Assembly (NCBI GenBank): GCA_021201475.1
Contig: JAJQEV010000059.1
Span: forward strand, 72,906 to 136,905
From: Clostridiales bacterium
GTDB lineage: Bacteria > Bacillota > Clostridia > Oscillospirales > Oscillospiraceae
DNA: 64,000 nucleotides
Direction: 5' to 3'
Part shown: positions 1 through 64,000 of the stretch, one piece after another
Numbering within the stretch: the first letter of the stretch is position 1
How the letters are laid out: the number at the start of each line of letters is the position of its first letter
Made by a program: the position numbers and the translations under genes
Notes under the pieces: model-generated
What the model saw: only the letters and a program-made list of their open reading frames with translations
What the model was told of the DNA's origin: nothing
The model's database searches: none

Positions 1-85
1 CTTTGCAAACACTGAAGCAGAAGTTCCTTCTTTCTTATGCATTCAACAGGGGAGGACATAAGGGGCAGAGGCACCCCACAATAAA

Positions 86-134
86 ACACCCCCGACAGGC
101 TGCCACAAGTTCTGTGACAGACTGCCGGGGGTGT
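86..134 (-). terminator. GC-rich hairpin, second terminator-like structure downstream of the ABC transporter gene
   Basis: The arms at 86-102 and 118-134 pair with two mismatches or wobbles. Read on the minus strand, the stem is followed by a short U-rich run (the complement of the A tract at 83-86). It lies beyond the stronger terminator at 181-220 and may act as a back-up, or end a gene entering from the left edge. The rest of 1-254 shows no convincing gene. Confidence 0.4.
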
Positions 135-180
135 GATCTGTTGAGGGCGCTGCTTCGAAGGGCGCCGACCCACGCATCAG

Positions 181-220
181 AAAAATATTCCGCACACCCG
201 GAGAAAGGCCGGGTGCGCGG
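181..220 (-). terminator. Rho-independent terminator of the ABC transporter gene
   Basis: A 12-bp stem (190-201 with 209-220, one mismatch) has a 7-nt loop. In minus-strand transcripts it is followed by a U-rich tail, the complement of the A tract at 181-185. It starts 35 nt beyond the transporter stop codon, as expected for an intrinsic terminator. Confidence 0.7.
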
Positions 221-254
221 AATAAGGGGCAGTCAGTCGGGCGGCAGTGAGGGA

Positions 255-3200
255 TTACTCCGTCCGCAGGGCCGTCACCGGATCCTTCTTGGCTGCCTGC
301 CGGGAGGGAATCAACCCGCCTATCAGGGTCAGCACCATACTCAGCGCCACCAGTATGGCGGCGTTGGATACCACCAGGACGGCATTGATGTCGGTGGTCC
401 CCGCCACTGAATGGACCACTGCGTTGATTGGAATCAGTAGCAGCTCCGCCAGGCCCACGCCCAGCAGGCCGGCGCAGAGGCCGATAATCAGTGTTTCCGC
501 GTTGAAGATTTGGGAGATGTTCCCCTTGGAGGCGCCGATGGCGCGGAGGATACCAATCTCTCTGGTGCGCTCCAGCACGGAGATATAGGTGATGACACCA
601 ATCATAATGGAGGAGACAATCAGGGAGATGGACACGAAGGCGATGAGTACATAGGAAATGACATCCATAATGGTGGTGACGGAGGACATTAAGGTGCCCA
701 CGGTATCCGTGTAGGTAATCACATCGTCCTCGTTGCCCTCGGCCCGTTTCATATCATTGTAGTTGTCCAGGATCGCCAGCACCCCATCCTTGCTGTCAAA
801 GTCCTTGGGATACAGGTCGATCTCCGAGAGGCTGTTCTCGTCCACATAGCCCAGGCTCTCCAGAGTGCTCTCATAGGAGGAGGAGCCGGAAGAGCTCAGA
901 GATGTCATAATCTCCATCAGCTGATCGCTGTCCAGGTTAAACTCAAAGGCGTCTGCAAAGGCGTCCTCGTCGATTTCCAGGGAATCCGCCATGCTGTCCG
1001 CCAGCTCATCCATCATGTCGTTCATGGCGGTCTCTATGCTGTCGGAGAGCTGATCCATCAGTTCATCCATAACAGATTCCATGGCAGTGGAAAGGGCGTC
1101 GGTGATTTGGCTCTCCAGTTCGGCCATCTGGCTTTCCATGGCGGAAGCGATTTGCTCCTCAATTGCACCCATCTGGCTGGCCATGGCCGCAGCAATTTGG
1201 TCTTCAAGCCCTGCCATCTGGCTCGCCATTGCCTCGGTGATTGCCTCAGTAATTGCCTCAGTATAGGAGGCCATGACCGACTGGACGTAGCTCTGTACGA
1301 TGGCGGTCATCTGCTCTTCCATGCCGGACAGATCCAACATGCTCATCAGCCCCGCGGTCATAAGCGCCGTGGCCTCGTCCGAGGCCAGATATTCAGAGAA
1401 GCCGTCGCTGACGCTGGAGACGGTGGTCAGACCGTTCTCCTCGGCATAGCTTTCGTATCCGCTCGCCAGGGCAGAGGCAATCTCCTCCATCTGTGCGTCA
1501 GTGATGGTGATGTCAGCGCTCACGGTGATATGCGAATCCGCCCATTCGTCAAAGATGTCCTGGGCGTGGCCGGTAGCCAGGTAGTCAGAGACGGAGACGG
1601 ACGAGGAGCCATTCTCCACCTGATCGGCCACATAGCTCTCGTAATCTTCCAGGATGCTGGTCAGCATATCCTCCAGGCCGTCTGTGGAGATGGAGTAGTC
1701 GCCGTTCTCCTCCATGATTTCCACCAGCAGGTTGGAGAGGGTGCTCATCGCCGCATCGCTGGTCAGATAGGAGGAAAAATCTTCTGACAAATCAGAATAA
1801 GTCGACAACCCGTTTGTCTCGGCGTAGTCTGTGTAACCATTCAAAATGCTGGAGGCCAGCGCCGTCATGGACTCAGCGGAGATGTTGATGGATATCGCAC
1901 TCATCAGGCTGCTCATATCCAGGTCGCCCATATCGGATATGTCGATGCTGGACAGGTCGATGCTGCTCAGGTCCAAGCTGCTCATATCCAGGTCAAAATC
2001 CAACTCCAAGCCGGACAGGTCCAGGCTGCTCATGTCGATGCTGGACAGATCCATGCTGGACAAATCAAAATCCAGGTCAAGGTCGCTGAAGTCCATCATG
2101 TCGGACAAATCCAGAGAGTCCATATCCAGGGATAAGGACTCTGACAAATCCAGGGAATCGGTCAGGCTGCTGAGGTCAAAGGCGTCCTGGAGGGCGTCTG
2201 TGTCGATGTCGAACAGGGATTCCAGGTCAAAGTCGGTGTCGCTGTCCTCCCCAAAGGGTTCGCCGGTCAAGACGTTGATGTCCGGGTCGGCCATCTGGGC
2301 CTGGACGATCTCGCTCTCCTCCGCCAGCGCGGAGACGTGATCCAGCAGGGAGGGAAGATAGTTGATGCCGGTAGACAGGGCTGCGCTGACGGCGTCCTCC
2401 GAAGGCTGGACGATGCCCACGATGGTCAAATCCTCCCCATTGGACACCAGGTTCATCATGTAGTCCTCGTCGTCCGTCTTGTCTACCCACAGCTCATACT
2501 CGCTGTCGTACTGGTAATAGTCTGCGGCACTGACCAGCTTGAAGGTTCGGCCCAGCACCTCGTCATAGGAAAAGGCGTCGTAGCTCTCCGGGGCCTCCGC
2601 GTCCTCGCCGTTGACGAACTGATCCAGCAGATCCTCCAGGATGGAGTAGTCCTCCAGGCCCAGGGTATACATCACGATATCGCTGATACTCCCATTGGAG
2701 GAGAGCACCAGGACGCACTCGTCATAGCTCTCCGGCCAACGCCCCGCCTTGACCTCATACTGGTCAATGTACAGGCTCTCATTCTCAGGCAGCTGATAGA
2801 ACACGTTCACACCGGTCATGGAGGCCATCATGGTGCTGGACATAATGGTGGAGCCCATTCCCATAAGGGAGGTAATGGTGGTGTTCGGGTGCACCTGGCG
2901 GTAATCATCATCCTCTAACATATAAATCTGAGGTTCCACTTCATAGAGGTACTCGATGGCCTTGACGTAGTCCCAGATGTCGCTCTCTCCGCTCTCCAGG
3001 TATTCCCGAAGAGGCGTCAAATTGTTGCTCCCCATAATGGAGACCAGGCTGGAAACCAGCTCGGTGACGGTAATCGTGTCCGAGTCGTTTTCCGACGTGA
3101 TGCTGGAGGCAAGACCGGTGCCGACATCCATCATGGAGGCCAGATCTATGGCGCTGGTCTGCACCTGGACGGGATATTCCGACAGGGTCTCCTCCTCGAT

Positions 3201-4085
3201 GGACTGAATATAGTCGTTGACGCCTGCCGAGATAGCCAAAATCAGAGCAATACCGATAATGCCGATGGAACCGGCAAAGGCGGTCAGCAGCGTTCGGGCC
3301 TTCTTCGTGCCCAGGTTGTTGAAGGAGAGTGCCAGAGAGGTGAAAAACGACATGGAGGACTTCCCCATGTTCTTATGTACCGGCGCGGCAAGCGCCGCGG
3401 CTCCGACGACATAGGGGGCGGTGTCGCTCCGAATCTTCCCGTCCTGCAGCCGGACAATACGGGTGGCGTACCGCTCTGCCAGCTCCGGGTTATGGGTCAC
3501 CATGACCACCAGTCTGTCCTTCGCTACCTCCTTCAGCAGCTCCATGACCTGAATACTGGTGTCCGTATCCAGCGCGCCGGTGGGTTCGTCAGCCAGCAGG
3601 ATGTCCGGGTTGTTGATGAGGGCCCGCGCCAGCGCCACCCGCTGCATCTGGCCGCCGGACATCTGATTAGGCTTCTTGTGGAGTTGGTCTCCCAGGCCCA
3701 CTTTTTTCAGCGCGTCCACCGCCCGCTTCCTGCGCTCTGACTTGGAGACGCCGGAGATAGTCAGCGCCAGCTCCACATTGGCCAGGATGGTCTGGTGGGG
3801 AATCAGGTTGTAGCTCTGAAAGACGAAGCCGATGGTGTGATTCCGGTAGGAGTCCCAGTCTCGGTCGGTGTATTTTTTGGTGGAGATACCGTTGATGATC
3901 AGGTCTCCGCTGTCATACCGATCCAGGCCGCCGATGATGTTCAGCAGCGTCGTCTTGCCCGACCCGCTGGGGCCCAGGATGGCCACAAATTCATTGTCCC
4001 GAAGGTTCAAATTGACATCGTCCAGGGCGGTTTGAACCAGTTCTCCGGTCCGGTACGTCTTGTTAATGCCTTTTAGTTGCAGCAT
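255..4085 (-). CDS. MacB-like ABC transporter, fused ATPase and FtsX-type permease with a giant low-complexity extracellular domain
   Basis: This 1276-residue protein starts with an ABC ATPase: Walker A at 38-45 (GPSGSGKT), signature MSGGQ at 142-146, Walker B with DEPTGALD at 166-173 and the H-loop His198. A first membrane helix spans about 268-288. Three more helices and the FtsX-like signature (RTREIGILRAIGAS) fill the last 170 residues. Between them lies an extracytoplasmic region of over 800 residues. It includes an Asp/Ser/Leu repeat tract (about 612-728, units like SSLDLS and SSIDLS) and an alanine/glutamine-rich helical repeat (about 938-1001, units like AMASQM and EEQIASAM). MacB-type proteins move peptides, lipoproteins or drugs by mechanotransmission, and ordinary family members are much shorter. 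The divergent two-component system suggests envelope-stress or antimicrobial-peptide control. Substrate unknown. Confidence 0.88.
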   Translation of the reverse strand: MLQLKGINKTYRTGELVQTALDDVNLNLRDNEFVAILGPSGSGKTTLLNIIGGLDRYDSGDLIINGISTKKYTDRDWDSYRNHTIGFVFQSYNLIPHQTILANVELALTISGVSKSERRKRAVDALKKVGLGDQLHKKPNQMSGGQMQRVALARALINNPDILLADEPTGALDTDTSIQVMELLKEVAKDRLVVMVTHNPELAERYATRIVRLQDGKIRSDTAPYVVGAAALAAPVHKNMGKSSMSFFTSLALSFNNLGTKKARTLLTAFAGSIGIIGIALILAISAGVNDYIQSIEEETLSEYPVQVQTSAIDLASMMDVGTGLASSITSENDSDTITVTELVSSLVSIMGSNNLTPLREYLESGESDIWDYVKAIEYLYEVEPQIYMLEDDDYRQVHPNTTITSLMGMGSTIMSSTMMASMTGVNVFYQLPENESLYIDQYEVKAGRWPESYDECVLVLSSNGSISDIVMYTLGLEDYSILEDLLDQFVNGEDAEAPESYDAFSYDEVLGRTFKLVSAADYYQYDSEYELWVDKTDDEDYMMNLVSNGEDLTIVGIVQPSEDAVSAALSTGINYLPSLLDHVSALAEESEIVQAQMADPDINVLTGEPFGEDSDTDFDLESLFDIDTDALQDAFDLSSLTDSLDLSESLSLDMDSLDLSDMMDFSDLDLDFDLSSMDLSSIDMSSLDLSGLELDFDLDMSSLDLSSIDLSSIDISDMGDLDMSSLMSAISINISAESMTALASSILNGYTDYAETNGLSTYSDLSEDFSSYLTSDAAMSTLSNLLVEIMEENGDYSISTDGLEDMLTSILEDYESYVADQVENGSSSVSVSDYLATGHAQDIFDEWADSHITVSADITITDAQMEEIASALASGYESYAEENGLTTVSSVSDGFSEYLASDEATALMTAGLMSMLDLSGMEEQMTAIVQSYVQSVMASYTEAITEAITEAMASQMAGLEDQIAAAMASQMGAIEEQIASAMESQMAELESQITDALSTAMESVMDELMDQLSDSIETAMNDMMDELADSMADSLEIDEDAFADAFEFNLDSDQLMEIMTSLSSSGSSSYESTLESLGYVDENSLSEIDLYPKDFDSKDGVLAILDNYNDMKRAEGNEDDVITYTDTVGTLMSSVTTIMDVISYVLIAFVSISLIVSSIMIGVITYISVLERTREIGILRAIGASKGNISQIFNAETLIIGLCAGLLGVGLAELLLIPINAVVHSVAGTTDINAVLVVSNAAILVALSMVLTLIGGLIPSRQAAKKDPVTALRTE

Positions 4086-4302
4086 GGCAGATGCTCCTTT
4101 TCCTTTAATTCCGTTCCATTCTAACGCACAAGGATAAACTCAAGAACAAGTAAAAAAGAACAAAGTGTGAACAAATCCGCTTTCCTTTTTCAGATTTGTT
4201 TACCTTAACGTGTCATTTTCGTGTTATACTACTATATATCAGATATATATCAGACGGCGTCCCCGACGAGCAGCACGGGGCGCAGGAAAGGGGATGCATG
4301 GA
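4086..4302. promoter_or_regulatory. Divergent control region between the ABC transporter and the two-component system
   Basis: This AT-rich 217-nt spacer separates the transporter start from the response-regulator start. A TATACT -10-like box lies at 4225-4230 on the plus strand, but I see no good -35 box at 16-18 nt. The ribosome-binding purine run AGGAAAGGGG at 4284-4293 sits 9 nt before the ATG at 4303. It probably carries the regulator's binding sites; none is identified. Confidence 0.35.
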
Positions 4303-4983
4303 ATGTTTCGGATTCTGGTGGTGGAGGACAATGCGGATATGCGGGAGCTGTTTTGCACCGTACTGACGGAAAGCGGCTATCAGGCCATTCCAGCTGCCGA
4401 TGGGATGGAGGCCCTGGACGTGATGGAGCGGGAGTATATCGATCTGCTGATTGCGGACATTATGATGCCCCGCATGGACGGCTATGAACTGACCCGCTCT
4501 CTGCGGGACGCGGGGTACAACCTGCCTATCCTGATGGTGACGGCGAAGGATCAGTTTGATGATATGCAGACGGGCTTCCGGGCGGGCACGGACGATTACA
4601 TGGTGAAGCCCATCGACGTCCGGGAGCTGGTGCTGCGGGTAGAGGCCCTGCTGCGGCGGGCCAGGATTTCCAGTGAGAAGCGCATCGTCGTGGGCAGCAC
4701 GGTCCTGGATTACGACGCGCTGACCGTGACCCTGAACGGGAAGGAAACCACCCTTCCACAGAAGGAGTTCTATCTGCTCTACAAGCTGCTGTCCTATCCC
4801 AACAAGACCTTCACCCGTCAGCAGCTGATGGACGAGATATGGGGGATGTTCTCTGAGACGGATGAGCGCACCATCAACACCCACATCAACCGGCTGCGGG
4901 AGCGGTTTGCCGACTGCAAGGATTTCGAGATCGTGACAGTCCGTGGGCTGGGCTATAAGGCGGTGAAAACAAGCGATGAATAA
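4303..4983 (+). CDS. OmpR/PhoB-family response regulator
   Basis: This two-component transcription factor of 226 residues has an N-terminal receiver domain with acidic pocket Glu8/Asp9, phospho-acceptor Asp52 (in ADIMMPRMDG) and the conserved switch Thr/Lys. A C-terminal winged-helix DNA-binding domain ends in the usual VRGLGYKA motif. I chose the ATG at 4303, not upstream starts, because AGGAAAGGGG ends 9 nt before it and the receiver fold begins there (FRILVVEDN). The stop overlaps the kinase start by 8 nt, so the pair is translationally coupled. It lies divergent from the large ABC transporter, its likely target. Confidence 0.93.
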   Translation: MFRILVVEDNADMRELFCTVLTESGYQAIPAADGMEALDVMEREYIDLLIADIMMPRMDGYELTRSLRDAGYNLPILMVTAKDQFDDMQTGFRAGTDDYMVKPIDVRELVLRVEALLRRARISSEKRIVVGSTVLDYDALTVTLNGKETTLPQKEFYLLYKLLSYPNKTFTRQQLMDEIWGMFSETDERTINTHINRLRERFADCKDFEIVTVRGLGYKAVKTSDE

Positions 4984-6016
4984 ACGGCCACATTCACAAT
5001 TATGGTTTTGCCTGACTGGCTGCGTGTTCGGGACGGTTCTGATCGGTGCCATGATTATGCTGCTGATTTGGTACCTCCTGTTCCACTTTCAGGTCATCAC
5101 AGTCAACCCAATTGAGCAGCACATCCCACTCGTTGTCATTCTGCCGGGCAGCGCTGTGGTTGGGAGCTGCATCACATGGCTGGTGGGTCGGCTCATCATC
5201 CGCCCGATTCAGGGCATCAGCCACGCCTTCGAACGGCTGTCCCAGGGGGATTTCTCCGTTCGGGTCCCCACGGACAGCCGGGTAGTTGAAATTCGGGAGA
5301 TGTCGGAGCAGTTCAACGCCATGGTCTACGACCTGTCCCACATTGAGACGCTGCGCAACGACTTTGTGGTGAACGTCTCCCATGAGTTCAAGACGCCCAT
5401 TGCCGCCATTGAGGGCTACGCCACCCTCCTCCAGATGGATGGGATTTCCAAAGAGCGACATGACTACTATGTGGAAAAAATCATTGCCAACTCCCGGCAG
5501 CTCTCCACCCTGTCCAGCAATATTCTGGCCCTCTCTAAGCTGGAGAATCAGGAGACAGTGCTCCACCGGAGGGAGTACCGCCTGGACGAGCAGCTCCGCC
5601 GGGCCGTCCTGCTGCTGGAGAACAAGTGGGCGGCGAAGAGCATTGAGTTTGACATCGATCTGCCCAATGATACCTTCAACGGGAACGAGCAACTACTGGA
5701 CCAGGTTTGGTCCAACCTTCTGGACAACGCCATCAAGCACTCCCCGGAGGGGGGAATCATCCAGGTGACGCTGCTGCCGGGCAGCACGTCGGTTACTGTC
5801 ACCGTCACCGACCATGGAGACGGTATGCCAGAGGAGGTTCAGAAGCATATCTTTGAGAAGTTCTACCAGGGAGATCAATCCCGCTCCTCCGAGGGGAACG
5901 GCCTGGGCCTGGCTCTTGTCAAGCGCATCGTGGAGCTGTGCCACGGCTCCGTGGAGGTGAACAGCGCCCCGGGAGAGGGCGCCACCTTCCGGGTCAACCT
6001 TCCCCGCGAGCCGTAA
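4976..6016 (+). CDS. Membrane sensor histidine kinase with a short extracellular loop
   Basis: A 346-residue kinase with two membrane helices (about 14-36 and 52-74) joined by a loop of only some 15 residues. A HAMP linker, a HisKA dimerisation helix with phospho-acceptor His136 (VSHEFKTP) and a HATPase_c domain (N box NLLDNAIKH, G1 DHGDGMP, G2 GNGLGLALVK) follow. Kinases with so short a loop usually sense signals within or through the membrane, often by way of an ABC transporter partner, as BceS-type kinases do. The adjacent divergent ABC transporter fits that picture, although it is MacB-like and not a clear BceAB pair. It phosphorylates the regulator encoded immediately upstream. Confidence 0.93.
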   Translation: MNKRPHSQLWFCLTGCVFGTVLIGAMIMLLIWYLLFHFQVITVNPIEQHIPLVVILPGSAVVGSCITWLVGRLIIRPIQGISHAFERLSQGDFSVRVPTDSRVVEIREMSEQFNAMVYDLSHIETLRNDFVVNVSHEFKTPIAAIEGYATLLQMDGISKERHDYYVEKIIANSRQLSTLSSNILALSKLENQETVLHRREYRLDEQLRRAVLLLENKWAAKSIEFDIDLPNDTFNGNEQLLDQVWSNLLDNAIKHSPEGGIIQVTLLPGSTSVTVTVTDHGDGMPEEVQKHIFEKFYQGDQSRSSEGNGLGLALVKRIVELCHGSVEVNSAPGEGATFRVNLPREP

Positions 6017-6159
6017 CCGCACGCATCGGCGCCTGTTGATATGTGCGCGGAAAAGTGCCCTATTGACAGGCATGGTATAATAGGTTTAACAGGCCATTTG
6101 GAAGCGCAGGCACCATTCGAGCGGGCGTGCGCCCTCAAGAACAAAAAGGCGTATGTAGC

Positions 6160-6384
6160 ATGAAACCGGAAGGCAAATCCATAGTTGTGATCGGCGCATC
6201 CTCCGGCATTGGCAAGGTGTCGTAGGATTCCGGCGGGTTCTGGGTGGCATCACCATGAACGACTATGGCGGAACCCAGTACGCTGGAGCAGCCGGCAGCG
6301 GCCATGCTGTTCCCGGCCAGTGATGGCTTCGGTTACGTCAACGGCGAAGCGCTGATGGCCGACGGCGGTTGGACCGCAGGCTGA
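6160..6384 (+). pseudogene. Remnant of a short-chain dehydrogenase/reductase (SDR) gene
   Basis: An ATG at 6160 opens a frame reading the SDR nucleotide-binding start (VVIGASSGIGK), then hits TAG at 6223. In the same frame, after one more stop (TGA at 6253), the last 35 codons read a typical SDR C-terminus (AAAMLFPASDGFGYVNGEAL and DGGW). The roughly 180-codon middle of an SDR, including the YxxxK active site, is absent. This is a gene reduced by internal deletion. The rest of 6017-6514 holds an isolated TATAAT box near 6076 and an imperfect inverted repeat around 6413-6451, but no other gene. Confidence 0.8.
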
Positions 6385-6514
6385 TTTGCTCACATCACTC
6401 GAATATAGCAAACAAGCACATCCCGTTTGTCCAGGCTGCCGAATAGGATGTGCTTTCGCGCTTCCTATGGGGCAGGCGGGGCGTCGCCTTCCCTGAGCAA
6501 CAGGAGGTTTTTCT

Positions 6515-7357
6515 ATGATTCACTTTCGGACTGAAAAAGTGACGGACCGCATTACCCGCATCTACGCCGTCTGCACAGAGCTTTGTTACCTGGTGGAAGG
6601 CGACGACCGGGCCGCACTCATCGACACCGGCAGCGGCTTCGGCAGTCTTCGGGCAGCGGTGGAGCAGCTGACCAACAAGCCCCTCATCGTGCTGTTGACT
6701 CATGGCCACACAGACCACGCCATGGGCAGCGGGGAATTCACTGACTGCCCCGTCTACCTGAGCCATGAAGACCGGTATATCTACCTCCCGCACGGCGACG
6801 ACGCGTTCCGTCACCAGGGCATGGCGCTGGCAGAGGAAGGCGTCACCGTTACCGAGGAGGACTATATTCCCACTGCCCCCTTCTCCCTGTTTCAGGATTT
6901 GAAGGACGGCAGCCGGTTCGACCTGGGTGGGGAAACCATCGAAGTATATGCCCTCCCCGGCCACACAAAGGGTTCCCTCGTCATGCTGATGCGGAACGCC
7001 CGCATCCTGCTGCTGGGGGACGCCTGCAACGGCTTCACCTTCCTTTATGATACCTACTCCCTCTCCGTCGCCCACTATGAGGCGTATCTGAAGCGGGTCA
7101 GGGATGCGTTGGCGGGACGGTATGACCGGATATTCGCTTCCCATGGCAACGGGGAGCTGCCCATAGACGTTATGGACAGCTGTATTCAGGTCTGTGAAGA
7201 CATCAAGGTCGGTCAGACAGACGACCTTCCTCTGGAATTCCGGGGCACCAAAGGGCTCATTGCCAAGACCATGGGGCCAAACGGACGGCTGGACGGCGGC
7301 TCCGGCAACATCGTCTATTCCAAAGCGCAGATTTGGCAGGACGGCAGCCTCTGCTAA
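6515..7357 (+). CDS. MBL-fold metallo-hydrolase
   Basis: A 280-residue cytoplasmic metallo-beta-lactamase-fold enzyme. The metal-binding motif HGHTDH (His64, His66, Asp68, His69) follows a strand ending in LIDTGSGFGS. The second histidine lies in LPGHTKGS and the bridging Asp in LLLGDACN. These residues make it a probable dinuclear metal hydrolase of the glyoxalase II/MBL superfamily; substrate cannot be read from sequence. The start is set by AGGAGG 9 nt before the ATG. It stands alone between the SDR remnant and the MoxR operon, with 143 nt of uninformative sequence after it. Confidence 0.88.
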   Translation: MIHFRTEKVTDRITRIYAVCTELCYLVEGDDRAALIDTGSGFGSLRAAVEQLTNKPLIVLLTHGHTDHAMGSGEFTDCPVYLSHEDRYIYLPHGDDAFRHQGMALAEEGVTVTEEDYIPTAPFSLFQDLKDGSRFDLGGETIEVYALPGHTKGSLVMLMRNARILLLGDACNGFTFLYDTYSLSVAHYEAYLKRVRDALAGRYDRIFASHGNGELPIDVMDSCIQVCEDIKVGQTDDLPLEFRGTKGLIAKTMGPNGRLDGGSGNIVYSKAQIWQDGSLC

Positions 7358-7500
7358 GAGCGCAGCTATACCGCCGCTTGACAATCCTTCCAGGCTGCTA
7401 CTGTTATTGCATCGATTCCAAACCGGGCGAAGCTTCGCCTGTATTCCGTCATTTCCCACACACCTGCAACGATTAACCCTTACAGAACAGAAGGTATCCT

Positions 7501-8451
7501 ATGTTAGAGCTCTCCAAATTTACGGATTACAAAGAAAAAGTGCTTGCGAACTGCTCCCAGGTCATCGTCGGGAAGGACGATGTGATTACCCTGGTGCTGA
7601 CCTGCTTTCTCTGCTCCGGCCATGTGTTGCTGGAGGACGTGCCGGGTACCGGCAAGACCATGCTGCTCCGCGCCTTCGCCAAAACCGTGGGCGGCAACTT
7701 TAAGCGCATCCAGTTCACCCCTGACCTGCTGCCCTCCGACCTGACCGGCATCCACTTTTACAACCAAAAAACAGGAACGTTTCAGTTCCGGCCCGGTCCG
7801 CTGCTGTCCAACATTGTCCTGGCTGACGAAATCAACCGCGCCACGCCCCGCACCCAATCCAGCCTGCTGGAGGCCATGGAGGAGCGGCAGGTGACAGTGG
7901 ATGGGGATACCATGCTGCTGGAGGAGCCGTTCATGGTGATGGCCACCCAGAACCCTCTGGAATCCTACGGCACCTTCCCCCTGCCGGAGGCGCAGATTGA
8001 CCGGTTCTTTATGCGTCTCTCCCTGGGGTACATGACCCGGGAGCAGGAGATGTCCGTCCTGGCCCGCCCTGCCACAGCCGATTTGCTGGCCGGTTTGGGA
8101 CAGGTGGTCACGGCAGAGGAGACCGCCTACGTCCGCTCCGCCTGGCGGGAGGTTAAGGTCTCCCCTGTGGTGCTGGGCTATCTGATGGACCTCATCCAGG
8201 GAACCCGGCAGGAGAGCGCTTTTGTGGCCGGTGTCTCCACCCGCGGCGCGCTGGCCCTGTATCAGGCGGCTCAGGCCACCGCCGCCCTGAACGGCCGGGA
8301 CTATGTGTTGCCGGAGGATGTGAAATATCTGGCTCCTTACATCCTGTGCCACCGTCTGGGAGCCGGCGCTGGCGCAAAGGGGGCAAAGGCGGGAGACTTT
8401 CTCCAGCGCATTTTGGAGAAAACTCCGGTTCCGTTGGAATCTGTGCGATGA
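7501..8451 (+). CDS. MoxR-family AAA+ ATPase
   Basis: This 316-residue AAA+ protein has Walker A at 46-53 (DVPGTGKT), the MoxR strand FTPDLLPSDLTG, Walker B (LADEINRATPRTQSSLLEAMEE) and the C-terminal lid domain. MoxR ATPases are chaperone-like enzymes that activate or assemble partner proteins, usually DUF58 or VWA proteins encoded next door. That is the case here: its stop overlaps the DUF58 start (ATGA). The three-gene set MoxR-DUF58-membrane protein is a common bacterial operon whose physiological role is usually unknown. Confidence 0.93.
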   Translation: MLELSKFTDYKEKVLANCSQVIVGKDDVITLVLTCFLCSGHVLLEDVPGTGKTMLLRAFAKTVGGNFKRIQFTPDLLPSDLTGIHFYNQKTGTFQFRPGPLLSNIVLADEINRATPRTQSSLLEAMEERQVTVDGDTMLLEEPFMVMATQNPLESYGTFPLPEAQIDRFFMRLSLGYMTREQEMSVLARPATADLLAGLGQVVTAEETAYVRSAWREVKVSPVVLGYLMDLIQGTRQESAFVAGVSTRGALALYQAAQATAALNGRDYVLPEDVKYLAPYILCHRLGAGAGAKGAKAGDFLQRILEKTPVPLESVR

Positions 8452-9515
8452 TTGCCCTGCTGATTATCGTTGTACTGCTGGCGCTTCTGCTTCAGTACCT
8501 TGCCCAGCGCCGGGGGCTGCGCGGCCTAGAGACGGCCCTTTCCTTCTCGGAGTTGCTGGTAGAGCCGGGGGCCCAGTTTGACCTGATTTTGCACCTGACG
8601 AATCGCAACCTGGCCTTTTTCCCCTTTCTTCGGGTCGTCATCCGGCTGCCTGGGGACATCGCGGTGGACGCGCCTCCCAGCCGACTCCGTTCGGATAATC
8701 GAGGCGGTCAGTACCTGTCCGTCACCACCTGGCTGTCGCCGAAGCAGCAGCTCTCTCAGCACATACCCGTCTCTGCCAGCGCACGGGGGCGGTACCTGGT
8801 GCAGGGGCTGACCGTCTACGGCGGGGATTTTCTGGGGCTCTCCGAGGAGCGGCAGAGTTATGACCAGTTCCTGGAGGTGGTCGTCCTGCCGAAGGAGGCC
8901 GCAGAGCAGGATATGGAGCGGATTTCCGGCGGATTCCCCGGCGACCTCTCTGTAAACCGCTTTCTCTACGAGGACCCGGTGCTGACGGTGGGATATCGGG
9001 ATTATACGGGGCGTGAGCCGATGAAAATGCTGTCCTGGACCCAGATGGCCCGCACCGGGAAGCTGATGGTGAAACAGTATGACTACACGCTGGAAACCTC
9101 CGTTACCGTGATTTTAAATGTGGCGTGCCAAGCTGAGGAGCCTGAGCCGCTGGTGGAAGCCTGTTACAGCATTGCCCGCACCCTCTGCCGCCAGCTAGAG
9201 GAGCAGGGCATACAATACGCCTTCCAAACCAACGCCATCACCGCCGGGGATTTCGCCTCCTGGCAGTCCGTCAGTGAGGGGTTGGGCCAGCGCCACCTCC
9301 TGCACATTCTGGAGGGGCTGGGGCGTGGCCTGTATCAGCCCGCCTGCTCCTGCGAAACGCTGCTGGAACGGGCGGTGCTCAGCTCCGACGGCACCCATGG
9401 CCTGCTGTTTATCACGCCGGACAAAGATCCGGAAACGCTCCGGCTGGCCGCCCTGTGGGCGGATCACGCCGGGGTGCAGCTGTGGACGCTGATTGGTCAG
9501 GAGGTATCCCCATGA
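8448..9515 (+). CDS. DUF58 domain-containing membrane protein
   Basis: This 355-residue protein begins with a hydrophobic helix (about 1-19) and continues with a beta-rich segment. The DUF58 core follows, marked by YTGREPMKMLSWTQMARTGK and a VWA-like C-terminal half. DUF58 proteins are the usual partners of MoxR ATPases. I chose the ATG at 8448 because it overlaps the MoxR stop by 4 nt (ATGA) and places the membrane helix at the N-terminus; a longer upstream frame has no ribosome-binding site. Its own stop overlaps the next start in the same way, so all three proteins are probably made in fixed ratio. Confidence 0.88.
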   Translation: MIALLIIVVLLALLLQYLAQRRGLRGLETALSFSELLVEPGAQFDLILHLTNRNLAFFPFLRVVIRLPGDIAVDAPPSRLRSDNRGGQYLSVTTWLSPKQQLSQHIPVSASARGRYLVQGLTVYGGDFLGLSEERQSYDQFLEVVVLPKEAAEQDMERISGGFPGDLSVNRFLYEDPVLTVGYRDYTGREPMKMLSWTQMARTGKLMVKQYDYTLETSVTVILNVACQAEEPEPLVEACYSIARTLCRQLEEQGIQYAFQTNAITAGDFASWQSVSEGLGQRHLLHILEGLGRGLYQPACSCETLLERAVLSSDGTHGLLFITPDKDPETLRLAALWADHAGVQLWTLIGQEVSP

Positions 9516-10741
9516 TAGCCCTTGTTCTGTTGAAGCTGCTGTCCGACCTGGGGTTCTACTATGCCTTTTGGGGCTTTTTCGCCGTGCTGGCCGGTGCAAA
9601 CGCTTCGGTGCTGCTGGCCACCTACGCCGTGCAGAGCCTGACCGGCCTGCTGACCTACCTGCTGCGGGAACAGGGGTGGCTGCGGTTCCTGCCGCTGGCA
9701 CTGCTGGCGGTGGGCTGGCTGCTGCCGGGGGGCGGTATCGCCGCATGGGTCGCCATTGCGCCTCCCGCCCTCTATGTCGCCTGGCTGTCGGCCGGGCGGC
9801 GTTATTTGCCGGAGTGGGGCCGGCAGGTGGACATCTTTTCCGTTTTCTGGAAGGCCCTGCTGATTTTCTGCCTGTTCATGCTGCTGGTCAGCTGCGGAGA
9901 AATCCTCGTTGCCATCACCATCCCCGTCGGGCTGATCGGGCTGACCTGCTGCGTCCTGCTGACCCGCTCTCTGCGGCATGACCTGACGGTGTGCTGTCAG
10001 CCCCGGTATCAGGCTATGAACCTGCTCCTGACAGCGGAGGTGGGCCTCGCCTCTCTGGCTCTCAGCTCCAAAGCCTTTTTGCAGAGCTGCGGCGCTGCTC
10101 TTTTTTGGATCTATGAAACCGTATTTGCTCCCATACTGATGGCCGTAGGCCATCTGCTGATTGCGGTGATACAAATTGTTATGTGGCTGTTTTCCTGGGT
10201 GCAGTTCAATTTCACCGAGGAAGAACAGGAGGTTCAGTCGCTGAACCTGAGCGATTCGGAGGACATGTTTGGAGATTTTGAGGTCAATGAAAGCAACAGC
10301 GAGCTGTTCAGCCGGGTGTGCATCGCCCTTGCGCTGATTCTGGCCGCGATTCTCCTCGTGCTGGTATTTCGTTGGCTCTCCCGCAGCTCCCGCACGGCGG
10401 CGCGGCAAGTGACTTCGCGGTCGGTGCGCTCTGCGGTCGGCAGGCAAACCACACGCCCACCATCTCGGTTCGACCGCTCCCCTGTCCAGCGGGTGCGGCT
10501 ACAGTATCAGAAGTTTCTCGCGCTGTACCGTAACCGGGGGCTGGAGCAGAAAATCAGCGACACCAGTCAGGAGATAGCCACGAAAAGCGTTTACAGCTTT
10601 GACCATGCCAAGGTTCAGGCCCTGCGGCAGCTTTATATCGCCGCACGCTACAATGACCAGGCCACCAAAGAGGACGCAGCCAAGGCGAAGGAGTTGTATC
10701 AGGCGCTTTCTCGCGCCGCAGACCGGGACAGTACAGGCTGA
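9512..10741 (+). CDS. Multi-pass membrane protein of the MoxR/DUF58 operon (DUF4129-like C-terminus)
   Basis: A 409-residue integral membrane protein with about seven or eight hydrophobic helices in residues 1-240. A further helix lies near 267-290, followed by a basic cytosolic tail with a helical module (YQKFLALYRNRG to the end). Position and architecture match the transglutaminase-like/DUF4129 membrane partners of MoxR-DUF58 operons, but I see no transglutaminase Cys-His-Asp triad. The ATG at 9512 overlaps the DUF58 stop (ATGA). The operon ends at the strong terminator about 30 nt downstream. Confidence 0.7.
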   Translation: MIALVLLKLLSDLGFYYAFWGFFAVLAGANASVLLATYAVQSLTGLLTYLLREQGWLRFLPLALLAVGWLLPGGGIAAWVAIAPPALYVAWLSAGRRYLPEWGRQVDIFSVFWKALLIFCLFMLLVSCGEILVAITIPVGLIGLTCCVLLTRSLRHDLTVCCQPRYQAMNLLLTAEVGLASLALSSKAFLQSCGAALFWIYETVFAPILMAVGHLLIAVIQIVMWLFSWVQFNFTEEEQEVQSLNLSDSEDMFGDFEVNESNSELFSRVCIALALILAAILLVLVFRWLSRSSRTAARQVTSRSVRSAVGRQTTRPPSRFDRSPVQRVRLQYQKFLALYRNRGLEQKISDTSQEIATKSVYSFDHAKVQALRQLYIAARYNDQATKEDAAKAKELYQALSRAADRDSTG

Positions 10742-10769
10742 CCTCTGCAAACACCAAAGGGAACAAAGC

Positions 10770-10809
10770 AGCAGCTCACCAGGGTGGTTCCCTGGTGAGC
10801 TGCTGTTTT
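10770..10809 (+). terminator. Rho-independent terminator after the MoxR operon
   Basis: A perfect 15-bp stem (10770-10784 with 10790-10804), a 5-nt loop and a GTTTT tail. It lies 28 nt past the stop of the membrane-protein gene. Confidence 0.88.
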
Positions 10810-10861
10810 GCGCACTTCGCGCAATCACTGCTTCTTACTCGCTTCCGGCGAAGCTGTCCAA

Positions 10862-11569
10862 TCAACGCCCCTTATTGGCTTTGCACAGGGCGTTCCGGGA
10901 CTTCAAGTCTCTGGAAATCTGCTGGCACAGCCTGCCGGCGGCGACTGTATCGCCGCCGCTGAGGACTGAACCGAGACTGGAAACTTCCCCGTAAATTTTG
11001 TCCTCCATCTCCTTTGTGGCGGCGCTGCTGACGGAATCGCTGTAGCGTATTTCCTCCGCCAGCCGCTGCAAGTCGCCCGTCAGCGCGGTATCCTCCGCCT
11101 GGCTGCTGAGGGCCACCACCTGACCGTAAAACCAGCGCATGAAGTCAGTACTGGTTGCCACCTTCTGGTCCTGCTCCTCCACATAGCTCCTGGTAGTTTC
11201 CGCAGAAATCAGTCCAATGGCGGCGCCCCCGGTCAGCAGAATATAGACCACCAGAGGAATCCACAACGGCAGTTGGGGCAGAAGGACGGACAGGGCCACA
11301 AAGACCACGGCGCAACCCAGGACGGCGGATGCATACCCGGAGCCCACCCTCAGGATGGGCCAGCCGTAAAACTTACTCGTAGCCGTCTCGGCATTCTTCA
11401 TGGCGATGCGTTCCGCTGCAAACAGGAACAGCAGGGAAATCACCAGGAATCCGTCTGACAGCCAGAAAACCCCCGTCTTTTGGAACGGAATCACAAAGGC
11501 AACCAGGTTGCAGACAACCAGCACAATGGCCCAAATCAGGACGCTCCTTTGGGATGGTTTCATGTTCAT
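10862..11569 (-). CDS. Four-helix membrane protein of unknown function, last gene of the zinc-ribbon/SPFH cluster
   Basis: About 235 residues with four membrane helices in the first half, then a soluble helical C-terminus rich in charged residues (EEIRYSDSVSS, KEMEDKIYGEV). I recognise no family. The start is the ATG preceded by GAGGAGGAG; an upstream GTG in frame is less likely. It lies 50 nt downstream of the SPFH-protein stop on the same strand, so it is probably co-transcribed and may help anchor or regulate that protein at the membrane. Confidence 0.65.
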   Translation of the reverse strand: MNMKPSQRSVLIWAIVLVVCNLVAFVIPFQKTGVFWLSDGFLVISLLFLFAAERIAMKNAETATSKFYGWPILRVGSGYASAVLGCAVVFVALSVLLPQLPLWIPLVVYILLTGGAAIGLISAETTRSYVEEQDQKVATSTDFMRWFYGQVVALSSQAEDTALTGDLQRLAEEIRYSDSVSSAATKEMEDKIYGEVSSLGSVLSGGDTVAAGRLCQQISRDLKSRNALCKANKGR

Positions 11570-11619
11570 ACTACTCTCCTCCTCTATTTCAGTCAGGCGC
11601 ACAACAGCGCGTCACATCG

Positions 11620-13314
11620 TCACATCCGGCTCAGTACCTCGTCTACCTTGGCGTCATACTTTTCCTGAGAGATATAACCGCTGTCCAGCATCTTTTTCAG
11701 CTTCCCCAGGACAGCCATCGGGTCGTCCTGGGCAGGCTGCGCACTGCCTTCGGCGGCGTTCGGCTTACCCTGTGTGACCGGTGCGGCTGCCCCTGGCACA
11801 GTGGCTCCTGGCGCAGTGCCCTGGAGCGCATCCCTGGTCATGTCAACTACGCTGCCCATGGCGCCCAGGGTAATCCCCAGGCTGGCAATATCCCCAAGGG
11901 CGCTTCCGCCGCCGGAGCCGCCGGTGATGCCGTTCTGCATGGCCTCCAGCCCCACCTGACGAGCCGTCTCCTGCTGATAGCTGTAGCCCTTCATTCGCAT
12001 TTCCTCCGCCTCGGCAGCCGCCTTGAGGCGATATGCCTCCGCTTCGGCCTGAGCACCGATGAGTTGGGCCTGGGCCTTCGTCTCGGATTCCGTCAGGATG
12101 CGGCCCCTGGCGGCCTCCGCCGTCGCCTGGCCAACCTGTTCACGCCTGACGCCCAGATATTGCTGGGCATAGAGCTCCTTCATCTCCATGTACTGCTTAT
12201 GCATGGGATCTGACGGATCATCCTCCGGCGTGACGAAACGCATGATGTGGAACTCCGACACGGTCAGGCCATATTCCACAAGGGACACATTGATGATTTC
12301 CTGCAGGGCGTCGGAAATCTCCTTTATATACTCGTCCAGCTCCAGCACGCTGATGGATTGCTGCCGAATCACCTTGGCCAGGTAGCCCTTGACGCACTTC
12401 ACAACCGGGGCGCGGAAGAATCCGGTCATATCGGTGGGGTCGGAGTGATATCCGCTTCTCTGCTGCGCCGACCCCTGCGGCTCCTGGAGGGATTGCCCCA
12501 TAATCAGGCCGGAGGAGGTACCCACCAGCTTTAACAGGATGCGCTTGGAGTCGATGACCCGAATATTAAACTCTCCGCTGGCACCGATGGCGACATGCAT
12601 CCCAGAGCTGGGGTCAAACAGCCGCGTCTTGGAATCCGTCCCCCACTTGATGCCCATTTGAGTGGTCAGATTGATAAAGTAAACCGACGCATGGAAGGGC
12701 GTCCGTCCTGCACCGACAGGAAGCGGGTAATGCTTATTCATTTCGGGGAGGTTCTGCGTTTCCAGGGTATAGTGTCCGCCGGGAGGAAACACATCCAGCG
12801 CCTGCCCGTCGCGGAAGAACACCGCCTCCTGGCTTTCCTGTACAATCAACTGCGCCCCGGTTTGGAAATTCTCAATGGGGTGCTTCAAGACGAAGGTGTG
12901 ATTGTCCCCTTTATACTCGATGATGCTGACAGCCGCCTCGCTGGCATAGCGCTGCTTCGCCAGTTCCCGTTGAACATCGATTCTGCAATCGCAGATGGGG
13001 CAGCTGTAGGACCTGGTTCCCTCCTCCGCATTCAGCTTGACGCCGCATTGCGGGCACTGGAAGCTGACCATCTTCAGACCTGACGCAGGGGCAATGCTGG
13101 CCTTGCAGACCGGACACCTGGGATTCCTCTTACTCTGGTCATAGACGATGGAATTTCGGCAGGAAGGACATACAATGGAAGTCATACGCTCCGCATGGAT
13201 GTCGATTTTCGTGCCGCAACGGCAGGTGACCCGATTTTGGAACAGCCCCCGCAGTCCATTATAAGCGGTGACGTAATTGCCGCATTGCGGGCATTCGATA
13301 GCAAACTGACCCAT
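11620..13314 (-). CDS. SPFH/band 7 protein with N-terminal zinc ribbons and C-terminal SHOCT-like motif (YdjI-like)
   Basis: A 564-residue protein. Residues 1-110 carry four CxxC pairs forming successive zinc ribbons (ECPQCG, CRCG, CPSCRN, CPVCK, CPQCG, CPICD). An SPFH/band 7 domain follows (about 130-370), then an Ala/Glu-rich coiled segment (EAEAYRLKAAAEAEEMRMKG). The last 30 residues form a SHOCT-like helix pair (LGKLKKMLDSGYISQEKYDAKV). In Bacillus the related YdjI works with PspA-type membrane-stress proteins, so a role in membrane microdomains or envelope stress is a reasonable inference. I chose the third-codon ATG at 13314, which has AGGAGG 8 nt upstream; the earlier ATG lies too close to it. 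Confidence 0.85.
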   Translation of the reverse strand: MGQFAIECPQCGNYVTAYNGLRGLFQNRVTCRCGTKIDIHAERMTSIVCPSCRNSIVYDQSKRNPRCPVCKASIAPASGLKMVSFQCPQCGVKLNAEEGTRSYSCPICDCRIDVQRELAKQRYASEAAVSIIEYKGDNHTFVLKHPIENFQTGAQLIVQESQEAVFFRDGQALDVFPPGGHYTLETQNLPEMNKHYPLPVGAGRTPFHASVYFINLTTQMGIKWGTDSKTRLFDPSSGMHVAIGASGEFNIRVIDSKRILLKLVGTSSGLIMGQSLQEPQGSAQQRSGYHSDPTDMTGFFRAPVVKCVKGYLAKVIRQQSISVLELDEYIKEISDALQEIINVSLVEYGLTVSEFHIMRFVTPEDDPSDPMHKQYMEMKELYAQQYLGVRREQVGQATAEAARGRILTESETKAQAQLIGAQAEAEAYRLKAAAEAEEMRMKGYSYQQETARQVGLEAMQNGITGGSGGGSALGDIASLGITLGAMGSVVDMTRDALQGTAPGATVPGAAAPVTQGKPNAAEGSAQPAQDDPMAVLGKLKKMLDSGYISQEKYDAKVDEVLSRM

Positions 13315-13368
13315 AAACATTCCTCCTACACGAGTATGGTCTCAACACTGGCTGGCAGCTGCCTGCCG

Positions 13369-14769
13369 TCAGAACTCCGAGGCAATGATGCCGTTCCTGA
13401 TTTTGACTTCCAATATTTTCAGCACGCTCTCCTGAATACGTTCCTCGGAAATCGTGCCATCCTCCACCGCTGACAGAATACCCTGCACTGCACCGGTCAG
13501 GCTGGAGGGCTCCAGAATCACGTCAACTCCGGCCTGGACCGCCAGCACCGCCGCTTCTCCGGCGGAGTATCGGTCGGTAATGGCGTTCATCACCATGGAA
13601 TCGGTGATGATTAGCCCCTGGAAGTTCAGCTCGTCCCGCAGGATTTCAATCATGGTGGCAGAAAGGCTGGCAGGGGTATCGTCCCCCGTCACCTCCGGGA
13701 CGGAAATGTGGCCCATCATCACGAAGTCCGCACCGGCGTCAATGCCCGCCTGGAAGGGCAGGAACTCCACGCTGCGCAGCTCCTGGAGGGTTTTCTGCAC
13801 CTCCGTATAGCCGTAATGGCTGTCGGTGGCGGTATCCCCATGACCAGGGAAATGCTTCAAGGTGCAAAGCATCCCGCTGTCTCGGAAGCCCTGAACCGCC
13901 GAAGCCACCATCTCCGCCACCGCCTCCGGGTCAGAACCGAAGGACCGATCCCCGATGACAGTGTTGTTGGGATTCGAGTTGACATCCGCCACCGGCGCAA
14001 AGTCCAGGTTGAACCCAAACTGGGCAATCTCCGTGCCGATGGTGCTGCCCACCTCGTAGGCCTTGCTGACATCGCCGGTGCTGCCGATGTCGGACATACT
14101 GGGGAAGGAAGTGGTGCCCATGGCGCTGTTCTTGCCGATGCGGGCCACGCGCCCCCCTTCCTCGTCCACTGCGATAAACAGGCCGAGTTTGGAATAGGAC
14201 TGCGTGTTGGAAATCATGGTGGTACACTGCTCCGGCGTGATGATGTTGGCGGCAAAGTAGACCAGCCCGCCCACCGGATGGGTTTGGAGGGCCGCCTTGG
14301 TCGTTGCCCCCGCCTGAGTGACCGTGGACACACCCGTCAGCGTCTCAGGCGTGACGATGAACATTTGATAAATCTGCTCTGCCAGCGTCATGGAATCCAG
14401 AATCTCCTGCGCCTGGGCAGCGATGGCCTCTTCACGGGTAATCTCCGGTTCCTCCGACTCGGCGCTGCTTTCCGCCGCTGCGGAGGAATCAGACGGTGAT
14501 TCCCCCTCACGGTCGGCTTCCGGCTCGTCAGACGGCTCTTCCGTAAGCTGGGACGCGTCGGCCTCGGAACTATCCTCAGCGTCCAAACCTTCTGATTCCT
14601 GTAATATGCTGGAGGAAGGCGTGCTGTCTGTACCGTCCTCAGCGGAGAGAGGCGTCGTGTTTGCCGTCAGCCACACCCCCAGCGCGACCCCTATGGCCAA
14701 CATTGCCAGGGACCAGAGGACAAGGCCAAGCTTGCGGAAACGATTCCGCCGCCCATTCTCCCCCATCAT
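13369..14769 (-). CDS. nagZ: Membrane-anchored GH3 beta-N-acetylhexosaminidase (NagZ-like)
   Basis: A 466-residue enzyme with an uncleaved-looking signal anchor (about 13-33). A Ser/Glu/Asp-rich linker (about 40-115) leads to a glycoside hydrolase family 3 domain. Diagnostic motifs are IAVDEEGGRVAR, the FAPVADVNSNP strand, the NagZ His-Asp loop KHFPGHGDTATDSH, and the nucleophile Asp in IITDSMVMNAI. Such enzymes remove N-acetylglucosamine from peptidoglycan fragments. The acidic spacer would hold the catalytic domain outside the membrane, near the wall. Its start overlaps the stop of the lectin-like gene upstream by 4 nt, so the two are coupled. Confidence 0.88.
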   Translation of the reverse strand: MMGENGRRNRFRKLGLVLWSLAMLAIGVALGVWLTANTTPLSAEDGTDSTPSSSILQESEGLDAEDSSEADASQLTEEPSDEPEADREGESPSDSSAAAESSAESEEPEITREEAIAAQAQEILDSMTLAEQIYQMFIVTPETLTGVSTVTQAGATTKAALQTHPVGGLVYFAANIITPEQCTTMISNTQSYSKLGLFIAVDEEGGRVARIGKNSAMGTTSFPSMSDIGSTGDVSKAYEVGSTIGTEIAQFGFNLDFAPVADVNSNPNNTVIGDRSFGSDPEAVAEMVASAVQGFRDSGMLCTLKHFPGHGDTATDSHYGYTEVQKTLQELRSVEFLPFQAGIDAGADFVMMGHISVPEVTGDDTPASLSATMIEILRDELNFQGLIITDSMVMNAITDRYSAGEAAVLAVQAGVDVILEPSSLTGAVQGILSAVEDGTISEERIQESVLKILEVKIRNGIIASEF

Positions 14770-15782
14770 TCTGCGTACCCGTCATCAAATTCGATGACGT
14801 AGCCGACCTTTCCGCTGACGGAGGGGAAGTCTTCCACCAGGTTATCCCGCTGGTCGTTAAAGGTCCAGCCGATGTCCACCCCGTCATAGGCGGCGTTCCA
14901 CAGGCACAGGCAGAACTCCTGGGTGCCGTCGGTATCGGCCAGGCTGGGCTCCCCGGGATACCAGACATCGAAGCTCCAGGCCTCTCCGGTAATCCAGCAG
15001 CCGTCCTCGCCCCACGTCATCTCATCCGAGGTCAGGGCCGCACCCAGCCAGAGGTATTTCAGCCCGCTTTCGTCCGCCAGAGCGCAGATGACGTCATACT
15101 CCTCCTGGGAGGTGATGGTCGCCAAATGGCCCCCCGCTTCCCTGGCCGCTTCATTGGCCTCGGACCAGGACAGGTCAGACGCTACGATTTCATAGGTGCG
15201 CTCTGAGACGGGAACCTCTATCTGCTCCGCTTCCGCGTCGGACTGCGCTTCTATTTCCGTTGCCGGTTCCGAGGACTGGGCAGCGTCAATTTCCGCTTCA
15301 TCACCTGTTTCGCTTTGCACAGCTTCCTCCGATTGGGTCATGCTGTCAGCGGCAGCCACCTCGTCATCCTCTGATGCTTCGCTCTGGTCGCCTGCCTCGC
15401 CCGCCGAAACAGAGAGAGTTTCCTCTTCATCCGTGGAGCGGCCAGAGGAGAACCAGCCCTGCCATACGCCGACCCCGACCACGATGCCAGCCAGCAGCAG
15501 CACAATCAGCACCGCTCCCAGGATGATGGGGAGTTTAGAGCGCTCCTTCGTCTGCTCCGGAGTCACTGGCGTGGGACTGTGCCTCGGCGGCACCGGCGCC
15601 GCCTTTGGAGTGGGCAAATCCACCAGCAGCTCCGGCGGCAGCGCCGTTCCGTCAAACCCGCAGAATCTGGCATTGGTTCTCAGTACACGGTTACAGGCAG
15701 GGCACCGGGCAATCTTATGGCCGCAGGAAGCGCAAAACAGGGCGTCATCCTTCGTCTCTTTTCCGCAATAAGGGCAAATCAT
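14766..15782 (-). CDS. Zinc-ribbon membrane protein with an extracellular C-type-lectin-like domain
   Basis: A 338-residue modular protein: two N-terminal zinc ribbons (CPYCG/CASCG at 3-21 and CPACN plus CGFDG near 27-45), a Pro/Thr-rich stretch, and one membrane helix (about 83-105). A long acidic Ser/Glu linker (115-195) precedes a C-type-lectin-like domain in the last 140 residues (HLATITSQEEYDVI, YLWLGA, WYPGEPS, CLCLWN). The predicted topology is ribbons inside and lectin-like fold outside. Ligand unknown; calcium-binding residues are not obvious. Co-translation with the NagZ-like enzyme suggests a joint role at the cell wall. Confidence 0.75.
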   Translation of the reverse strand: MICPYCGKETKDDALFCASCGHKIARCPACNRVLRTNARFCGFDGTALPPELLVDLPTPKAAPVPPRHSPTPVTPEQTKERSKLPIILGAVLIVLLLAGIVVGVGVWQGWFSSGRSTDEEETLSVSAGEAGDQSEASEDDEVAAADSMTQSEEAVQSETGDEAEIDAAQSSEPATEIEAQSDAEAEQIEVPVSERTYEIVASDLSWSEANEAAREAGGHLATITSQEEYDVICALADESGLKYLWLGAALTSDEMTWGEDGCWITGEAWSFDVWYPGEPSLADTDGTQEFCLCLWNAAYDGVDIGWTFNDQRDNLVEDFPSVSGKVGYVIEFDDGYAE

Positions 15783-15883
15783 AACTCGTTCCCTTTCCTT
15801 TTGACAGCAATTTGCCCGTCCCCGCCAGCCCTATGCCGCCGGGCGGCACAGGGCAGCAGGGCACAGGCAAACCGTTCCTTTGC

Positions 15884-16993
15884 TTAGACGTTCTTCTTCT
15901 CCCGAATCAGGCTTCGCATGGCGGCGAACTGACCGTCCCCAACCGAGGAATCTATCTCGTTGTTCACGCTGCACTGGAAGTTGCAGCCGCCCAGGTACAG
16001 AATGAATTCGTTGGTGAGCCGGTTTTCATAGCGGCGCTTCTTCGCATTGAACATCTTGTACACGTTTTCGCTGAGGCGGATACCCTCGATGTCCTTATAG
16101 AAGCACTCCGCAGTATACTCGTTGTAAACCAGGCCGGTGGAGATGTCCACGTCGCCGGAGTACATCATCACCTGATTCTCCGTAAAGGCATAGACGGTGA
16201 CCTCCTGGAGCAGTGAGCGAACCCGTCCATTCGATCCCATTTTTTTTGCGGAAACAGGGTCATATTCCGTTCCGTTACTCTTCTTTCCGCCGAACAGTCT
16301 GCGCAGAGAGGCAAAAAATCCTTTTTCATTTTTCTTCTTGGCTGCCTGGTCCTTGGCGACAGCAAAGGAAGCATCCGGCGAGATGCCGAAGCCGACCAGC
16401 ACCAGCGGGTCGATCAGGCTCATCTGCTCCTGTACCATGTTCAGTTTCTCCAGGCCGCGATCATGCATCAAAGCCTTTTGCCTCTCCCAGGCGGCATCCA
16501 CTTCATCCTCATGCGGGAATCCGCCGAAAATGGCCATGATGGCCTGCACGCCCATGGCAATCAGGCCGATCAAAATCAGCACTGCGCCAATGCCTCCTAT
16601 CCAGATGGTGCAGATACCGACAATAATCAAAATGATGGGCCATCCAAATTTCCGGCCAAAAAAGTATTCCCGGATATGGTCAGTGTTTACGCCGGAGGCG
16701 TTGCCGCCGGGGCCGCCGTAGTTCCCGGTTCCGCCAGGAGTATAGCCGCTCGCTCCGCCAGGGATGTAGCCGCTCGCTCCGCCGGGGGTATAGGAGCTCG
16801 ACCCGCCGGGGGTGTAGCCGCCCGACCCTCCAGGGGTATAGGAGCCAGAACCGCCAGGAGTGTAAGACCCCGACCCTCCAGGGGTATACCCTCCGCCGAC
16901 CTGCGCCGGGGTCTCCTCAGGCACCGGATTTCCGCAGACAACGCAGAATTTGGCGTCCTTCTCTAAAGTGGCTCCGCAGTTAGGACAATTCAT
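15884..16993 (-). CDS. Zinc-ribbon membrane protein with YTPGGSGS repeats and PH-like C-terminus
   Basis: A 369-residue protein. A single zinc ribbon (CPNCG at 3-7, CVVCG at 17-21) is followed by seven 8-residue Gly/Pro/Tyr repeats (36-91). Two adjacent hydrophobic helices span about 118-160. A charged linker follows, then a beta-rich last 150 residues (VTVYAFTENQVMMYSG and FILYLGGCNFQ) that look like a bacterial PH-type domain. No known function. Its neighbours share the N-terminal ribbon plus membrane helix design, so it is probably part of the same membrane-associated assembly. Confidence 0.65.
   Translation of the reverse strand: MNCPNCGATLEKDAKFCVVCGNPVPEETPAQVGGGYTPGGSGSYTPGGSGSYTPGGSGGYTPGGSSSYTPGGASGYIPGGASGYTPGGTGNYGGPGGNASGVNTDHIREYFFGRKFGWPIILIIVGICTIWIGGIGAVLILIGLIAMGVQAIMAIFGGFPHEDEVDAAWERQKALMHDRGLEKLNMVQEQMSLIDPLVLVGFGISPDASFAVAKDQAAKKKNEKGFFASLRRLFGGKKSNGTEYDPVSAKKMGSNGRVRSLLQEVTVYAFTENQVMMYSGDVDISTGLVYNEYTAECFYKDIEGIRLSENVYKMFNAKKRRYENRLTNEFILYLGGCNFQCSVNNEIDSSVGDGQFAAMRSLIREKKNV
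16721..16888. repeat. Seven 24-bp in-frame repeats coding for YTPGGSGS-type units
   Basis: The array codes for residues 36-91 of the protein at 15884-16993, with unit variants ending SGS, SGG, SSS, ASG and TGN and one Ile for Thr. Copy number is likely to vary between strains by slippage or recombination. The unit resembles flexible Gly/Pro-rich linkers. Confidence 0.85.
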
Positions 16994-17113
16994 GATGTTT
17001 CCTCCATCTCTCTTTTTATTTCAAAAAGGCTGGGCTGCCGCATTTTACGGCAGGCAGACAACCCTTCTGACGATATTGTGCCGCCCCTCTCCATTGGGCG
17101 GACTTCGGCAGGA

Positions 17114-17713
17114 CTACAGGCAGGCCGGCTTCGCGGTACCAATGGTTGCATACAACTGCTGAACCTCCCGGGTGGTCAGCCCCGCCCGCAAAGCAGCTTG
17201 CAGCGCCTCCTGATAAGTGGGGGATGTGCGCAAATGCTTGTTGAAATAAAAGTCGTACTTCACATAGGAAAGGAAATAATAGTAAATGCCCTTGGGCCGA
17301 ATCATCAGCGCAGCATTAACGTATTCTTCGATTTTGAGGATGGCAGGCCGACCGGCCAGGAAGGGCCGCTGCCCTTTCAGCAGGGCGACCGCCGCGTAAA
17401 AATAGGTTTCCGCGTTATTCATGTCCCCTTCCATGGCGCGTTCAAAGGCCCGCCCCGCCAAGTCGTACAGGTGCAGCCTCAGATAGCACATAGCGGCGGC
17501 AAGATTCATTTCGGCATTGTTCGGCTGCTCCTCCAGAGTGGCACGATATGCGGCCGAATACCTTTGAGCGGTCTCCTGCGGCATATTGAAAAAAGTGTCA
17601 TAATCGTTAATAATAAGCTTTGTGCCACAGTACTCGCAAATGGGGTTCCTTTCATTCGGATCGAGCGGCGCACCGCATTGGGGGCAGATTGCCTTTTTGA
17701 TCTGTAATGGCAT
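17114..17713 (-). CDS. Zinc-ribbon protein with tetratricopeptide-like helices
   Basis: A 199-residue soluble protein. The N-terminus holds one zinc ribbon (CPQCG at 11-15 and CEYCG near 28-32). The rest is helical with TPR-like periodicity (AEMNLAAAMCYLRLHLYDLA, AETYFYAAVALLKGQ). I chose the ATG at 17713 because AGAAGG lies about 7 nt upstream; earlier in-frame starts lack a site. It is the first gene of the minus-strand cluster ending at 10862 and probably acts as a protein-interaction adaptor. No specific family recognised. Confidence 0.65.
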   Translation of the reverse strand: MPLQIKKAICPQCGAPLDPNERNPICEYCGTKLIINDYDTFFNMPQETAQRYSAAYRATLEEQPNNAEMNLAAAMCYLRLHLYDLAGRAFERAMEGDMNNAETYFYAAVALLKGQRPFLAGRPAILKIEEYVNAALMIRPKGIYYYFLSYVKYDFYFNKHLRTSPTYQEALQAALRAGLTTREVQQLYATIGTAKPACL

Positions 17714-17909
17714 GGAAAAGCCTTCTTTCGACATATTACTGCAAAATAATTCAAAATCTGTAAATATTATACAAGACTCAGCAGTTTGTGTCAAGCGCTA
17801 ATATAAAAAGCAAACGAAATAAGGAGCGGGAATCCGCCGGATTCCTGCCCCCTGGTTTCGGTATATGTAATCTCGTCATTTGTGCTTACAGCACCTTATC
17901 AGGCGTCCC

Positions 17910-18380
17910 CTACGGATGCTCCTTGCAGGAGAGGGTCAGCACCTCCATGCGCCAGACTGCCACCCGTTCCAGCGCGGCATCGGGGAAGGCCCAGCCGCTC
18001 CGGCCGGTATAATGGGCCAGCAGCAGGGTCAGCGCCTGCCGCTTTCCCTCCGCATCTTCTACCAGCGCCGCCCGGCCTGTGCCGATAACGCTTTGAAAGC
18101 GGTAGGAATACTGGCAGCCGGTGTCGCCTGCGTTCAAGTGATGGTCGGTATCCAGCTCAAAGCCCACCATCGGGTTTTCCCGCAGCAGGTCGAGCTTTCG
18201 CCCTTCGGTGGCGCTGTGGAAGTAAAAGACCCGCACGCCATCCTCCCAGGCAAAGCCAAAGTTCAGGGGAACGATATACGGCGCGCCGCCGGTGGCGAAG
18301 GCCAGACGGCAACAGTCGCAGGACTGAATGACGGCGTCAATTTTCTGTGGGTCGGTGACAGCCCGGTCGCTTCTTCTCAT
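17910..18380 (-). CDS. Pyridoxamine 5'-phosphate oxidase-fold flavin protein (NimA-like)
   Basis: A 156-residue split-barrel protein with the family pattern LAFATGGAPYIVPLNFGF followed by FYFHSATEGRKLDLLRENP and a Tyr/Arg-rich strand (YSYRFQSVIGTGRA). Such proteins bind FMN, F420 or haem and include nitroimidazole reductases. The conserved His in FHSA and the length fit the NimA-like group. The exact reaction is unknown. Its start overlaps the adenosine deaminase stop by 4 nt (ATGA). Confidence 0.85.
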   Translation of the reverse strand: MRRSDRAVTDPQKIDAVIQSCDCCRLAFATGGAPYIVPLNFGFAWEDGVRVFYFHSATEGRKLDLLRENPMVGFELDTDHHLNAGDTGCQYSYRFQSVIGTGRAALVEDAEGKRQALTLLLAHYTGRSGWAFPDAALERVAVWRMEVLTLSCKEHP

Positions 18381-19411
18381 GGTATAGTGACCTCCTCTGG
18401 TGGATTCCGCTGCAAAAATGCCTGTAACGCCGCCTCATAGTCGGCCTTTACCTGGGCCGGGGCAAAGGAGCAGCGGTTGGCGTTCCGGAGCAGCGCCGGA
18501 ACCTCCGCCAGGGTCAGCCCGCAGTAAACGCAGAGACGCTCCATCTCAGCTGCCATTGTGGTGCCGCTGACGGTGCGGTTATCCGTGTTGACGGACACGG
18601 TTAGCCCGGCCTCATAGAACTGCCGGTAGGGATATGTTTCCCAGCCGGCCACCGCCCTGGTCTGCAAATTGCTGAGAGGGCACATCTCCACGCCGATACC
18701 CGCCTCCGCATATGCCCGCAGCAGCGCCGGGGATTTTTGCAGGGCGATGCCGTGGCCCACCCGGGCTGCGCCGTAGGACAGGGCGGCTTCCAGGTTTTCC
18801 ACACTGCCCGTCTCGCCGGAGTGAATGGTGAAGGGGATGCCCAGTTCCCTGGCCCGGCGGAACAGCTGCTCCTGCTCCCGGGTGGGATGCGCCGCCTCAT
18901 CCCCGGCCAAATCCAGCCCGCAAATCAGGTCAGGATACCACCGGGCGGCCTCCTCCAGCATCTCCAGGTTTTGGGCCAGGGAAAGGTTCCGCATGGCGCA
19001 GGCCAGGAAGCCGCAGCGGACGCCGGTCTCCGCTTCCCCGACAGTCTTGCCCCGCCGGACGGCGGCAAAGACCCGCTCCAGCGTCAGGCCCTCCGCCTGG
19101 GAGAACATAGGGGCAAACCGCAACTCCAGATAGAATACCCGCTCCCGCGCCGCCTCCCGCAGGACGGCAGCGACGAAGTCCGCAACGCTGTCCTCTGTTT
19201 GCAGGCACAGCAGGGGCAGGTCAAAGCAGGTCAGGTAGTCCGCCAGGCTGGTGCAGTCCGCCGGAACGGAGTACCGGAGCCTCTCCCCTGCCGGGACGCG
19301 GCCTGTCCGGGTCAGGTAGTCCGTCATGGCCTCCGGCGGCAGGCTGCCGTCCAGGTGACAGTGTAGCTCCACCTTGGGAATCTCAGTGAGCCATTGCTTG
19401 CGTTCCATCAT
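18377..19411 (-). CDS. add: Adenosine deaminase
   Basis: This amidohydrolase-fold enzyme of about 344 residues converts adenosine to inosine. It has the N-terminal zinc motif HCHLDGS, a third His in the TIHSGE strand, the catalytic motif VGHGIAL, and SVNTDNRTVSGTT carrying the last zinc ligand. The NTDN form is usual in bacterial members. I favour the ATG at 19411, five nt after GGAAAGAG, over an upstream GTG at 19417. It sits between the NimA-like gene and the nucleosidase gene in a minus-strand run that includes luxS, a purine/methyl-cycle salvage group. Confidence 0.92.
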   Translation of the reverse strand: MMERKQWLTEIPKVELHCHLDGSLPPEAMTDYLTRTGRVPAGERLRYSVPADCTSLADYLTCFDLPLLCLQTEDSVADFVAAVLREAARERVFYLELRFAPMFSQAEGLTLERVFAAVRRGKTVGEAETGVRCGFLACAMRNLSLAQNLEMLEEAARWYPDLICGLDLAGDEAAHPTREQEQLFRRARELGIPFTIHSGETGSVENLEAALSYGAARVGHGIALQKSPALLRAYAEAGIGVEMCPLSNLQTRAVAGWETYPYRQFYEAGLTVSVNTDNRTVSGTTMAAEMERLCVYCGLTLAEVPALLRNANRCSFAPAQVKADYEAALQAFLQRNPPEEVTIP

Positions 19412-19428
19412 TGCCACTCTTTCCGGTG

Positions 19429-20115
19429 TCAGTAGCGCCGCACCAGCTGGGAAACCAGCTGGATAGAGCGCTCCGCCGCTTTGGCGGCAAACTGGCTGTA
19501 GTCCGCCGGGGAGTTGCCGGAGGCGTCGTCAGAGATGGCCCGAATTACCACGCAGGGTACCTGATTCACATAGCACACCTGGGCGATGCTGCCCCCCTCC
19601 ATCTCGGCGGCGATGCCACCGAAGGCGGTGCGGATACGCTCCTTCTCCCCATCGGTGTGGACAAACTGGTCGCCGCTGGCGATGGTGCCCGTCTCGGTGT
19701 GGAAGCCCAGCTCTGCCGCGATCTCCTCTGCCAGGGAGACCAGTTTGGGCTGACAGGGCAGATGAATGACGTTGATGCCGGACAGCAGGCCGGGCGGGTC
19801 GCCGATGGCGGAGGTGTCCATATCGTGCTGCACCAGGTCGGAGGCAATGGCGATGTCCTGAATCCCGATGTTGGGGGAAAGGGTGCCTGCCACGCCGGTG
19901 TTGATGACAGCCTCCACAGGATAGCTCAGCATCATGGTCTGGGCGCAGATGGCGGCGAACACCTTGCCGATGCCGCAGACCGCCATCACCACGTCCACCC
20001 CGTGAAGGCTTCCACTGGTGTATTCGATGCCGCTGATGGTGCAGGAGGTAGGCGTGTCCAACATGGCACGCAGGCCGTCAATTTCAATTTGCATTGCGCC
20101 GATAATGCCGATCAT
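19429..20115 (-). CDS. mtnN: 5'-methylthioadenosine/S-adenosylhomocysteine nucleosidase
   Basis: A 228-residue enzyme that hydrolyses MTA and SAH to adenine and the thio-ribose product. Family motifs: IGIIGAMQIEIDGL with the catalytic Glu, VAVCGIGKV-type glycine strand (VDVVMAVCGIGKV), VINTGVAG, AAEMEGGSIAQVCY binding the ribose, and the catalytic Asp in RAISDDASG. It lies 6 nt downstream of luxS. The product S-ribosylhomocysteine is the LuxS substrate, so the pair forms the Pfs-LuxS branch of the activated methyl cycle. Confidence 0.95.
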   Translation of the reverse strand: MIGIIGAMQIEIDGLRAMLDTPTSCTISGIEYTSGSLHGVDVVMAVCGIGKVFAAICAQTMMLSYPVEAVINTGVAGTLSPNIGIQDIAIASDLVQHDMDTSAIGDPPGLLSGINVIHLPCQPKLVSLAEEIAAELGFHTETGTIASGDQFVHTDGEKERIRTAFGGIAAEMEGGSIAQVCYVNQVPCVVIRAISDDASGNSPADYSQFAAKAAERSIQLVSQLVRRY

Positions 20116-20121
20116 GACAGG

Positions 20122-20592
20122 TCACTCCTTCTGATACTGAAAGTCAATAGGCTGCGCAGCGTGCAGCGTATCCAGATAACTGCGGCACAAAGTTTTCGCG
20201 GACTGCAAATCCAAGTTGCGGTAGTTGCCGCACTCCTTCCGGGACGCGCCGAACACAGGGCCGTCGTATTTCAAAATGCGCTGCAAGGTGTCCAGCACAG
20301 CCTGGAGCACCTGCTCCTGGCTGACGCTGCTGCGCACCAGCAGGTAGAACCCGGTCTGGCACCCCATGGGGCCGAAGTACAGCACAGCGGGGGCAATTTC
20401 GGAGTTCCGAATAAAGGTGGCGAACATATGCTCCACAGAGTGCATGGTGCAGTTATCCATATACACCCCGGCGTTGGGGGTACAGGTGCGCAGGTCGTAG
20501 GTGATGACATCTCCATCGATGCGGGAAATATAGATGCCGGGCTTCAGCAAGTCATGGTCGACGGTGAAGCTGGCAATGCGTTCAATCGACAT
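20122..20592 (-). CDS. luxS: S-ribosylhomocysteine lyase (autoinducer-2 synthase)
   Basis: A 156-residue LuxS that splits S-ribosylhomocysteine into homocysteine and the AI-2 precursor DPD. The metal-binding motif HSVEH lies near residue 55, the catalytic Cys is in GPMGCQTGFYLLV, and the third metal ligand is the Cys in KECGNYRNLDL. Length is standard. It is first in the minus-strand run luxS-mtnN-add-nimA and is preceded by a good promoter. Confidence 0.96.
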   Translation of the reverse strand: MSIERIASFTVDHDLLKPGIYISRIDGDVITYDLRTCTPNAGVYMDNCTMHSVEHMFATFIRNSEIAPAVLYFGPMGCQTGFYLLVRSSVSQEQVLQAVLDTLQRILKYDGPVFGASRKECGNYRNLDLQSAKTLCRSYLDTLHAAQPIDFQYQKE

Positions 20593-20625
20593 GGGTAAAG
20601 CGCTCCTTTTGCGTTGGTTTTCTTT

Positions 20626-20654
20626 AGTATAGCACAGCCGCCGAGGGGTGGCAA
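20626..20654 (-). promoter_or_regulatory. luxS promoter
   Basis: Minus-strand boxes: TTGCCA (complement of 20649-20654), a 17-nt spacer, and TATACT (complement of 20626-20631), about 35 nt upstream of the luxS ATG. The -35 box lies inside the inverted repeat at 20635-20666. Confidence 0.6.
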
Positions 20655-20666
20655 CCCCGGCGGCTG
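20635..20666. repeat. Perfect inverted repeat in the luxS/trmN6 intergenic region
   Basis: Arms CAGCCGCCG (20635-20643) and CGGCGGCTG (20658-20666) continue inward with GGGG/CCCC. It covers the luxS spacer and -35 region. It could be an operator, or a hairpin in transcripts entering from the plus strand, where it is followed by A-rich and not U-rich sequence and so is not a plus-strand terminator. Confidence 0.6.
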
Positions 20667-20743
20667 GGAAAAAAGCGGTGGAAAAAGTCCCGCCAATATG
20701 CTACAATGGAGGCCAATGAACAAGCAGACAGGGGAGTATATCT

Positions 20744-21409
20744 ATGGAAACGGTGGAGCGGCTGGGCCGCTATACCCTGCGCCAGCGGGACGACCTCCCG
20801 AAGCTGGGGACGGATGCGGTGTGTCTGGCCCAATTCGCCACCATCCGCCCGGGCTGGCGGGTGCTGGATCTGGGCTGCGGCGTGGGGGTGCTGCCCTTGC
20901 TGCTGGCAGAGCGGGCGGTTGGCCTGACGCTGGACGGCATTGAGTGCGTCCCGGAAGCGGCAGAATTGGCCCGGGAGAACCTCCGGGAGAACGGTCTGTC
21001 CGGAACGGTTATCCAGGGCGACCTGCGGGAGCCGGGCTGGCTGACGGAGGGGCATTACGACCTGGCCATCTCCAACCCGCCCTACTTTGCCCCAGAGGCT
21101 GGCTATGTAGCCCAGGGGAACCGGGGCGTGGCGCGGGCGGAGCTTTGCTGCACTTTGCCTGAGCTGTGTCTGGCAGCGGGAAAGCGGCTGAAAACCGGCG
21201 GGCGGCTGGCGGTCTGCATCCGCCCGGAGCGGCTGGCGGATTTATTTGAGGCTATGCGAAGAGCAGGCATTGAGCCAAAGCGATTACAGCTGGTGCAGGC
21301 CAGCCCCACCCACAGGCCCCGGCTGGCCCTGGTGGAGGGCGTCCGCCAGGGCGGCAGAGGGCTGACGGTGGAGCCGGTCCTATACTTGAATCAACAGGAC
21401 GGAGGGTAA
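20744..21409 (+). CDS. trmN6: TrmN6-like tRNA1(Val) (adenine37-N6)-methyltransferase family protein
   Basis: A 221-residue Rossmann-fold methyltransferase with SAM motif LDLGCGVGVLPLLLA and the N6-adenine methylase signature ISNPPYFA. Family length and the N-terminal region (LGRYTLRQRDDLPKLGTDAV) match the YfiC/TrmN6 group common next to rsmI in Firmicutes. It would modify tRNA; the exact target in this organism is inferred. It starts divergently from luxS, with a weak plus-strand promoter possible at 20679-20707. Its stop is followed after 2 nt by rsmI. Confidence 0.85.
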   Translation: METVERLGRYTLRQRDDLPKLGTDAVCLAQFATIRPGWRVLDLGCGVGVLPLLLAERAVGLTLDGIECVPEAAELARENLRENGLSGTVIQGDLREPGWLTEGHYDLAISNPPYFAPEAGYVAQGNRGVARAELCCTLPELCLAAGKRLKTGGRLAVCIRPERLADLFEAMRRAGIEPKRLQLVQASPTHRPRLALVEGVRQGGRGLTVEPVLYLNQQDGG

Positions 21410-21411
21410 TT

Positions 21412-22263
21412 ATGGCAGGAACACTATATCTGGTGCCGACGCCCATCGGCAACCTGGGGGACATCAGTAGCCGCATGACAGATGCGCTGAACGAGGCAGA
21501 CTTCATTGCGGCGGAGGATACCCGCGTCTCGCTCAAGCTGCTGAACCATCTGGGGATTCGCAAACCCCTGGTCAGCTACTACCGCCACAATGTGGAGACC
21601 AGCGGCCCCGCCATTGTGAACCGGCTGCTGGAGGGCGAAAGCTGCGCCCTGGTCACCGACGCAGGCACCCCGGCCATCAGCGACCCGGGGGAGGATCTGG
21701 TGCGGCTGTGCGCCGAGGCAGGTATCCCCGTGGTGGCCATCCCCGGCCCCTGCGCCCTGGTGACGGCGCTGGCGATCTCCGGCCTGCCCACAGGCCGGTT
21801 CACCTTTGAAGGCTTTTTGGCGACAAACAAAAAGAACCGGAGGGCACATCTGGATGCCCTCCGGGGGGAAACGCGCACGATGATTTTTTACGAAGCACCT
21901 CACAAACTCTGCGCCACCCTCAGCGACCTACAGGAGACCTTCGGCCCCCAGCGGCGGGTGGCTTTGTGCCGGGAATTGACCAAGTTCCACGAGGAGGTGC
22001 GGCGCACCACCCTGGGAGAGGCCTGTGCCTGGTACCGGGAGAACCCGCCCAGGGGAGAGTTTGTGCTGGTGGTGGAAGGGGCCGAAGCGCCGGAGGAGGC
22101 CGCCTCCCTCACCCTGGAGGAGGGCGCCGCACGGGTGCGGCAGCTCCAGGAGACCCAGGGACTGCGGCTCAAAGACGCCGCCCGCCAGGTGGCCCAGGAG
22201 AGCGGCCTGCCGAAGAACGAGCTGTATCAGGCGGCGCTGGCCCGGAAGGGCGCGGAGGCGTGA
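21412..22263 (+). CDS. rsmI: 16S rRNA (cytidine1402-2'-O)-methyltransferase
   Basis: A 283-residue tetrapyrrole-methylase-fold enzyme that methylates the ribose of C1402 in the ribosomal decoding centre. Motifs: LYLVPTPIGNLGDIS at the start, AEDTRVSLKLLNHLGI, LVTDAGTPAISDPG and IPGPCALVTALAISGLP. It overlaps nothing but follows the TrmN6-like gene by 2 nt with its ribosome site (GGAGGG) inside that gene, so both RNA methylases are made from one message. Confidence 0.95.
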   Translation: MAGTLYLVPTPIGNLGDISSRMTDALNEADFIAAEDTRVSLKLLNHLGIRKPLVSYYRHNVETSGPAIVNRLLEGESCALVTDAGTPAISDPGEDLVRLCAEAGIPVVAIPGPCALVTALAISGLPTGRFTFEGFLATNKKNRRAHLDALRGETRTMIFYEAPHKLCATLSDLQETFGPQRRVALCRELTKFHEEVRRTTLGEACAWYRENPPRGEFVLVVEGAEAPEEAASLTLEEGAARVRQLQETQGLRLKDAARQVAQESGLPKNELYQAALARKGAEA

Positions 22264-22285
22264 CCTCCGCGCCGCCGGTTATCCG

Positions 22286-24025
22286 TTACCGGTCACAGAC
22301 CGATTCGATCCAGTCGCAGACCTCACCGGCGTAGTCCGCCTCGCAGTGGGGCTGATCCCACACCAGGGCATAGTCCACCGGCTTCCCGGCGTTGGCAAGC
22401 TTCAGCGCCAACGTCATACTGATGGAGAAGGAGGTGTCAGCATCGCTGGCGCCCACCCGGATGCGGTAATGCTTCGCCTGGTCGCAGACCTCCGCAGTAC
22501 CGATGTAGTTCATCGGGTTGTTGAGGTACTTCCGCTGGGCCAGCGCTTCATCCTGAACGTCCGTTGCATAGGCGGCATAGTAGTGCTCGTACTCCTCCGG
22601 GAACTGCTGTGCCAGGGCGGCAATCATCGGGGCAACCGCCTCGTCAAAGTGGAAGGTGGGCTGAGTGGCCGAGCCGTATACCTTGTTCTCGCCGCTGTCA
22701 CAGTTCAGCGTGTCGAAGGCGGTGCAGGGCTTCATGCGGCGGCGATGGTTCAGCACATAGCTGTCCAGGTCGGAGATGGCAGCCTGCTGCCCGTCCCAGG
22801 AGAGCCAGGCGGTCTTGTCCTTGCCCTGGAGCGTGACGGTGGCGGGGACAAAGGGAGGAGGCGCGGGAACGCCCTTGGGCGGGCGGCTCAGCATATCGCC
22901 CAGAGTGGAAGGCTCCGCAGGCATCTCCCCTTCCGGGCCGTCCACAGGGGGCTTGTTCAGGGCGACACCCGGCCCGGCATGGCCCTGCATCAGGTCGGCA
23001 TCGTCCGGCTCCTTGTCGCCGCCCACGGGGGCCGGGGCCTCGTAGGTGTAGTTCCCGCTCAGGTAATCCTCCGGGCTGTACTGCTCCGGCAGCTCACCCT
23101 TGCCCAGCTTGGTCAGGTACTTGGTGGCGGAGGCGTTCAGCTGCTCCATCAGGTAGTCATAGGCGCTGCCGCTCCGGCCGTCCGGGTTCAGGGTAATGGC
23201 TGCACCGGTGTCGGGATGGCGCAGGCCCAGGCCGTTGAAGTACTGGATATAGGCCGCCTTCAGCTCGCCGGACAGGGCCTCCTGGAAGGGGGTCATGGTG
23301 CCGGCAGGGCCGGCCGGGGAGGGCTCGTTCTCCTTATCGGCGGAGAACATCCACTCATAGGCCAGGTCAGCGTGCTCCAGGTCGATGATGGGGCAGTAGA
23401 TTTGGGCGGCGTACACATCGTCCTGCTCATCCATAAACGCCCCGGCCTCCTCCAGGTAGGCGTCATAGTTTCTGCTGTTGCCGGTGACGGCCAGCAGAGT
23501 GGACATGGCTCCGCCTGCGCTCCAGCCCACGGAGATGATCTTCTCCAGGTCGCCGGGCAGAGACGCAGCGTTGTGCCGCAGGAAGCGGATGACCATTTTC
23601 AGATCCACCAGGTTGATGGGGGCCTTGCCGCAGAGGGTGCCGTTCTCGTCCTTGGACTCGTGGCCCCGGTTGCCGCAGGTGACGTAGACGAAGCCCCGCT
23701 CCAGGTACTGGGGGCCAAAGCAACGGGGGCCGCCCAGCCACATGTGGGGCATCTGCATATAACCGGCGGAGTTATTGTTCAGAATGACGGGGGCGGTGGC
23801 GGCGGTGTAGCCGTTCATGGTGCCGGTCGGGTCGATGACGCCGCCCTCCTTCATGTAGGGGGCGGGGACGAAGATGCTGAGCCGCTGGAACTTGGGCGTG
23901 GTGGCCTTCAGAGTGTACAGCACATCCTCCAGGCACCAGCACTGATAGGTCTCGTCAAAGAACCACTGGTTCTGCACCTCTGTCAGCTCTAGGGTTTTGT
24001 TGATGATGGGGATTATCTCTTTCAT
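22286..24025 (-). CDS. Subtype B tannase (tannin acyl hydrolase)
   Basis: A 579-residue alpha/beta hydrolase resembling lactobacillus-type tannase: FVPAPYM near 53-59, catalytic Ser169 in GWSAGG, the conserved CPIIDLEHADLAYEW stretch, and the C-terminal QPHCEAD carrying the probable catalytic His. A Pro/Gly-rich lid-like insertion covers about 325-420. It would hydrolyse galloyl esters of tannins and gallate-containing polyphenols. There is no clear signal peptide, so it is likely cytoplasmic and needs uptake of substrate. The start has GGAGG 7 nt upstream, which excludes an earlier in-frame GTG or ATG. It is last in a run with an esterase and a transporter. Confidence 0.85.
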   Translation of the reverse strand: MKEIIPIINKTLELTEVQNQWFFDETYQCWCLEDVLYTLKATTPKFQRLSIFVPAPYMKEGGVIDPTGTMNGYTAATAPVILNNNSAGYMQMPHMWLGGPRCFGPQYLERGFVYVTCGNRGHESKDENGTLCGKAPINLVDLKMVIRFLRHNAASLPGDLEKIISVGWSAGGAMSTLLAVTGNSRNYDAYLEEAGAFMDEQDDVYAAQIYCPIIDLEHADLAYEWMFSADKENEPSPAGPAGTMTPFQEALSGELKAAYIQYFNGLGLRHPDTGAAITLNPDGRSGSAYDYLMEQLNASATKYLTKLGKGELPEQYSPEDYLSGNYTYEAPAPVGGDKEPDDADLMQGHAGPGVALNKPPVDGPEGEMPAEPSTLGDMLSRPPKGVPAPPPFVPATVTLQGKDKTAWLSWDGQQAAISDLDSYVLNHRRRMKPCTAFDTLNCDSGENKVYGSATQPTFHFDEAVAPMIAALAQQFPEEYEHYYAAYATDVQDEALAQRKYLNNPMNYIGTAEVCDQAKHYRIRVGASDADTSFSISMTLALKLANAGKPVDYALVWDQPHCEADYAGEVCDWIESVCDR

Positions 24026-24295
24026 TGCGTTACCTCCATTTTTATGATGTGATTTCATTTGAAGCCCCACAGGAGCTCCCAGCCTCGTGTTGACAGTTTC
24101 AAATAGGGTAGAATACGTCCATGCTCCGCGTTAACTGAAGGCATCAGAATCGCCAGCCTGAATCCAGGTGCGAAGGCTGTAATCCTACGGAAGCTTGTCA
24201 GCGCAGTGTGTACCACCAGGTCCTGTAAGCGCCCCTTTTAGGCGTCAGAGCAATCCGCTTTTCCCGGTAATCTTCTTATTTTTATTGTAGCACCT
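24026..24295 (-). other. Long spacer between the esterase and tannase genes
   Basis: 270 nt without a recognised gene. It is the 5' leader of the tannase gene if the three genes share a transcript. It holds a 57-codon stop-free stretch on the minus strand (about 24058-24237) with no start site or recognisable motif, and a 6-bp arm pair (CAGCCT/AGGCTG). No riboswitch class recognised. Confidence 0.4.
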
Positions 24296-25252
24296 TTACA
24301 GGTTTTTGTCCAGCCAGGCCCAGAGCACATTCATATTCCACTCGCTGGAATACTCCTTGTCCTCATGGTCGGCATTGGGCAGGGGAACGAACTCCACCCG
24401 GCCCTGGCCCAGCTTCTGGTAAATGGCATTGACAAAGTTGACGCTCTGCATAAAGGGCACCAGCTTATCGACGCAGCCATGCTCCACCAGCATGGGGGCC
24501 ATATTCTCATTGATGTAAGTGGTGGGGTTCGCCTTGGCCAGCCACTCGTCGGACAGGGAAGGCAGCGCACCGCCCATGTAGCTGCTCTCGGCAGACTGGG
24601 GCGTGTCATGGTCCACGAAGCTGACGCCGTTGGCTCTGGCCTGGTCGTCCATGGTACGGAAGTCGATGGGGCCGAATTGGTCGATGCAGGCCTGCACGGT
24701 GCAGTCCGTATCGAAGGTCATGCCCTCCTCGCCGGGGAACTGGCCGTTGGGGATGTTCATGCCCATGATGGCCGACAGGTTGCCCCCGGCGCTGCCGCCC
24801 AGGGCGCAGATGCGATTGGGGGCGATGGCATACTTGGCCGCATTCTTACGCAGGAACCGGAACGCCTCCCGACTGTCCAACACGGCGGCGGGGAAGATGG
24901 CTTCGCTGCTGAGGCGGTACTCTACCGAGGCGATGGCGTAGCCGTGGGCCAGCCCTTTCAGGTAAGTGTCCATATGGTCGTCCCGCTTATCGCCCATACC
25001 GAAGCCGCCGCCGTGGAGATGCACCACCAGCGGGAAGGGTCCCTCTCCCTCCTCCGGGAGATAGAGGTCCAGCCGCTGGGCGGGGGACTGGTCGGCATAG
25101 GGGATGTCCAGGAACTTCCGCTTGACCCAGCTGACGTCTGCCATTTTCACTTCCATGGCCGGCGCGCCGCCTTCGGCAGGAGCGTCAAAGCGCAGTGAGC
25201 CTTCTAGGTTTGTATAATCTTCCAGTCCGAAGGGCTTGCTTTCCTGACACAT
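24296..25252 (-). CDS. Alpha/beta hydrolase of the hormone-sensitive-lipase/BD-FAE type (esterase)
   Basis: A 318-residue esterase: oxyanion motif HGGGFGMGDKR at 80-90, nucleophile Ser154 in GGSAGGN, and a C-terminal Asp/His pair (HGCVDKLVPF, PNADHEDKEY). The family splits small acyl or aryl esters. Placed between a sugar/glycoside-type transporter and a tannase, it probably acts on phenolic or galloyl esters; that substrate assignment is inference. AAAGGATG precedes the start. Confidence 0.85.
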   Translation of the reverse strand: MCQESKPFGLEDYTNLEGSLRFDAPAEGGAPAMEVKMADVSWVKRKFLDIPYADQSPAQRLDLYLPEEGEGPFPLVVHLHGGGFGMGDKRDDHMDTYLKGLAHGYAIASVEYRLSSEAIFPAAVLDSREAFRFLRKNAAKYAIAPNRICALGGSAGGNLSAIMGMNIPNGQFPGEEGMTFDTDCTVQACIDQFGPIDFRTMDDQARANGVSFVDHDTPQSAESSYMGGALPSLSDEWLAKANPTTYINENMAPMLVEHGCVDKLVPFMQSVNFVNAIYQKLGQGRVEFVPLPNADHEDKEYSSEWNMNVLWAWLDKNL

Positions 25253-25269
25253 TGCATTTCATCCTTTCT

Positions 25270-25315
25270 AAAATAAATCCGGGACAGCCGAGAAACAACA
25301 CCTCCGCTGTCCCGG
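25270..25315 (-). terminator. Hairpin with U-rich tail between transporter and esterase genes
   Basis: A perfect 10-bp stem (25279-25288 with 25306-25315) and 17-nt loop. On the minus strand it is followed by AUUUAUUUU. Probably a weak terminator or attenuator that lowers expression of the esterase and tannase relative to the transporter. Confidence 0.55.
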
Positions 25316-25364
25316 TAAGGGAGTACAAAGCTTACTTATACACAGTGATGATTGATAAGGTTGA

Positions 25365-26723
25365 TTACTGGTTGTTGGGAGCCTGATCCTTCAAAGCATT
25401 GGCCTCACGGAACTGAGGAGCATACTTCTCCACGTCGGTGAGCAGCACCAGGACGAGGATAATCACACCGATGATAGCGCCCACAAAGGTGTAATCAAAC
25501 TGAATGGCGCTGATAACGGCATCAGACTGGGTCTCCAGAGTGGCACTGTAGCCCACAGCGGCCAGAACCCAGGCGCACATGGCGGAGCCGAAGCCCATGC
25601 CGATTTTGGAGCCGATGGACTGGGCGGAAGAAATCAGGCCCTCAGAACGGACGCCATACTTCCAGTAGCCATATTCCACTACATCAGGCACGAAGGCAAA
25701 CACAGCACTCAGCAGAGGACCTGCACCCAGAGCGCGGATAACCACGCCGATGACCACCAGAGTGGTATTGGTGCCGGCAAAGCCGCAAATCAGGAAGCCG
25801 ATAATCAACAACACAGCGCCCATGGTCAGGTAAGCCCGCTTGGACCACCGCTTAGAGATAGCGGGCATCAGGAACAGGATAATGATACCAGGCGCCTGGC
25901 CTGCCGTCATCAGGGTGGACATGAACATTGCATCGCCAATCACATAAGAAGCATAATAGCTCTGCGCAGCGATCGCGTTGGCGTTCATCAGCAGGGAGAA
26001 GATGCCAATCAGCAGAAGCAGCCAGAAATAACGGTTCTTCATAACAGCGGGGAACTGCTGCCTGAGGGAGGGCTGCTCGCCCTGAACCTGGTCTGCACCC
26101 CTTTCTTCTGGCTTCATTTCCTTATTCACCAGACCGGAGATGAGGATCAGGACGCCAGCGACCAGGCCCAGGATAATGCTTGCCCAATGCCAACCGAATG
26201 CCAGCACCAGAGGGGTGATAGAGGAGCCTGCAATCAGACCGATGACGCTGTTGCCCACAGCGGAGAAGGTGGCCAGCATAGTGTTGTCATCCCGGTCACG
26301 GGTCATCAGGGGCAGCATAGCGGTGTTGGCGATGCCGAAGATGGTGTAGACGATGACCGACATGAAGATGTAGGTGGCATAGGCATATACCAGCTTCATC
26401 CCCTCGCTTGCACCAGTGGGAACGTGCATCAGCAATACAATGCCAAGGAAGGTCAGCGGGCCGGACAGGATAAGCCAGGGCCGCGCCTTGCCCCATTTGG
26501 TGTTGGTTCTGTCCACGATGGCGCCCATAATCAGGTCGCTGACACCATCAAAGACACGGCAGACAACGAACATGGTACCAATGGCCGCCGCGCCAATCAG
26601 AGCGGTGTCTGTGTAGTAGCTCAGCAGGAATGCTGCGCCGATCTGGCTGAAGACGTTACCGCCACCGGTACCAAGACCATAAATCGTTTTCCGCCAAAGC
26701 GGAACCTTTTTGCTTTCGTTCAT
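25365..26723 (-). CDS. GPH-family (MelB-like) MFS transporter
   Basis: A 452-residue, roughly 12-helix permease of the glycoside-pentoside-hexuronide:cation symporter family. Typical features: the N-terminal YGLGTGGGNVFSQIG, the loop-2/3 motif DGVSDLIMGAIVDRTNTKWGKARPW, and a C-terminal half with SEGLISSAQSIGSKIG. Such proteins import glycosides with Na+ or H+. Genomic context points to uptake of a glycosylated or galloylated plant phenolic, or a sugar freed from it. It is the first gene of the putative tannase operon, transcribed away from the LysR gene. Confidence 0.9.
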   Translation of the reverse strand: MNESKKVPLWRKTIYGLGTGGGNVFSQIGAAFLLSYYTDTALIGAAAIGTMFVVCRVFDGVSDLIMGAIVDRTNTKWGKARPWLILSGPLTFLGIVLLMHVPTGASEGMKLVYAYATYIFMSVIVYTIFGIANTAMLPLMTRDRDDNTMLATFSAVGNSVIGLIAGSSITPLVLAFGWHWASIILGLVAGVLILISGLVNKEMKPEERGADQVQGEQPSLRQQFPAVMKNRYFWLLLLIGIFSLLMNANAIAAQSYYASYVIGDAMFMSTLMTAGQAPGIIILFLMPAISKRWSKRAYLTMGAVLLIIGFLICGFAGTNTTLVVIGVVIRALGAGPLLSAVFAFVPDVVEYGYWKYGVRSEGLISSAQSIGSKIGMGFGSAMCAWVLAAVGYSATLETQSDAVISAIQFDYTFVGAIIGVIILVLVLLTDVEKYAPQFREANALKDQAPNNQ

Positions 26724-26837
26724 GGATATATTCCTCCTTTTGATTTGATACCGCCTGACCGGTTGGCCATGCCCTGCTGCGCCGCGTGTTCCGGCGCTTC
26801 AGCGGCCTTTGGTAGCCGGTTTTCGTATCTGTTTCAC

Positions 26838-26884
26838 ATTATAGTTTCCGAAAACTTGACTTGCAATTCATTTTCGTGTATAAT
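26838..26884. promoter_or_regulatory. Face-to-face divergent promoters of the tannase operon and its LysR gene
   Basis: Plus strand: TTGACT (26856-26861), 17 nt, TATAAT (26879-26884), driving the LysR gene. Minus strand: TTGCAA (complement of 26861-26866), 17 nt, TATAAT (complement of 26838-26843), driving the transporter gene. The two -35 boxes share base 26861, so the two polymerases should compete, a common arrangement for LysR autoregulation. Confidence 0.75.
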
Positions 26885-26921
26885 CAATTCCAGCCTAGAA
26901 TAGATTTGTGAGGTATGTCAA

Positions 26922-27842
26922 ATGAACCTGAGCTATTTTCGTGAATTTATTGTACTGGCAGATACTTCCAATTACCTGGAGGCAGCGGAGCGCCTTTTCA
27001 TGGGCCAGTCCACCCTGTCCAAGCACATCATGTCCATGGAGCGGGAGCTGGGGGTTCCCCTGTTTGAACGCACCTCCCGCCGGGTGACGCTGACCAAATT
27101 TGGCAGGCTGCTGCTGCCCCACGCCAGAACCATCGTACAGGCCCAGTACGACTACACCGCTGACCTGGAGAATGAACTGGAGTCCATGCGGGGACGAATC
27201 ACGGTGGGGACGGTCGCTGCCACTGCAAAATACCGGGTCACAGAGGTCATCGCCAATTACAAAAAGCGGTATCCCAACAGCAGTGTACGCATGATAGAGG
27301 GCGATCCCAGCGACCTGATTATGCAGTTAAAGGCGCGGAAATGCGACGTGATTTTTGCCCATCTGCCGGAGAACAGTCCTGAGAAGGCCGGACTTCACGG
27401 GATTTGGTACTGTGAGGACTACCTGGTGTGCGTCTGCCCCAACAGCCATCCTCTTGCAAAGGAGAAGGTGCTGCCGCTGGAGCGGCTCCAGGAGGAAACC
27501 TTTATCGCTCTGACTGAAAACAGCGTGGCCCACAATCTGGTACTGGAAAGCTGCCGCCGGGTGGGATTTTCCCCCAACATTGCCTTCCTCTGCAATCGAA
27601 TCGACAGCGCTCTGGATCTGGTCACCAAGGAGATGGGTATTGCGATTTTGATGGAAAATCAGACGGTGCGGCCAGAGGATGCCAACTTCCCTGACCAAGC
27701 CCCATTCTCCGTCGTCCAGCTACAGCCCCACGTCACCGCCCCGGTCTTTCTCTGCTATCGCGAGGATGAAGATCTCTCCCCCGCCGCGAAACACTTTGTC
27801 CAGTCCGTACAGGAAGATATCGCCAGCTGGAACGAAGCGTAA
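26922..27842 (+). CDS. LysR-family transcriptional regulator
   Basis: A 306-residue regulator. The N-terminal winged helix-turn-helix occupies about 1-60 (ADTSNYLEAAERLFMGQSTL, then LSKHIMSMERELGVPLFERT) and a substrate-binding effector domain covers 90-300. It is divergent from the transporter-esterase-tannase run and very probably controls it, with a phenolic effector as the natural guess. The start is 38 nt downstream of its TATAAT box. Confidence 0.93.
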   Translation: MNLSYFREFIVLADTSNYLEAAERLFMGQSTLSKHIMSMERELGVPLFERTSRRVTLTKFGRLLLPHARTIVQAQYDYTADLENELESMRGRITVGTVAATAKYRVTEVIANYKKRYPNSSVRMIEGDPSDLIMQLKARKCDVIFAHLPENSPEKAGLHGIWYCEDYLVCVCPNSHPLAKEKVLPLERLQEETFIALTENSVAHNLVLESCRRVGFSPNIAFLCNRIDSALDLVTKEMGIAILMENQTVRPEDANFPDQAPFSVVQLQPHVTAPVFLCYREDEDLSPAAKHFVQSVQEDIASWNEA

Positions 27843-27969
27843 GCCAATACGCTCTATACCGGCCGGTTCCGGCTCCCTGCTCCGCTTTCATGCCAAAATG
27901 GAATGATATGCTGTTTTATAGGTTTCCTGCCGCAGCGCTCCGGTCTGCACGCTTTCCCCCGCCAGCGCA

Positions 27970-28014
27970 TAAAATAAGTCGAACGCCGCATCATGCAGCA
28001 TTCGACTTATTTTT
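27970..28014 (+). terminator. Rho-independent terminator after the LysR gene (possibly bidirectional)
   Basis: A long stem AAAATAAGTCGAA/TTCGACTTATTTT with a partly paired interior. A- and U-rich flanks on both sides allow use from either strand. Confidence 0.8.
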
Positions 28015-28036
28015 AGTTCAGAAGGAGCTTGTGCTT

Positions 28037-28486
28037 ATGACCAGAAAGTCATCTGAAACCGGCCGCTGCACGGAGTGCAACGGCGCCATGCCCTCCTGTG
28101 CGCCGCTGGCGGTACCCTATGTACCTTTCCAACAGGAGAACGCCTCGATTTACAAGGACTGCGACGCCCTGAGCCAGGGGACTCTGTTTCCCTGCCTGAA
28201 CCTCCCCTTCCATCTGGCTGTCAACGGCACCCCGGTGCCCATGACGCCACTGGCTCAGCTCCAGGCACTGGACTTTGTCCTTCAGGAGCTGGCTCTTTAC
28301 CTGGACACCCACAAGGACGATGAGGAAGCGTTTGAGCTGTTCCAGCAGTACACCGCCCTGATGGAGCGCTCCCGCGCCGCCTATGAACGGCAGAACGGCC
28401 CTCTGAATTTGACTGCTGCCGCCGCAGACAGTAGCTGGCAGTGGACTCATTCCCCGTGGCCCTGGGACCTGAAAGGAGAGGATTGA
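28037..28486 (+). CDS. Fused spore coat protein CotJA-CotJB
   Basis: A 149-residue protein. Residues about 20-62 match CotJA (VPYVPFQQENASIY, GTLFPCLNLPF). Residues about 70-149 match CotJB (LQALDFVLQELALYLDTHKD, FQQYTALMERSR and the Trp-rich end WQWTHSPWPWD). In most spore formers these are separate short genes of the cotJABC operon. I see no stop or ribosome site between the parts. The start is set by AGAAGGAG 9 nt upstream, just after the terminator, so a sporulation-specific promoter must lie in or after that hairpin. It is followed after 3 nt by cotJC. Confidence 0.85.
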   Translation: MTRKSSETGRCTECNGAMPSCAPLAVPYVPFQQENASIYKDCDALSQGTLFPCLNLPFHLAVNGTPVPMTPLAQLQALDFVLQELALYLDTHKDDEEAFELFQQYTALMERSRAAYERQNGPLNLTAAAADSSWQWTHSPWPWDLKGED

Positions 28487-28489
28487 CCT

Positions 28490-29092
28490 ATGTTTGTCTA
28501 TGAAAAGAAATTGGAATACCCCGTCCACATCAAAACGCCCAACCCAAAGCTGGCCAATCTGATCATCTCCCAATACGGCGGGCCGGATGGTGAGTTGGGG
28601 GCCTCCCTGCGCTACCTTTCTCAGAGGTATAGTATGCCCTTTGACGAGTGCAAGGCCGTCCTGACGGACATCGGCGTGGAGGAACTGGGCCACCTGGAGA
28701 TGGTGGGCACCATCGTCCATCAGCTTACCAAAAACCTGACCCAGGAGCAAATTGAGACCGCCGGGTTTGACGCCTACTTTGTAGACCACACCGCCGGCGT
28801 CTACCCCGTCGCCGCCAGCGGCGACCCCTGGACCGCCGCCACGATGCAGGTTACAGGGGACGTCATCGCCGACCTGTCGGAGGACCTGGCAGCCGAGCAG
28901 AAGGCCCGCCTGACCTATGACAACATCCTCCGCTTCTGCCGGGATGACCCCGACGTCACCGATGTCATCCGGTTCCTGCGGGAGCGGGAAGTGGTGCATT
29001 TCCAGCGCTTCGGTGAGGTTCTGGAGCTTGCGAAGGAGAAAATGAACCACAAGAACGTCTATCTCTGCAACCCGTCCTTTGACCGGAAGTAA
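28490..29092 (+). CDS. cotJC: Spore coat protein CotJC, manganese-catalase family
   Basis: A 200-residue ferritin-like four-helix protein of the manganese catalase family, located in the inner spore coat of Bacillus-type spores. Diagnostic sequence: the N-terminal MFVYEKKLEYPV, GGPDGELGASLRYLSQRY with the first metal Glu, GVEELGHLEMVGTIVHQLTK carrying the ExxH pair, and DLAAEQKARLTYDNI plus REREVVHFQRFGE for the second metal site. All metal ligands appear present, so catalase activity is plausible. It is co-transcribed with the cotJA-cotJB fusion and ends at a strong terminator. Confidence 0.93.
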   Translation: MFVYEKKLEYPVHIKTPNPKLANLIISQYGGPDGELGASLRYLSQRYSMPFDECKAVLTDIGVEELGHLEMVGTIVHQLTKNLTQEQIETAGFDAYFVDHTAGVYPVAASGDPWTAATMQVTGDVIADLSEDLAAEQKARLTYDNILRFCRDDPDVTDVIRFLREREVVHFQRFGEVLELAKEKMNHKNVYLCNPSFDRK

Positions 29093-29101
29093 GCGATAGG
29101 A

Positions 29102-29137
29102 AAGCGTCTGCCGTTTTCGCGGCAGACGCTTTTTTTT
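29102..29137 (+). terminator. Rho-independent terminator after cotJC
   Basis: An 11-bp stem AAGCGTCTGCC/GGCAGACGCTT with an 8-nt loop and a run of seven or more T. In the other direction it has only a short U stretch; it may still help end the convergent operon whose last stop is at 29177. Confidence 0.9.
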
Positions 29138-29176
29138 GACGGAAGGAATTGCACTCCGGTTCAGAGAGGAACCTGG

Positions 29177-31132
29177 TCAATCCTGCGGGTCGCTGACCAG
29201 CTTCCAAAACGGCATATCCTGAATGGAAATCAGCGGTGCGTTCCCAATTTTCACGATGCTCTGATGCTTCTCCAGCGCCTTAATCTGGTGGAAGATGCGC
29301 TCCGTCTCCGCCGGGACGGCGTCCGTCTGAAACACAAATTCCACATCGGAGCGCTTCAGGTCCGCCACGTTGTGGACGGCCCAGGTCAGGATATACTTGG
29401 AGTAATCATCGGAACCCGTGCCGAAATGGGTCAGGAACTGGGTGGAGAGGATGGTGCCAACGCCAAACTCCCGACCCTCCTTCAGAATCTTTTTCAGCGC
29501 GGGGAAGTTCTGGGACATGAAGTTGTCCGCCTCATCCACCAAAATCAGCTTCTTCAACTGACGGTATCGCTCGTCCATTTTGCTGGAGCCGGAATTTTGC
29601 ATCTGGGAGTAGAACAAATCCAGCGTGATGGCCACAATCAGGTTCTGAATATCGGCGTCATAACCGGAGAGGTCAAGAACGACTACGCCGTTCAGCAGTG
29701 CAAACAGGGACTTCGTCCGCTCCGGGCTGTCCTCAAAAATCTGGAACTGAAACAGCTTTTCCATAACCGCGTAAAGGGAGTCGTTCTTCTTAATATCGTC
29801 GTTGGCGCAGTACACGTCGTACACCTGAGAGAAGGTGGGCGCAGGCCGCTTCCAGGTGGCGGGGTTCCCCGGGGCAATGCCGCAATTCTGATACGCCTGA
29901 ATGATGCAGCGCAGCAGGGATGCGGTTTGCTTGGGGCCCAGGCCGTAAATCTTCGAAATGGTATCCGTGAAGGTGTTGGCGATATGAATCGGCAGCTGCG
30001 GCTTCGGCTGGATTTCAGCCAGAGAGAAGGGGTTAAAGGGCAGCCGGTACGCCTTCAGGATGCGGGCATTGGTGGCCTGCACAAAGTCCGGCTTGCTCTC
30101 GTTATAATCCCCTTTGTAGTCAAAAATCAGGATGCCCAGCCTCTGGCCGTCAAAATTGTTGTGCTGCTGGCGATAGAGCTGTGTGACAAGGGATTTGGTG
30201 AACTGGGTCTTGCCGGTGCCCATGGTGCCGATGATTCCCATGTTCGTGTGAAAGACCTGCTCCGTATCATTGGGGCACCAGTATACCGACTCCCGGGTAT
30301 CCATATCCTCCCCCAGCAGAATCTGCATGGAGCGTGGCACGTCGAAGCTGCCGCCCTCTTCCTGCAAGGGCGACGGTTCCGCCTCCGGGGGCGCAGCCGC
30401 TTCCTCCGCAGCGAACCAGTCCGCCTCCGTGACCGGAGCGCTTTGCGGCATATTCTCCGGCATCGGCTCCGGCTGGCTGAGGACATCCGGTTCTCCAGTG
30501 GGCGTTTCCTCCGGATCGGACGCCGCCTCCGGATCAGGCGCTTCCTCTGCCCCACCTGCCTGCTTTAATTTGCGGAGCAATGCCTGGCAATGAGCGCACA
30601 ACTCCTTGGACGCGGCGTATTCATAACAGTCGCAGGAGTAGTCCGCAATTTCGTCGCTGCCCAGGATGTGCAGCCTGGGATGATGGACAAAGCCAAAATC
30701 GCAGAATACCTTGGCCGCCGCGTAACGACCGGACGAGTCCCGGCGGTCCTCCCCGATCTGCACCCGTTCCATGGAAATCGGCTGGAACAGACGGTCCGCT
30801 CCGGCGGCCGCACCCTGTCCGCTGTGCTTTTCATAGATGATCTCCCGGTCATCGCCATAGGCTGCAATGGCAAGGGCGGCGCAATGGGAGCAAAAACCGG
30901 AAGCGCCGCTGCCTTCGTAGCAATCACAGGTGTAATCGGTCACCACATTCGCGTCCCTCAGCTCCACCACATTGATTCCGGGATGGTGGACAAAGCCGAA
31001 GTTACAGAACACCTTGCCCCGCACCTCTGCTGCGGTATCGCTGAGACGCTGCCGGGTTGTCACGGCAACCTGCTCGTTTTGAACAAACTCTCTGCCCTTC
31101 TGCCGGATCGCGTTGGACAATAATTCGCGCAT
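29177..31132 (-). CDS. HerA-type P-loop ATPase with tandem SWIM zinc fingers
   Basis: A 651-residue protein. Residues 39-92 and 140-188 are an internal duplication (KVFCNFGFVHHP / KVFCDFGFVHHP), each copy ending in a SWIM finger (Cys69, Cys71, Cys81, His83; Cys167, Cys169, Cys179, His181). An acidic Pro/Glu-rich linker (190-265) leads to a HerA/FtsK-like ATPase: Walker A 302-309 (GTMGTGKT) and Walker B LILVDEADN near 529. The ATPase resembles the module of DptH-type restriction ATPases, which also carry GTMGTGKTQF; this parallel is from memory. SWIM fingers usually bind DNA or protein. It is the last gene of a nine-gene operon. Function unknown; a DNA-translocating or remodelling effector is plausible. 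Confidence 0.75.
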   Translation of the reverse strand: MRELLSNAIRQKGREFVQNEQVAVTTRQRLSDTAAEVRGKVFCNFGFVHHPGINVVELRDANVVTDYTCDCYEGSGASGFCSHCAALAIAAYGDDREIIYEKHSGQGAAAGADRLFQPISMERVQIGEDRRDSSGRYAAAKVFCDFGFVHHPRLHILGSDEIADYSCDCYEYAASKELCAHCQALLRKLKQAGGAEEAPDPEAASDPEETPTGEPDVLSQPEPMPENMPQSAPVTEADWFAAEEAAAPPEAEPSPLQEEGGSFDVPRSMQILLGEDMDTRESVYWCPNDTEQVFHTNMGIIGTMGTGKTQFTKSLVTQLYRQQHNNFDGQRLGILIFDYKGDYNESKPDFVQATNARILKAYRLPFNPFSLAEIQPKPQLPIHIANTFTDTISKIYGLGPKQTASLLRCIIQAYQNCGIAPGNPATWKRPAPTFSQVYDVYCANDDIKKNDSLYAVMEKLFQFQIFEDSPERTKSLFALLNGVVVLDLSGYDADIQNLIVAITLDLFYSQMQNSGSSKMDERYRQLKKLILVDEADNFMSQNFPALKKILKEGREFGVGTILSTQFLTHFGTGSDDYSKYILTWAVHNVADLKRSDVEFVFQTDAVPAETERIFHQIKALEKHQSIVKIGNAPLISIQDMPFWKLVSDPQD

Positions 31133-31147
31133 TTGATATTCACCTCT

Positions 31148-32209
31148 CTAATCTGCGTTGAACTGGTACTGTTCCAGGTAGCTCAGCCGCTCGCTGCTCG
31201 TCATATCCTTCGGATCCTTTTGGGCCCTGGCCTGTGCATCAGGGGTCGTGTTGGCGGAGCGGCCGACCGCTGCCGCACCCTGCGCAAGGAGCACGGCGCT
31301 ACCGGTGGGCTGGGGCCGATGGAGCACCTCCAAAATATCCAGGACGGTGTCCTGATCCAGGGCAATGGAGACGTCCAGCTTCTGATATTCGCTGCGCTCC
31401 CCCTGCCGAACCAGCTCCATTTTCAGCAGGAACAGGAAGTCTGACAGGCAGCGGTAGGACAGGCCGTCGGTCTGCTCCGCCAAATCGTCCACAGACAGAC
31501 CAGACACGGAGAGCTTGATGTCCTTATTCAATCCGCTTCCGGGGCTGCGCCAGTCCGGTACGCTGTAGGTCAGCCCAGCTTGCAGGAACTTCTTCCGCTG
31601 CCGCAGTCCGGGGTTCTCGCAGGAGCAGCACAGCAGTTCCGGGAACAGGTTGGAATTATACAAGGAGGAATCCTCTGTGATACAGATGAGGAAGCACTCT
31701 CTGGCGCATCCCATGCTGTCCGCATACTCCCCCAGGGCCTCTCCGATTGCGTTCAGCACGAGCTGTACGTTGCCGTACTGCTCCATCTGGTCGAACAGCA
31801 GGACGCAGTATTCCGCCGAGCCATCACCCAGCAATGCCTGGGCCTGTGCAAACAGCGCGTTCACCCGCCCCACCGTTTCCTTCGATGCCTGCCCCTTCGG
31901 AAACGCCTGGGCCTGGACATACGCATAGCAAGCCTTGTCATCCGGAATGTTGCGCTTTCGCCAGAGGGAATTGAGCAGCGCCTTGGCCAGGGTGTGCTTC
32001 CCGTTGCCGGGAGGACCGGAAAACAGTACCCCCGAATAGGTTTTTAGCTGAAAATACTGGTACAGGAACTGATCGTTCAGCCCCTCCAATACGGGCTTCC
32101 AGAAATAGGTATCGGGCAGCTCTGACAGCGTAATATCTTCATAGGAAGGGTCATAAAATGCGTTTTCTGCCCATTCCCGGCACAGACGTGCCTGCTCCGC
32201 CTGCTCCAT
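31148..32209 (-). CDS. AAA+ family protein with degenerate Walker motifs
   Basis: A 353-residue AAA+-like protein. The P-loop reads GPPGNGKHT at 65-73, with His72 where the Mg-coordinating Thr/Ser belongs. Walker B reads CVLLFDQMEQ, with Gln141 in place of the catalytic Glu. The rest of the AAA core is recognisable (LICITEDSSLY as sensor 1 region, helical lid). It may bind nucleotide but is unlikely to hydrolyse it normally, so it is probably a regulatory or structural partner of the intact AAA+ encoded 23 nt upstream. GGGAGG precedes the start. Confidence 0.7.
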   Translation of the reverse strand: MEQAEQARLCREWAENAFYDPSYEDITLSELPDTYFWKPVLEGLNDQFLYQYFQLKTYSGVLFSGPPGNGKHTLAKALLNSLWRKRNIPDDKACYAYVQAQAFPKGQASKETVGRVNALFAQAQALLGDGSAEYCVLLFDQMEQYGNVQLVLNAIGEALGEYADSMGCARECFLICITEDSSLYNSNLFPELLCCSCENPGLRQRKKFLQAGLTYSVPDWRSPGSGLNKDIKLSVSGLSVDDLAEQTDGLSYRCLSDFLFLLKMELVRQGERSEYQKLDVSIALDQDTVLDILEVLHRPQPTGSAVLLAQGAAAVGRSANTTPDAQARAQKDPKDMTSSERLSYLEQYQFNAD

Positions 32210-32232
32210 CCGTCAACCGCCTCCCACAACAC

Positions 32233-33492
32233 TCAAAGGGTCCTCATCTGCTCTTCAAACTCGTTCAGCGACCGCTCAATGTCATCCTTGGGGGACGGCA
32301 CATAGGAGGCTTTGGCGGTTTCAAACAGCTCCCGCGTCAGCCGGAAGGAGCCGTCCTGTAACCGGGCAACGGCGCTCTCCCCATCGGCGCAGCCCTCCGC
32401 AACGGAGGTACGAATCAGATTCAGCAGCTTTGTGCTGACCCGATTGATGTCCCGCTGATTATAGCACTCAGTACAGTCCGCCATGTCGTTCCAGTCGAAG
32501 CCGTCCTCCAGCTGAATGATGTCTCCAAACTTATTGCGGAAGGCGTGGGCGCGGGCGGCTTGGTCGGGCAGAGGAATCTGCACCAGCTCCACCCGGTCCA
32601 GCATGGCCGTGTCCACATTTGCGGGATAGTTGGTGGCGCCGATGAAAATGACGGACTTCTTCTCCTTGTTGGCCTTCTGGAGCTGGTTAAAACTGGTCAG
32701 GAAGGTAGTCGTCAACTGCATATTAAAATCAGAGAGGTTTGCAATGGAGCGATTCTGGCAAATGCCGTCCACCTCATCCATGAACAGGATGCAGGGCGCG
32801 TTTTTGGATGCCTCTTCAAAGGCCCGCCGGACAATCTTATCCGCCTCGCCGGAGAACTTGCTGTGAATATCCGCCGTAGCCAGAGACATATATTTGTAGC
32901 CCTGCTGCATCAGTTCGTGGGCAAAGGCTTCGATGATAAAGGTCTTTCCGCAGCCGGGAGGTCCATAGAAGAAGAAGGACTGGACGGTGGGCATCCCCAG
33001 ATAATCATTCAGGGCGCTCATGGAGACATCCCGCACGCAGTCGGACAGCAGCTTCTTCACATTGTCCATACCAGCCACTTCTTCAAAGCCATACCCGGGG
33101 TCCGGCTTGAACCACTTCTCCACCGTTGCATCGGGAACATCTTCCTTTGCGGCGGCCTTCTTCTTCGCTGCGGGCTTGGCGGGGGCAGGCTTCTGCTCCT
33201 CCTCCGGTTCGCCCGGCTCCGCAGGTGCGGCCTCAGTCTCGACCTCCTCCTCCGGAAACAGGTCCTTCCAAATCTCCCGCATTTTATCCTGACACATAGT
33301 CTGGCACCGAATCCAGCGCTGCGCCTCCGCACCGGTGGTCAGCGTGGCCAGCTGACCGCAGATTTGGGCGGCACGTTGATAGTTCAGCCCCTCTTCCCGG
33401 CTGGCCTCCTTCTTCATGTTTCGGATGGTTTCTGCCTCATAGACGTAGGCACGGTATTCGTTATTTAAGCGATTGATTGTTCTAATGTTCAT
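32233..33492 (-). CDS. Vps4/meiotic-clade-like AAA+ ATPase with MIT-like N-terminal helices
   Basis: A 419-residue protein. Residues 12-78 form three helices whose spacing resembles MIT domains (NYQRAAQICGQLATL then WIRCQTMCQDKMREIWKDL). A charged Pro/Ala/Glu linker (81-122) leads to a complete AAA module: Walker A 177-184 (GPPGCGKT), pore-loop region DIHSKFSGEADK (209-219, compare Vps4 DLVSKWMGESEK), Walker B ILFMDEVD with Glu240, sensor 1 GATNYP and LDRVELVQIPLPD at the subunit interface. It therefore looks like an active hexameric substrate-threading ATPase of the Vps4/katanin/spastin kind. I chose the ATG at 33492, which has AGGAGGG 5 nt upstream. The MIT assignment is inference. Confidence 0.75.
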   Translation of the reverse strand: MNIRTINRLNNEYRAYVYEAETIRNMKKEASREEGLNYQRAAQICGQLATLTTGAEAQRWIRCQTMCQDKMREIWKDLFPEEEVETEAAPAEPGEPEEEQKPAPAKPAAKKKAAAKEDVPDATVEKWFKPDPGYGFEEVAGMDNVKKLLSDCVRDVSMSALNDYLGMPTVQSFFFYGPPGCGKTFIIEAFAHELMQQGYKYMSLATADIHSKFSGEADKIVRRAFEEASKNAPCILFMDEVDGICQNRSIANLSDFNMQLTTTFLTSFNQLQKANKEKKSVIFIGATNYPANVDTAMLDRVELVQIPLPDQAARAHAFRNKFGDIIQLEDGFDWNDMADCTECYNQRDINRVSTKLLNLIRTSVAEGCADGESAVARLQDGSFRLTRELFETAKASYVPSPKDDIERSLNEFEEQMRTL

Positions 33493-33531
33493 AATTCCCT
33501 CCTGCGGCACCGGATGCCCTCTCTGTCAGGC

Positions 33532-34182
33532 TCACCGCCTGCCGGCCCGGTTTTTGAGAATCTGCTCTTCATCGCTGGTGATTTTCTTAGCATCAGGAGG
33601 CGCTTCAAAGTTGATGCCACCCATGTCCGCAGCACCGGTGCCTGTCACATTTGTCTGCTCAATGCACTCTTTGATGCTGTAGCCCTGAATCACCCGCTCG
33701 ACGAACCGCTCATCCACCAGCTCCGCACGGCTGGAAAAGGTGATTGGCTCCATCGTATCTTCAAATTCCATGCCCATGTTCTCCCGCAACTCCTTCTTGG
33801 TCAGGGAGGTGCTGCCGGCATTCATGCGGTACATCTGACGGAGGATCTTCTCCAGGTTCCGCATGGCATAGTCCATATCCTTTGCGGAGCTGATGGAGCT
33901 CAGGTCCAGCTTGGCCTCCTCCACAGCCAGCAGGCCGATGACGGCGTCATGGATGCGCTCCTTTTCCATGGCATCGCTGACACGGGCTTCCCTGCGGCGC
34001 AGCACGTTCAGCCGGCTGGAATCCACCGTGTGCTGGAAGAACAGCCTGCACTCCTCCAGCTGCGCGGCGTATGCCGCAATGGTCTGGGCGTGCTCCTGCC
34101 GCTGGCGAATTTTTTTTACGGTCTTGTCAACAAAAGCGTCCTCAGGGCTGGGCCTGGAAAAAATTTTCGGCATATTCGGCAT
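33532..34182 (-). CDS. Helical 216-residue protein with a MIM1-like tail, candidate Snf7/ESCRT-III-like partner
   Basis: No family recognised with certainty. The protein is almost wholly helical: a basic first helix (VDKTVKKIRQRQ), a long second helix to about residue 95, and a stretch (AKDMDYAMRNLEKILRQMYRMN) whose spacing resembles the third and fourth helices of ESCRT-III proteins. An acidic, less ordered C-terminus carries INFEA at 190-194 and ends EEQILKNRAGRR. The end resembles the MIM1 pattern (D/E)xxLxxR(L) that docks onto MIT domains, and the MIT-like AAA+ is encoded 39 nt downstream. Length is typical of Snf7 proteins. I used the ATG at 34182, since the earlier ATG is 1 nt from AGGAG. 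Confidence 0.5.
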   Translation of the reverse strand: MPNMPKIFSRPSPEDAFVDKTVKKIRQRQEHAQTIAAYAAQLEECRLFFQHTVDSSRLNVLRRREARVSDAMEKERIHDAVIGLLAVEEAKLDLSSISSAKDMDYAMRNLEKILRQMYRMNAGSTSLTKKELRENMGMEFEDTMEPITFSSRAELVDERFVERVIQGYSIKECIEQTNVTGTGAADMGGINFEAPPDAKKITSDEEQILKNRAGRR

Positions 34183-34216
34183 TTTCGTCATGCTCCTTTC
34201 TTAATTCCGTTGGGAT

Positions 34217-35485
34217 TCAGGTGTTGTAATTGTATTGTTCGTTGACGGCTTCGTTTTCTTCCGTATTCTCGTCCACTTCCGCCTCGAAGTTGATATCGAA
34301 ATTCGCCGTCTGATTCGTCTCCGTATTCTCCAGGACAGCGCGGTTCTTCCTCATCTCCTCCAGCTGCTCCGTTCTCCGTCTGGCGATCTGCTCAGAGATG
34401 GTATCCACGGAGTAATCCTCCTCCTGGACCTTTTCCATCCACGCAAGCATATTGCTTCGGATGGCCACCGCATCCTCGCCGTTCAGAACGCTCTTCCTGG
34501 CCGCAGCGTACTTTACCGCAGCGTCGGACATCTCCCTGGCCACTGCGTACTGGGCCGCCAGGTGGGCAACCTGTTCATCCAACAGGGCGATATACTGGGC
34601 GTTGATGGTCTCGTCATAGACCACCGGCTGCTCGTTCAGGGCGATACGGAAGGTTTCCGCCTTCTGATAGGCCGTCAAAAGCTGCACCTTGTTGCCGGCC
34701 GTGATGTCCTTCTGCTGGTCAATGGCATACGCCATGTTAGCGTAAACGCCCAGCTCATCATCAAAGGCCTTCTCCTCGGCGGTGAGCCGGTCATTCTGGT
34801 CCACATGGGCTTTCAGCCTGCCGTAGAGCCGCTGGCCTTCCTCTGTCTCCTGCATCTCCTTGAGGCGCTTTTTAAACTCCTCCACCTGCTTCCACTTTTC
34901 ATCGACCAGGACATCCGCGGCGCGGATGGTCTTTTCCAGGTTGTCGATCTCCTCATAGGTGTGGATGATATTGTCGTACTTCTCCATGTACTTGACCCGG
35001 GCCGCCAAAATCTGCTCCTTGCGGTCCTCCTGATCCTCAGGAATGTTGTCCCTCAGGAACAGGACACCCGCACTGAGGGCGTTCATGGCCCACTCCGCCT
35101 TGTTGGGGGAGCCGTCTTCTACAGCGGTCTTCCACGCCCGGGCCGCATAGAGCAGCACTCGGTCGATGCCCTCAATTTGGTCGAAAATCGTGGGGGCGTT
35201 GTCGATTTTTTTCAAGATCGCGTTGCGGGTCATCTCCATGTCGCCGCAGGGCTGGTTCTCACTGCTCTTCGTATCCGGAAGCTGGCCCTGGGCAAACTGG
35301 ATGCTGCGTAGCGTGCTAACGATTTCCTCGCCTTTGCTCCGGTTCTCGCTCATAACGGCGGCAGGGGATTCCTCCTTCTGCGGCGCAAGGCCCACAGCGA
35401 CCTTCACATCTTCGATCATCTTGCCCACCCCGCTGGCAGATGAACGGGACGCAGTCCGCTTCTTGTTTTTTCCCGTAAATGGCAT
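34217..35485 (-). CDS. Long helical protein of unknown function carrying an INFEA motif
   Basis: 422 residues, predicted mainly helical with coiled-coil segments (about 165-235 and 300-385) and no membrane segment. The N-terminus is basic and disordered; the last 40 residues are acidic and contain INFEA at 398-402, the same pentapeptide as in the 216-residue protein of the next gene. I recognise no family. Gap of 34 nt to that gene and 59 nt from the gene before it, so it belongs to the operon. It may be a scaffold or a substrate of the neighbouring AAA+ ATPase. Confidence 0.55.
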   Translation of the reverse strand: MPFTGKNKKRTASRSSASGVGKMIEDVKVAVGLAPQKEESPAAVMSENRSKGEEIVSTLRSIQFAQGQLPDTKSSENQPCGDMEMTRNAILKKIDNAPTIFDQIEGIDRVLLYAARAWKTAVEDGSPNKAEWAMNALSAGVLFLRDNIPEDQEDRKEQILAARVKYMEKYDNIIHTYEEIDNLEKTIRAADVLVDEKWKQVEEFKKRLKEMQETEEGQRLYGRLKAHVDQNDRLTAEEKAFDDELGVYANMAYAIDQQKDITAGNKVQLLTAYQKAETFRIALNEQPVVYDETINAQYIALLDEQVAHLAAQYAVAREMSDAAVKYAAARKSVLNGEDAVAIRSNMLAWMEKVQEEDYSVDTISEQIARRRTEQLEEMRKNRAVLENTETNQTANFDINFEAEVDENTEENEAVNEQYNYNT

Positions 35486-35544
35486 ACTTTTGTCCTCTCT
35501 TTCGTTTGATTGATTCAGGATGGATGATGGTATTTGTGCCGATG

Positions 35545-37149
35545 CTACCTCCTGTTGGCGCGTTCCTCCAGGATGCGGCTGGCTGTTTCACTGTCTAACT
35601 CGGAGGCTGCGTCGTGCGCCGCCGGCTGGACGCTCTCCAGGAGCGTTTGCAGGGTATCGGTCAGGTCGATGTTGCCGGTCTCCGAAACGGTCTGATACTC
35701 TGTGTCGGCGTTCTCCAGCGCAATTCCATAGCTGTACAACTGCCCCTGCACTGCGGCGACCGCATCTGTACCGGAGGATTTGATGCGCAGATACTCCCTG
35801 TACTTGTCAAAATATCCGTCCGAGACGGTGAGATACCGCTCGCAGCCCTCACAGTACTGGTCGAACTCCCCCTCGGTATAAAGGTTATTCCCGCAATACA
35901 GCAACACATTGACTGTGCGCCGCACTGTCCAATGGTCGCCGCGGTTCTCCGCCCGCTTCATGCGCACCACAAATTTGTCGATCCAGCGGATGCGCGTCCT
36001 GGGCAGCGGGTGATTCCGCGCCTTCAAAAGGCTCTGCTGCATGGCATCCCATTCCCCCTCCGAGGCCTCCCGGATTTGGAACGGCGACGCCCCCTTTCGG
36101 TAGGCCCATTCAGGCCAGGGCAGTTCGGCCAGGGCGGACAACTCCGGCTCCGCAAATACGATGTGGCTTTCCTGCAGGGGGTAATCCTTGGGCAACGGTC
36201 CGAACTGATGCACCAGAATGTCGATCAGCCGCTCCGACTCATTCTTATTCCTGGCGGAGCGCCGCAGGCGCTGGACGCGCTCCTCCATCGCCGTGATGCC
36301 GTTGTCGCAGAGGCAGCGGAACAGAGCTGCATAGGTGATTGGTTGCTTCAGGGAGGAAAACAGGCCCTGGCAATAGGCCCGCAGGCCGGGCTTATACATC
36401 CAGAAGTACAGGAAATTGGTATAGTCCAAAAGGGTTCCTTCCTCCCAGGCTTCGTCCCGGGCAAAGCGAACGTTCCCCATCAGCGTTTTCAGGCCGTCAA
36501 ACGTGAAAGCGCCCAACTCAAGGAACTGATCCCCAATCTTTTCCCGCAGCCGGTCGAAGAAGCACAGATTCTCCTGCTCCAGCAGCAGCTCCCGGGCGTT
36601 CCTGCAAAGGCTCTGGCCGGTTTCACTGTCCACATAGGCCAGAACGCTGCCCGGCCCGGTGTACAGGGCAAGCACCTCTTCCGTCATCTCCATCGGGCCG
36701 ACCAGGACGATGGTATCCCGACAGCTGTGAAACCGCTGTATCAATCTGTCCAGCAGCCTGGCCTTCGAGGGATAATCCGGCTGGAACAGCCTGGCGAAGG
36801 CCTCCATACGGAACACGAATGCGGATTCCCCGTTCTTCCTTCCCAGCTCCTTCGTCAGCCACTGGACGGCCTTCTCCTGGTCCAAATCAATGCAGACCTG
36901 CCCCTGAAAATCGGGCTTGAACCAAAGGTTCCTGGCGTAGTACTGGTGATAGCTGTCCGCATCCAACAGGGTCAGCTTCATCTGACTGCCCACCGCATCC
37001 AGAAAGTAGGTATAGCGATACCCGCTCCTGCGCAGGGAAAACCGAAGCCAATCGTCCAGCTTCAGCTGGATCGTACTGTCCAGGAAATAAATCTCCCCCT
37101 CGTGCTGGAACACGAAATACAGCTGTTTATGTGTGGAAAACAAACGCAT
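35545..37149 (-). CDS. Unknown 534-residue protein ending in the ILxxRAxRR tail
   Basis: A soluble mixed alpha/beta protein without a recognised domain. The first 120 residues are beta-rich (LYFVFQHEGEIYFLDSTIQL), the middle has an alternating pattern with a hydrophobic strand DTIVLVGPM, and the C-terminal third is helical. It ends SRILEERANRR, nearly the same tail as the 216-residue protein two genes downstream (QILKNRAGRR). The middle could be a degenerate P-loop fold, but no Walker A is present. Its function is probably tied to the AAA+ proteins of the operon through this tail. Confidence 0.55.
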   Translation of the reverse strand: MRLFSTHKQLYFVFQHEGEIYFLDSTIQLKLDDWLRFSLRRSGYRYTYFLDAVGSQMKLTLLDADSYHQYYARNLWFKPDFQGQVCIDLDQEKAVQWLTKELGRKNGESAFVFRMEAFARLFQPDYPSKARLLDRLIQRFHSCRDTIVLVGPMEMTEEVLALYTGPGSVLAYVDSETGQSLCRNARELLLEQENLCFFDRLREKIGDQFLELGAFTFDGLKTLMGNVRFARDEAWEEGTLLDYTNFLYFWMYKPGLRAYCQGLFSSLKQPITYAALFRCLCDNGITAMEERVQRLRRSARNKNESERLIDILVHQFGPLPKDYPLQESHIVFAEPELSALAELPWPEWAYRKGASPFQIREASEGEWDAMQQSLLKARNHPLPRTRIRWIDKFVVRMKRAENRGDHWTVRRTVNVLLYCGNNLYTEGEFDQYCEGCERYLTVSDGYFDKYREYLRIKSSGTDAVAAVQGQLYSYGIALENADTEYQTVSETGNIDLTDTLQTLLESVQPAAHDAASELDSETASRILEERANRR

Positions 37150-37179
37150 CCCTCCTCTCCTGCCGAAGTGTCGGCTCCC

Positions 37180-37671
37180 TTATTCTACGCCCACCAGGGA
37201 AATGGGAGCAGACATAGTTTGCTTCTGGCCGTTGCGCAGCAGTACGCTGACCCTGAGCTGCTCCTGGAGTCGGAGGCCAGCCTGCTGGAGCCCCGGCTCT
37301 TTCAGATTTGGGACAGAAACGCCGATTTCCTTCCGTGCGCCGCCCTTCTCTGTTACCAGCGTCAGGGAAAGGGCATCTCCTTCCGGGCAGCGAGCAAACT
37401 CCTGGTCGCACCAGACCTCGCCCTGCTCCAGCTCTGCTCCGCTGGCAAAGAGCTGACACGCCGTTTCATCCAAAACCAACTGCTCCCCGCTGGCCTTCCA
37501 GCGGAAGCAGAGGACCCCCAGCTTCATATCCTTCAGGTACTCTTTCCGGTACTGGTTGGCGTAGTCCATCAGGGGTGCGTTGTCATCGCCGATGACGCTG
37601 ACCTCCGGAAAATGGCAGTATGGGCACTCCGTGTCCATATAGCTGCCCCCACATACAATACAAGTTTTCAT
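37180..37671 (-). CDS. Small zinc-ribbon protein with a beta-rich C-terminus
   Basis: 163 residues. One zinc ribbon at the start (CIVCG at 4-8, CPYCH at 16-20), then about 120 residues of alternating strands (LGVLCFRWKASGEQLVLDE, DALSLTLVTEKGG, LRVSVLLRNGQ) suggesting a beta-sandwich. No family recognised. I chose the ATG at 37671 because it puts the ribbon at the N-terminus, as in the other ribbon proteins of the window, and has a GGAAG upstream. It lies 27 nt from the coiled-coil gene upstream and 30 nt from the gene downstream. Confidence 0.55.
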   Translation of the reverse strand: MKTCIVCGGSYMDTECPYCHFPEVSVIGDDNAPLMDYANQYRKEYLKDMKLGVLCFRWKASGEQLVLDETACQLFASGAELEQGEVWCDQEFARCPEGDALSLTLVTEKGGARKEIGVSVPNLKEPGLQQAGLRLQEQLRVSVLLRNGQKQTMSAPISLVGVE

Positions 37672-37698
37672 CGTATCTTCCGCCTTCCTCGCCATGCT

Positions 37699-39492
37699 TT
37701 AATGGCTGCTTACGATCTCCTGATAGCTTTTGATGGCCTGCCGCGCCTCCGAGAGGGTTCGCTCCGCCTGATTCATCTCATCCTGCAATCCCTTTGCCAA
37801 AGAGAACGGCTTGCGGTCGAAGAACCTGCCGTCCTCCTCCAGCCGCTTCACGATCACATTCAACGCGGACAGGCGCGTTTGCAGGCTTGCCAGGTCAGCT
37901 TCCTTTTGGGTCATGCTCTGGAACTCCAGCTCCAGCTGCTGATAGTCCTCAACGGCCTTCTGCTGGCGGGCCTGCGCCTCCGCCTGCTGCTCTGCCAGCA
38001 GCTCCCGCTGCTGCTCCTGCGCCTCATTCTCCCGCGCCAATCGGCTGATTTCCCGGGTCATTTGTTCGCAGTCCTTTATCCTGCGCTGTAGCTCCACCTT
38101 TTGCTGCTCCAGGGTGGCCTGAATTTTGTTCTCATTCTTCTGCTCCAGAGAGGCGTTCAACGCCTCTACCTCCGCCTTCATCTGCCTGGTTTTGTTGTCC
38201 ACCGCCTGGATGGAGCGCAGCATACTCTCTTTTTCCGTTTTGACCGCATTCAGCGCATCGTCGGCCTTCCGGTAGGCGGCCTCCGCCTCGGCAAGGGCCT
38301 GGCGCTCCGTTTCGCTCTCCCTGAGCTTGCACGCAATGCCTTCCTGCAGCTCTGCCTGCTTCTTCCGGCTCTCCTCCACATCCTGGGTATGCAGCTCCAA
38401 CTGGGCGTTCAGCTCGGGCAAGACTGCGCTCTCCAGCTTCACGCGCTCCGCTTCCTGCACGTCCACCTGCGCCCGAAGGTCGGCTTCCATCTGCCGCAGG
38501 GCGTCGTTCTCCTGCCTGAGCGTATCCGCCCGATCGCCGTACTGACGGTTCTTCTGTTCCAGCGCCGGATTCCCATGCTCCAGGCTGGCAATCTCCGCGA
38601 CCAGCTCCTGCGTGCGGGTTTGCAGCGTTTCCTTCTCGTTTTTCAGCTGCTCCGCAAGGGGAGCCTTTTCCGCAAGAAGGGCAGCCTGCGCCTCCTTCTG
38701 ACAGGTGAAGTGGTCAATGGCGGTACAGATCTCCTGATATGTCTGCTCCGTCTCCGCCAGGGACGTTTGCAGCGCCGTAAGCTCGGCCTGCTGCCCCTCC
38801 AGCGCATCCTTATGCTCCCGGAGCTTCTGCGTCTCGGCAGCCAGCGCCGCATTGCCTTCCGCAAGCGCCTGAATCTCCGAGTGCAGGGCTGCAATGTCGT
38901 TTTGGCAGGCTGCCCTGGCGCTGCCCAGCGCCTGCCGCTGGACGTTGAGCTGCTCCTGGGTGGTTTGCAGCTCCTGCACAGATTCCTCCAGAGCGCAATT
39001 CTCCGCCCGCAGCCCCTCCAGGTCCAACTGCCGCAGGCTATCCAGCTGGGCCGTCAGTGCCTGCTGCTCCGTTTGCAGACGGTCGGCCTCCTGCCGGCGC
39101 ACCTGCAAACGCTGGAGTTCCGCCCGCAGCTCCGCCACGTCCGCCTCCAACTCTGCGACGGCGGCCGCCTCCTGCTCCAGCTTTTCCCGCTCCTGCTCAT
39201 AGGCACTCACCCTCTGCTGAAGCGCCTGGGTGCGTTCCTGAAGCCGATGGTAGCGGGATTCGGCGGAAAGGGCCTGGGCATTGTTTTTTTCAATCTTGGC
39301 AGGCAGATTGCACAGCCAAATCAGCTTACTGGTCAGCTCATCGGCGTCGCCTACCGGGCTGGTTTCTATTCTCTGGTGCGCCTTCTTTACGTCCAGCTCC
39401 AGATTTTGGAACATCCCCAACAGCTCGTTCAGCGTCAGGTCGTCCCGCTCTCGGAATTTTTGAATATCGCTGCTGACGTTATCAAATCTCAT
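37699..39492 (-). CDS. Long coiled-coil protein
   Basis: About 597 residues. From about residue 60 to 560 the sequence is a nearly unbroken Leu/Glu/Gln/Ala heptad coiled coil with short interruptions. The N-terminal 60 residues (FDNVSSDIQKFRERDDLTLN) and the last 40 are less regular. SMC-like Walker motifs are absent, so it is not an SMC or Rad50 ATPase. It is probably a fibrous scaffold or tether for the operon complex. The start at 39492 follows AGGAGGAG by 8 nt. Codon and base use match the neighbours. Confidence 0.6.
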   Translation of the reverse strand: MRFDNVSSDIQKFRERDDLTLNELLGMFQNLELDVKKAHQRIETSPVGDADELTSKLIWLCNLPAKIEKNNAQALSAESRYHRLQERTQALQQRVSAYEQEREKLEQEAAAVAELEADVAELRAELQRLQVRRQEADRLQTEQQALTAQLDSLRQLDLEGLRAENCALEESVQELQTTQEQLNVQRQALGSARAACQNDIAALHSEIQALAEGNAALAAETQKLREHKDALEGQQAELTALQTSLAETEQTYQEICTAIDHFTCQKEAQAALLAEKAPLAEQLKNEKETLQTRTQELVAEIASLEHGNPALEQKNRQYGDRADTLRQENDALRQMEADLRAQVDVQEAERVKLESAVLPELNAQLELHTQDVEESRKKQAELQEGIACKLRESETERQALAEAEAAYRKADDALNAVKTEKESMLRSIQAVDNKTRQMKAEVEALNASLEQKNENKIQATLEQQKVELQRRIKDCEQMTREISRLARENEAQEQQRELLAEQQAEAQARQQKAVEDYQQLELEFQSMTQKEADLASLQTRLSALNVIVKRLEEDGRFFDRKPFSLAKGLQDEMNQAERTLSEARQAIKSYQEIVSSH

Positions 39493-39542
39493 AGATGGCT
39501 CCTCCTGCATCAGATTGGTTGAGGATACGCCCTCTGACCGCC

Positions 39543-41309
39543 CTATGTCCCACGCTCTGTGACGAACTTGGCCTCCGTCAGGCCAAACATCTTGTTATAA
39601 TCGGACAGCTCAATGGGAATGGTATGCCCCACAGACCTGGTTGTCGGCTCATAGTACTGCACCAGCATGGATACGATTTCAGACTCATCCATGGTAAAGC
39701 CGATGTGATGGAGCGGCTTTGAATACTTGTTGGGGAACTGCCGCTGATACTCATCCGTCATGTCCCGGTACGCCTTTATGATTTTATCCTGCATCGCGGG
39801 GGTCAGCGGCAGAATGGTACCGGCATGAGTGTCCTCGTCCGTTCCAATTGACAGGTGCGTAATCGCGCTGGCACCGTTTACGAAGGACGTGGGCGCTCCT
39901 GCGCTGCCGGACGCATCGGGCTGGCCGCAAATCCAGTACTCGTGCTTTGGAATCAGTTCCTGCCGGAAGTTGATGGCGTAATGGAAGCGCTTATCCGTTT
40001 CGGTATAAATGCCGATACCGTAGGGCGCTGTGCGCTTGATGGTCATAATGCCGGAGGCCAGCAGAGCCGCCCCCATGGAGACCGCGTATTCCCGGTCCTT
40101 CCCCAGGCTGTACTGGAACCGGCGGTCCCCGGTCCGGGACCGCTCAAAGTACCATTCCACTTGCTTTTGCACCAGGATAAACTTCCCGAATCCACCGGCC
40201 AGCACCACATAGAAGTCGAGCTTGTTATGCTTCTTCGTCCAAGCCGTGACCTCTTTCATGCATTTTTCCAGCGTTGGGGCGATGATCTCATTATACGCCT
40301 GCATAAGATGGGCAAAGGTGACGATGACCGGCTTTCTGCCGTATCGGATTTTGGCGAATTGCTCCGTATTGTCCAGCAGATCGGTCAGCTCCGCTCCGCA
40401 CTCCTCCACAGCATACCAGAGGCGCTTCTGGTTGTCACTACTGGAGTTCTGGGCGTTCTCCCCTCCGGCGTCCAGTGATACCTGATCCATCAGCTTATTT
40501 TCCAGGGAACTGACCGCCTTTCGGAAGCTGGCGTTCTTCGGAATGGCATCCGCGTCGCCCCCCGTCGCCTCCGCGATGGCAAGCTGCATCACCCGTTCCA
40601 TATAGGCGATACCGGCATTCCCGATTTTGCCGTTTTCGTTCTCCCCAAAGCCGGTGCGGTACAGCACCTTGATTTCCACAGAGGCGCCCTGAGAATGCAC
40701 CTCCGTCAGGGTCAGGTCCAGCGTACCGCCGCCGTAGTCAATAATGAGGAGGCGATAGCTCTGAGGCGCCGTCTCCCGGTACCGGTAGGCGAAGTAGGCG
40801 CTGGCCGCCGCCGGTTCGCTGACCACATTCACGTTTTTGACCTCCGGGATACTGCCGCAAATATCCCGCAGGATGGTGCGCCCGTCCATCTGCCCGTGCC
40901 GGACGGCGTTCTGGGTCGTCCACACCTCCGGCGCGCAGATGACAAGGTTTTCGATCTCAGAGGCCGCGTGATTGCTCAGAATCCTGTGAATCTGCTGCTG
41001 AAGAAACGCCCCCGCCACCCGCTTGGGGGTGTACTCCGCCGAATAGTTCCGGCTGCTGAGTGTGCGCTGATCCTGCTCGTTCAGCAGCATTTTGAACGCA
41101 GAGAAGGAAAGCGCTTCCGGGTCCTCCAGCTGGATATGGGCTTTCGCGCTGTATCCGGTCAGGAGGTTGCCGTCATCATCAATGCAGGCGACAGAGGGAA
41201 TCGCCTCAGGGTCCTTCTCCCCCGGTTTGCACAATTCGATTTTTTTCTCAATCTCGTCATAAAACGAAAAGCTGGAATAAGTACTGCCAAAATCAACGCC
41301 CAGGTTCAT
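39543..41309 (-). CDS. Hsp70/DnaK-like ATPase, divergent
   Basis: A 588-residue actin-fold ATPase. Phosphate 1 motif MNLGVDFGSTYSSFSFYD opens the protein; phosphate 2 is IIDYGGGTLDLTL; the adenosine motif is VVLAGGFGKFI. After the nucleotide domain (to about residue 400), PYGIGIYTETDKRF and LIPKHEYWICGQPD recall a shortened DnaK beta substrate domain; the last 120 residues are unlike DnaK. No DnaJ or GrpE gene is nearby. The start is the ATG at 41309, since the nucleotide fold begins there and AGGGGTGG lies upstream. It is first in the nine-gene operon and may couple protein remodelling to the AAA+ enzymes. Confidence 0.75.
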   Translation of the reverse strand: MNLGVDFGSTYSSFSFYDEIEKKIELCKPGEKDPEAIPSVACIDDDGNLLTGYSAKAHIQLEDPEALSFSAFKMLLNEQDQRTLSSRNYSAEYTPKRVAGAFLQQQIHRILSNHAASEIENLVICAPEVWTTQNAVRHGQMDGRTILRDICGSIPEVKNVNVVSEPAAASAYFAYRYRETAPQSYRLLIIDYGGGTLDLTLTEVHSQGASVEIKVLYRTGFGENENGKIGNAGIAYMERVMQLAIAEATGGDADAIPKNASFRKAVSSLENKLMDQVSLDAGGENAQNSSSDNQKRLWYAVEECGAELTDLLDNTEQFAKIRYGRKPVIVTFAHLMQAYNEIIAPTLEKCMKEVTAWTKKHNKLDFYVVLAGGFGKFILVQKQVEWYFERSRTGDRRFQYSLGKDREYAVSMGAALLASGIMTIKRTAPYGIGIYTETDKRFHYAINFRQELIPKHEYWICGQPDASGSAGAPTSFVNGASAITHLSIGTDEDTHAGTILPLTPAMQDKIIKAYRDMTDEYQRQFPNKYSKPLHHIGFTMDESEIVSMLVQYYEPTTRSVGHTIPIELSDYNKMFGLTEAKFVTERGT

Positions 41310-41448
41310 CCATGCCACCCCTAAACACCCATCCCGTTCTGACGAATCCGCGGTGCCGCACCGTTCAGCCCGTACGGAGCCTGCCTGCAAGGGAGATACG
41401 TCCCTCCATTGCGCAGTCAAAACGAAACAGAAAAATGATACTGCGGTC

Positions 41449-41477
41449 ATTATAACATAATCTATCGAACTTTGGAA
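41449..41477 (-). promoter_or_regulatory. Putative promoter of the Hsp70-AAA-HerA operon
   Basis: A TATAAT box (complement of 41449-41454) with a weak TTCCAA -35 box 17 nt upstream, 140 nt before the Hsp70 gene. Surrounding sequence is strikingly AT-rich compared with the genes. The 234-nt spacer 41310-41543 shows no gene and no clear terminator for the RCC1 genes, so read-through from them is possible. Confidence 0.45.
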
Positions 41478-41543
41478 TAGTTTTATATATTTTTTGTTTT
41501 CCTGTCAGCCGGTTTTCTGCGGGGACAGGTCTGCTTTGTGCAT

Positions 41544-42704
41544 TTATTCAGAGGCTCCCTGGCTCACCACATTGCACTGACCGAACTGGTTGCTTCCCAC
41601 GGCCACCATTGTGCCGTCGGACCGCAGCCCCACCGTATGGTTATCCCCGGCGGCCACGGCTACGATATCCGTCCAGCCGTCCACGTTGCACTGACCGAAG
41701 CTGTTGTCTCCCACGGCCACCGCTCTGCCGTCAGACCGCAGGCCCACCGTGTACTCATCTCCGGCGGCAACGGCCACAATGCCCGTCCATTCCTGCACAT
41801 CGCACTGGCCACGGTTGTTGTCTCCAACAGCTACAACGGTGCCGTCAAACCGCAGGCCCACTGTGTGGTTGTCTCCGGCGGCAACGGCCACGATGTTGGT
41901 CCAACTGACCACGCTGCACTGGCCATAGAAGGCGCCTCCCACAGCGGTCACTGTGCCGTCGCACCGTAGCCCCACCGTATGATGGTATCCGGCCGCTACG
42001 GCGGCCATCTCTGTCCAGCCGCCCACGCTGCATTGGCCGAAGGTGTTCCTCCCCACGGCTACCACGGCGCCGCCGGGGCGCAGGCCCACCGTGTGGTTGG
42101 CGCCGGCAGTCACAGCGATGATATTGGCCCAATCCTTCACGTTGCACTGGCCATCGTCGTTCTCCCCTACAGCCGCAACGGTGCCGTCGGAGCGCAGGCC
42201 CACGATATAGCTGTCTCCGGCGGACACCCCGATGATATTCTTCCATGCCTTTACGCTATACTGGTCAAAGCTGTTATCCCCCGCCACAGCCACTGTTCCG
42301 TCCTCCCGTATGGCAATCGTTGTCTGCCTTCCGCAGGCAATTATGGAGCCGCGGCAAAAGCCTTTGCCTGCCTCTCCGCTGGCCGGCTGATACCATTGGG
42401 GTTCCGTCCTGAACCGCTGCGCCCACCTGAGCCCCGCCGGTGTGTGGCAATTCGTGCAGATATGCTGCCGCAGCTTCGTGGAGACGTAGAACGTCACGCC
42501 GCCGCAGTTGGGGCAGGTCAGCGCGTCCGGTACCAGCTTCCGCTGCCAGTCCGCGGCCAGCGCGGACACCGGCCTGGCTCCCGCAGGAAGAGATGCGGTC
42601 AGCGCCCCATAACGCTCATAGTCACAGCTACGGTCAAAGCCGCAGCTGTGGCAAATCCACGGGGCGGAGCATTCCGCCCGGCAGACTGGGCAAATCCATA
42701 TCAT
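41544..42704 (-). CDS. Zinc-ribbon RCC1-repeat protein, copy 2
   Basis: 386 residues. The N-terminus has two zinc ribbons (CPVCRAECSAPWICHSCGFD, then CPNCGG with CTNCH). From about 135 the protein is six full and one partial 38-residue RCC1-type repeats with core pattern GQCxVxxWxxIVAVAAGxNHTVGLRxDGT, predicted to form a seven-bladed propeller. RCC1-type propellers bind proteins or nucleosomes in eukaryotes; in bacteria their partners are usually unknown. It is a tandem paralogue of the gene at 42738, 33 nt away, and lies just upstream of the Hsp70 operon. Cytoplasmic, no signal peptide. Confidence 0.8.
   Translation of the reverse strand: MIWICPVCRAECSAPWICHSCGFDRSCDYERYGALTASLPAGARPVSALAADWQRKLVPDALTCPNCGGVTFYVSTKLRQHICTNCHTPAGLRWAQRFRTEPQWYQPASGEAGKGFCRGSIIACGRQTTIAIREDGTVAVAGDNSFDQYSVKAWKNIIGVSAGDSYIVGLRSDGTVAAVGENDDGQCNVKDWANIIAVTAGANHTVGLRPGGAVVAVGRNTFGQCSVGGWTEMAAVAAGYHHTVGLRCDGTVTAVGGAFYGQCSVVSWTNIVAVAAGDNHTVGLRFDGTVVAVGDNNRGQCDVQEWTGIVAVAAGDEYTVGLRSDGRAVAVGDNSFGQCNVDGWTDIVAVAAGDNHTVGLRSDGTMVAVGSNQFGQCNVVSQGASE
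41565..42300. repeat. 114-bp tandem repeats coding for RCC1 blades (copy 2)
   Basis: Each 38-codon unit repeats with high DNA similarity (for example the GGCAACGGCCAC and CCCACCGT blocks recur about every 114 bp). Limits are approximate. Confidence 0.75.
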
Positions 42705-42737
42705 TGTACGTTTCCTCTTTCCTCGGGTATCGTCAGG

Positions 42738-43910
42738 TCATCGGATGGTTGAGGGCGCGGCAGGGAGGGCAATGCTGCGCCACTGCTTCACATTGCACTG
42801 GCCGTTCTGGTTCGCCCCCACGGCGACCACTGTGCCGTCTGACCGCAGCCCAACCGTATGCCTGGCTCCAGCCGCCACAGCAACGATACCTTTCCAGCCG
42901 CCTATATTGCACTGGCTGCTACCGTTCTCTCCCACAGCGACTACTGTACCATCGGATTTTAGCCCTACCGTATGGTGTTCTCCGGCAGCCACTGCGATGA
43001 CATCTGTCCATTTTCCTACGTTACATTGCCCGGCGCCGTTGCTTCCCGTAGCAATCACTGTTCCGTTGGTGCGTAACCCTACCACATGATCTGCCCCACC
43101 GGCCACTGCCGCGATATGCCCCCAGTTGTCCAAGGTGTACGGCCAATTGGAGCTCATCCTCACGGCCACCACCGTGTGGTCAGCCCGCAATCCCACCGTA
43201 ATGTTGTCCCCGGTGGCGATGGCGGTAATGTCCGTCCAGCCGCCCACCGCACAGTGACCACTCCAGTTGCTTCCCGTGATTAAAACGGTGCCGTCTGACC
43301 GCAGCCCCACCGTATATGAGTACCCGGCAGCGATTGCGATGATGTCCGTCCAGCCGTTCACATCACATTGACCGCTCCAGTTGCTCCCTGTAGCTATAAC
43401 GGTTCCGTCCGACCGCAGCCCTACCGTATGATTGCTTCCGGCGGCCACTGCGACAATGTTTTTCCATCCTCCCACTCTGCACTGACCGAAGCGGTTATCG
43501 CCTGCCGCAACACACGTTCCGTCCGTCATGACGGCTACGGTTGTATCCGCCCCGCAGGCAAGCGTGACCCCACGCGAAGGCGCTCCAACGGAGGGACTGA
43601 GGCCGTCTTTGCGTATCTGGGCTTCCCCGGCCAGCGGCACCGCCCTGCGGCAGCGGGTGCAAATCAGTTGCCGCAGCTCGGTGGAATAGTAAAACGTCCG
43701 GTTGCCGCAGTCAGGGCAAGTCAGTGCCCCCGGTACCAGCTTCTGCTGCTGGGCCGTGGCCAGGGCGGACACAGACTTTGCCCCAGCGGGAAGGGATGCG
43801 CTCAGGGTCGGGTATCCCTCATAGTCACAGCTGCGGTCAAAGCCGCAGTCCTTACAAAAGCTCCATTCGCCGCTGTTGTCAGCATGGCATACAGGGCAAG
43901 TCCACGTCAT
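42738..43910 (-). CDS. Zinc-ribbon RCC1-repeat protein, copy 1
   Basis: 390 residues with the same plan as the next gene: two zinc ribbons (CPVCHADNSGEWSFCKDCGF, then CPDCGN with CTRCR) sharing the segment SLPAGAKSVSALA, followed by six full and one partial RCC1-type 38-residue repeats. One repeat is irregular (VVAVRMSSNWPYTLDNWGHI). The first ribbon pair is almost identical between the two paralogues while the blades differ, so they arose by duplication and may recognise different partners. It starts 57 nt downstream of a good TATAAT promoter. Confidence 0.8.
   Translation of the reverse strand: MTWTCPVCHADNSGEWSFCKDCGFDRSCDYEGYPTLSASLPAGAKSVSALATAQQQKLVPGALTCPDCGNRTFYYSTELRQLICTRCRRAVPLAGEAQIRKDGLSPSVGAPSRGVTLACGADTTVAVMTDGTCVAAGDNRFGQCRVGGWKNIVAVAAGSNHTVGLRSDGTVIATGSNWSGQCDVNGWTDIIAIAAGYSYTVGLRSDGTVLITGSNWSGHCAVGGWTDITAIATGDNITVGLRADHTVVAVRMSSNWPYTLDNWGHIAAVAGGADHVVGLRTNGTVIATGSNGAGQCNVGKWTDVIAVAAGEHHTVGLKSDGTVVAVGENGSSQCNIGGWKGIVAVAAGARHTVGLRSDGTVVAVGANQNGQCNVKQWRSIALPAAPSTIR
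42780..43530. repeat. 114-bp tandem repeats coding for RCC1 blades (copy 1)
   Basis: Same type of array as in the downstream paralogue. The GTGCCGTCTGACCGCAGCCC and CCTACCGTATG blocks recur about every 114 bp. Limits are approximate. Confidence 0.75.
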
Positions 43911-43966
43911 CCTTCCTCATCCCCTCAATTCAATCGTTTTCTGTAGCAGAGCTTCCTTGCGGTTCC

Positions 43967-43995
43967 ATTATAGCACATTGGCACTTTTTTGAAAA
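43967..43995 (-). promoter_or_regulatory. Promoter of the RCC1 gene pair
   Basis: Minus-strand TTTTCA (complement of 43990-43995), 17 nt, TATAAT (complement of 43967-43972). It is 57 nt upstream of the first RCC1 gene and just beyond the nfn terminator, so the RCC1 genes are transcribed independently. Confidence 0.65.
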
Positions 43996-44018
43996 GAATA
44001 AATATTTTTTTATGCGCT

Positions 44019-44062
44019 AAAAAACGCAGGGGGACTGCAATAAAGCTGCAATCCCTCTGCGC
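44019..44062 (-). terminator. Rho-independent terminator of the nfnA-nfnB operon
   Basis: A 14-bp stem with two wobble pairs (44026-44039 with 44047-44060), followed on the minus strand by GUUUUUU (A tract at 44019-44024). It lies just after the nfnB stop. Confidence 0.8.
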
Positions 44063-44072
44063 AAAGATGCGT

Positions 44073-45482
44073 TTATTTGGATTTGATATAGGTATCGATG
44101 GCAGCGGCAGCCTTCTTCCCGGCTCCCATGGCCAGGATGACGGTGGCCGCGCCGGTAACGGCGTCGCCGCCGGCGAACACGCCCTCACGGGTGGTGGTGA
44201 CGCCGTCCTCCGCCACCAGCAGGCAGCCTTTGCGGTTGGCCTCAAGGCCGGGGGTGGTGGAACGGATCAGCGGGTTGGGAGAGGTGCCCAGCGCCATGAT
44301 GACGGTGTCCACATCCAGCACAAACTCGCTGCCGGGAATGGCGATGGGGCGGCGGCGGCCGGAGGCGTCCGGCTCACCCAGCTCCATGCGAATGCACTTC
44401 ATCCCGGCCACCCGACCGGTGGGCTTGCCGTCCTCAGTGACGCCGCCCAAAATCTCCACAGGGTTGCAAAGAGTCAGGAACTCAATGCCCTCCTCTTTGG
44501 CGTGCTCGATCTCCTCATTCCGGGCGGGCATCTCTGCCTCACCCCGGCGGTAGACGATGTAAACATGCTCAGCGCCCAAACGCTTGGCGCAGCGGCAGCC
44601 GTCCATCGCCACGTTGCCGCCGCCTACCACGGCCACCGCATGGCTCTTCAGCACCGGCGTGTCGTAGTCCTCCAGATAGCCCTTCATCAGGTTGATACGG
44701 GTCAGGTACTCATTGGCGGAGCAGACGCCCGCCAGACCCTCGCCGGGGATGTTCATAAACATGGGCAGGCCCGCGCCGGTGCCGATAAAGACGGCCTCAA
44801 AGCCCATCTCGTCCAGCAGCTCGTCAATGGACAGCACCTTGCCCATGACCATGTCGGTCATAATGGTGACGCCCAGGGCCTTCAGCTTGTCCACCTCACC
44901 GGCCACAATGCTCTTGGGGAGACGGAACTCCGGAATACCGTAGACCAGCACGCCGCCGGCTGTGTGGAACGCCTCAAAAACAGTGACCTCATAGCCCATC
45001 TTCGCCAGGTCGGCGGCGCAGGTCAGGCCGGAGGGGCCGGAACCGACCACGGCCACCTTGTGCCCGTTGAAGGCGGGCTTTTCCGGCAGTTCGTCGCTGT
45101 GCTCCCGGTGCCAGTCCGCCACGAAGCGCTCCAGGCGGCCAATGCCCACCGGCTCGGTCTTGATGCCCCGGACGCACTTGGACTCGCACTGGCTCTCCTG
45201 GGGGCAGACCCGGCCGGAGATGGCGGGCAGGGCGTTGGTGCTGGCCACCACCTGGTAGGCTCCCTCAAAGTCGCCCGCCACGATTTTCTGAATGAAATGG
45301 GGAATCTGCACGTTCACGGGGCAGCCCTGGACGCACAGCGGCTTCTTGCAGTTCAGGCACCGGGCCGCTTCGCCCTGAGCCATTTCAACGGTGTAGCCCA
45401 GGGCTACCTCTTCAAAGTTTTTATTTCTGACATCCGGCTCCTGGGAGGGCATCGGCGTCTTGTTGGGGCTCATGTTTGCCAT
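44073..45482 (-). CDS. nfnB: NADPH-side subunit of electron-bifurcating transhydrogenase NfnAB (GltA-like)
   Basis: A 469-residue flavoprotein of the glutamate-synthase small-subunit family. N-terminal iron-sulphur cysteines (CLNCKKPLCVQGCPVN and CPQESQCESKC) bind two [4Fe-4S] clusters. An FAD fold follows (VAVVGSGPSGLTCAADLAKMG), and an NADP fold is AVVGGGNVAMDGCRCAKRLG. No glutamate synthase large subunit is nearby, and the neighbouring gene encodes the ferredoxin/NAD-side subunit, so NfnB is the better call than GltD. The complex couples ferredoxin and NADH oxidation to NADP+ reduction in anaerobes. AGGAGG lies 9 nt before the start. Confidence 0.92.
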   Translation of the reverse strand: MANMSPNKTPMPSQEPDVRNKNFEEVALGYTVEMAQGEAARCLNCKKPLCVQGCPVNVQIPHFIQKIVAGDFEGAYQVVASTNALPAISGRVCPQESQCESKCVRGIKTEPVGIGRLERFVADWHREHSDELPEKPAFNGHKVAVVGSGPSGLTCAADLAKMGYEVTVFEAFHTAGGVLVYGIPEFRLPKSIVAGEVDKLKALGVTIMTDMVMGKVLSIDELLDEMGFEAVFIGTGAGLPMFMNIPGEGLAGVCSANEYLTRINLMKGYLEDYDTPVLKSHAVAVVGGGNVAMDGCRCAKRLGAEHVYIVYRRGEAEMPARNEEIEHAKEEGIEFLTLCNPVEILGGVTEDGKPTGRVAGMKCIRMELGEPDASGRRRPIAIPGSEFVLDVDTVIMALGTSPNPLIRSTTPGLEANRKGCLLVAEDGVTTTREGVFAGGDAVTGAATVILAMGAGKKAAAAIDTYIKSK

Positions 45483-45496
45483 AATACGATTCCTCC

Positions 45497-46351
45497 TTAC
45501 TGAATGAGATCCTTGCCCAGCTTTTCAAAGCGGCACATATGGTCCTTGACCATCTGCGCCTCCTGGTCGCGGTAAGTGCCGTTGCGGTTCATCAGCTCGT
45601 CAAAATCCACCTGGTAGCCGTCAAACTCCGGCCCGTCCACGCAGGCAAACTTCATCTTGCCGCCTACGCTGACCCGGCAGCCGCCGCACATACCGGTGCC
45701 GTCGATCATAATGGGGTTCAGGGAGACCCGGCAGGGCACCCCAAAGGGCTCCGCCGTCTTCACAACGAACTTCATCATGGGCACCGGACCGATGGCAATG
45801 ATAACGTCGTACTTCTTCCCGGCCTCCAGCAGCTGCTGCTCCTTGGTGGTGGTGAAGCCCTTCTCCCCATAGGAGCCGTCGTCGGTCATGAGGTAGAAGT
45901 TGTCGCAGGCGTTCTCAAAGTCCTCCTCCAGAATCACCAAGTCCTTATTCCGGAAGCCGACGATGACATCCGTCTCCACACCGGCGTCGTGAAGGCCCTT
46001 CGCCACGGGATAGGCAATGGCGGTGCCCAGACCGCCGCCGATGACGCAGGCACTCTTGAGGTCCTCCATCTCAGTGGGCTGCCCCAGAGGACCCACGAAG
46101 TCCAGCAGATACTCCCCTTCCTCCATCTTCGCCAGCGCCTGAGTGGTCAGACCTACCAGCTGGAAGATGATGGTGACGGTGCCCTTCTCTCGGTCAAAGC
46201 CGCCGATGGTCAGTGGGAGCCGTTCTCCCTTTTCATCAATGCGGAGAATGATGAACTGCCCCGGCTGTGCCTTTCTTGCCACAAAAGGCGCTTCCACCTC
46301 CAGAAGTGCGATGGTCGGATTCAAGATTTCTTTTCGGACGATTCGATACAT
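45497..46351 (-). CDS. nfnA: NAD(H)/FAD subunit of electron-bifurcating transhydrogenase (NfnA)
   Basis: A 284-residue ferredoxin-NADP reductase-like protein of the sulphide/dihydroorotate dehydrogenase electron-transfer group. FAD-binding strand (GQFIILRIDEKGERLPLTIGG), NAD-binding region (SACVIGGGLGTAIAYPVAKG) and a [2Fe-2S] site near the end (CGGCRVSVGG with a later Cys in FACVDGPEFDG). With NfnB, encoded 14 nt downstream, it forms the NADH-dependent reduced ferredoxin:NADP+ oxidoreductase, which balances redox pools in fermenting Clostridia. It is the first gene of the pair. Confidence 0.9.
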   Translation of the reverse strand: MYRIVRKEILNPTIALLEVEAPFVARKAQPGQFIILRIDEKGERLPLTIGGFDREKGTVTIIFQLVGLTTQALAKMEEGEYLLDFVGPLGQPTEMEDLKSACVIGGGLGTAIAYPVAKGLHDAGVETDVIVGFRNKDLVILEEDFENACDNFYLMTDDGSYGEKGFTTTKEQQLLEAGKKYDVIIAIGPVPMMKFVVKTAEPFGVPCRVSLNPIMIDGTGMCGGCRVSVGGKMKFACVDGPEFDGYQVDFDELMNRNGTYRDQEAQMVKDHMCRFEKLGKDLIQ

Positions 46352-46434
46352 ACGCTCTTTTCACTCCTTTTCTACGGTTTATACTGCTGCAAACGCAGCA
46401 AAAAAAGCAGACAGCCTCCACACCGTGTGCCTTT

Positions 46435-47619
46435 TTACGAATGATTGGACAGAGGTAAAATTCCGCTGTCCCGAATGGCGGCCACCGCCGCCTGCATACG
46501 CTCCGGCGGCAGCACCAGCGCAAACCGCACATAGCCCTCTCCCAGGCTGCCAAAGGCGCTGCCGGGGGTGCAGAGTACGCCGGTCTGCTCCAGCAGCCGG
46601 AAGCAGAAGTCCACCGAGCTGTCAAAGCCCTTGGGAATGGGCGCCCAGGCGAACATGGTGCCCTCGCTGTCCGGTACGTTCCAGCCGATTTCCCTGAGGC
46701 CGCCGCAGAGGGCGTCCCGCCGGGCCTGATATCCTGCTCTCCGCCGGGCTACGCCGTCCTGGGGGCCCTCCAGCGCAGCAATGGCCGCGTACTGAATGGG
46801 GTAGAACACGCCGTAGTCGATTTGGCTCCGCAGGGTGGAGAACTTCTTCACAACATCCCGGTTCCCTACCACAAAGGAGACGCGGCACCCCGTCAGACAG
46901 TAGGTCTTGGACAGGCTGTTCAGTTCCACCCCCACGTCCTTCGCCCCGGGTACCGACAGGAAGGAGCGCCCTTCCCTGCCGTCGAACAGGATGTCCGAAT
47001 AGGCGTTGTCGTGGACGATAACGATGTTGTACCGCTTTGCAAAGGCTACCAGCTCCTCATAGAAGGACTGGGGTGCCGTCACGCAGACCGGATTCAGCGG
47101 ATAGGAAACCACCATCATTTTCGCCCGTCGGGCAAGGGCCGGGTCGATGGCGTCCAAATCGGGCAGATAGTGCCGCTCCGGCAGCAGGTCGTAATAGGCA
47201 ATTTCCGCGCCGCACAGCTCCGGCCCCACGGCAAAGATGGGGTAGCCGGGGTTGGGGCAAAGCACCACGTCCCCCGGGTCGCACAGCGCCCAGGCGATAT
47301 GGGCCAGCCCTTCCTGGCTGCCGTTGACCGACATGATTTCATCCGCCGCCAGCGTCACGCCGTACCGGCGCTGATACCAATGCTGCACCGCCGTGTGCAG
47401 TTCCGGCAGGTCTCCCAGGGAGTACCGGTATTCCCCGGGATGGCAGGCCTTGCCCACCAGCGCGGCCATCACATGGTCGTCCGGCGGGACGTCCGGCGTA
47501 CCCACGGACAGGTTATAAACCTGCCGCCCCGCCGCTTCCAGCTCCTTCCGTTTTTCGTCCAAGACGTTGAAGATGCCCGGCTGAAACGCATCCATGCGCT
47601 GGGCAAAACGAATATCCAC
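46435..47619 (-). CDS. Class I/II PLP-dependent aminotransferase
   Basis: 394 residues, fold type I. The PLP lysine is in SLSKTYCLTGCR at about 238; other markers are SVGTPDVPPD near the start, NGSQEGLAH, NPGYPIF, SYPLNPVC and VHDNAYSDI, and the phosphate-binding Arg region. It is close to the DapL/LL-diaminopimelate-like and AspC-like branch. Donor and acceptor cannot be fixed from sequence. It is separate, by 126 nt, from ligA upstream, and is not obviously linked to nfn. Confidence 0.87.
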   Translation of the reverse strand: MDIRFAQRMDAFQPGIFNVLDEKRKELEAAGRQVYNLSVGTPDVPPDDHVMAALVGKACHPGEYRYSLGDLPELHTAVQHWYQRRYGVTLAADEIMSVNGSQEGLAHIAWALCDPGDVVLCPNPGYPIFAVGPELCGAEIAYYDLLPERHYLPDLDAIDPALARRAKMMVVSYPLNPVCVTAPQSFYEELVAFAKRYNIVIVHDNAYSDILFDGREGRSFLSVPGAKDVGVELNSLSKTYCLTGCRVSFVVGNRDVVKKFSTLRSQIDYGVFYPIQYAAIAALEGPQDGVARRRAGYQARRDALCGGLREIGWNVPDSEGTMFAWAPIPKGFDSSVDFCFRLLEQTGVLCTPGSAFGSLGEGYVRFALVLPPERMQAAVAAIRDSGILPLSNHS

Positions 47620-47745
47620 TCTGCTTCACCTTGATTCCGCTCCGGAAGGGTCTGCCCTCCAAAGCCATCTGCCTGTTATTATACGACAGCTTGCCCGAAT
47701 ATGCAAGCGCGTTTTCCCTTTCCCGCAGCGAAACACAGGGGCAAA

Positions 47746-50420
<2,675 letters not shown>

Positions 50421-50461
50421 ACCACCACCTCTAAAGGCAGGATAGTCGCGCCGGGGCAGTT

Positions 50462-51724
50462 TTATGATTCCTTCAGCAGCTCCTCCGCCGCCAGCATCAG
50501 GCCGGTCTTGCCCGATTCGTAGGTCAGCCCGCCCTGGAGATAGACCGTGTAGGGCGGGCGCATGGGCGCGTCGGCGGACAGCTCGATGGAGGCCCCCTGA
50601 ATAAAGGCCCCCGCCGCCATAATGACCTGATCCTCATAGCCGGGCATATCCCAGGGCAGCGGGGTCACATAGCTGTCCACCGGGGAGCCGGACTGGATGC
50701 CCTTGCAGAACTTCACCACGGCCTCCGGCTGATTCAGCGAAATCATCTGAATAATGTCATGCCGCGTCTCGTTGGAGCGGGGCTCCGTTTCGTAGCCCAT
50801 CAGTTCCATCAGCCGTGCGCCAAAGACGGCGGTTTTCACCGCCTGAGCCACGGTGTGGGGGGCCAGAAACAGGCCCTGATAGAGCTGGCGGTTGTAGCCC
50901 AAGGTCGCACCGCACTCCCGGCCGATGCCGGGCACCGTCAGCCGCATGGCGGCGGCCTCCACCAGGTCGTGGCAGCCCGCCACATAGCCCCCCATGGGAG
51001 CCAGCCCGCCGCCTGGGTTCTTGATGAGGCTGCCCACGATTAAGTCAGCCCCCACCTGGGTGGGTTCTATCGTCTCCACAAACTCCCCGTAGCAGTTGTC
51101 CACAATGACGGCGGCGTTGGGGTTATGCTCCTTCACGATGGCGGTCAACTCCCCAATTTCCGCTACAGACAGGGTGGCACGAGTGGAATAACCCTTGCTG
51201 CGCTGAATCAGCACCGCCTTCACCCGGGGGTCTTGCACCGCCTTCGCAAGGCCAGCTTTGTCCGGGGCATTGTCCTTGATGTCCACTTGGCAGTAGCCGA
51301 TGCCGTAGTCCTTCAGGCTGCCTGGGTCGCTGCCGGTGACGCCGATGACGCTGAGTAGCGTATCATAGGGTGCGCCCACCGCGCTGACCAGAATATCCCC
51401 GGTTTTCAGCGCACCGTACAGGGTGGAGGCGATGGCGTGGGTGCCGTTGACGAACTGGAGCCGCACCAGGGCGTCCTCCGCGCCGAAAATCTCGGCGTAA
51501 ATCTTCTCCAACTCGTCACGGCCCTGGTCATCATAGCCGTAGCCGGTGGTGCCGGCGAAATAGCCCTCCGCCACACGATGGTTCTGGAAGGCGGACAGCA
51601 CCTTCTGGGTATTGTACTCCGCGATGGCGTCGATGGAGGCAAACTGCCCCGCAATGTCCTGCTGGGCCTGCTTGCTCAGCTCCAGCACTCGCTGAGAAAA
51701 GGGCAGCGGCGCGTCAAAATTCAT
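50462..51724 (-). CDS. Methionine gamma-lyase family / YnbB-type PLP enzyme
   Basis: A 420-residue fold type I PLP protein of the YnbB family, often labelled methionine gamma-lyase or aluminium-resistance protein. The PLP lysine is in GSLIKNPGGGLAPMGGY; DNCYGEF holds the pyridine-ring Asp. Other conserved stretches are GTTGYGYDDQGRDELEKIYA and RSKGYSTRATL. True substrate unproven for the family. Its start overlaps the stop of the first M42 peptidase gene by 11 nt, so it is part of the same operon. Confidence 0.85.
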   Translation of the reverse strand: MNFDAPLPFSQRVLELSKQAQQDIAGQFASIDAIAEYNTQKVLSAFQNHRVAEGYFAGTTGYGYDDQGRDELEKIYAEIFGAEDALVRLQFVNGTHAIASTLYGALKTGDILVSAVGAPYDTLLSVIGVTGSDPGSLKDYGIGYCQVDIKDNAPDKAGLAKAVQDPRVKAVLIQRSKGYSTRATLSVAEIGELTAIVKEHNPNAAVIVDNCYGEFVETIEPTQVGADLIVGSLIKNPGGGLAPMGGYVAGCHDLVEAAAMRLTVPGIGRECGATLGYNRQLYQGLFLAPHTVAQAVKTAVFGARLMELMGYETEPRSNETRHDIIQMISLNQPEAVVKFCKGIQSGSPVDSYVTPLPWDMPGYEDQVIMAAGAFIQGASIELSADAPMRPPYTVYLQGGLTYESGKTGLMLAAEELLKES

Positions 51725-52718
51725 GGGTATTCAGCTCACTTTCACAAACTGCCCGCACCAGCGCAATGCAGGCTTCTATATCCTCCCGGGCCGCCGCCTC
51801 GGCGGGGGCATGGGTATAGCGGCAGGGGATGGAGATGCCCCCGGTTTTCACGCCGCTGTGGGAAACCTGCATCTGCCCCGCGTCGGTGCCGCCGCAGGTG
51901 AGAATATCGTCCTGGACGGCGATTTGGTTGGCCCCGGCGATTTCATGGAGCCGTTTCACCAGGGACGGGGTGCAAATCACGCTGCGGTCCATCACCTTGA
52001 CGGCGGCACCCTTGCCGATGGCGGTACTGCCAACGTGAGCCGCGCCGGGTACATCGTCCGGGCAGGTCACGTCCACGGCGATACCGTACTCCGGGTGAAC
52101 CGACCAGGCCGCTGTCCTGGCCCCCCGACAGCCCACCTCCTCCTGGACGGAGAAGACGAAGTACAGGTCGTTCTGGGGCCGCTCCACCTGTTTAAGGGCC
52201 TCCAGCAGCACGAAGCAGCCCGCCCGGTTGTCCAGGTAGGAGGAGATGATTTGGCTGCGGTTCGTCAGGAAGGAACCCCCATAGGCAGCTACATCCCCCA
52301 CCTTCACCATGGTCTCCGCGTCCGCCCTGTCCTTTGCGCCGATGTCTACAAAGAGGTCGGTCAGCTTGAACTGCTTGTCCGACTTATCCTCATTGACAGA
52401 GATAACGCCGCAGACGCCGTTTTGGAATCGCACCGGAGCCTGATAAATGGCGGCGGGCTCCAGCCCTCCCACCTGGCAGAAGCGGAGGTATCCCTTCTCA
52501 TCAATGTGGGTGACCATCAGGCCGATGCTGTCTATATGGGCGGAGAACATCAGCTTTGGCCCGCTCCCCTGCTTGTGGGCAATGACGTTGCCCAGGGCGT
52601 CCACAGTCACCTCATCCGCATAGGGGGCGACCTCCTGCAAAATCAGCGTGCGAATATCCTCCTCACAGCCGGAGACGCCAAAGGCCGCTGTCAGCGACTG
52701 CAACAGTGTCAAATTCAT
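51714..52718 (-). CDS. M42-family metallo-aminopeptidase, copy A
   Basis: A 334-residue dinuclear metallopeptidase. Ligands appear complete: His in SAHIDSIG, bridging Asp in YLDNRAGCF, catalytic and ligand Glu in VQEEVGCRG, Asp in AVDVTCPDD, and the last His in RYTHAP. M42 enzymes are cytoplasmic dodecameric aminopeptidases acting on short peptides, sometimes deblocking or glutamyl-specific. It is the third of three tandem M42 genes; its start overlaps the stop of copy B by 4 nt. Confidence 0.92.
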   Translation of the reverse strand: MNLTLLQSLTAAFGVSGCEEDIRTLILQEVAPYADEVTVDALGNVIAHKQGSGPKLMFSAHIDSIGLMVTHIDEKGYLRFCQVGGLEPAAIYQAPVRFQNGVCGVISVNEDKSDKQFKLTDLFVDIGAKDRADAETMVKVGDVAAYGGSFLTNRSQIISSYLDNRAGCFVLLEALKQVERPQNDLYFVFSVQEEVGCRGARTAAWSVHPEYGIAVDVTCPDDVPGAAHVGSTAIGKGAAVKVMDRSVICTPSLVKRLHEIAGANQIAVQDDILTCGGTDAGQMQVSHSGVKTGGISIPCRYTHAPAEAAAREDIEACIALVRAVCESELNTHEF

Positions 52719-53746
52719 CCTTCCTGCTCCTTTCCAACGGCTTCCAAAAACGCCTCCGCCAGATGCAGCACTGCCTCCAGGTCGCTTTCCGCCGCCACCT
52801 CGGACGGTGTTCTGGCGTAGCGCACCGGCGCAGCGATAGCCGCCACCCGTGCGCCGGAACGGCTGCGCTGCACCGCCATGGCGTCGGTTTTCTCTTCCTG
52901 CGCACCCGGCAGCTGCCAGGGAATTTGCGCTTTCTCTGCGGTATCCCGCAGGAGGGCGAACAGCCTCCGGTCATAGATAGTTCCCCCGTCCATGGCGGGC
53001 AGCACCGCGCCTTTGCCCAGGGCGCAGCCCCATTTTTCCGGCGGCACATCCGGCAGGTCGTCTGCCGCCGCGCTGCTGATGACCAGCGCAAGTTCTGGCT
53101 TGATTCCAAAGGCCGCGCCGAAAGCCCCCCGGGCCCCTACCTCCTCCTGGACGGTAAAGACGAAGGTGCAGTCCACCGGCAGGGGCTGCTTCATCAGCTC
53201 CAGCAGTACCGCGCAGCCGAGCCGTCCGCTGATAGCCCTGGACTTGATACATCCTTCACCAAAGCTCAGAAACTCGCTGGCGAACACGCCCACGTCCCCT
53301 CTGGAGACGAGGCTCTGGGCCTCCGCCTTGTCCTTTGCGCCGATGTCAATATACAGGCTGCCAGTCTTGGGGTAGGACTGGCGCTCCTCCCTGCTGGTCA
53401 GGTGGATGGGCTTCATGCCGAACACGCCGGGCATCCCTGCCTTTCCCAGGAAAACCCGCTTGCCAATGACGGTGCGGCGGTCTACCTCGCCCACGAAGTC
53501 AAATTTGACGCAGCCGGAATCTGTAAAGCCAGTTGCCATTACACCAACTTCATCCATGTGGGCGGTCAGCATGACGGGCGTTGCGTGATTTTCGCCTTGC
53601 TTGCTGGCGATGACGTTCCCCATCCGGTCCACCCGCACCTCGTCCGCATACCGCTCCGCGGCGGACGCGAGATAGTCCCGCACAGCCTCCTCCCGGCTGG
53701 CCACGCCGGGCAGCAGGCAGAGTAAATTCAGTTCATTCAGCAGCAT
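52715..53746 (-). CDS. M42-family protein, copy B, with lost metal ligands (probable pseudoenzyme)
   Basis: 343 residues, clear M42 fold, with the first His (TAHMDEVG) and the Glu pair (VQEEVGARG) kept. The bridging Asp site, normally DDR or DNR, reads ISGRLGC. The later Asp (AVDVT in copy A) reads ISSAAADD. The final His (YTHAP or YMHTP) reads YARTP. Losing three of five metal ligands should abolish normal dinuclear catalysis. The frame is intact over full length and coupled to both neighbours by 4- and 10-nt overlaps, so it is probably a retained regulatory subunit and not a decaying gene. Confidence 0.87.
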   Translation of the reverse strand: MLLNELNLLCLLPGVASREEAVRDYLASAAERYADEVRVDRMGNVIASKQGENHATPVMLTAHMDEVGVMATGFTDSGCVKFDFVGEVDRRTVIGKRVFLGKAGMPGVFGMKPIHLTSREERQSYPKTGSLYIDIGAKDKAEAQSLVSRGDVGVFASEFLSFGEGCIKSRAISGRLGCAVLLELMKQPLPVDCTFVFTVQEEVGARGAFGAAFGIKPELALVISSAAADDLPDVPPEKWGCALGKGAVLPAMDGGTIYDRRLFALLRDTAEKAQIPWQLPGAQEEKTDAMAVQRSRSGARVAAIAAPVRYARTPSEVAAESDLEAVLHLAEAFLEAVGKEQEG

Positions 53747-54774
53747 TGCTTCGCCTCCCTCCCCAAATCCCGCACAAAAGCGGCCAAAAGCCTGGCGCAG
53801 TTCTTGAAATCCTTCCGGTGAATGACCTCAATGGGGGTGTGCATATACTTTTCCGGCAGGCTGAGGATGGCGGTCGGCACCCCTTCCCGGGAGATTTGCA
53901 GCTCCCAGCCGTTGGTGCCGGTGTTCCCAGCCATGACTTCCTCACTATATGGTATGTTAAGTTCTTTTGCCTTACAGATAAAACGCTCCGCCATCCACCA
54001 GGCCACGTTGGGGCCAATGCCGATGGCCGGGCCCGACCCCAGGGCAAAGCCCTTATCCGGCGCGTCCGGCGTTGTGGCGAAGGTGACATCCAGCGCCACC
54101 GCCCAGTCCGGGGCAATGTCGTAGGCCGTGACCACAGCACCCTGACCTCCTACCTCCTCGCAGCAGGAGCCGACAACGTACAGATCCACGTCCAGCGTCT
54201 CCCCCGCCAGCAGCTGTAGTGCTTTCAGAATGACCGCGAAGCAGCTGCGGTCATCCATGGATTTGGAGGCGATTTGCTTTTTGCCCAGGGCAAAGCAGGA
54301 TTCCCGGTATACCACCGGCGTGCCGACGGGCACCAGCTCTTTCAGCTTCTCAGTAGAATAGCCGGTGTCTATGGCCAGCTTCGTCATGGGCGATGCGCTG
54401 TCCGCCCCCTCGTACAGGTGGGCGGACTGGGCCGTAATCACCCCGAACAGGGGCTGCTCCGCCAGAAGCGTCACCTCACGGTCAGGCAGCAGTCGTGGGT
54501 CGATGCCCCCCAGCTGGGTGAACCGCAGGAAGCCGCCCTCCTCATAGCCGGTGACGAGCATTCCAACCTCGTCAATGTGGGCGTCCAGCAGCAGCCGTTT
54601 CGCGTGCTTCTTCCCACAGCGGCGGACGCCGATGACATTGCCCATGGGGTCGATGCGTACCGTATCCACCAGCGGCTCCAGCAGCGCCGCCGCGGTTTGG
54701 GACGCCCCCGACAGCTCATAGCCGGAGGGGCCGCAAGCCTGGGTCAGGGTGTCCAGTATCTCAAACGTATTCAA
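53737..54774 (-). CDS. M42-family metallo-aminopeptidase, copy C
   Basis: A 345-residue M42 peptidase with full ligand set: His in DAHIDEVG, Asp in SMDDRSCF, Glu pair in SCCEEVGGQG, Asp in ALDVTFA, and His in KYMHTP. First of the three tandem M42 genes, 14 nt downstream of murD. It is more divergent from copies A and B than they are in layout, suggesting different peptide specificity. Likely role: recycling of short peptides in the cytoplasm, possibly wall-derived peptides given the murD link; that link is inference. Confidence 0.92.
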   Translation of the reverse strand: MNTFEILDTLTQACGPSGYELSGASQTAAALLEPLVDTVRIDPMGNVIGVRRCGKKHAKRLLLDAHIDEVGMLVTGYEEGGFLRFTQLGGIDPRLLPDREVTLLAEQPLFGVITAQSAHLYEGADSASPMTKLAIDTGYSTEKLKELVPVGTPVVYRESCFALGKKQIASKSMDDRSCFAVILKALQLLAGETLDVDLYVVGSCCEEVGGQGAVVTAYDIAPDWAVALDVTFATTPDAPDKGFALGSGPAIGIGPNVAWWMAERFICKAKELNIPYSEEVMAGNTGTNGWELQISREGVPTAILSLPEKYMHTPIEVIHRKDFKNCARLLAAFVRDLGREAKQCC

Positions 54775-54788
54775 ACCTGCGAACCTCC

Positions 54789-56174
54789 TTACAGACTGCA
54801 GACAAGCTCCTTAAACGTATCGCCCCGCACCATAAAGTTCTTAAACTTGTCGAAGGAAGCGCTAGCCGGGGACAGAATGACTACATCCCCCGGCTCCGCC
54901 ACCGACGCCGCAAAGCGCACCGCCTCCCCGAAATCGTCAATCGTGGTGATGGGAAGGGCCTCTTCACTGTACCCCTCCGCATGGCGGGCAGCGGCCTCGA
55001 TGACGCCGGCGGTGGCGCCGGTCAGCACCAGGCGCTTTGTATGGGCCACCAGGTCAGGCCCCAGCACCTCATAGTCCAGATGCTTGTCATAGCCTCCGGC
55101 AATCAGAATCACCTTCTGCCGGAAGGAGCGCAGCCCGGCCATGGTGCGGCTGGGGCTGGAGGCGATGGAGTCGTTATAGTACCGGACGCCGTCCTTCTCC
55201 CGCACCAGCTCAATGCGATGCTCTACCCCGCCGAACTCCTTTGCGAAGGCGCGAATCACTTCATCCGGTACCAGGCCGTCCACGGCGGCAATGGCCGCCT
55301 CGTAGTTCTCAATGTTATGGACACCGGGCAGCAGAATGTCCTCCACCGGCAGCACTTCCCGTTTGACGCCGTCCTTCTTCACGCAAATCACGCCGTCCTC
55401 AATGGCAACGCCGCTTTCCAGCGGGTTTTGCCGGGAAAAGAGAGTCACCTGGCCGGGAGCCTCCTGGGCAAAGGCGTTAGTAATGGCGTTGTCCCGATTC
55501 AAGACCAGCTTATCCTCCGGGGACTGGTGAAGGAAGATGTTCTTCTTCGCGGCCACATACTCCTCCATGCCCTTATGCACGTCCAGATGGTTGGGGGCCA
55601 GATTGGTCACCACCGCGATTTCCGGGCTGGCATCCATGGTCATCAGCTGGAAGGAGCTGAGCTCCAGCACGGCGATGTCCTCCGGCTTCATCTCGCCGGT
55701 TTCCGGCAGGAGGGGCTTGCCGATGTTGCCCCCCAAGTGGACGGTATAGCCCGCCCGCTCCAGCAGGCGGGCGATGATGGTGGTGGTGGTGGTTTTGCCA
55801 TCGGAACCGGTCACTGCAATGCGCTTGCAGGGGCAGACGTGGAAGAACACCTCCATCTCCGAGGTGATAACGCTCCCCCGCTCCCTGGCCTGCTGGAACG
55901 CGGGAATATCCGGCCGAATGCCGGGGGAGCGGAAAATCACATCCTGATTCAGCCCGTCCAGGTAGCCTTCCCCCAGCTTCAGCACGGCCCCCTGGGCCTC
56001 CAACTCCCGCAGCAGCCCGTCGTTGCCAAACTGCGCCCGGCTGGCCTTATCGCAGGCCGTCACGGCGATACCCCGCCGCAGCAGCAGCCGAATCAGCGGC
56101 GTATTGCTGACGCCAATGCCGATGATGGCGACTGTTTTCCCCTGTAACGAATCAAGATAGTCTGTGAAGGTCAT
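54789..56174 (-). CDS. murD: UDP-N-acetylmuramoyl-L-alanine--D-glutamate ligase
   Basis: A 461-residue Mur ligase that adds D-glutamate in peptidoglycan precursor synthesis. N-terminal Rossmann fold (VAIIGIGVSNTPL), ATP loop VTGSDGKTTTTTI, and conserved NLAPNHLDVHKGMEEY and FGGVEHRIELV plus YNDSIASSPSRT. The start at 56174 follows GGAG by 7 nt; the open frame extends further up but crosses the promoter leader. It heads the operon murD, M42 C, M42 B, M42 A, YnbB-like, yunB, ligA. Confidence 0.95.
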   Translation of the reverse strand: MTFTDYLDSLQGKTVAIIGIGVSNTPLIRLLLRRGIAVTACDKASRAQFGNDGLLRELEAQGAVLKLGEGYLDGLNQDVIFRSPGIRPDIPAFQQARERGSVITSEMEVFFHVCPCKRIAVTGSDGKTTTTTIIARLLERAGYTVHLGGNIGKPLLPETGEMKPEDIAVLELSSFQLMTMDASPEIAVVTNLAPNHLDVHKGMEEYVAAKKNIFLHQSPEDKLVLNRDNAITNAFAQEAPGQVTLFSRQNPLESGVAIEDGVICVKKDGVKREVLPVEDILLPGVHNIENYEAAIAAVDGLVPDEVIRAFAKEFGGVEHRIELVREKDGVRYYNDSIASSPSRTMAGLRSFRQKVILIAGGYDKHLDYEVLGPDLVAHTKRLVLTGATAGVIEAAARHAEGYSEEALPITTIDDFGEAVRFAASVAEPGDVVILSPASASFDKFKNFMVRGDTFKELVCSL

Positions 56175-56275
56175 AAAGCATCTCCATTCTGCCGCTGCAA
56201 CACCGCTGTAGCCTTCCGGGATACGCTCCGCCAACGGCAGTCGGCCCGCCCCGTTGGAAGGCTGCAATCATGGAT

Positions 56276-56304
56276 ATTATACCCGTTCTTTCCTGGAAAT
56301 TCAA
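56276..56304 (-). promoter_or_regulatory. murD operon promoter
   Basis: Minus-strand TTGAAT (complement of 56299-56304), 17 nt, TATAAT (complement of 56276-56281), about 100 nt before the murD ATG. It is back to back with the rnpB promoter, 9 nt away. Confidence 0.75.
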
Positions 56305-56312
56305 CGCCCCAG

Positions 56313-56341
56313 TTGACAATCCGAAGAAAATTCGCTAAAAT
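56313..56341 (+). promoter_or_regulatory. rnpB promoter
   Basis: Consensus TTGACA at 56313-56318, a 17-nt spacer and TAAAAT at 56336-56341. The RNA start is about 8 nt downstream. A near-ideal sigma-A promoter, as expected for a strongly expressed RNA. Confidence 0.85.
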
Positions 56342-56348
56342 ATACCCT

Positions 56349-56703
56349 GCAAGCAGGCTGGACAGCCGCGCAGGCGGGGCGAAAGGCCCGCCCGTGAGGA
56401 AAGTCCGGGCTCCACAGGGCAAGAATAACGGGTAACGCCCGCCGAAGGCGACTTCAGGACAAGTGCAACAGAGAGATACCGCCAGCCACCGGACTCAGGC
56501 GCGCTGGTAAGGGTGGAAAGGTGCGGTAAGAGCGCACCAGCCGACTGGGAACAGCTCGGCTCTGTAAACTCTATTCGGAGCAACACCGTGGGTGGAACAT
56601 TTGGTCGGCCCGGCCGTTCCCAGGAGGTGGCTTGAGCCTGTTGGCAACAGCAGGTCGAGATAGATGGCTGTCAAAACAGAACCCGGCTTACAGGCCTACT
56701 TGC
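56349..56703 (+). ncRNA. rnpB: RNase P RNA, bacterial class A
   Basis: The catalytic RNA that trims tRNA 5' leaders. Universal elements are present: GAGGAAAGTCCGGGCTCCAC near the 5' end (P4 and CR I), ACAGAGAGATACC, GGTAAGGGTGGAAAGGTGCG in the specificity domain, and the 3' ACAGAACCCGGCTTACAGGC that closes P4. The ends pair as P1 (GCAAGCAGGC with GCCTACTTGC, one mismatch). The L15-type GGCTTAC loop and layout support class A. Ends are judged from P1 and may be off by a few nt. Confidence 0.96.
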
Positions 56704-56708
56704 AAAAA

Positions 56709-56740
56709 AGCGAGCTGCATCCTCTTGCAGCTCGCTTTTT
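56709..56740 (+). terminator. rnpB terminator
   Basis: Ten-bp stem AGCGAGCTGCA/TGCAGCTCGCT with a 6-nt loop and T5 tail, directly after rnpB. A-rich on its left side, so it may also stop the convergent YebC gene transcript. Confidence 0.9.
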
Positions 56741-56773
56741 CTGATGGAACCGGTTCTGCGCAGACCCAGAGGA

Positions 56774-57514
56774 TTATTCGTCCTCCTGATCCCAGTTGTG
56801 CCAGACGTTCTGGACGTCGTCGTCCTCCTCCAGCAGCTCGATCATGCGGGTCATGTTCTTGATGTCGCCCTCTTTTTCCAGCTTGACGGTGTTCTGGGGC
56901 ACCATGGCGATGTCGGCGGATTCAAAGGTGTAGCCCTTGCTCTCCAGCGCGTCCACCACTGCGGACAGTGCATCGGGGTCCGTGTAGACGATAAAGACGT
57001 CGCCCTCGTTTTTCAGGTCGTCGCCGCCGGCGTCCAGCACGTCCATCATGACCTCGTCCTCATCCAAATCCTCGTCCTCATTATTGATGACGATCATGCC
57101 CTTCTGGTCAAAGGACCAGGACACGCAGCCCGTAGCCCCCAGGTTGCCGTTATACTTATCAAAGATATGGCGGACAGAGGGGGTGGTGCGGTTGCGGTTA
57201 TCGGTGACGGCCTCCACGATGACGGCCACGCCGGAGGGTCCGTAGCCCTCAAAGGTCAGGTTCTCAAAGTTATCCCCGGAACCGGCGGACAGAGCCTTGT
57301 CAATGGTGCGCTTGATGTTGTCCTTCGGCATATTGATGGCCTTGGCCTTGGCCACCACGGTGGCCAGCTGGGAGTTATAGGAGGGGTCGCCGCCGCCGCC
57401 CTGCTTCACGGCAATGACGATTTCCCGTGCGATTTTTGTAAAGGCCGCGCTGCGCTTCGCGTCGGCAGCGCCCTTCGTTTTCTGAATGTTATGCCACTTG
57501 GAATGTCCAGACAT
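56774..57514 (-). CDS. YebC/PmpR-family protein
   Basis: 246 residues, full family length. Starts with the signature MSGHSKWHNIQKTKGAADAK and has FEGYGPSGVAVIVEAVTDNRN and the acidic SWSFDQKGMIVINNE region typical of YebC. Members act as transcription regulators, and recent work on the family links them to relief of ribosome stalling at proline stretches. Which role holds here is not shown by sequence. Single gene, convergent with rnpB. Confidence 0.94.
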   Translation of the reverse strand: MSGHSKWHNIQKTKGAADAKRSAAFTKIAREIVIAVKQGGGGDPSYNSQLATVVAKAKAINMPKDNIKRTIDKALSAGSGDNFENLTFEGYGPSGVAVIVEAVTDNRNRTTPSVRHIFDKYNGNLGATGCVSWSFDQKGMIVINNEDEDLDEDEVMMDVLDAGGDDLKNEGDVFIVYTDPDALSAVVDALESKGYTFESADIAMVPQNTVKLEKEGDIKNMTRMIELLEEDDDVQNVWHNWDQEDE

Positions 57515-57613
57515 AGTTTATCATCCCTTCAAAAGATTCATCCGCCTCCAGGCACAGCCTGAACGCATTATAATAGATTTATTATAGCATAACGACCTCG
57601 CCTGCGCAAGTGC

Positions 57614-58414
57614 TTATGCGTAGGAAATCACTTCCCGTTTGACGGCGGATTTTGTGATTTTCACAGCGGGAAACGCCTCCGTCAGCCAACGGGCCAGCAC
57701 CTCCGTCACCGGATTCTCCGTCGGGAAATGGCCCGCATCGACCAGGTTCAGCCCCAGGGCAGCGGCGGAGAGGAAGTCGTTATACTTCAGGTCGCTGGTG
57801 ACGAAGGTGTCACACCCAGCCCGCACCGCGTCCTCCATCATGCTGCCACAGGCGCCGCCGCCTACCGCCACACGCCGCACCGCCCGGCTGCCCGCCACAT
57901 AACGGACGCCGTTGGGGTGCAGTGCATCCCTGACCAGCGCCAGGAAGCCGTCAAAGGACAAGGGCTCCGGCAGCTCACCAATGCGGCCAATGCCGTAGGG
58001 CCTGTCATAGCAGTCCACACCCACGGGAGCCAACTGCTCCACCCGCACCAGCCCCAGCGCCTTGGCCAAAGCGTCGTTGACGCCCCCCTCTACGCTATCC
58101 AGGTTGGTGTGGCAGCAGATGGCCGCCATGCGATGCTCCACCAGGGAGAGGAGGATTTTCCCATCCCCGTCCAGCTGCCGGTCAGTCAGCGTTTTTGCTG
58201 GGTGGAAGATGACCGGGTGGTGGGAAACCATCAGCTCCGCACCGCAGGCCGCAGCCTCCCGCACCGTGTCCTCCGTAATATCCAGGGCAACCAAAACAGA
58301 GGTCACCTCCTGGTGTTCGTGGCCCACAAGGAAGCCTGAGTTGTCCCAGCTCTCCTGTAGGGAAAACGGGGCCATTTTATCCAGAAAAAGGAAAACGTCC
58401 TGTACCGTCGTCAT
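57614..58414 (-). CDS. Nif3-like dinuclear metal centre protein (YqfO/NIF3 family)
   Basis: A 266-residue hexameric NIF3-family protein with the metal motif MVSHHPVIFHP, an early DNSGFLVGHE, and the later GDxKY-type region (TSDLKYNDF with VDAGHFPTE). Function of the family is unresolved; GTP cyclohydrolase-like and metal roles have been suggested. I chose the ATG at 58414, with GGAGG 9 nt upstream and 4-nt overlap with the trmK stop; a longer frame upstream is the shadow of trmK. Confidence 0.9.
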   Translation of the reverse strand: MTTVQDVFLFLDKMAPFSLQESWDNSGFLVGHEHQEVTSVLVALDITEDTVREAAACGAELMVSHHPVIFHPAKTLTDRQLDGDGKILLSLVEHRMAAICCHTNLDSVEGGVNDALAKALGLVRVEQLAPVGVDCYDRPYGIGRIGELPEPLSFDGFLALVRDALHPNGVRYVAGSRAVRRVAVGGGACGSMMEDAVRAGCDTFVTSDLKYNDFLSAAALGLNLVDAGHFPTENPVTEVLARWLTEAFPAVKITKSAVKREVISYA

Positions 58415-59127
58415 GTAGTAGCGCCCTCCTTCCGCGCCTGAATCCATTCCTCCAACGCAGTCACGCACTCTGCCAACTCCGCCCGGCGGGCCACATCTGC
58501 CGCCTTCTCTGAGCGCAGCACCGCGTCCAGCTGACGGCTGCATTGCGCCCGCAGAAAGATAAGATACTCCAGCCGCAGCGGCTCCTGCCGCCAGGCCCGT
58601 TCCGGCCCCGCCAGCGCCTCCGGCGCAGAGAGGACGGTGCTTCGCCCACCCCGCACCAGCAGCACCGGATACCAGCGATGGGCCTCCTTCGCCAGACATT
58701 CCAGCTGAATTTTATAGCCGTGGGCCGTCAGCCAGCGCCGCAGCCTGGGGTGGCCGCTCTGGGGCTGCAAAATCAGGGTAACGCCCTCCTTCGTCCAGGG
58801 GGCGGCCTCCAGGATGCCGGCCATCATGTCGCCGCCCATGCCGCAAATAGTCACGGTGTCCGCCTCATGGGGGGACACTCCCTCCAGTCCAGAGCAGAGC
58901 CGCAAAGAGACCCGCTCCTGCAAGCGGTACGCCTCCACCGTCCCCCTGGCCCGCTCCAGCGGGCCGGGACGAATGTCTGAGGCAATGGCGGCGGCGATAC
59001 GCCCGTTCAGCAGCAGCCACACCGGAAGGTGCGCATGATCCGTGCCCACGTCCGCCAGGTTGGCCCCCTTCGGCACAAGGTCCGCCACCACCTGCAGCCG
59101 GGGCGTTAATTGTAGCTGTTCCATCAT
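58411..59127 (-). CDS. trmK: tRNA (adenine22-N1)-methyltransferase
   Basis: A 238-residue Rossmann methyltransferase: LQVVADLVPKGANLADVGTD holds the SAM motif, DHAHLPVWLLLNG follows, and VTICGMGGDMMAGIL and LILQPQSGHPRLRRWLTAHG complete the TrmK signature. It methylates A22 in the tRNA D-loop region in Gram-positive bacteria. The trmK-nif3 pair is a conserved Firmicutes operon and is coupled here by a 4-nt overlap. Confidence 0.93.
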   Translation of the reverse strand: MMEQLQLTPRLQVVADLVPKGANLADVGTDHAHLPVWLLLNGRIAAAIASDIRPGPLERARGTVEAYRLQERVSLRLCSGLEGVSPHEADTVTICGMGGDMMAGILEAAPWTKEGVTLILQPQSGHPRLRRWLTAHGYKIQLECLAKEAHRWYPVLLVRGGRSTVLSAPEALAGPERAWRQEPLRLEYLIFLRAQCSRQLDAVLRSEKAADVARRAELAECVTALEEWIQARKEGATT

Positions 59128-59170
59128 CTCTGCAAAAGAATTCCCGGAAGCACAGCCTCCGGGAAAACGC

Positions 59171-59374
59171 TTATTGGGCGCTGAGGGCCTGATGGATGCG
59201 CTCCATCATTTCGTCCGGATCGATGCCATGCACAACGCAGGCTTCCTCAATGGTCTCGCCCTGTGCGGCACCGCAGAACAGGCAGTGCATCCCCGCCTCC
59301 ATGAAGACCGGAATCAGGTCGGGGGAATACTGCAATACTTCACCGATAATGGTTTCTTTTGTAATCTCAGGCAT
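59171..59374 (-). CDS. DUF1858 domain-containing protein
   Basis: A 67-residue protein made of one DUF1858/ScdA-N-like helical domain (ITKETIIGEVLQYSPDLIPV, MHCLFCGAAQGETIEEAC) with the typical CxxC-type cysteines HCLFCG. Such domains occur alone or before hybrid-cluster and iron-sulphur repair proteins and may bind metal or nitrogen oxides; the role is unknown. The start at 59374 follows AGGAGG by 9 nt. Confidence 0.88.
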   Translation of the reverse strand: MPEITKETIIGEVLQYSPDLIPVFMEAGMHCLFCGAAQGETIEEACVVHGIDPDEMMERIHQALSAQ

Positions 59375-59434
59375 TTTGACATACCTCCTTTTATGATACT
59401 CTATTATACCCACTTCTTCTGTGTTTTGCAACAG

Positions 59435-60877
59435 TTATTTCCGCCAGGTGGACGGGAAAAGGAGAATCAGCATGGGGAACACCTCCAGCCGCCCGGCCAG
59501 CATATCAAAAATCAGCACCAGCTTGGACAGCGGATTGAAAAAGCTGAAATTGGCGGTCGGCCCCACCGCGCTGAATCCGGGGCCGATGTTATTGATGGTG
59601 GCGGCCACCGACGTGAAGCAGGTGGTCAAATCCCCGCAGTCCACCGAAATGACAATCATGGAAACGACGTAAATCATCAGGTAACAACCCAGGAACATCA
59701 TGGTCGCCCGCAGGACCTTATTGTCCAGCGCCTTGCCGTTGATGCGCACGTTGCGCACCTGACGGGGGAAGATGACGCTCTCCGCCTCACGAATCCCTGC
59801 CTTGGCATAAATCATGATACGGCAAACCTTCAACCCGCCGCCTGTGGACCCTGCGCAGGCCCCGCAGAACATCAGCACCAGCAGAATCACCTTGCAGAAC
59901 ACCGGCCACAGGTCAAAGTCACAGGTGGCATAGCCGGTGGTGGTCATAATGCTGGCCGTCTGGAAGGCAGACTGCTGGAGGTTATAGAGCCAGTTCCCGC
60001 CCTGCTGCACCGTCAGCCCCACGGTGATGGCGACGGTCGCGCCGAAGAAGATGACCAGATACCAGCGCACCTCCTCCATTCTGGCGGCATCGCCAAAGCG
60101 CCGCAGAATCAAAAAGAAAAAGAACTGAAAATTGATACCGGACAGCACCATGAACACGGTGATAACCACCTGAATATAGGTGCTGTAGCTGGCGATAGAG
60201 GAGCTGAGCAGCCCGAATCCGCCGGTGCCCACCGTGCCAAAGGTATAGCAGGACGCCTCAAAGAAGGTCATACCGCCAATCAGCAGGAACAGAATCTCCA
60301 GCACTGTCAGCCCCAGATAAATCAGGTAGAGGTTGCGGGCCGTCGCCCTCAGATGGGGCACCAGCTTGGACACCGTCGGTCCAGTACTCTCCGCCTGCAT
60401 CAGGGCAAAGCTGGAGCCACCGTTCGTCATGGGCATCAGCGTCATCACAAACACCAGCACACCCATGCCGCCGATCCAATGGGACAGGCTGCGCCAAAAC
60501 AGCATACAGCGGCTGAGGCTTTCCACATTCTCCAAAATGCTGGCGCCTGTTGTGGTAAAGCCGGAGACGATTTCAAACAGGGCGTCCACATAGCTGGGAA
60601 TCTCGCCGCTGAGGGTAAAGGGCAGCGCCCCCAGCAGGGACATGAACACCCAGGACAGGGCCACCGTCACATTGCCCTCACGGGCATAGAAGCGGTCGCT
60701 CTTTTTTTTGATTCTGGTCAGGGCGAAGCCCAGCACACCGCAAATCACCGCGCACAGCACAAAGTACCAGCCCTGGGCCTCCCCGTAGAACAGCGCCACC
60801 AGGGCCGGCAGCAGCATGAGGACGCCTTCCACACCGAATATCCAGCCCAAAATGTTCAGAATACTGATATAATTCAT
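59435..60877 (-). CDS. trkH: TrkH-family potassium uptake channel subunit
   Basis: A 480-residue membrane protein with about 10-12 helices and four MPM repeats. Filter loops such as FTTTGASIL, GTVGTGGFGLL, TTGYATCDF and NNIGPGFSAVG are visible, the last three with the conserved Gly. It forms the K+ pathway. It is 16 nt downstream of the gene for its cytosolic gate TrkA, so the two form one operon. Confidence 0.94.
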   Translation of the reverse strand: MNYISILNILGWIFGVEGVLMLLPALVALFYGEAQGWYFVLCAVICGVLGFALTRIKKKSDRFYAREGNVTVALSWVFMSLLGALPFTLSGEIPSYVDALFEIVSGFTTTGASILENVESLSRCMLFWRSLSHWIGGMGVLVFVMTLMPMTNGGSSFALMQAESTGPTVSKLVPHLRATARNLYLIYLGLTVLEILFLLIGGMTFFEASCYTFGTVGTGGFGLLSSSIASYSTYIQVVITVFMVLSGINFQFFFFLILRRFGDAARMEEVRWYLVIFFGATVAITVGLTVQQGGNWLYNLQQSAFQTASIMTTTGYATCDFDLWPVFCKVILLVLMFCGACAGSTGGGLKVCRIMIYAKAGIREAESVIFPRQVRNVRINGKALDNKVLRATMMFLGCYLMIYVVSMIVISVDCGDLTTCFTSVAATINNIGPGFSAVGPTANFSFFNPLSKLVLIFDMLAGRLEVFPMLILLFPSTWRK

Positions 60878-60893
60878 GGATAAGCGCCTCTCC

Positions 60894-62252
60894 TCAAGCC
60901 AAAACGTCCCGAATCTTCCGCGTCCCCGTATGCTCCGTCAGGACGATGACCAAATCTCCGGTCCGAATCGCGTCCGCGCCGGAGGGGATGATAACGGATT
61001 TCCCCCGGATAATCGCCCCGAACAGGACGCCTTTCCGCAGACGCAGCGACTTGAACTGCACCCCCACCAGCGGGGAATCTGAGAACACCGTAAACAGCAG
61101 CGCCTCGACTTTCTCGTCAGCCAAAAAGTGCATGGCCTCCATGCGGCTGTCGCTGTTATCACTGCTGATGGCCCTGGCATAGCGCAGGATGTGTTCCGCC
61201 GTCAGCGCCTTCGGGGAGACGATGGCCCCGATGGGGATTTCCGACAGAACGCCGCCCATCGTCATCTTATTGATGCGGGTGATGAGCTTGGCGTGGGTCA
61301 CCTTGTTGGCATAGAGGGACAGGACAATATTATCCGAGTCATTGCCGGACAGGGCGGCAACGGCATCCACATCGGCAATGCCTGCCCCCTGGAGAATTAG
61401 TTCATTGTTGAAGCTGCCATGTACCACCGTCGCCTCAGGCAGCTTCTCCGACAGGTCGTTGCAGCGGTTTAAATCCGGCTCAACGATTTTGACGTTGAAC
61501 CGTTCCTTCAGCAGCCGCTTCGCCAGGTAGTAGCCCATGGTGCCGCAGCCGCCAATCAGGACACTTTTGACCGGCTTAAACTCGAAGCCCATGTTGCGCA
61601 GGACAAGGTTCAAATTGGCCTTGTCCACAAGAATCGACAGCTGATCGCCCCCATGGACGGTGGTATAACCATTGGGGACGTGGGCCTCCCCATTGCGCTC
61701 CACCACGCCAATCAGGAACTGCGCCCGGCAGCCTCGGTTGATTTCGTTCAGGCTCTTTCGCGCCCAGGAGGAGTTTGAAGGCAGGCGCACCGTCACCACC
61801 AACACCTTGCCCTGGGCAAAGGAGTCCACATCGGAGGCCCCTGGCGCCCACAACAGCTGATAGCAGCTTTCCGCTGCGGAGGACTCCGGGTTAATGACCA
61901 GGTCAAGCCCAAGGCTCTCCTGCAAAGAGTCGATTTCACTGTAATAATCCGGGTTGCGCACCCGGGCAATCGTCCGGCAGTGCCCCGCCCGGCGGGCAAT
62001 CAAGCAGCAGAGCATATTGATTTCATCCTGGCCCGTGGCAGCAACCAGAACGTCGCAGTCCTCAATACCGCCCTCCTGCAGCACGCTGTAGGAGGCCCCG
62101 TTGCCACTGATGGCGACCACGTCCAGACGATTGGCAAGGGTCGCCACCTTCTCCTCATCGCTGTCAATGACGGTAATGTTATGCCCTTCCCTGTTCAGGG
62201 TTTCCGCAATCGTGTAGCCCACATTGCCGCAACCTACCACTAATACCTTCAT
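60894..62252 (-). CDS. trkA: Trk potassium transporter regulatory subunit TrkA
   Basis: A 452-residue protein of two RCK units. Each has an NAD/nucleotide-binding Rossmann fold (VVGCGNVGYTIAETLNREGH at the start and LIGGCGTMGYYLAKRLLKER near 234) followed by a TrkA_C domain. It binds NADH or ATP and gates TrkH in the cytoplasm. The start is preceded by AGGAGAG. Full-length double form as in classical TrkA. Confidence 0.95.
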   Translation of the reverse strand: MKVLVVGCGNVGYTIAETLNREGHNITVIDSDEEKVATLANRLDVVAISGNGASYSVLQEGGIEDCDVLVAATGQDEINMLCCLIARRAGHCRTIARVRNPDYYSEIDSLQESLGLDLVINPESSAAESCYQLLWAPGASDVDSFAQGKVLVVTVRLPSNSSWARKSLNEINRGCRAQFLIGVVERNGEAHVPNGYTTVHGGDQLSILVDKANLNLVLRNMGFEFKPVKSVLIGGCGTMGYYLAKRLLKERFNVKIVEPDLNRCNDLSEKLPEATVVHGSFNNELILQGAGIADVDAVAALSGNDSDNIVLSLYANKVTHAKLITRINKMTMGGVLSEIPIGAIVSPKALTAEHILRYARAISSDNSDSRMEAMHFLADEKVEALLFTVFSDSPLVGVQFKSLRLRKGVLFGAIIRGKSVIIPSGADAIRTGDLVIVLTEHTGTRKIRDVLA

Positions 62253-62388
62253 GCATCTCTCTCCTATGTCGAAAGGGCGTGCCGCCGTTTTCGCATTGCA
62301 GCCCGAAAATCGGTCAGCTGATTTGTACCATCATAGCATTTTCAAAGCAGATTGTAAAGGCTAATTCATGGCAGAATCAGATTCCTTC

Positions 62389-63900
62389 TCAGGGCTGGGA
62401 AATTATCTCGCCATTGAGAACCGCCTGCATCAGCTCCTTTGCGGTAGCCACAGTCGATTCATCCGGAATCATCACATACGCCGTTGTGCTCATGGAGTAG
62501 GGTACTGCGGAGCCGTTGGAGCCGTCCACGCTGTAGGTAATCACTTCCCAGTCCGCGCCGGTACTGAGTTGGTCGCTCACCAGCGAGGCAATCAGGTCAT
62601 AGGACAGGCTGGTTTCAAAATTGTCCTCCACGGCGGACAGAATCGAACTGTAATTCACCAGAATGCTCGGGGAGATGGCCTTCTTGATGATGGCCTGAAT
62701 CAGCGCCATCTGGTTCTTGCCGCGCTGCCGGTCGCCGGTTGCAAAGGCGTACCGCTCACGGGCAAAGGCCAGCGCCTGCTCGCCGTTCACATAGTTGTAG
62801 CCCTCAGCAAACGTCAGCCCACTAATAAAGCTGGAGCTAAACGTATATTCAGAATACACGGACACCCCGCCCAGCGCATCGACGATATCCTCAAAGCCCT
62901 CAAAGCTCACGCGGAAGTAGTAATCCACATCAACGTCGTAGAGCATGGCCAGCGTATCCATGCTGACGGAAACGCCATAGATACCTGCGTGGGTCAGCTT
63001 ATCCCTCGCGCCGTTGGAGATGGACAGGGGCACATAGTAATCTCGAGGCGTGGAGACAAGGAGAATTTGGTGCGTCTCCGTATTGACGGTAGCCAGAATG
63101 TTGACGTCGCTACGGCTTTTCGCCTTCAAACCGTTCCGGCTGTCAATGCCGCTGATATACAGGGTAAAGGCGTTATCCGTCTCCGCCGTCACCGCGGACT
63201 CTGCATTCTCCTGCTCCGGCGTGACGGTTTCCTCCACCACTTCCTCCACTTCCAGTCCGGTGACCTCCCGAATCCGGTCCTCAATATCCTCATACCCTTC
63301 TATCTCCGCAATCACATCGAGGTAGGCGTCATTCAGGAGGATCGCCCGACACTCCTGGTCGTACAGGCCATCCACCAGTTGTACCAAGCCGTCATATTCT
63401 GCGGTGGCAATTTCTGTGTTCAAATCCTCATTAAGCTGCTGAATCGCGCCGTCCGTGCTGGTTCTGTCCAACTCAGACAGGATGCCGAAGGTATCCTCCT
63501 CCAGGTCGTTCAGTGTTTCCGCTTCATCTTCCGTTAGGACGTAAACTCCAACATGGGTCACCTCTGTGCTGACCGTGGTAATATTATTCAAGGCGCTGGT
63601 GAGCGTGTTCAGGGCGATAACCGCATAAATCATAATCACCGCCAGGAGAATACTGACCACCGTTCCTGCGGCAAACCGTCCTGTCCTCCCTGTCCAGTGC
63701 GTCAGGGACCCCAGAAGCACCACCAGCGCCAACAGCAGAACCATAACCGGCACCAGGAACTTCACCGGAAGCAACGCGCTGCGCACCAGCACAACGGCAA
63801 AGACCACCATGACTGCAAACAGGAGGCCGGTAATGACCCCTCCGGGGATTGCAGAGCCCTGATTATTTACGCGCTTCGACGTATTTTTAGAATCACCCAC
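62389..63900 (-). CDS. LytR-CpsA-Psr (LCP) family cell-wall ligase
   Basis: About 503 residues. Four membrane helices lie in the first 120 residues, followed by an accessory region and the LCP domain. Key stretches are YISGIDSRNGLKAKSRSDVN, the Arg-containing STPRDYYVPL, and RERYAFATGDRQRGKNQMAL. LCP enzymes attach teichoic acids or capsule polymers to peptidoglycan outside the membrane. The four-helix form is common in Clostridia. I used the GTG at 63900, with GGAAAGG 10 nt upstream; a TTG at 63933 is the alternative. The last 100 nt of the window show no gene. Confidence 0.9.
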   Translation of the reverse strand: MGDSKNTSKRVNNQGSAIPGGVITGLLFAVMVVFAVVLVRSALLPVKFLVPVMVLLLALVVLLGSLTHWTGRTGRFAAGTVVSILLAVIMIYAVIALNTLTSALNNITTVSTEVTHVGVYVLTEDEAETLNDLEEDTFGILSELDRTSTDGAIQQLNEDLNTEIATAEYDGLVQLVDGLYDQECRAILLNDAYLDVIAEIEGYEDIEDRIREVTGLEVEEVVEETVTPEQENAESAVTAETDNAFTLYISGIDSRNGLKAKSRSDVNILATVNTETHQILLVSTPRDYYVPLSISNGARDKLTHAGIYGVSVSMDTLAMLYDVDVDYYFRVSFEGFEDIVDALGGVSVYSEYTFSSSFISGLTFAEGYNYVNGEQALAFARERYAFATGDRQRGKNQMALIQAIIKKAISPSILVNYSSILSAVEDNFETSLSYDLIASLVSDQLSTGADWEVITYSVDGSNGSAVPYSMSTTAYVMIPDESTVATAKELMQAVLNGEIISQP

Positions 63901-64000
63901 AAGCCGTCGACCTTTCCACTCTATTCTTATCAATCTGTAAGAAAGAATATCCCAAATTCATCCGCACGAATCAGACACAAACGGGCTTCCCGCAGCACCT

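Follow-up and report, generated by a model that had tools for sequence, protein, structure and literature searches.

A conserved Clostridia gene set with an Hsp70-like protein and a Vps4-type AAA ATPase: a candidate ESCRT-like remodelling machine

Nine adjacent genes of an uncultured gut Clostridiales bacterium belong to a conserved, apparently unnamed system. Its core consists of eight families: an Hsp70-like ATPase (g1), a long coiled coil (g2), a zinc-ribbon protein (g3), the proteins g4, g5 and g6, an AAA ATPase (g7) and a degenerate AAA paralogue (g8). The reading preferred here, to which we give almost an even chance, is that these genes specify a machine that uses ATP to remodel filaments or membranes in the manner of ESCRT-III/Vps4, under regulation by Hsp70 and with exchangeable sensor modules. 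The DNA studied, hereafter the window, is a stretch of 64,000 nt (assembly GCA_021201475.1, contig JAJQEV010000059.1, positions 72,906-136,905, forward strand).

Locus organization and conservation

The nine genes occupy 29177-41309 of the window on the minus strand, as do all features described below, and are read as nine open reading frames with zero internal stops. The initial annotation was correct about the nine genes, while the gap range of 15-59 nt that it gave is in fact 3-59 nt (32, 3, 30, 59, 25, 21, 23 and 15 nt), the 3-nt gap lying between g2 and g3. Its proposal of one promoter is in keeping with a single predicted site ahead of the nine genes (41449-41477), in which an extended -10 element, TGtTATAAT (41457-41449), was read by eye 17 nt after a weak TTCCAA; at 3/6, the site is missing from the output of a consensus scan that demands 4/6 in each hexamer. 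The Hsp70 frame opens at 41450, and homologous sequence begins at the ATG at 41309. Upstream, at 41544-43910, lie two genes that combine a zinc ribbon with RCC1 repeats, RCC1b (41544-42704) and RCC1a (42738-43910; Pfam RCC1_2, E 1.8e-49). No transmembrane (TM) segment is predicted in any of the nine proteins of the block, a point against the ESCRT-like reading.

Conservation was counted over 44 Clostridia loci with enough flank, using Hsp70 as the anchor. At least seven of the eight core families are found in 42/44 of these full-flank loci and all eight in 32/44, so the gene set is not a product of chance. The earlier view of one conserved multi-ATPase system is thereby upheld, together with the co-conservation in related genomes that had been suggested as a check. 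Core gene order follows two main types, with g4 either first or after the zinc ribbon. Median identity is below 20% in five of the seven core families measured. For the remaining core genes, pairwise distances correlate with those of Hsp70 (r 0.73-0.87; reached in 0/200 permutations), a correlation that host relatedness alone could also yield.

Distribution is patchy: with its own genome counted, the set is present in 13/32 genomes of the genus, 10/400 of the family and 5/394 of the order. The nine genes are absent at the syntenic site in the sister species G561 and G559, where the RCC1 genes are kept. This same-site absence, the RCC1 companions and g6 as a likely filament partner had all been missed by the initial annotation. 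No relatives were found in viral contigs. Full sets occur in Anaeromassilibacillus sp. An172 (locus L138) and Hominifimenecus microfluidus CLA-AA-H215 (locus L144), which are probably culturable because their genomes carry strain names. The composition was not found in the literature searched, in line with the earlier statement that no named system has such a set, and PADLOC, bearing on the proposed check against described systems, returned matches to single ATPase domains and coiled coils and to no whole system (for the ninth gene, g9: DndH, HerA and mad8).

The AAA ATPase g7 and its paralogue g8

Pfam bears out the Hsp70, AAA+ and degenerate AAA+ identities first given to g1, g7 and g8 (E 3.8e-7, 3.1e-29 and 7.8e-7, respectively). 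The g7 gene lies at 32233-33492; its frame opens at a GTG at 33510, and homologues favour the ATG at 33492. Against the 3.1e-29 of the AAA model, AAA_5 scores only 4.4e-6 for g7. The CDC48 and CdvC models reach 6.4e-32 and 9.5e-31, both far below curated cut-offs. The family has a single AAA cassette, with Walker A in 63/70 and Walker B in 58/70 members, partial sequences included. This cassette has a Vps4/katanin-type end: a profile of the lid and C-terminal helix (A16), run against 177,635 PDB sequences, found six at E<=0.01 (the best at 7e-4, a match that passes on its whole-sequence score alone, with a best domain i-E of 0.014). Three of the six are titled AAA ATPase central domain (4d80-4d82), which we take to be archaeal Vps4, and three are MEI-1 katanin. 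Pfam AAA_lid_3 is found in 6/29 g7 members, and Vps4_C is not among the best 25 Pfam families listed for them.

Structure prediction supports an MIT domain at the N-terminus of g7 (33259-33492). The AF2 model of this region (window:33211-33510; 33 sequences, no templates) has helices at 4-33, 38-57 and 61-84 and a pLDDT of 83. In Foldseek, PDB rows 1-9 were all MIT domains (probability 0.84-0.99; E 0.10-0.63), from five entries: Spartin, Spastin twice, VPS4B and mouse MIT. Likewise, VIA aligned the domain with the MIT domains of calpain-7 (Z 12.0; 1.6 A over 77) and S. solfataricus Vps4 (Z 10.9; 1.6 A over 74) and with VPS4A (Z 10.3; 2.5 A over 75), in a list that also holds some unrelated rows at Z 9-11. 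Sequence searches gave zero matches to an MIT domain in g7. Because the N-terminus is predicted to have an MIT fold and the lid/C-terminal helix matches only Vps4-like and katanin chains, g7 appears to be built like Vps4/CdvC, which agrees with the initial description of a Vps4-clade AAA+ with MIT-like helices.

The neighbouring g8 (31148-32209) is a paralogue of g7 (hhalign probability 98.7) that has lost catalytic motifs, Walker A being found in 7/51 members with a strict pattern and 27/51 with a relaxed one, compared with the 63/70 of g7.

g6, a candidate ESCRT-III-like partner

ESCRT-III proteins have a basic core and an acidic C-terminal tail. The same layout is found in g6 (33532-34191; 219 aa), a candidate, not a proven, ESCRT-III partner of g7: the first 60% is basic and the last 40% acidic in 61/61 members (63/63 in set A10), against 0/78, 0/71, 9/66, 22/66, 17/68, 5/54 and 2/47 in seven other families and 6/14 in a PspA comparison set. 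A hydrophobic-then-basic N-terminus is seen in 41/61 g6 members, the next highest family being g5 (28/68); examples such as MSIFHRKTPEEK and MKKGPLFPKK presumably recall CHMP proteins. A relaxed MIM1-like pattern, taken from the MIM1 motif, occurs in the last 35 residues of 18/61 members, versus 0/54 to 10/66 (0-15%) in other families. The window g6 lacks it, including in the modelled helix at 199-217 near its C-terminus. Seven loci have tandem g6 copies, which fits with multi-subunit filaments.

The AF2 model of g6 (pLDDT 83) is partly suggestive of the same relationship. CdvB2 and Vipp1 stood at Foldseek rows 2-3 with non-significant E-values of 0.30 and 0.51, and no Foldseek match for the g6 or g7 model has E <1e-3. 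In VIA, 13/50 rows were Snf7, CdvB, CdvB2, CHMP, PspA or Vipp1, all of the ESCRT-III superfamily, compared with zero among the rows listed for the g7 MIT-like domain (chains read by eye). The alignments with CdvB (Z 8.3; 3.7 A over 133) and Snf7 (Z 8.9; 2.0 A over 74) may reflect generic helical likeness, as Z 8-9 is common for helical bundles, which reach about 13, and the fold searches also place translin, F-BAR, designed and 14-3-3 chains high up their lists. By sequence, Pfam Snf7 matched 0/8 g6 members, the g6 profile found no ESCRT-III chain in the PDB, and hhalign against 14 PspA sequences gave a probability of 1.9. Within its own genome there was no PspA_IM30 match at 1e-10 and no match of g6 to PF03357; the latter scan is a weak test because the model passes its cut-off in 0/14 control genomes, Sulfolobus included.

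Other core proteins

The Hsp70-like g1 (39543-41309; 588 aa, start set from homologues) belongs to a family with conserved nucleotide-binding signatures ('DYGGGT'-type in 81/81 and 'DFG[ST]T'-type in 78/81), and its C-terminal part presumably resembles a substrate-binding beta domain without the lid. The coiled-coil protein g2 (37699-39510; 603 aa) is found in 43/44 full-flank loci and has SMC/coiled-coil-type matches, all below cut-offs. The window g3-g6 have zero Pfam matches up to E 1. The zinc-ribbon identity first given to g3 (37180-37695; 171 aa) is supported by C12, C15, C24 and C27, invariant across 49 sequences; Zn_Ribbon_1 matches 10 of the 49 (best 5.6e-4), the window member having no match. 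The helical g5 (34217-35485; 422 aa) is present in 38/44 full-flank loci, in one to three copies per locus. No consistent Pfam match was found over 56 members of g4 (35545-37149; 534 aa). Its family profile matches a 1411-aa protein at locus L186 (E 4.1e-9) and, weakly, a 1110-aa protein at L185 (E 5.6e-5), in which the AAA part matches EccA1/CbbX chains and the protease part DegQ/HtrA chains. The N-terminal half of g4 thus appears related to the N-terminal part of AAA/HtrA-type protease fusions from more distantly related Hsp70 clusters, and is probably an AAA-like domain without a P-loop.

Proposed mechanism and alternatives

An ESCRT-like machine might work as follows. g6, and perhaps g5, would assemble into filaments, held to a membrane or some other scaffold by a basic, often hydrophobic-then-basic N-terminus, and the acidic tail of g6 would dock on the MIT domain of g7. 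An oligomer of g7, with g8 as a regulatory subunit, could then remodel the filament by extracting g6 from it, and Hsp70, g2 and g3 may load or regulate the assembly. Exchangeable RCC1, LRR/DUF285, kinase, vWA, four-TM and HerA proteins would link the machine to differing signals or cargo. The RCC1 family is present in 14/44 full-flank loci. In 18/93 contigs the operon contains or adjoins a gene for a protein predicted to have 3-4 TM segments, which favours this reading. The data show the conservation of the gene set, the AAA cassette with its Vps4/katanin-type end, the motif loss in g8 and the charge polarity of g6, and the MIT domain has the support of its modelled fold; filament formation, docking, the membrane and the roles of the other genes are all inferred. 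Hsp70 is not, to our knowledge, part of any ESCRT system, which counts against this reading.

The strongest competitor, which we regard as unlikely yet deserving attention, is a chaperone-gated conflict system for defence, comparable with the NTP-dependent systems described by Kaur et al. (2020) or with CoCoNuTs. RCC1, LRR, kinase and vWA proteins would sense infection, Hsp70 and the AAA pair would set the threshold for switching, and DNA would be the target of a variable effector, HerA for example. The patchy presence and the syntenic absence in sister species fit this reading, and PMC7159879 and PMC11090510 describe comparable parts. In PADLOC, g7 is matched by models of the anti-phage ATPases IetA (1.6e-20) and TRIP13 (9.6e-17) and in NCBIfam, below the cut-off, by IteA (1.2e-19), though the CDC48 and CdvC models score better; g8 matches IetA and TRIP13 weakly. 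Accessory genes include kinases, vWA (a cluster in three loci only), LRR/DUF285 and one BrxL. More distant Hsp70 clusters hold AAA/HtrA-protease fusions, a radical-SAM-like protein (identified by eye) and HerA. Against a defence role, no nuclease, protease or toxin was recognised in the eight-gene core by Pfam, NCBIfam or PADLOC (g3-g6 having no family), and no relative was found in viral contigs. The 111 flank proteins sampled gave matches to 41 PADLOC families at 1e-15. Each of the 25 listed was matched by 1-3 proteins, raw counts unadjusted for background, and the matches (mad3, three; LeoA, two; BrxL, mad6, PD-T4-6, Cas5/Cas6 and DndA/SspA, the last probably a housekeeping desulfurase) stand beside many ordinary families. 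With DptF and DptG also missing, the anti-mobile-element role suggested by the initial annotation finds little to sustain it.

A proteostasis machine seems improbable; in it, a ring of g7 and g8 would work with Hsp70 to take apart aggregates or one particular large complex, and g2-g6 would serve as adaptors. A signature-intact Hsp70 does share an operon with an AAA pair, but no DnaJ, GrpE or protease was recognised among the nine proteins (Pfam, NCBIfam), and such a role does not explain why a helical bipolar partner is so strongly conserved.

A variant of phosphorothioate-dependent restriction (DptFGH) centred on g9 (29177-31132) has very little probability. The initial description of g9 as a HerA-type ATPase with two SWIM fingers holds for the domains (Pfam HerA/DUF87, E 4.9e-12; two SWIM stretches at 19.4 bits, just under the 19.6-bit cut-off), and the ATPase domain is of DptH/DndH type (PADLOC DndH C-terminus, E 2.8e-187). 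The four best matches align with 58% of g9 at 47-49% identity; two of them are annotated as dptH (48%) and two are unannotated. The DndH match spans only the last quarter of the model, however, with SWIM fingers replacing the rest; DptF and DptG are not in the nine-protein set, where Dnd/Dpt matches in PADLOC fall on g9 alone; and the HerA gene, found in 19/44 full-flank loci and not found in 25/44, is accessory and outside the core, rather than an integral part as first described. That the genes are unrelated neighbours without joint function is refuted by their co-conservation in 42/44 loci and the distance correlation, with nothing found in its favour.

Comparison with known systems

The ESCRT-like reading draws on likenesses to archaeal Cdv and eukaryotic ESCRT-III-Vps4, namely the MIT-like fold, single AAA cassette and Vps4/katanin-type end of g7, and the charge layout, size, helix pattern and tandem copies of g6. 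Unlike those systems, the block adds Hsp70, a coiled coil, a zinc ribbon, g4, g5 and a degenerate AAA paralogue, its g6 is not recognised by sequence, and its hosts are Clostridia. PspA/Vipp1, the bacterial members of the ESCRT-III superfamily, share the bacterial setting and a partial fold likeness to g6, but no sequence link joins g6 to PspA. For transfers of Vps4-like ATPases into bacteria, PMC11237479 describes a TPR/6TM protein that displaces snf7, which is not so in this block. With DptFGH the block shares the HerA ATPase domain of g9, but it lacks the N-terminal part of DptH as well as DptF/DptG, and the gene is optional.

CoCoNuTs (PMC11090510) have Hsp70-like, coiled-coil and zinc-ribbon proteins, with SpoVK-type and HerA-superfamily ATPases in extended forms. 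Unlike them, the block has no McrB-type GTPase or McrC homologue among the matches listed for the nine proteins (Pfam, NCBIfam, PADLOC; for g7, 25 listed matches each in Pfam and NCBIfam). The conflict systems of Kaur et al. (2020; PMC7159879), of MoxR-vWA ternary and GTPase/Hsp70 type, share modular NTPase/Hsp70 logic, inactive AAA partners and beta-propellers. Unlike these, the core has no recognised vWA, GTPase or tubulin and no MoxR-type AAA above generic scores (bpMoxR for g7, E 0.041; zero Pfam vWA matches among the nine).

Significance

Even without the ESCRT reading, the eight-gene core is a conserved machine, with several families absent from Pfam and no name in the literature searched. 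It is conceivable, and we advance it tentatively at somewhat below even confidence, that this is the first bacterial machine to pair an ESCRT-III-like filament protein with an MIT-bearing Vps4-type ATPase in one conserved operon. Evolution would have turned it into an apparatus regulated by Hsp70 and fitted with a paired pseudo-ATPase and with plug-in sensor modules, which gut Clostridia would use to reshape or cut an internal or the plasma membrane. ESCRT-III with Vps4 is treated as archaeal and eukaryotic, and Makarova et al. (2024; PMC10936438) report ESCRT homologues in archaea and not in bacteria. A bacterial MIT-AAA operon with a plausible filament partner would, if true, bear on the age of ESCRT-IV and on transfer between domains, and the full sets in strain-named genomes offer material for studying how one filament is shared between Hsp70 and an AAA ring.

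A conserved gene block in the Clostridia

The host genome of the window measures 2.69 Mb in 129 contigs. On the minus strand of the window, at 29177–41309, lie nine open reading frames encoding an Hsp70 (g1), a coiled-coil protein (g2), a zinc-ribbon protein (g3), the proteins g4, g5 and g6, an AAA ATPase (g7), a degenerate AAA protein (g8) and a HerA ATPase (g9). The initial annotation had described nine minus-strand genes behind one promoter, separated by 15–59 nt; the genes and a promoter-like site stand, but the gaps range from 3 to 59 nt. The site itself, TGtTATAAT, was read by eye upstream of the block and is absent from the listing of a consensus promoter scan.

Relatives of g7 were found in 13 of the 32 genomes of the genus, its own included, at 36–100% identity and well over the FtsH-like background. 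The regions around them repeat the set, some completely and others broken by contig ends, and most of their genes are about 20–35% identical to those of the window. A wider search with an Hsp70 alignment against the genome_contigs collection (84,980 species, one genome each) returned 145 relatives. From the best 80 of these by Hsp70 similarity, found through two short peptide patterns that more distant forms escape, 79 loci were retained, with three genomes contributing two loci each; they are titled as Clostridia or as orders, families or genera within it, and one as 'uncultured bacterium'.

Co-occurrence was counted in the 44 of these 79 loci in which Hsp70 is followed by 8.5 kb and preceded by 2.5 kb of sequence (full-flank loci). 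Hsp70, the anchor, and the AAA ATPase were present in all 44, the coiled coil and g4 in 43, the zinc ribbon in 42, g6 in 41, the degenerate AAA in 40 and g5 in 38. All eight of these core families occur together in 32 loci and at least seven in 42, ruling out a chance neighbourhood and bearing out the conservation of the families in related genomes. One incomplete locus lacks four core families (L133), another lacks three (L137), and ten lack one each; in three loci (L152, L156, L157) g5 was unrecognised and a different protein occupies its slot, and in another (L100) an unassigned 255-aa protein sits between g5 and the AAA gene. Median identity is 16–24% in six families, 36% in the AAA and 45% in HerA, and pairwise distances track those of Hsp70 (r 0.73–0.87 for the core, 0.59 for HerA), which none of 200 permutations reached.

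Prevalence is low: 10 of 400 genomes in the family and 5 of 394 in the order, own genome included. A single-sequence Hsp70 search found 2 of 150 genomes in the family. In the phylum 23 of 398 matched, 22 of them weakly and nearly always over the N-terminal third; these weak matches are read as DnaK. The block is a real, conserved system, and neither a paper describing this gene set nor a name for it was found in the literature searched, which covers few subscription papers, in agreement with the initial annotation.

An ATPase of Vps4-type architecture and its paralogue

The modelling alignments were built from a subset of members (63 rows in A10, 60 in A11, 56 in A12, 49 in A13, 33 in A14 and 29 in A16). 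AlphaFold2 without templates, given the first 100 residues of g7 with 33 sequences, predicted three helices. When this model was compared with the PDB by Foldseek, the first nine rows, from five entries, were MIT domains (E 0.10–0.63, probability 0.84–0.99). In a second structure comparison, VIA, MIT domains of calpain-7, LIP5, Sulfolobus Vps4 and VPS4A stood near the top, followed closely by designed, 14-3-3 and enzyme chains. Sequence searches of g7 for an MIT domain, the Pfam MIT model among others, were negative.

At E ≤ 0.01 the C-terminal profile of g7 matched only MEI-1 chains and AAA chains, which we take to be archaeal Vps4. CDC48 and CdvC models also matched, both below their curated cut-offs, and anti-phage IetA models matched with weaker scores than these. 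With the whole-protein profile, the alignment to Vps4B starts at profile position 19 and so includes the N-terminal part of Vps4B; the two-AAA-domain Cdc48/p97 chains score higher in sum. On the basis of the MIT-like fold, the C-terminal profile and the CDC48 and CdvC matches, g7 is called here a Vps4/CdvC-type ATPase by architecture. The Vps4-clade AAA+ with MIT-like helices proposed earlier is thereby upheld, the MIT assignment by predicted structure and not by sequence. The neighbouring g8 is a paralogue of g7 (hhalign probability 98.7) that has mostly lost the strict Walker A motif, retained in 7 of 51 members.

A candidate ESCRT-III partner

The g6 family, which gave no Pfam match, is the sole one of the eight with a basic first part and an acidic last part in every member (61/61). 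Its AlphaFold2 model (pLDDT 83) has a long helix at residues 16–68, helices at 74–98 and 103–125, and a C-terminal helix at 199–217. Foldseek placed translin, CdvB2 and Vipp1 in rows one to three, with nothing at E < 1e-3. In VIA, 13 of 50 rows were of the ESCRT-III superfamily, with Z up to 8.9; designed coiled coils, SMC proteins, receptors and BAR domains were interspersed among them. When the g7 domain was the query, VIA listed no ESCRT-III chains. A relaxed pattern resembling the MIM1 motif ends 18 of 61 members, less often than expected, which slightly lowers the odds of the ESCRT-III/Vps4 reading. Sequence tests of g6 against PspA and Snf7 were negative. In hhalign, PspA scored 61.8 against the coiled coil g2; this is read as a coiled-coil artefact and illustrates how little weight such scores carry. 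Given the bipolar charge and partial fold likeness, with the sequence tests failing, g6 is a candidate rather than a proven ESCRT-III protein. In the host's own genome PspA_IM30 was unmatched at E ≤ 1e-10, and the usual bacterial ESCRT-III-like protein is seemingly absent.

The g4 and g5 families and more distant clusters

Profiles of g5 and g4 matched helical and coiled-coil PDB chains, the best being XaxA (7e-5) and a designed protein (2e-4). Two more distant Hsp70 clusters, L185 (9866–19756) and L186 (3481–19998), carry a g4-like N-terminal part within a large AAA/protease protein. The AAA part of the L185 protein matches EccA1/CbbX and its end matches DegQ/HtrA chains; in our reading each protein would have two AAA domains, that of L186 ending in a similar protease. 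No g5, g6 or AAA pair of this type was found in the 20 kb around either, and the clusters are possibly a sister system. Both also hold a radical-SAM-like protein, recognised by eye, and L186 a HerA protein. By eye, the g4-like part has no clear Walker A motif, and from sequence we infer that g4 may be a P-loop-less AAA-like scaffold.

Accessory genes and flanks

HerA was present in 19 of the 44 full-flank loci and RCC1 in 14; HerA, counted earlier as a member of the machine, is therefore not a core part. In the window, g9 has a DptH-type ATPase domain. A Dpt restriction variant was rejected since DptF and DptG are not among the nine genes, and CoCoNuT since McrB and McrC were unrecognised there. 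Related HerA domains lie beside mobI in two Vibrio plasmids (L027:13201–16137; L028:13153–16164), with no Dpt genes annotated in the stretches shown around them, indicating that HerA ATPases of this type also occur outside Dpt systems.

Accessory genes beside the operons encode RCC1, DUF285/LRR proteins, protein kinases, vWA proteins and a BrxL, the last immediately following the operon at a single locus (L148:13309–14829). In 18 of 93 contigs the operon contains or adjoins a gene for a protein with three or four predicted transmembrane segments; the protein is small and lies mainly between the zinc ribbon and g5, and one member (L101:13591–14064) has no Pfam match. In the window, two zinc-ribbon/RCC1 proteins are encoded at 41544–43910, a family often multiplied near such operons, as in L098 with its five matching ORFs. 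A class A RNase P RNA lies at 56350–56706 on the plus strand (263.9 bits).

Gain, loss or exchange of the block

The related genome G561 is collinear with the window from 57597 to the RCC1b gene, in which it has a run of N ahead of the junction, and then jumps to an inverted 10862–29135 segment. G559 makes the same jump, from 46452–41568 to 10861–17778, the end of the fetched piece. The nine-gene block is missing at this syntenic site in both, and a diverged copy lies on another contig of each, which argues that gain, loss or exchange affects the nine genes as a single unit and that the RCC1 genes can remain. The 18 kb inversion (10862–29135) adjoining the site is seen in full in G561 (contig C147) and in part in G559 (contig C116). 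Repeats at the block ends were not informative. Hsp70, as a single sequence and as alignment A9, had no relatives in viral contigs; against plasmids it had one Nostoc match (22%), beside GrpE and DnaJ genes. The g7 search against phages gave 45 records, none with 80% coverage.

Relationship to known systems

ESCRT homologues are stated by Makarova 2024 (PMC10936438) not to occur in bacteria. A further paper places PspA/Vipp1 in the ESCRT-III superfamily and leaves open whether any ATPase acts there in the Vps4 role (PMC8281802, Cell 2021), and Vps4-like AAA proteins in bacteria, with snf7 displaced, are mentioned in PMC11237479. For the block described here, remodelling of the ESCRT-III/Vps4 kind is the best-fitting mechanism, tentatively, at slightly less than an even chance. 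The main rival, a rather unlikely one, is a chaperone-gated conflict system; the nearest such systems are those of PMC7159879 and PMC11090510. Among 111 flank proteins (out of 126 script-drawn from 237 eligible) were some defence-type matches, of one to three proteins each, among many ordinary families. What separates the remodelling reading from this rival is purpose more than mechanics.
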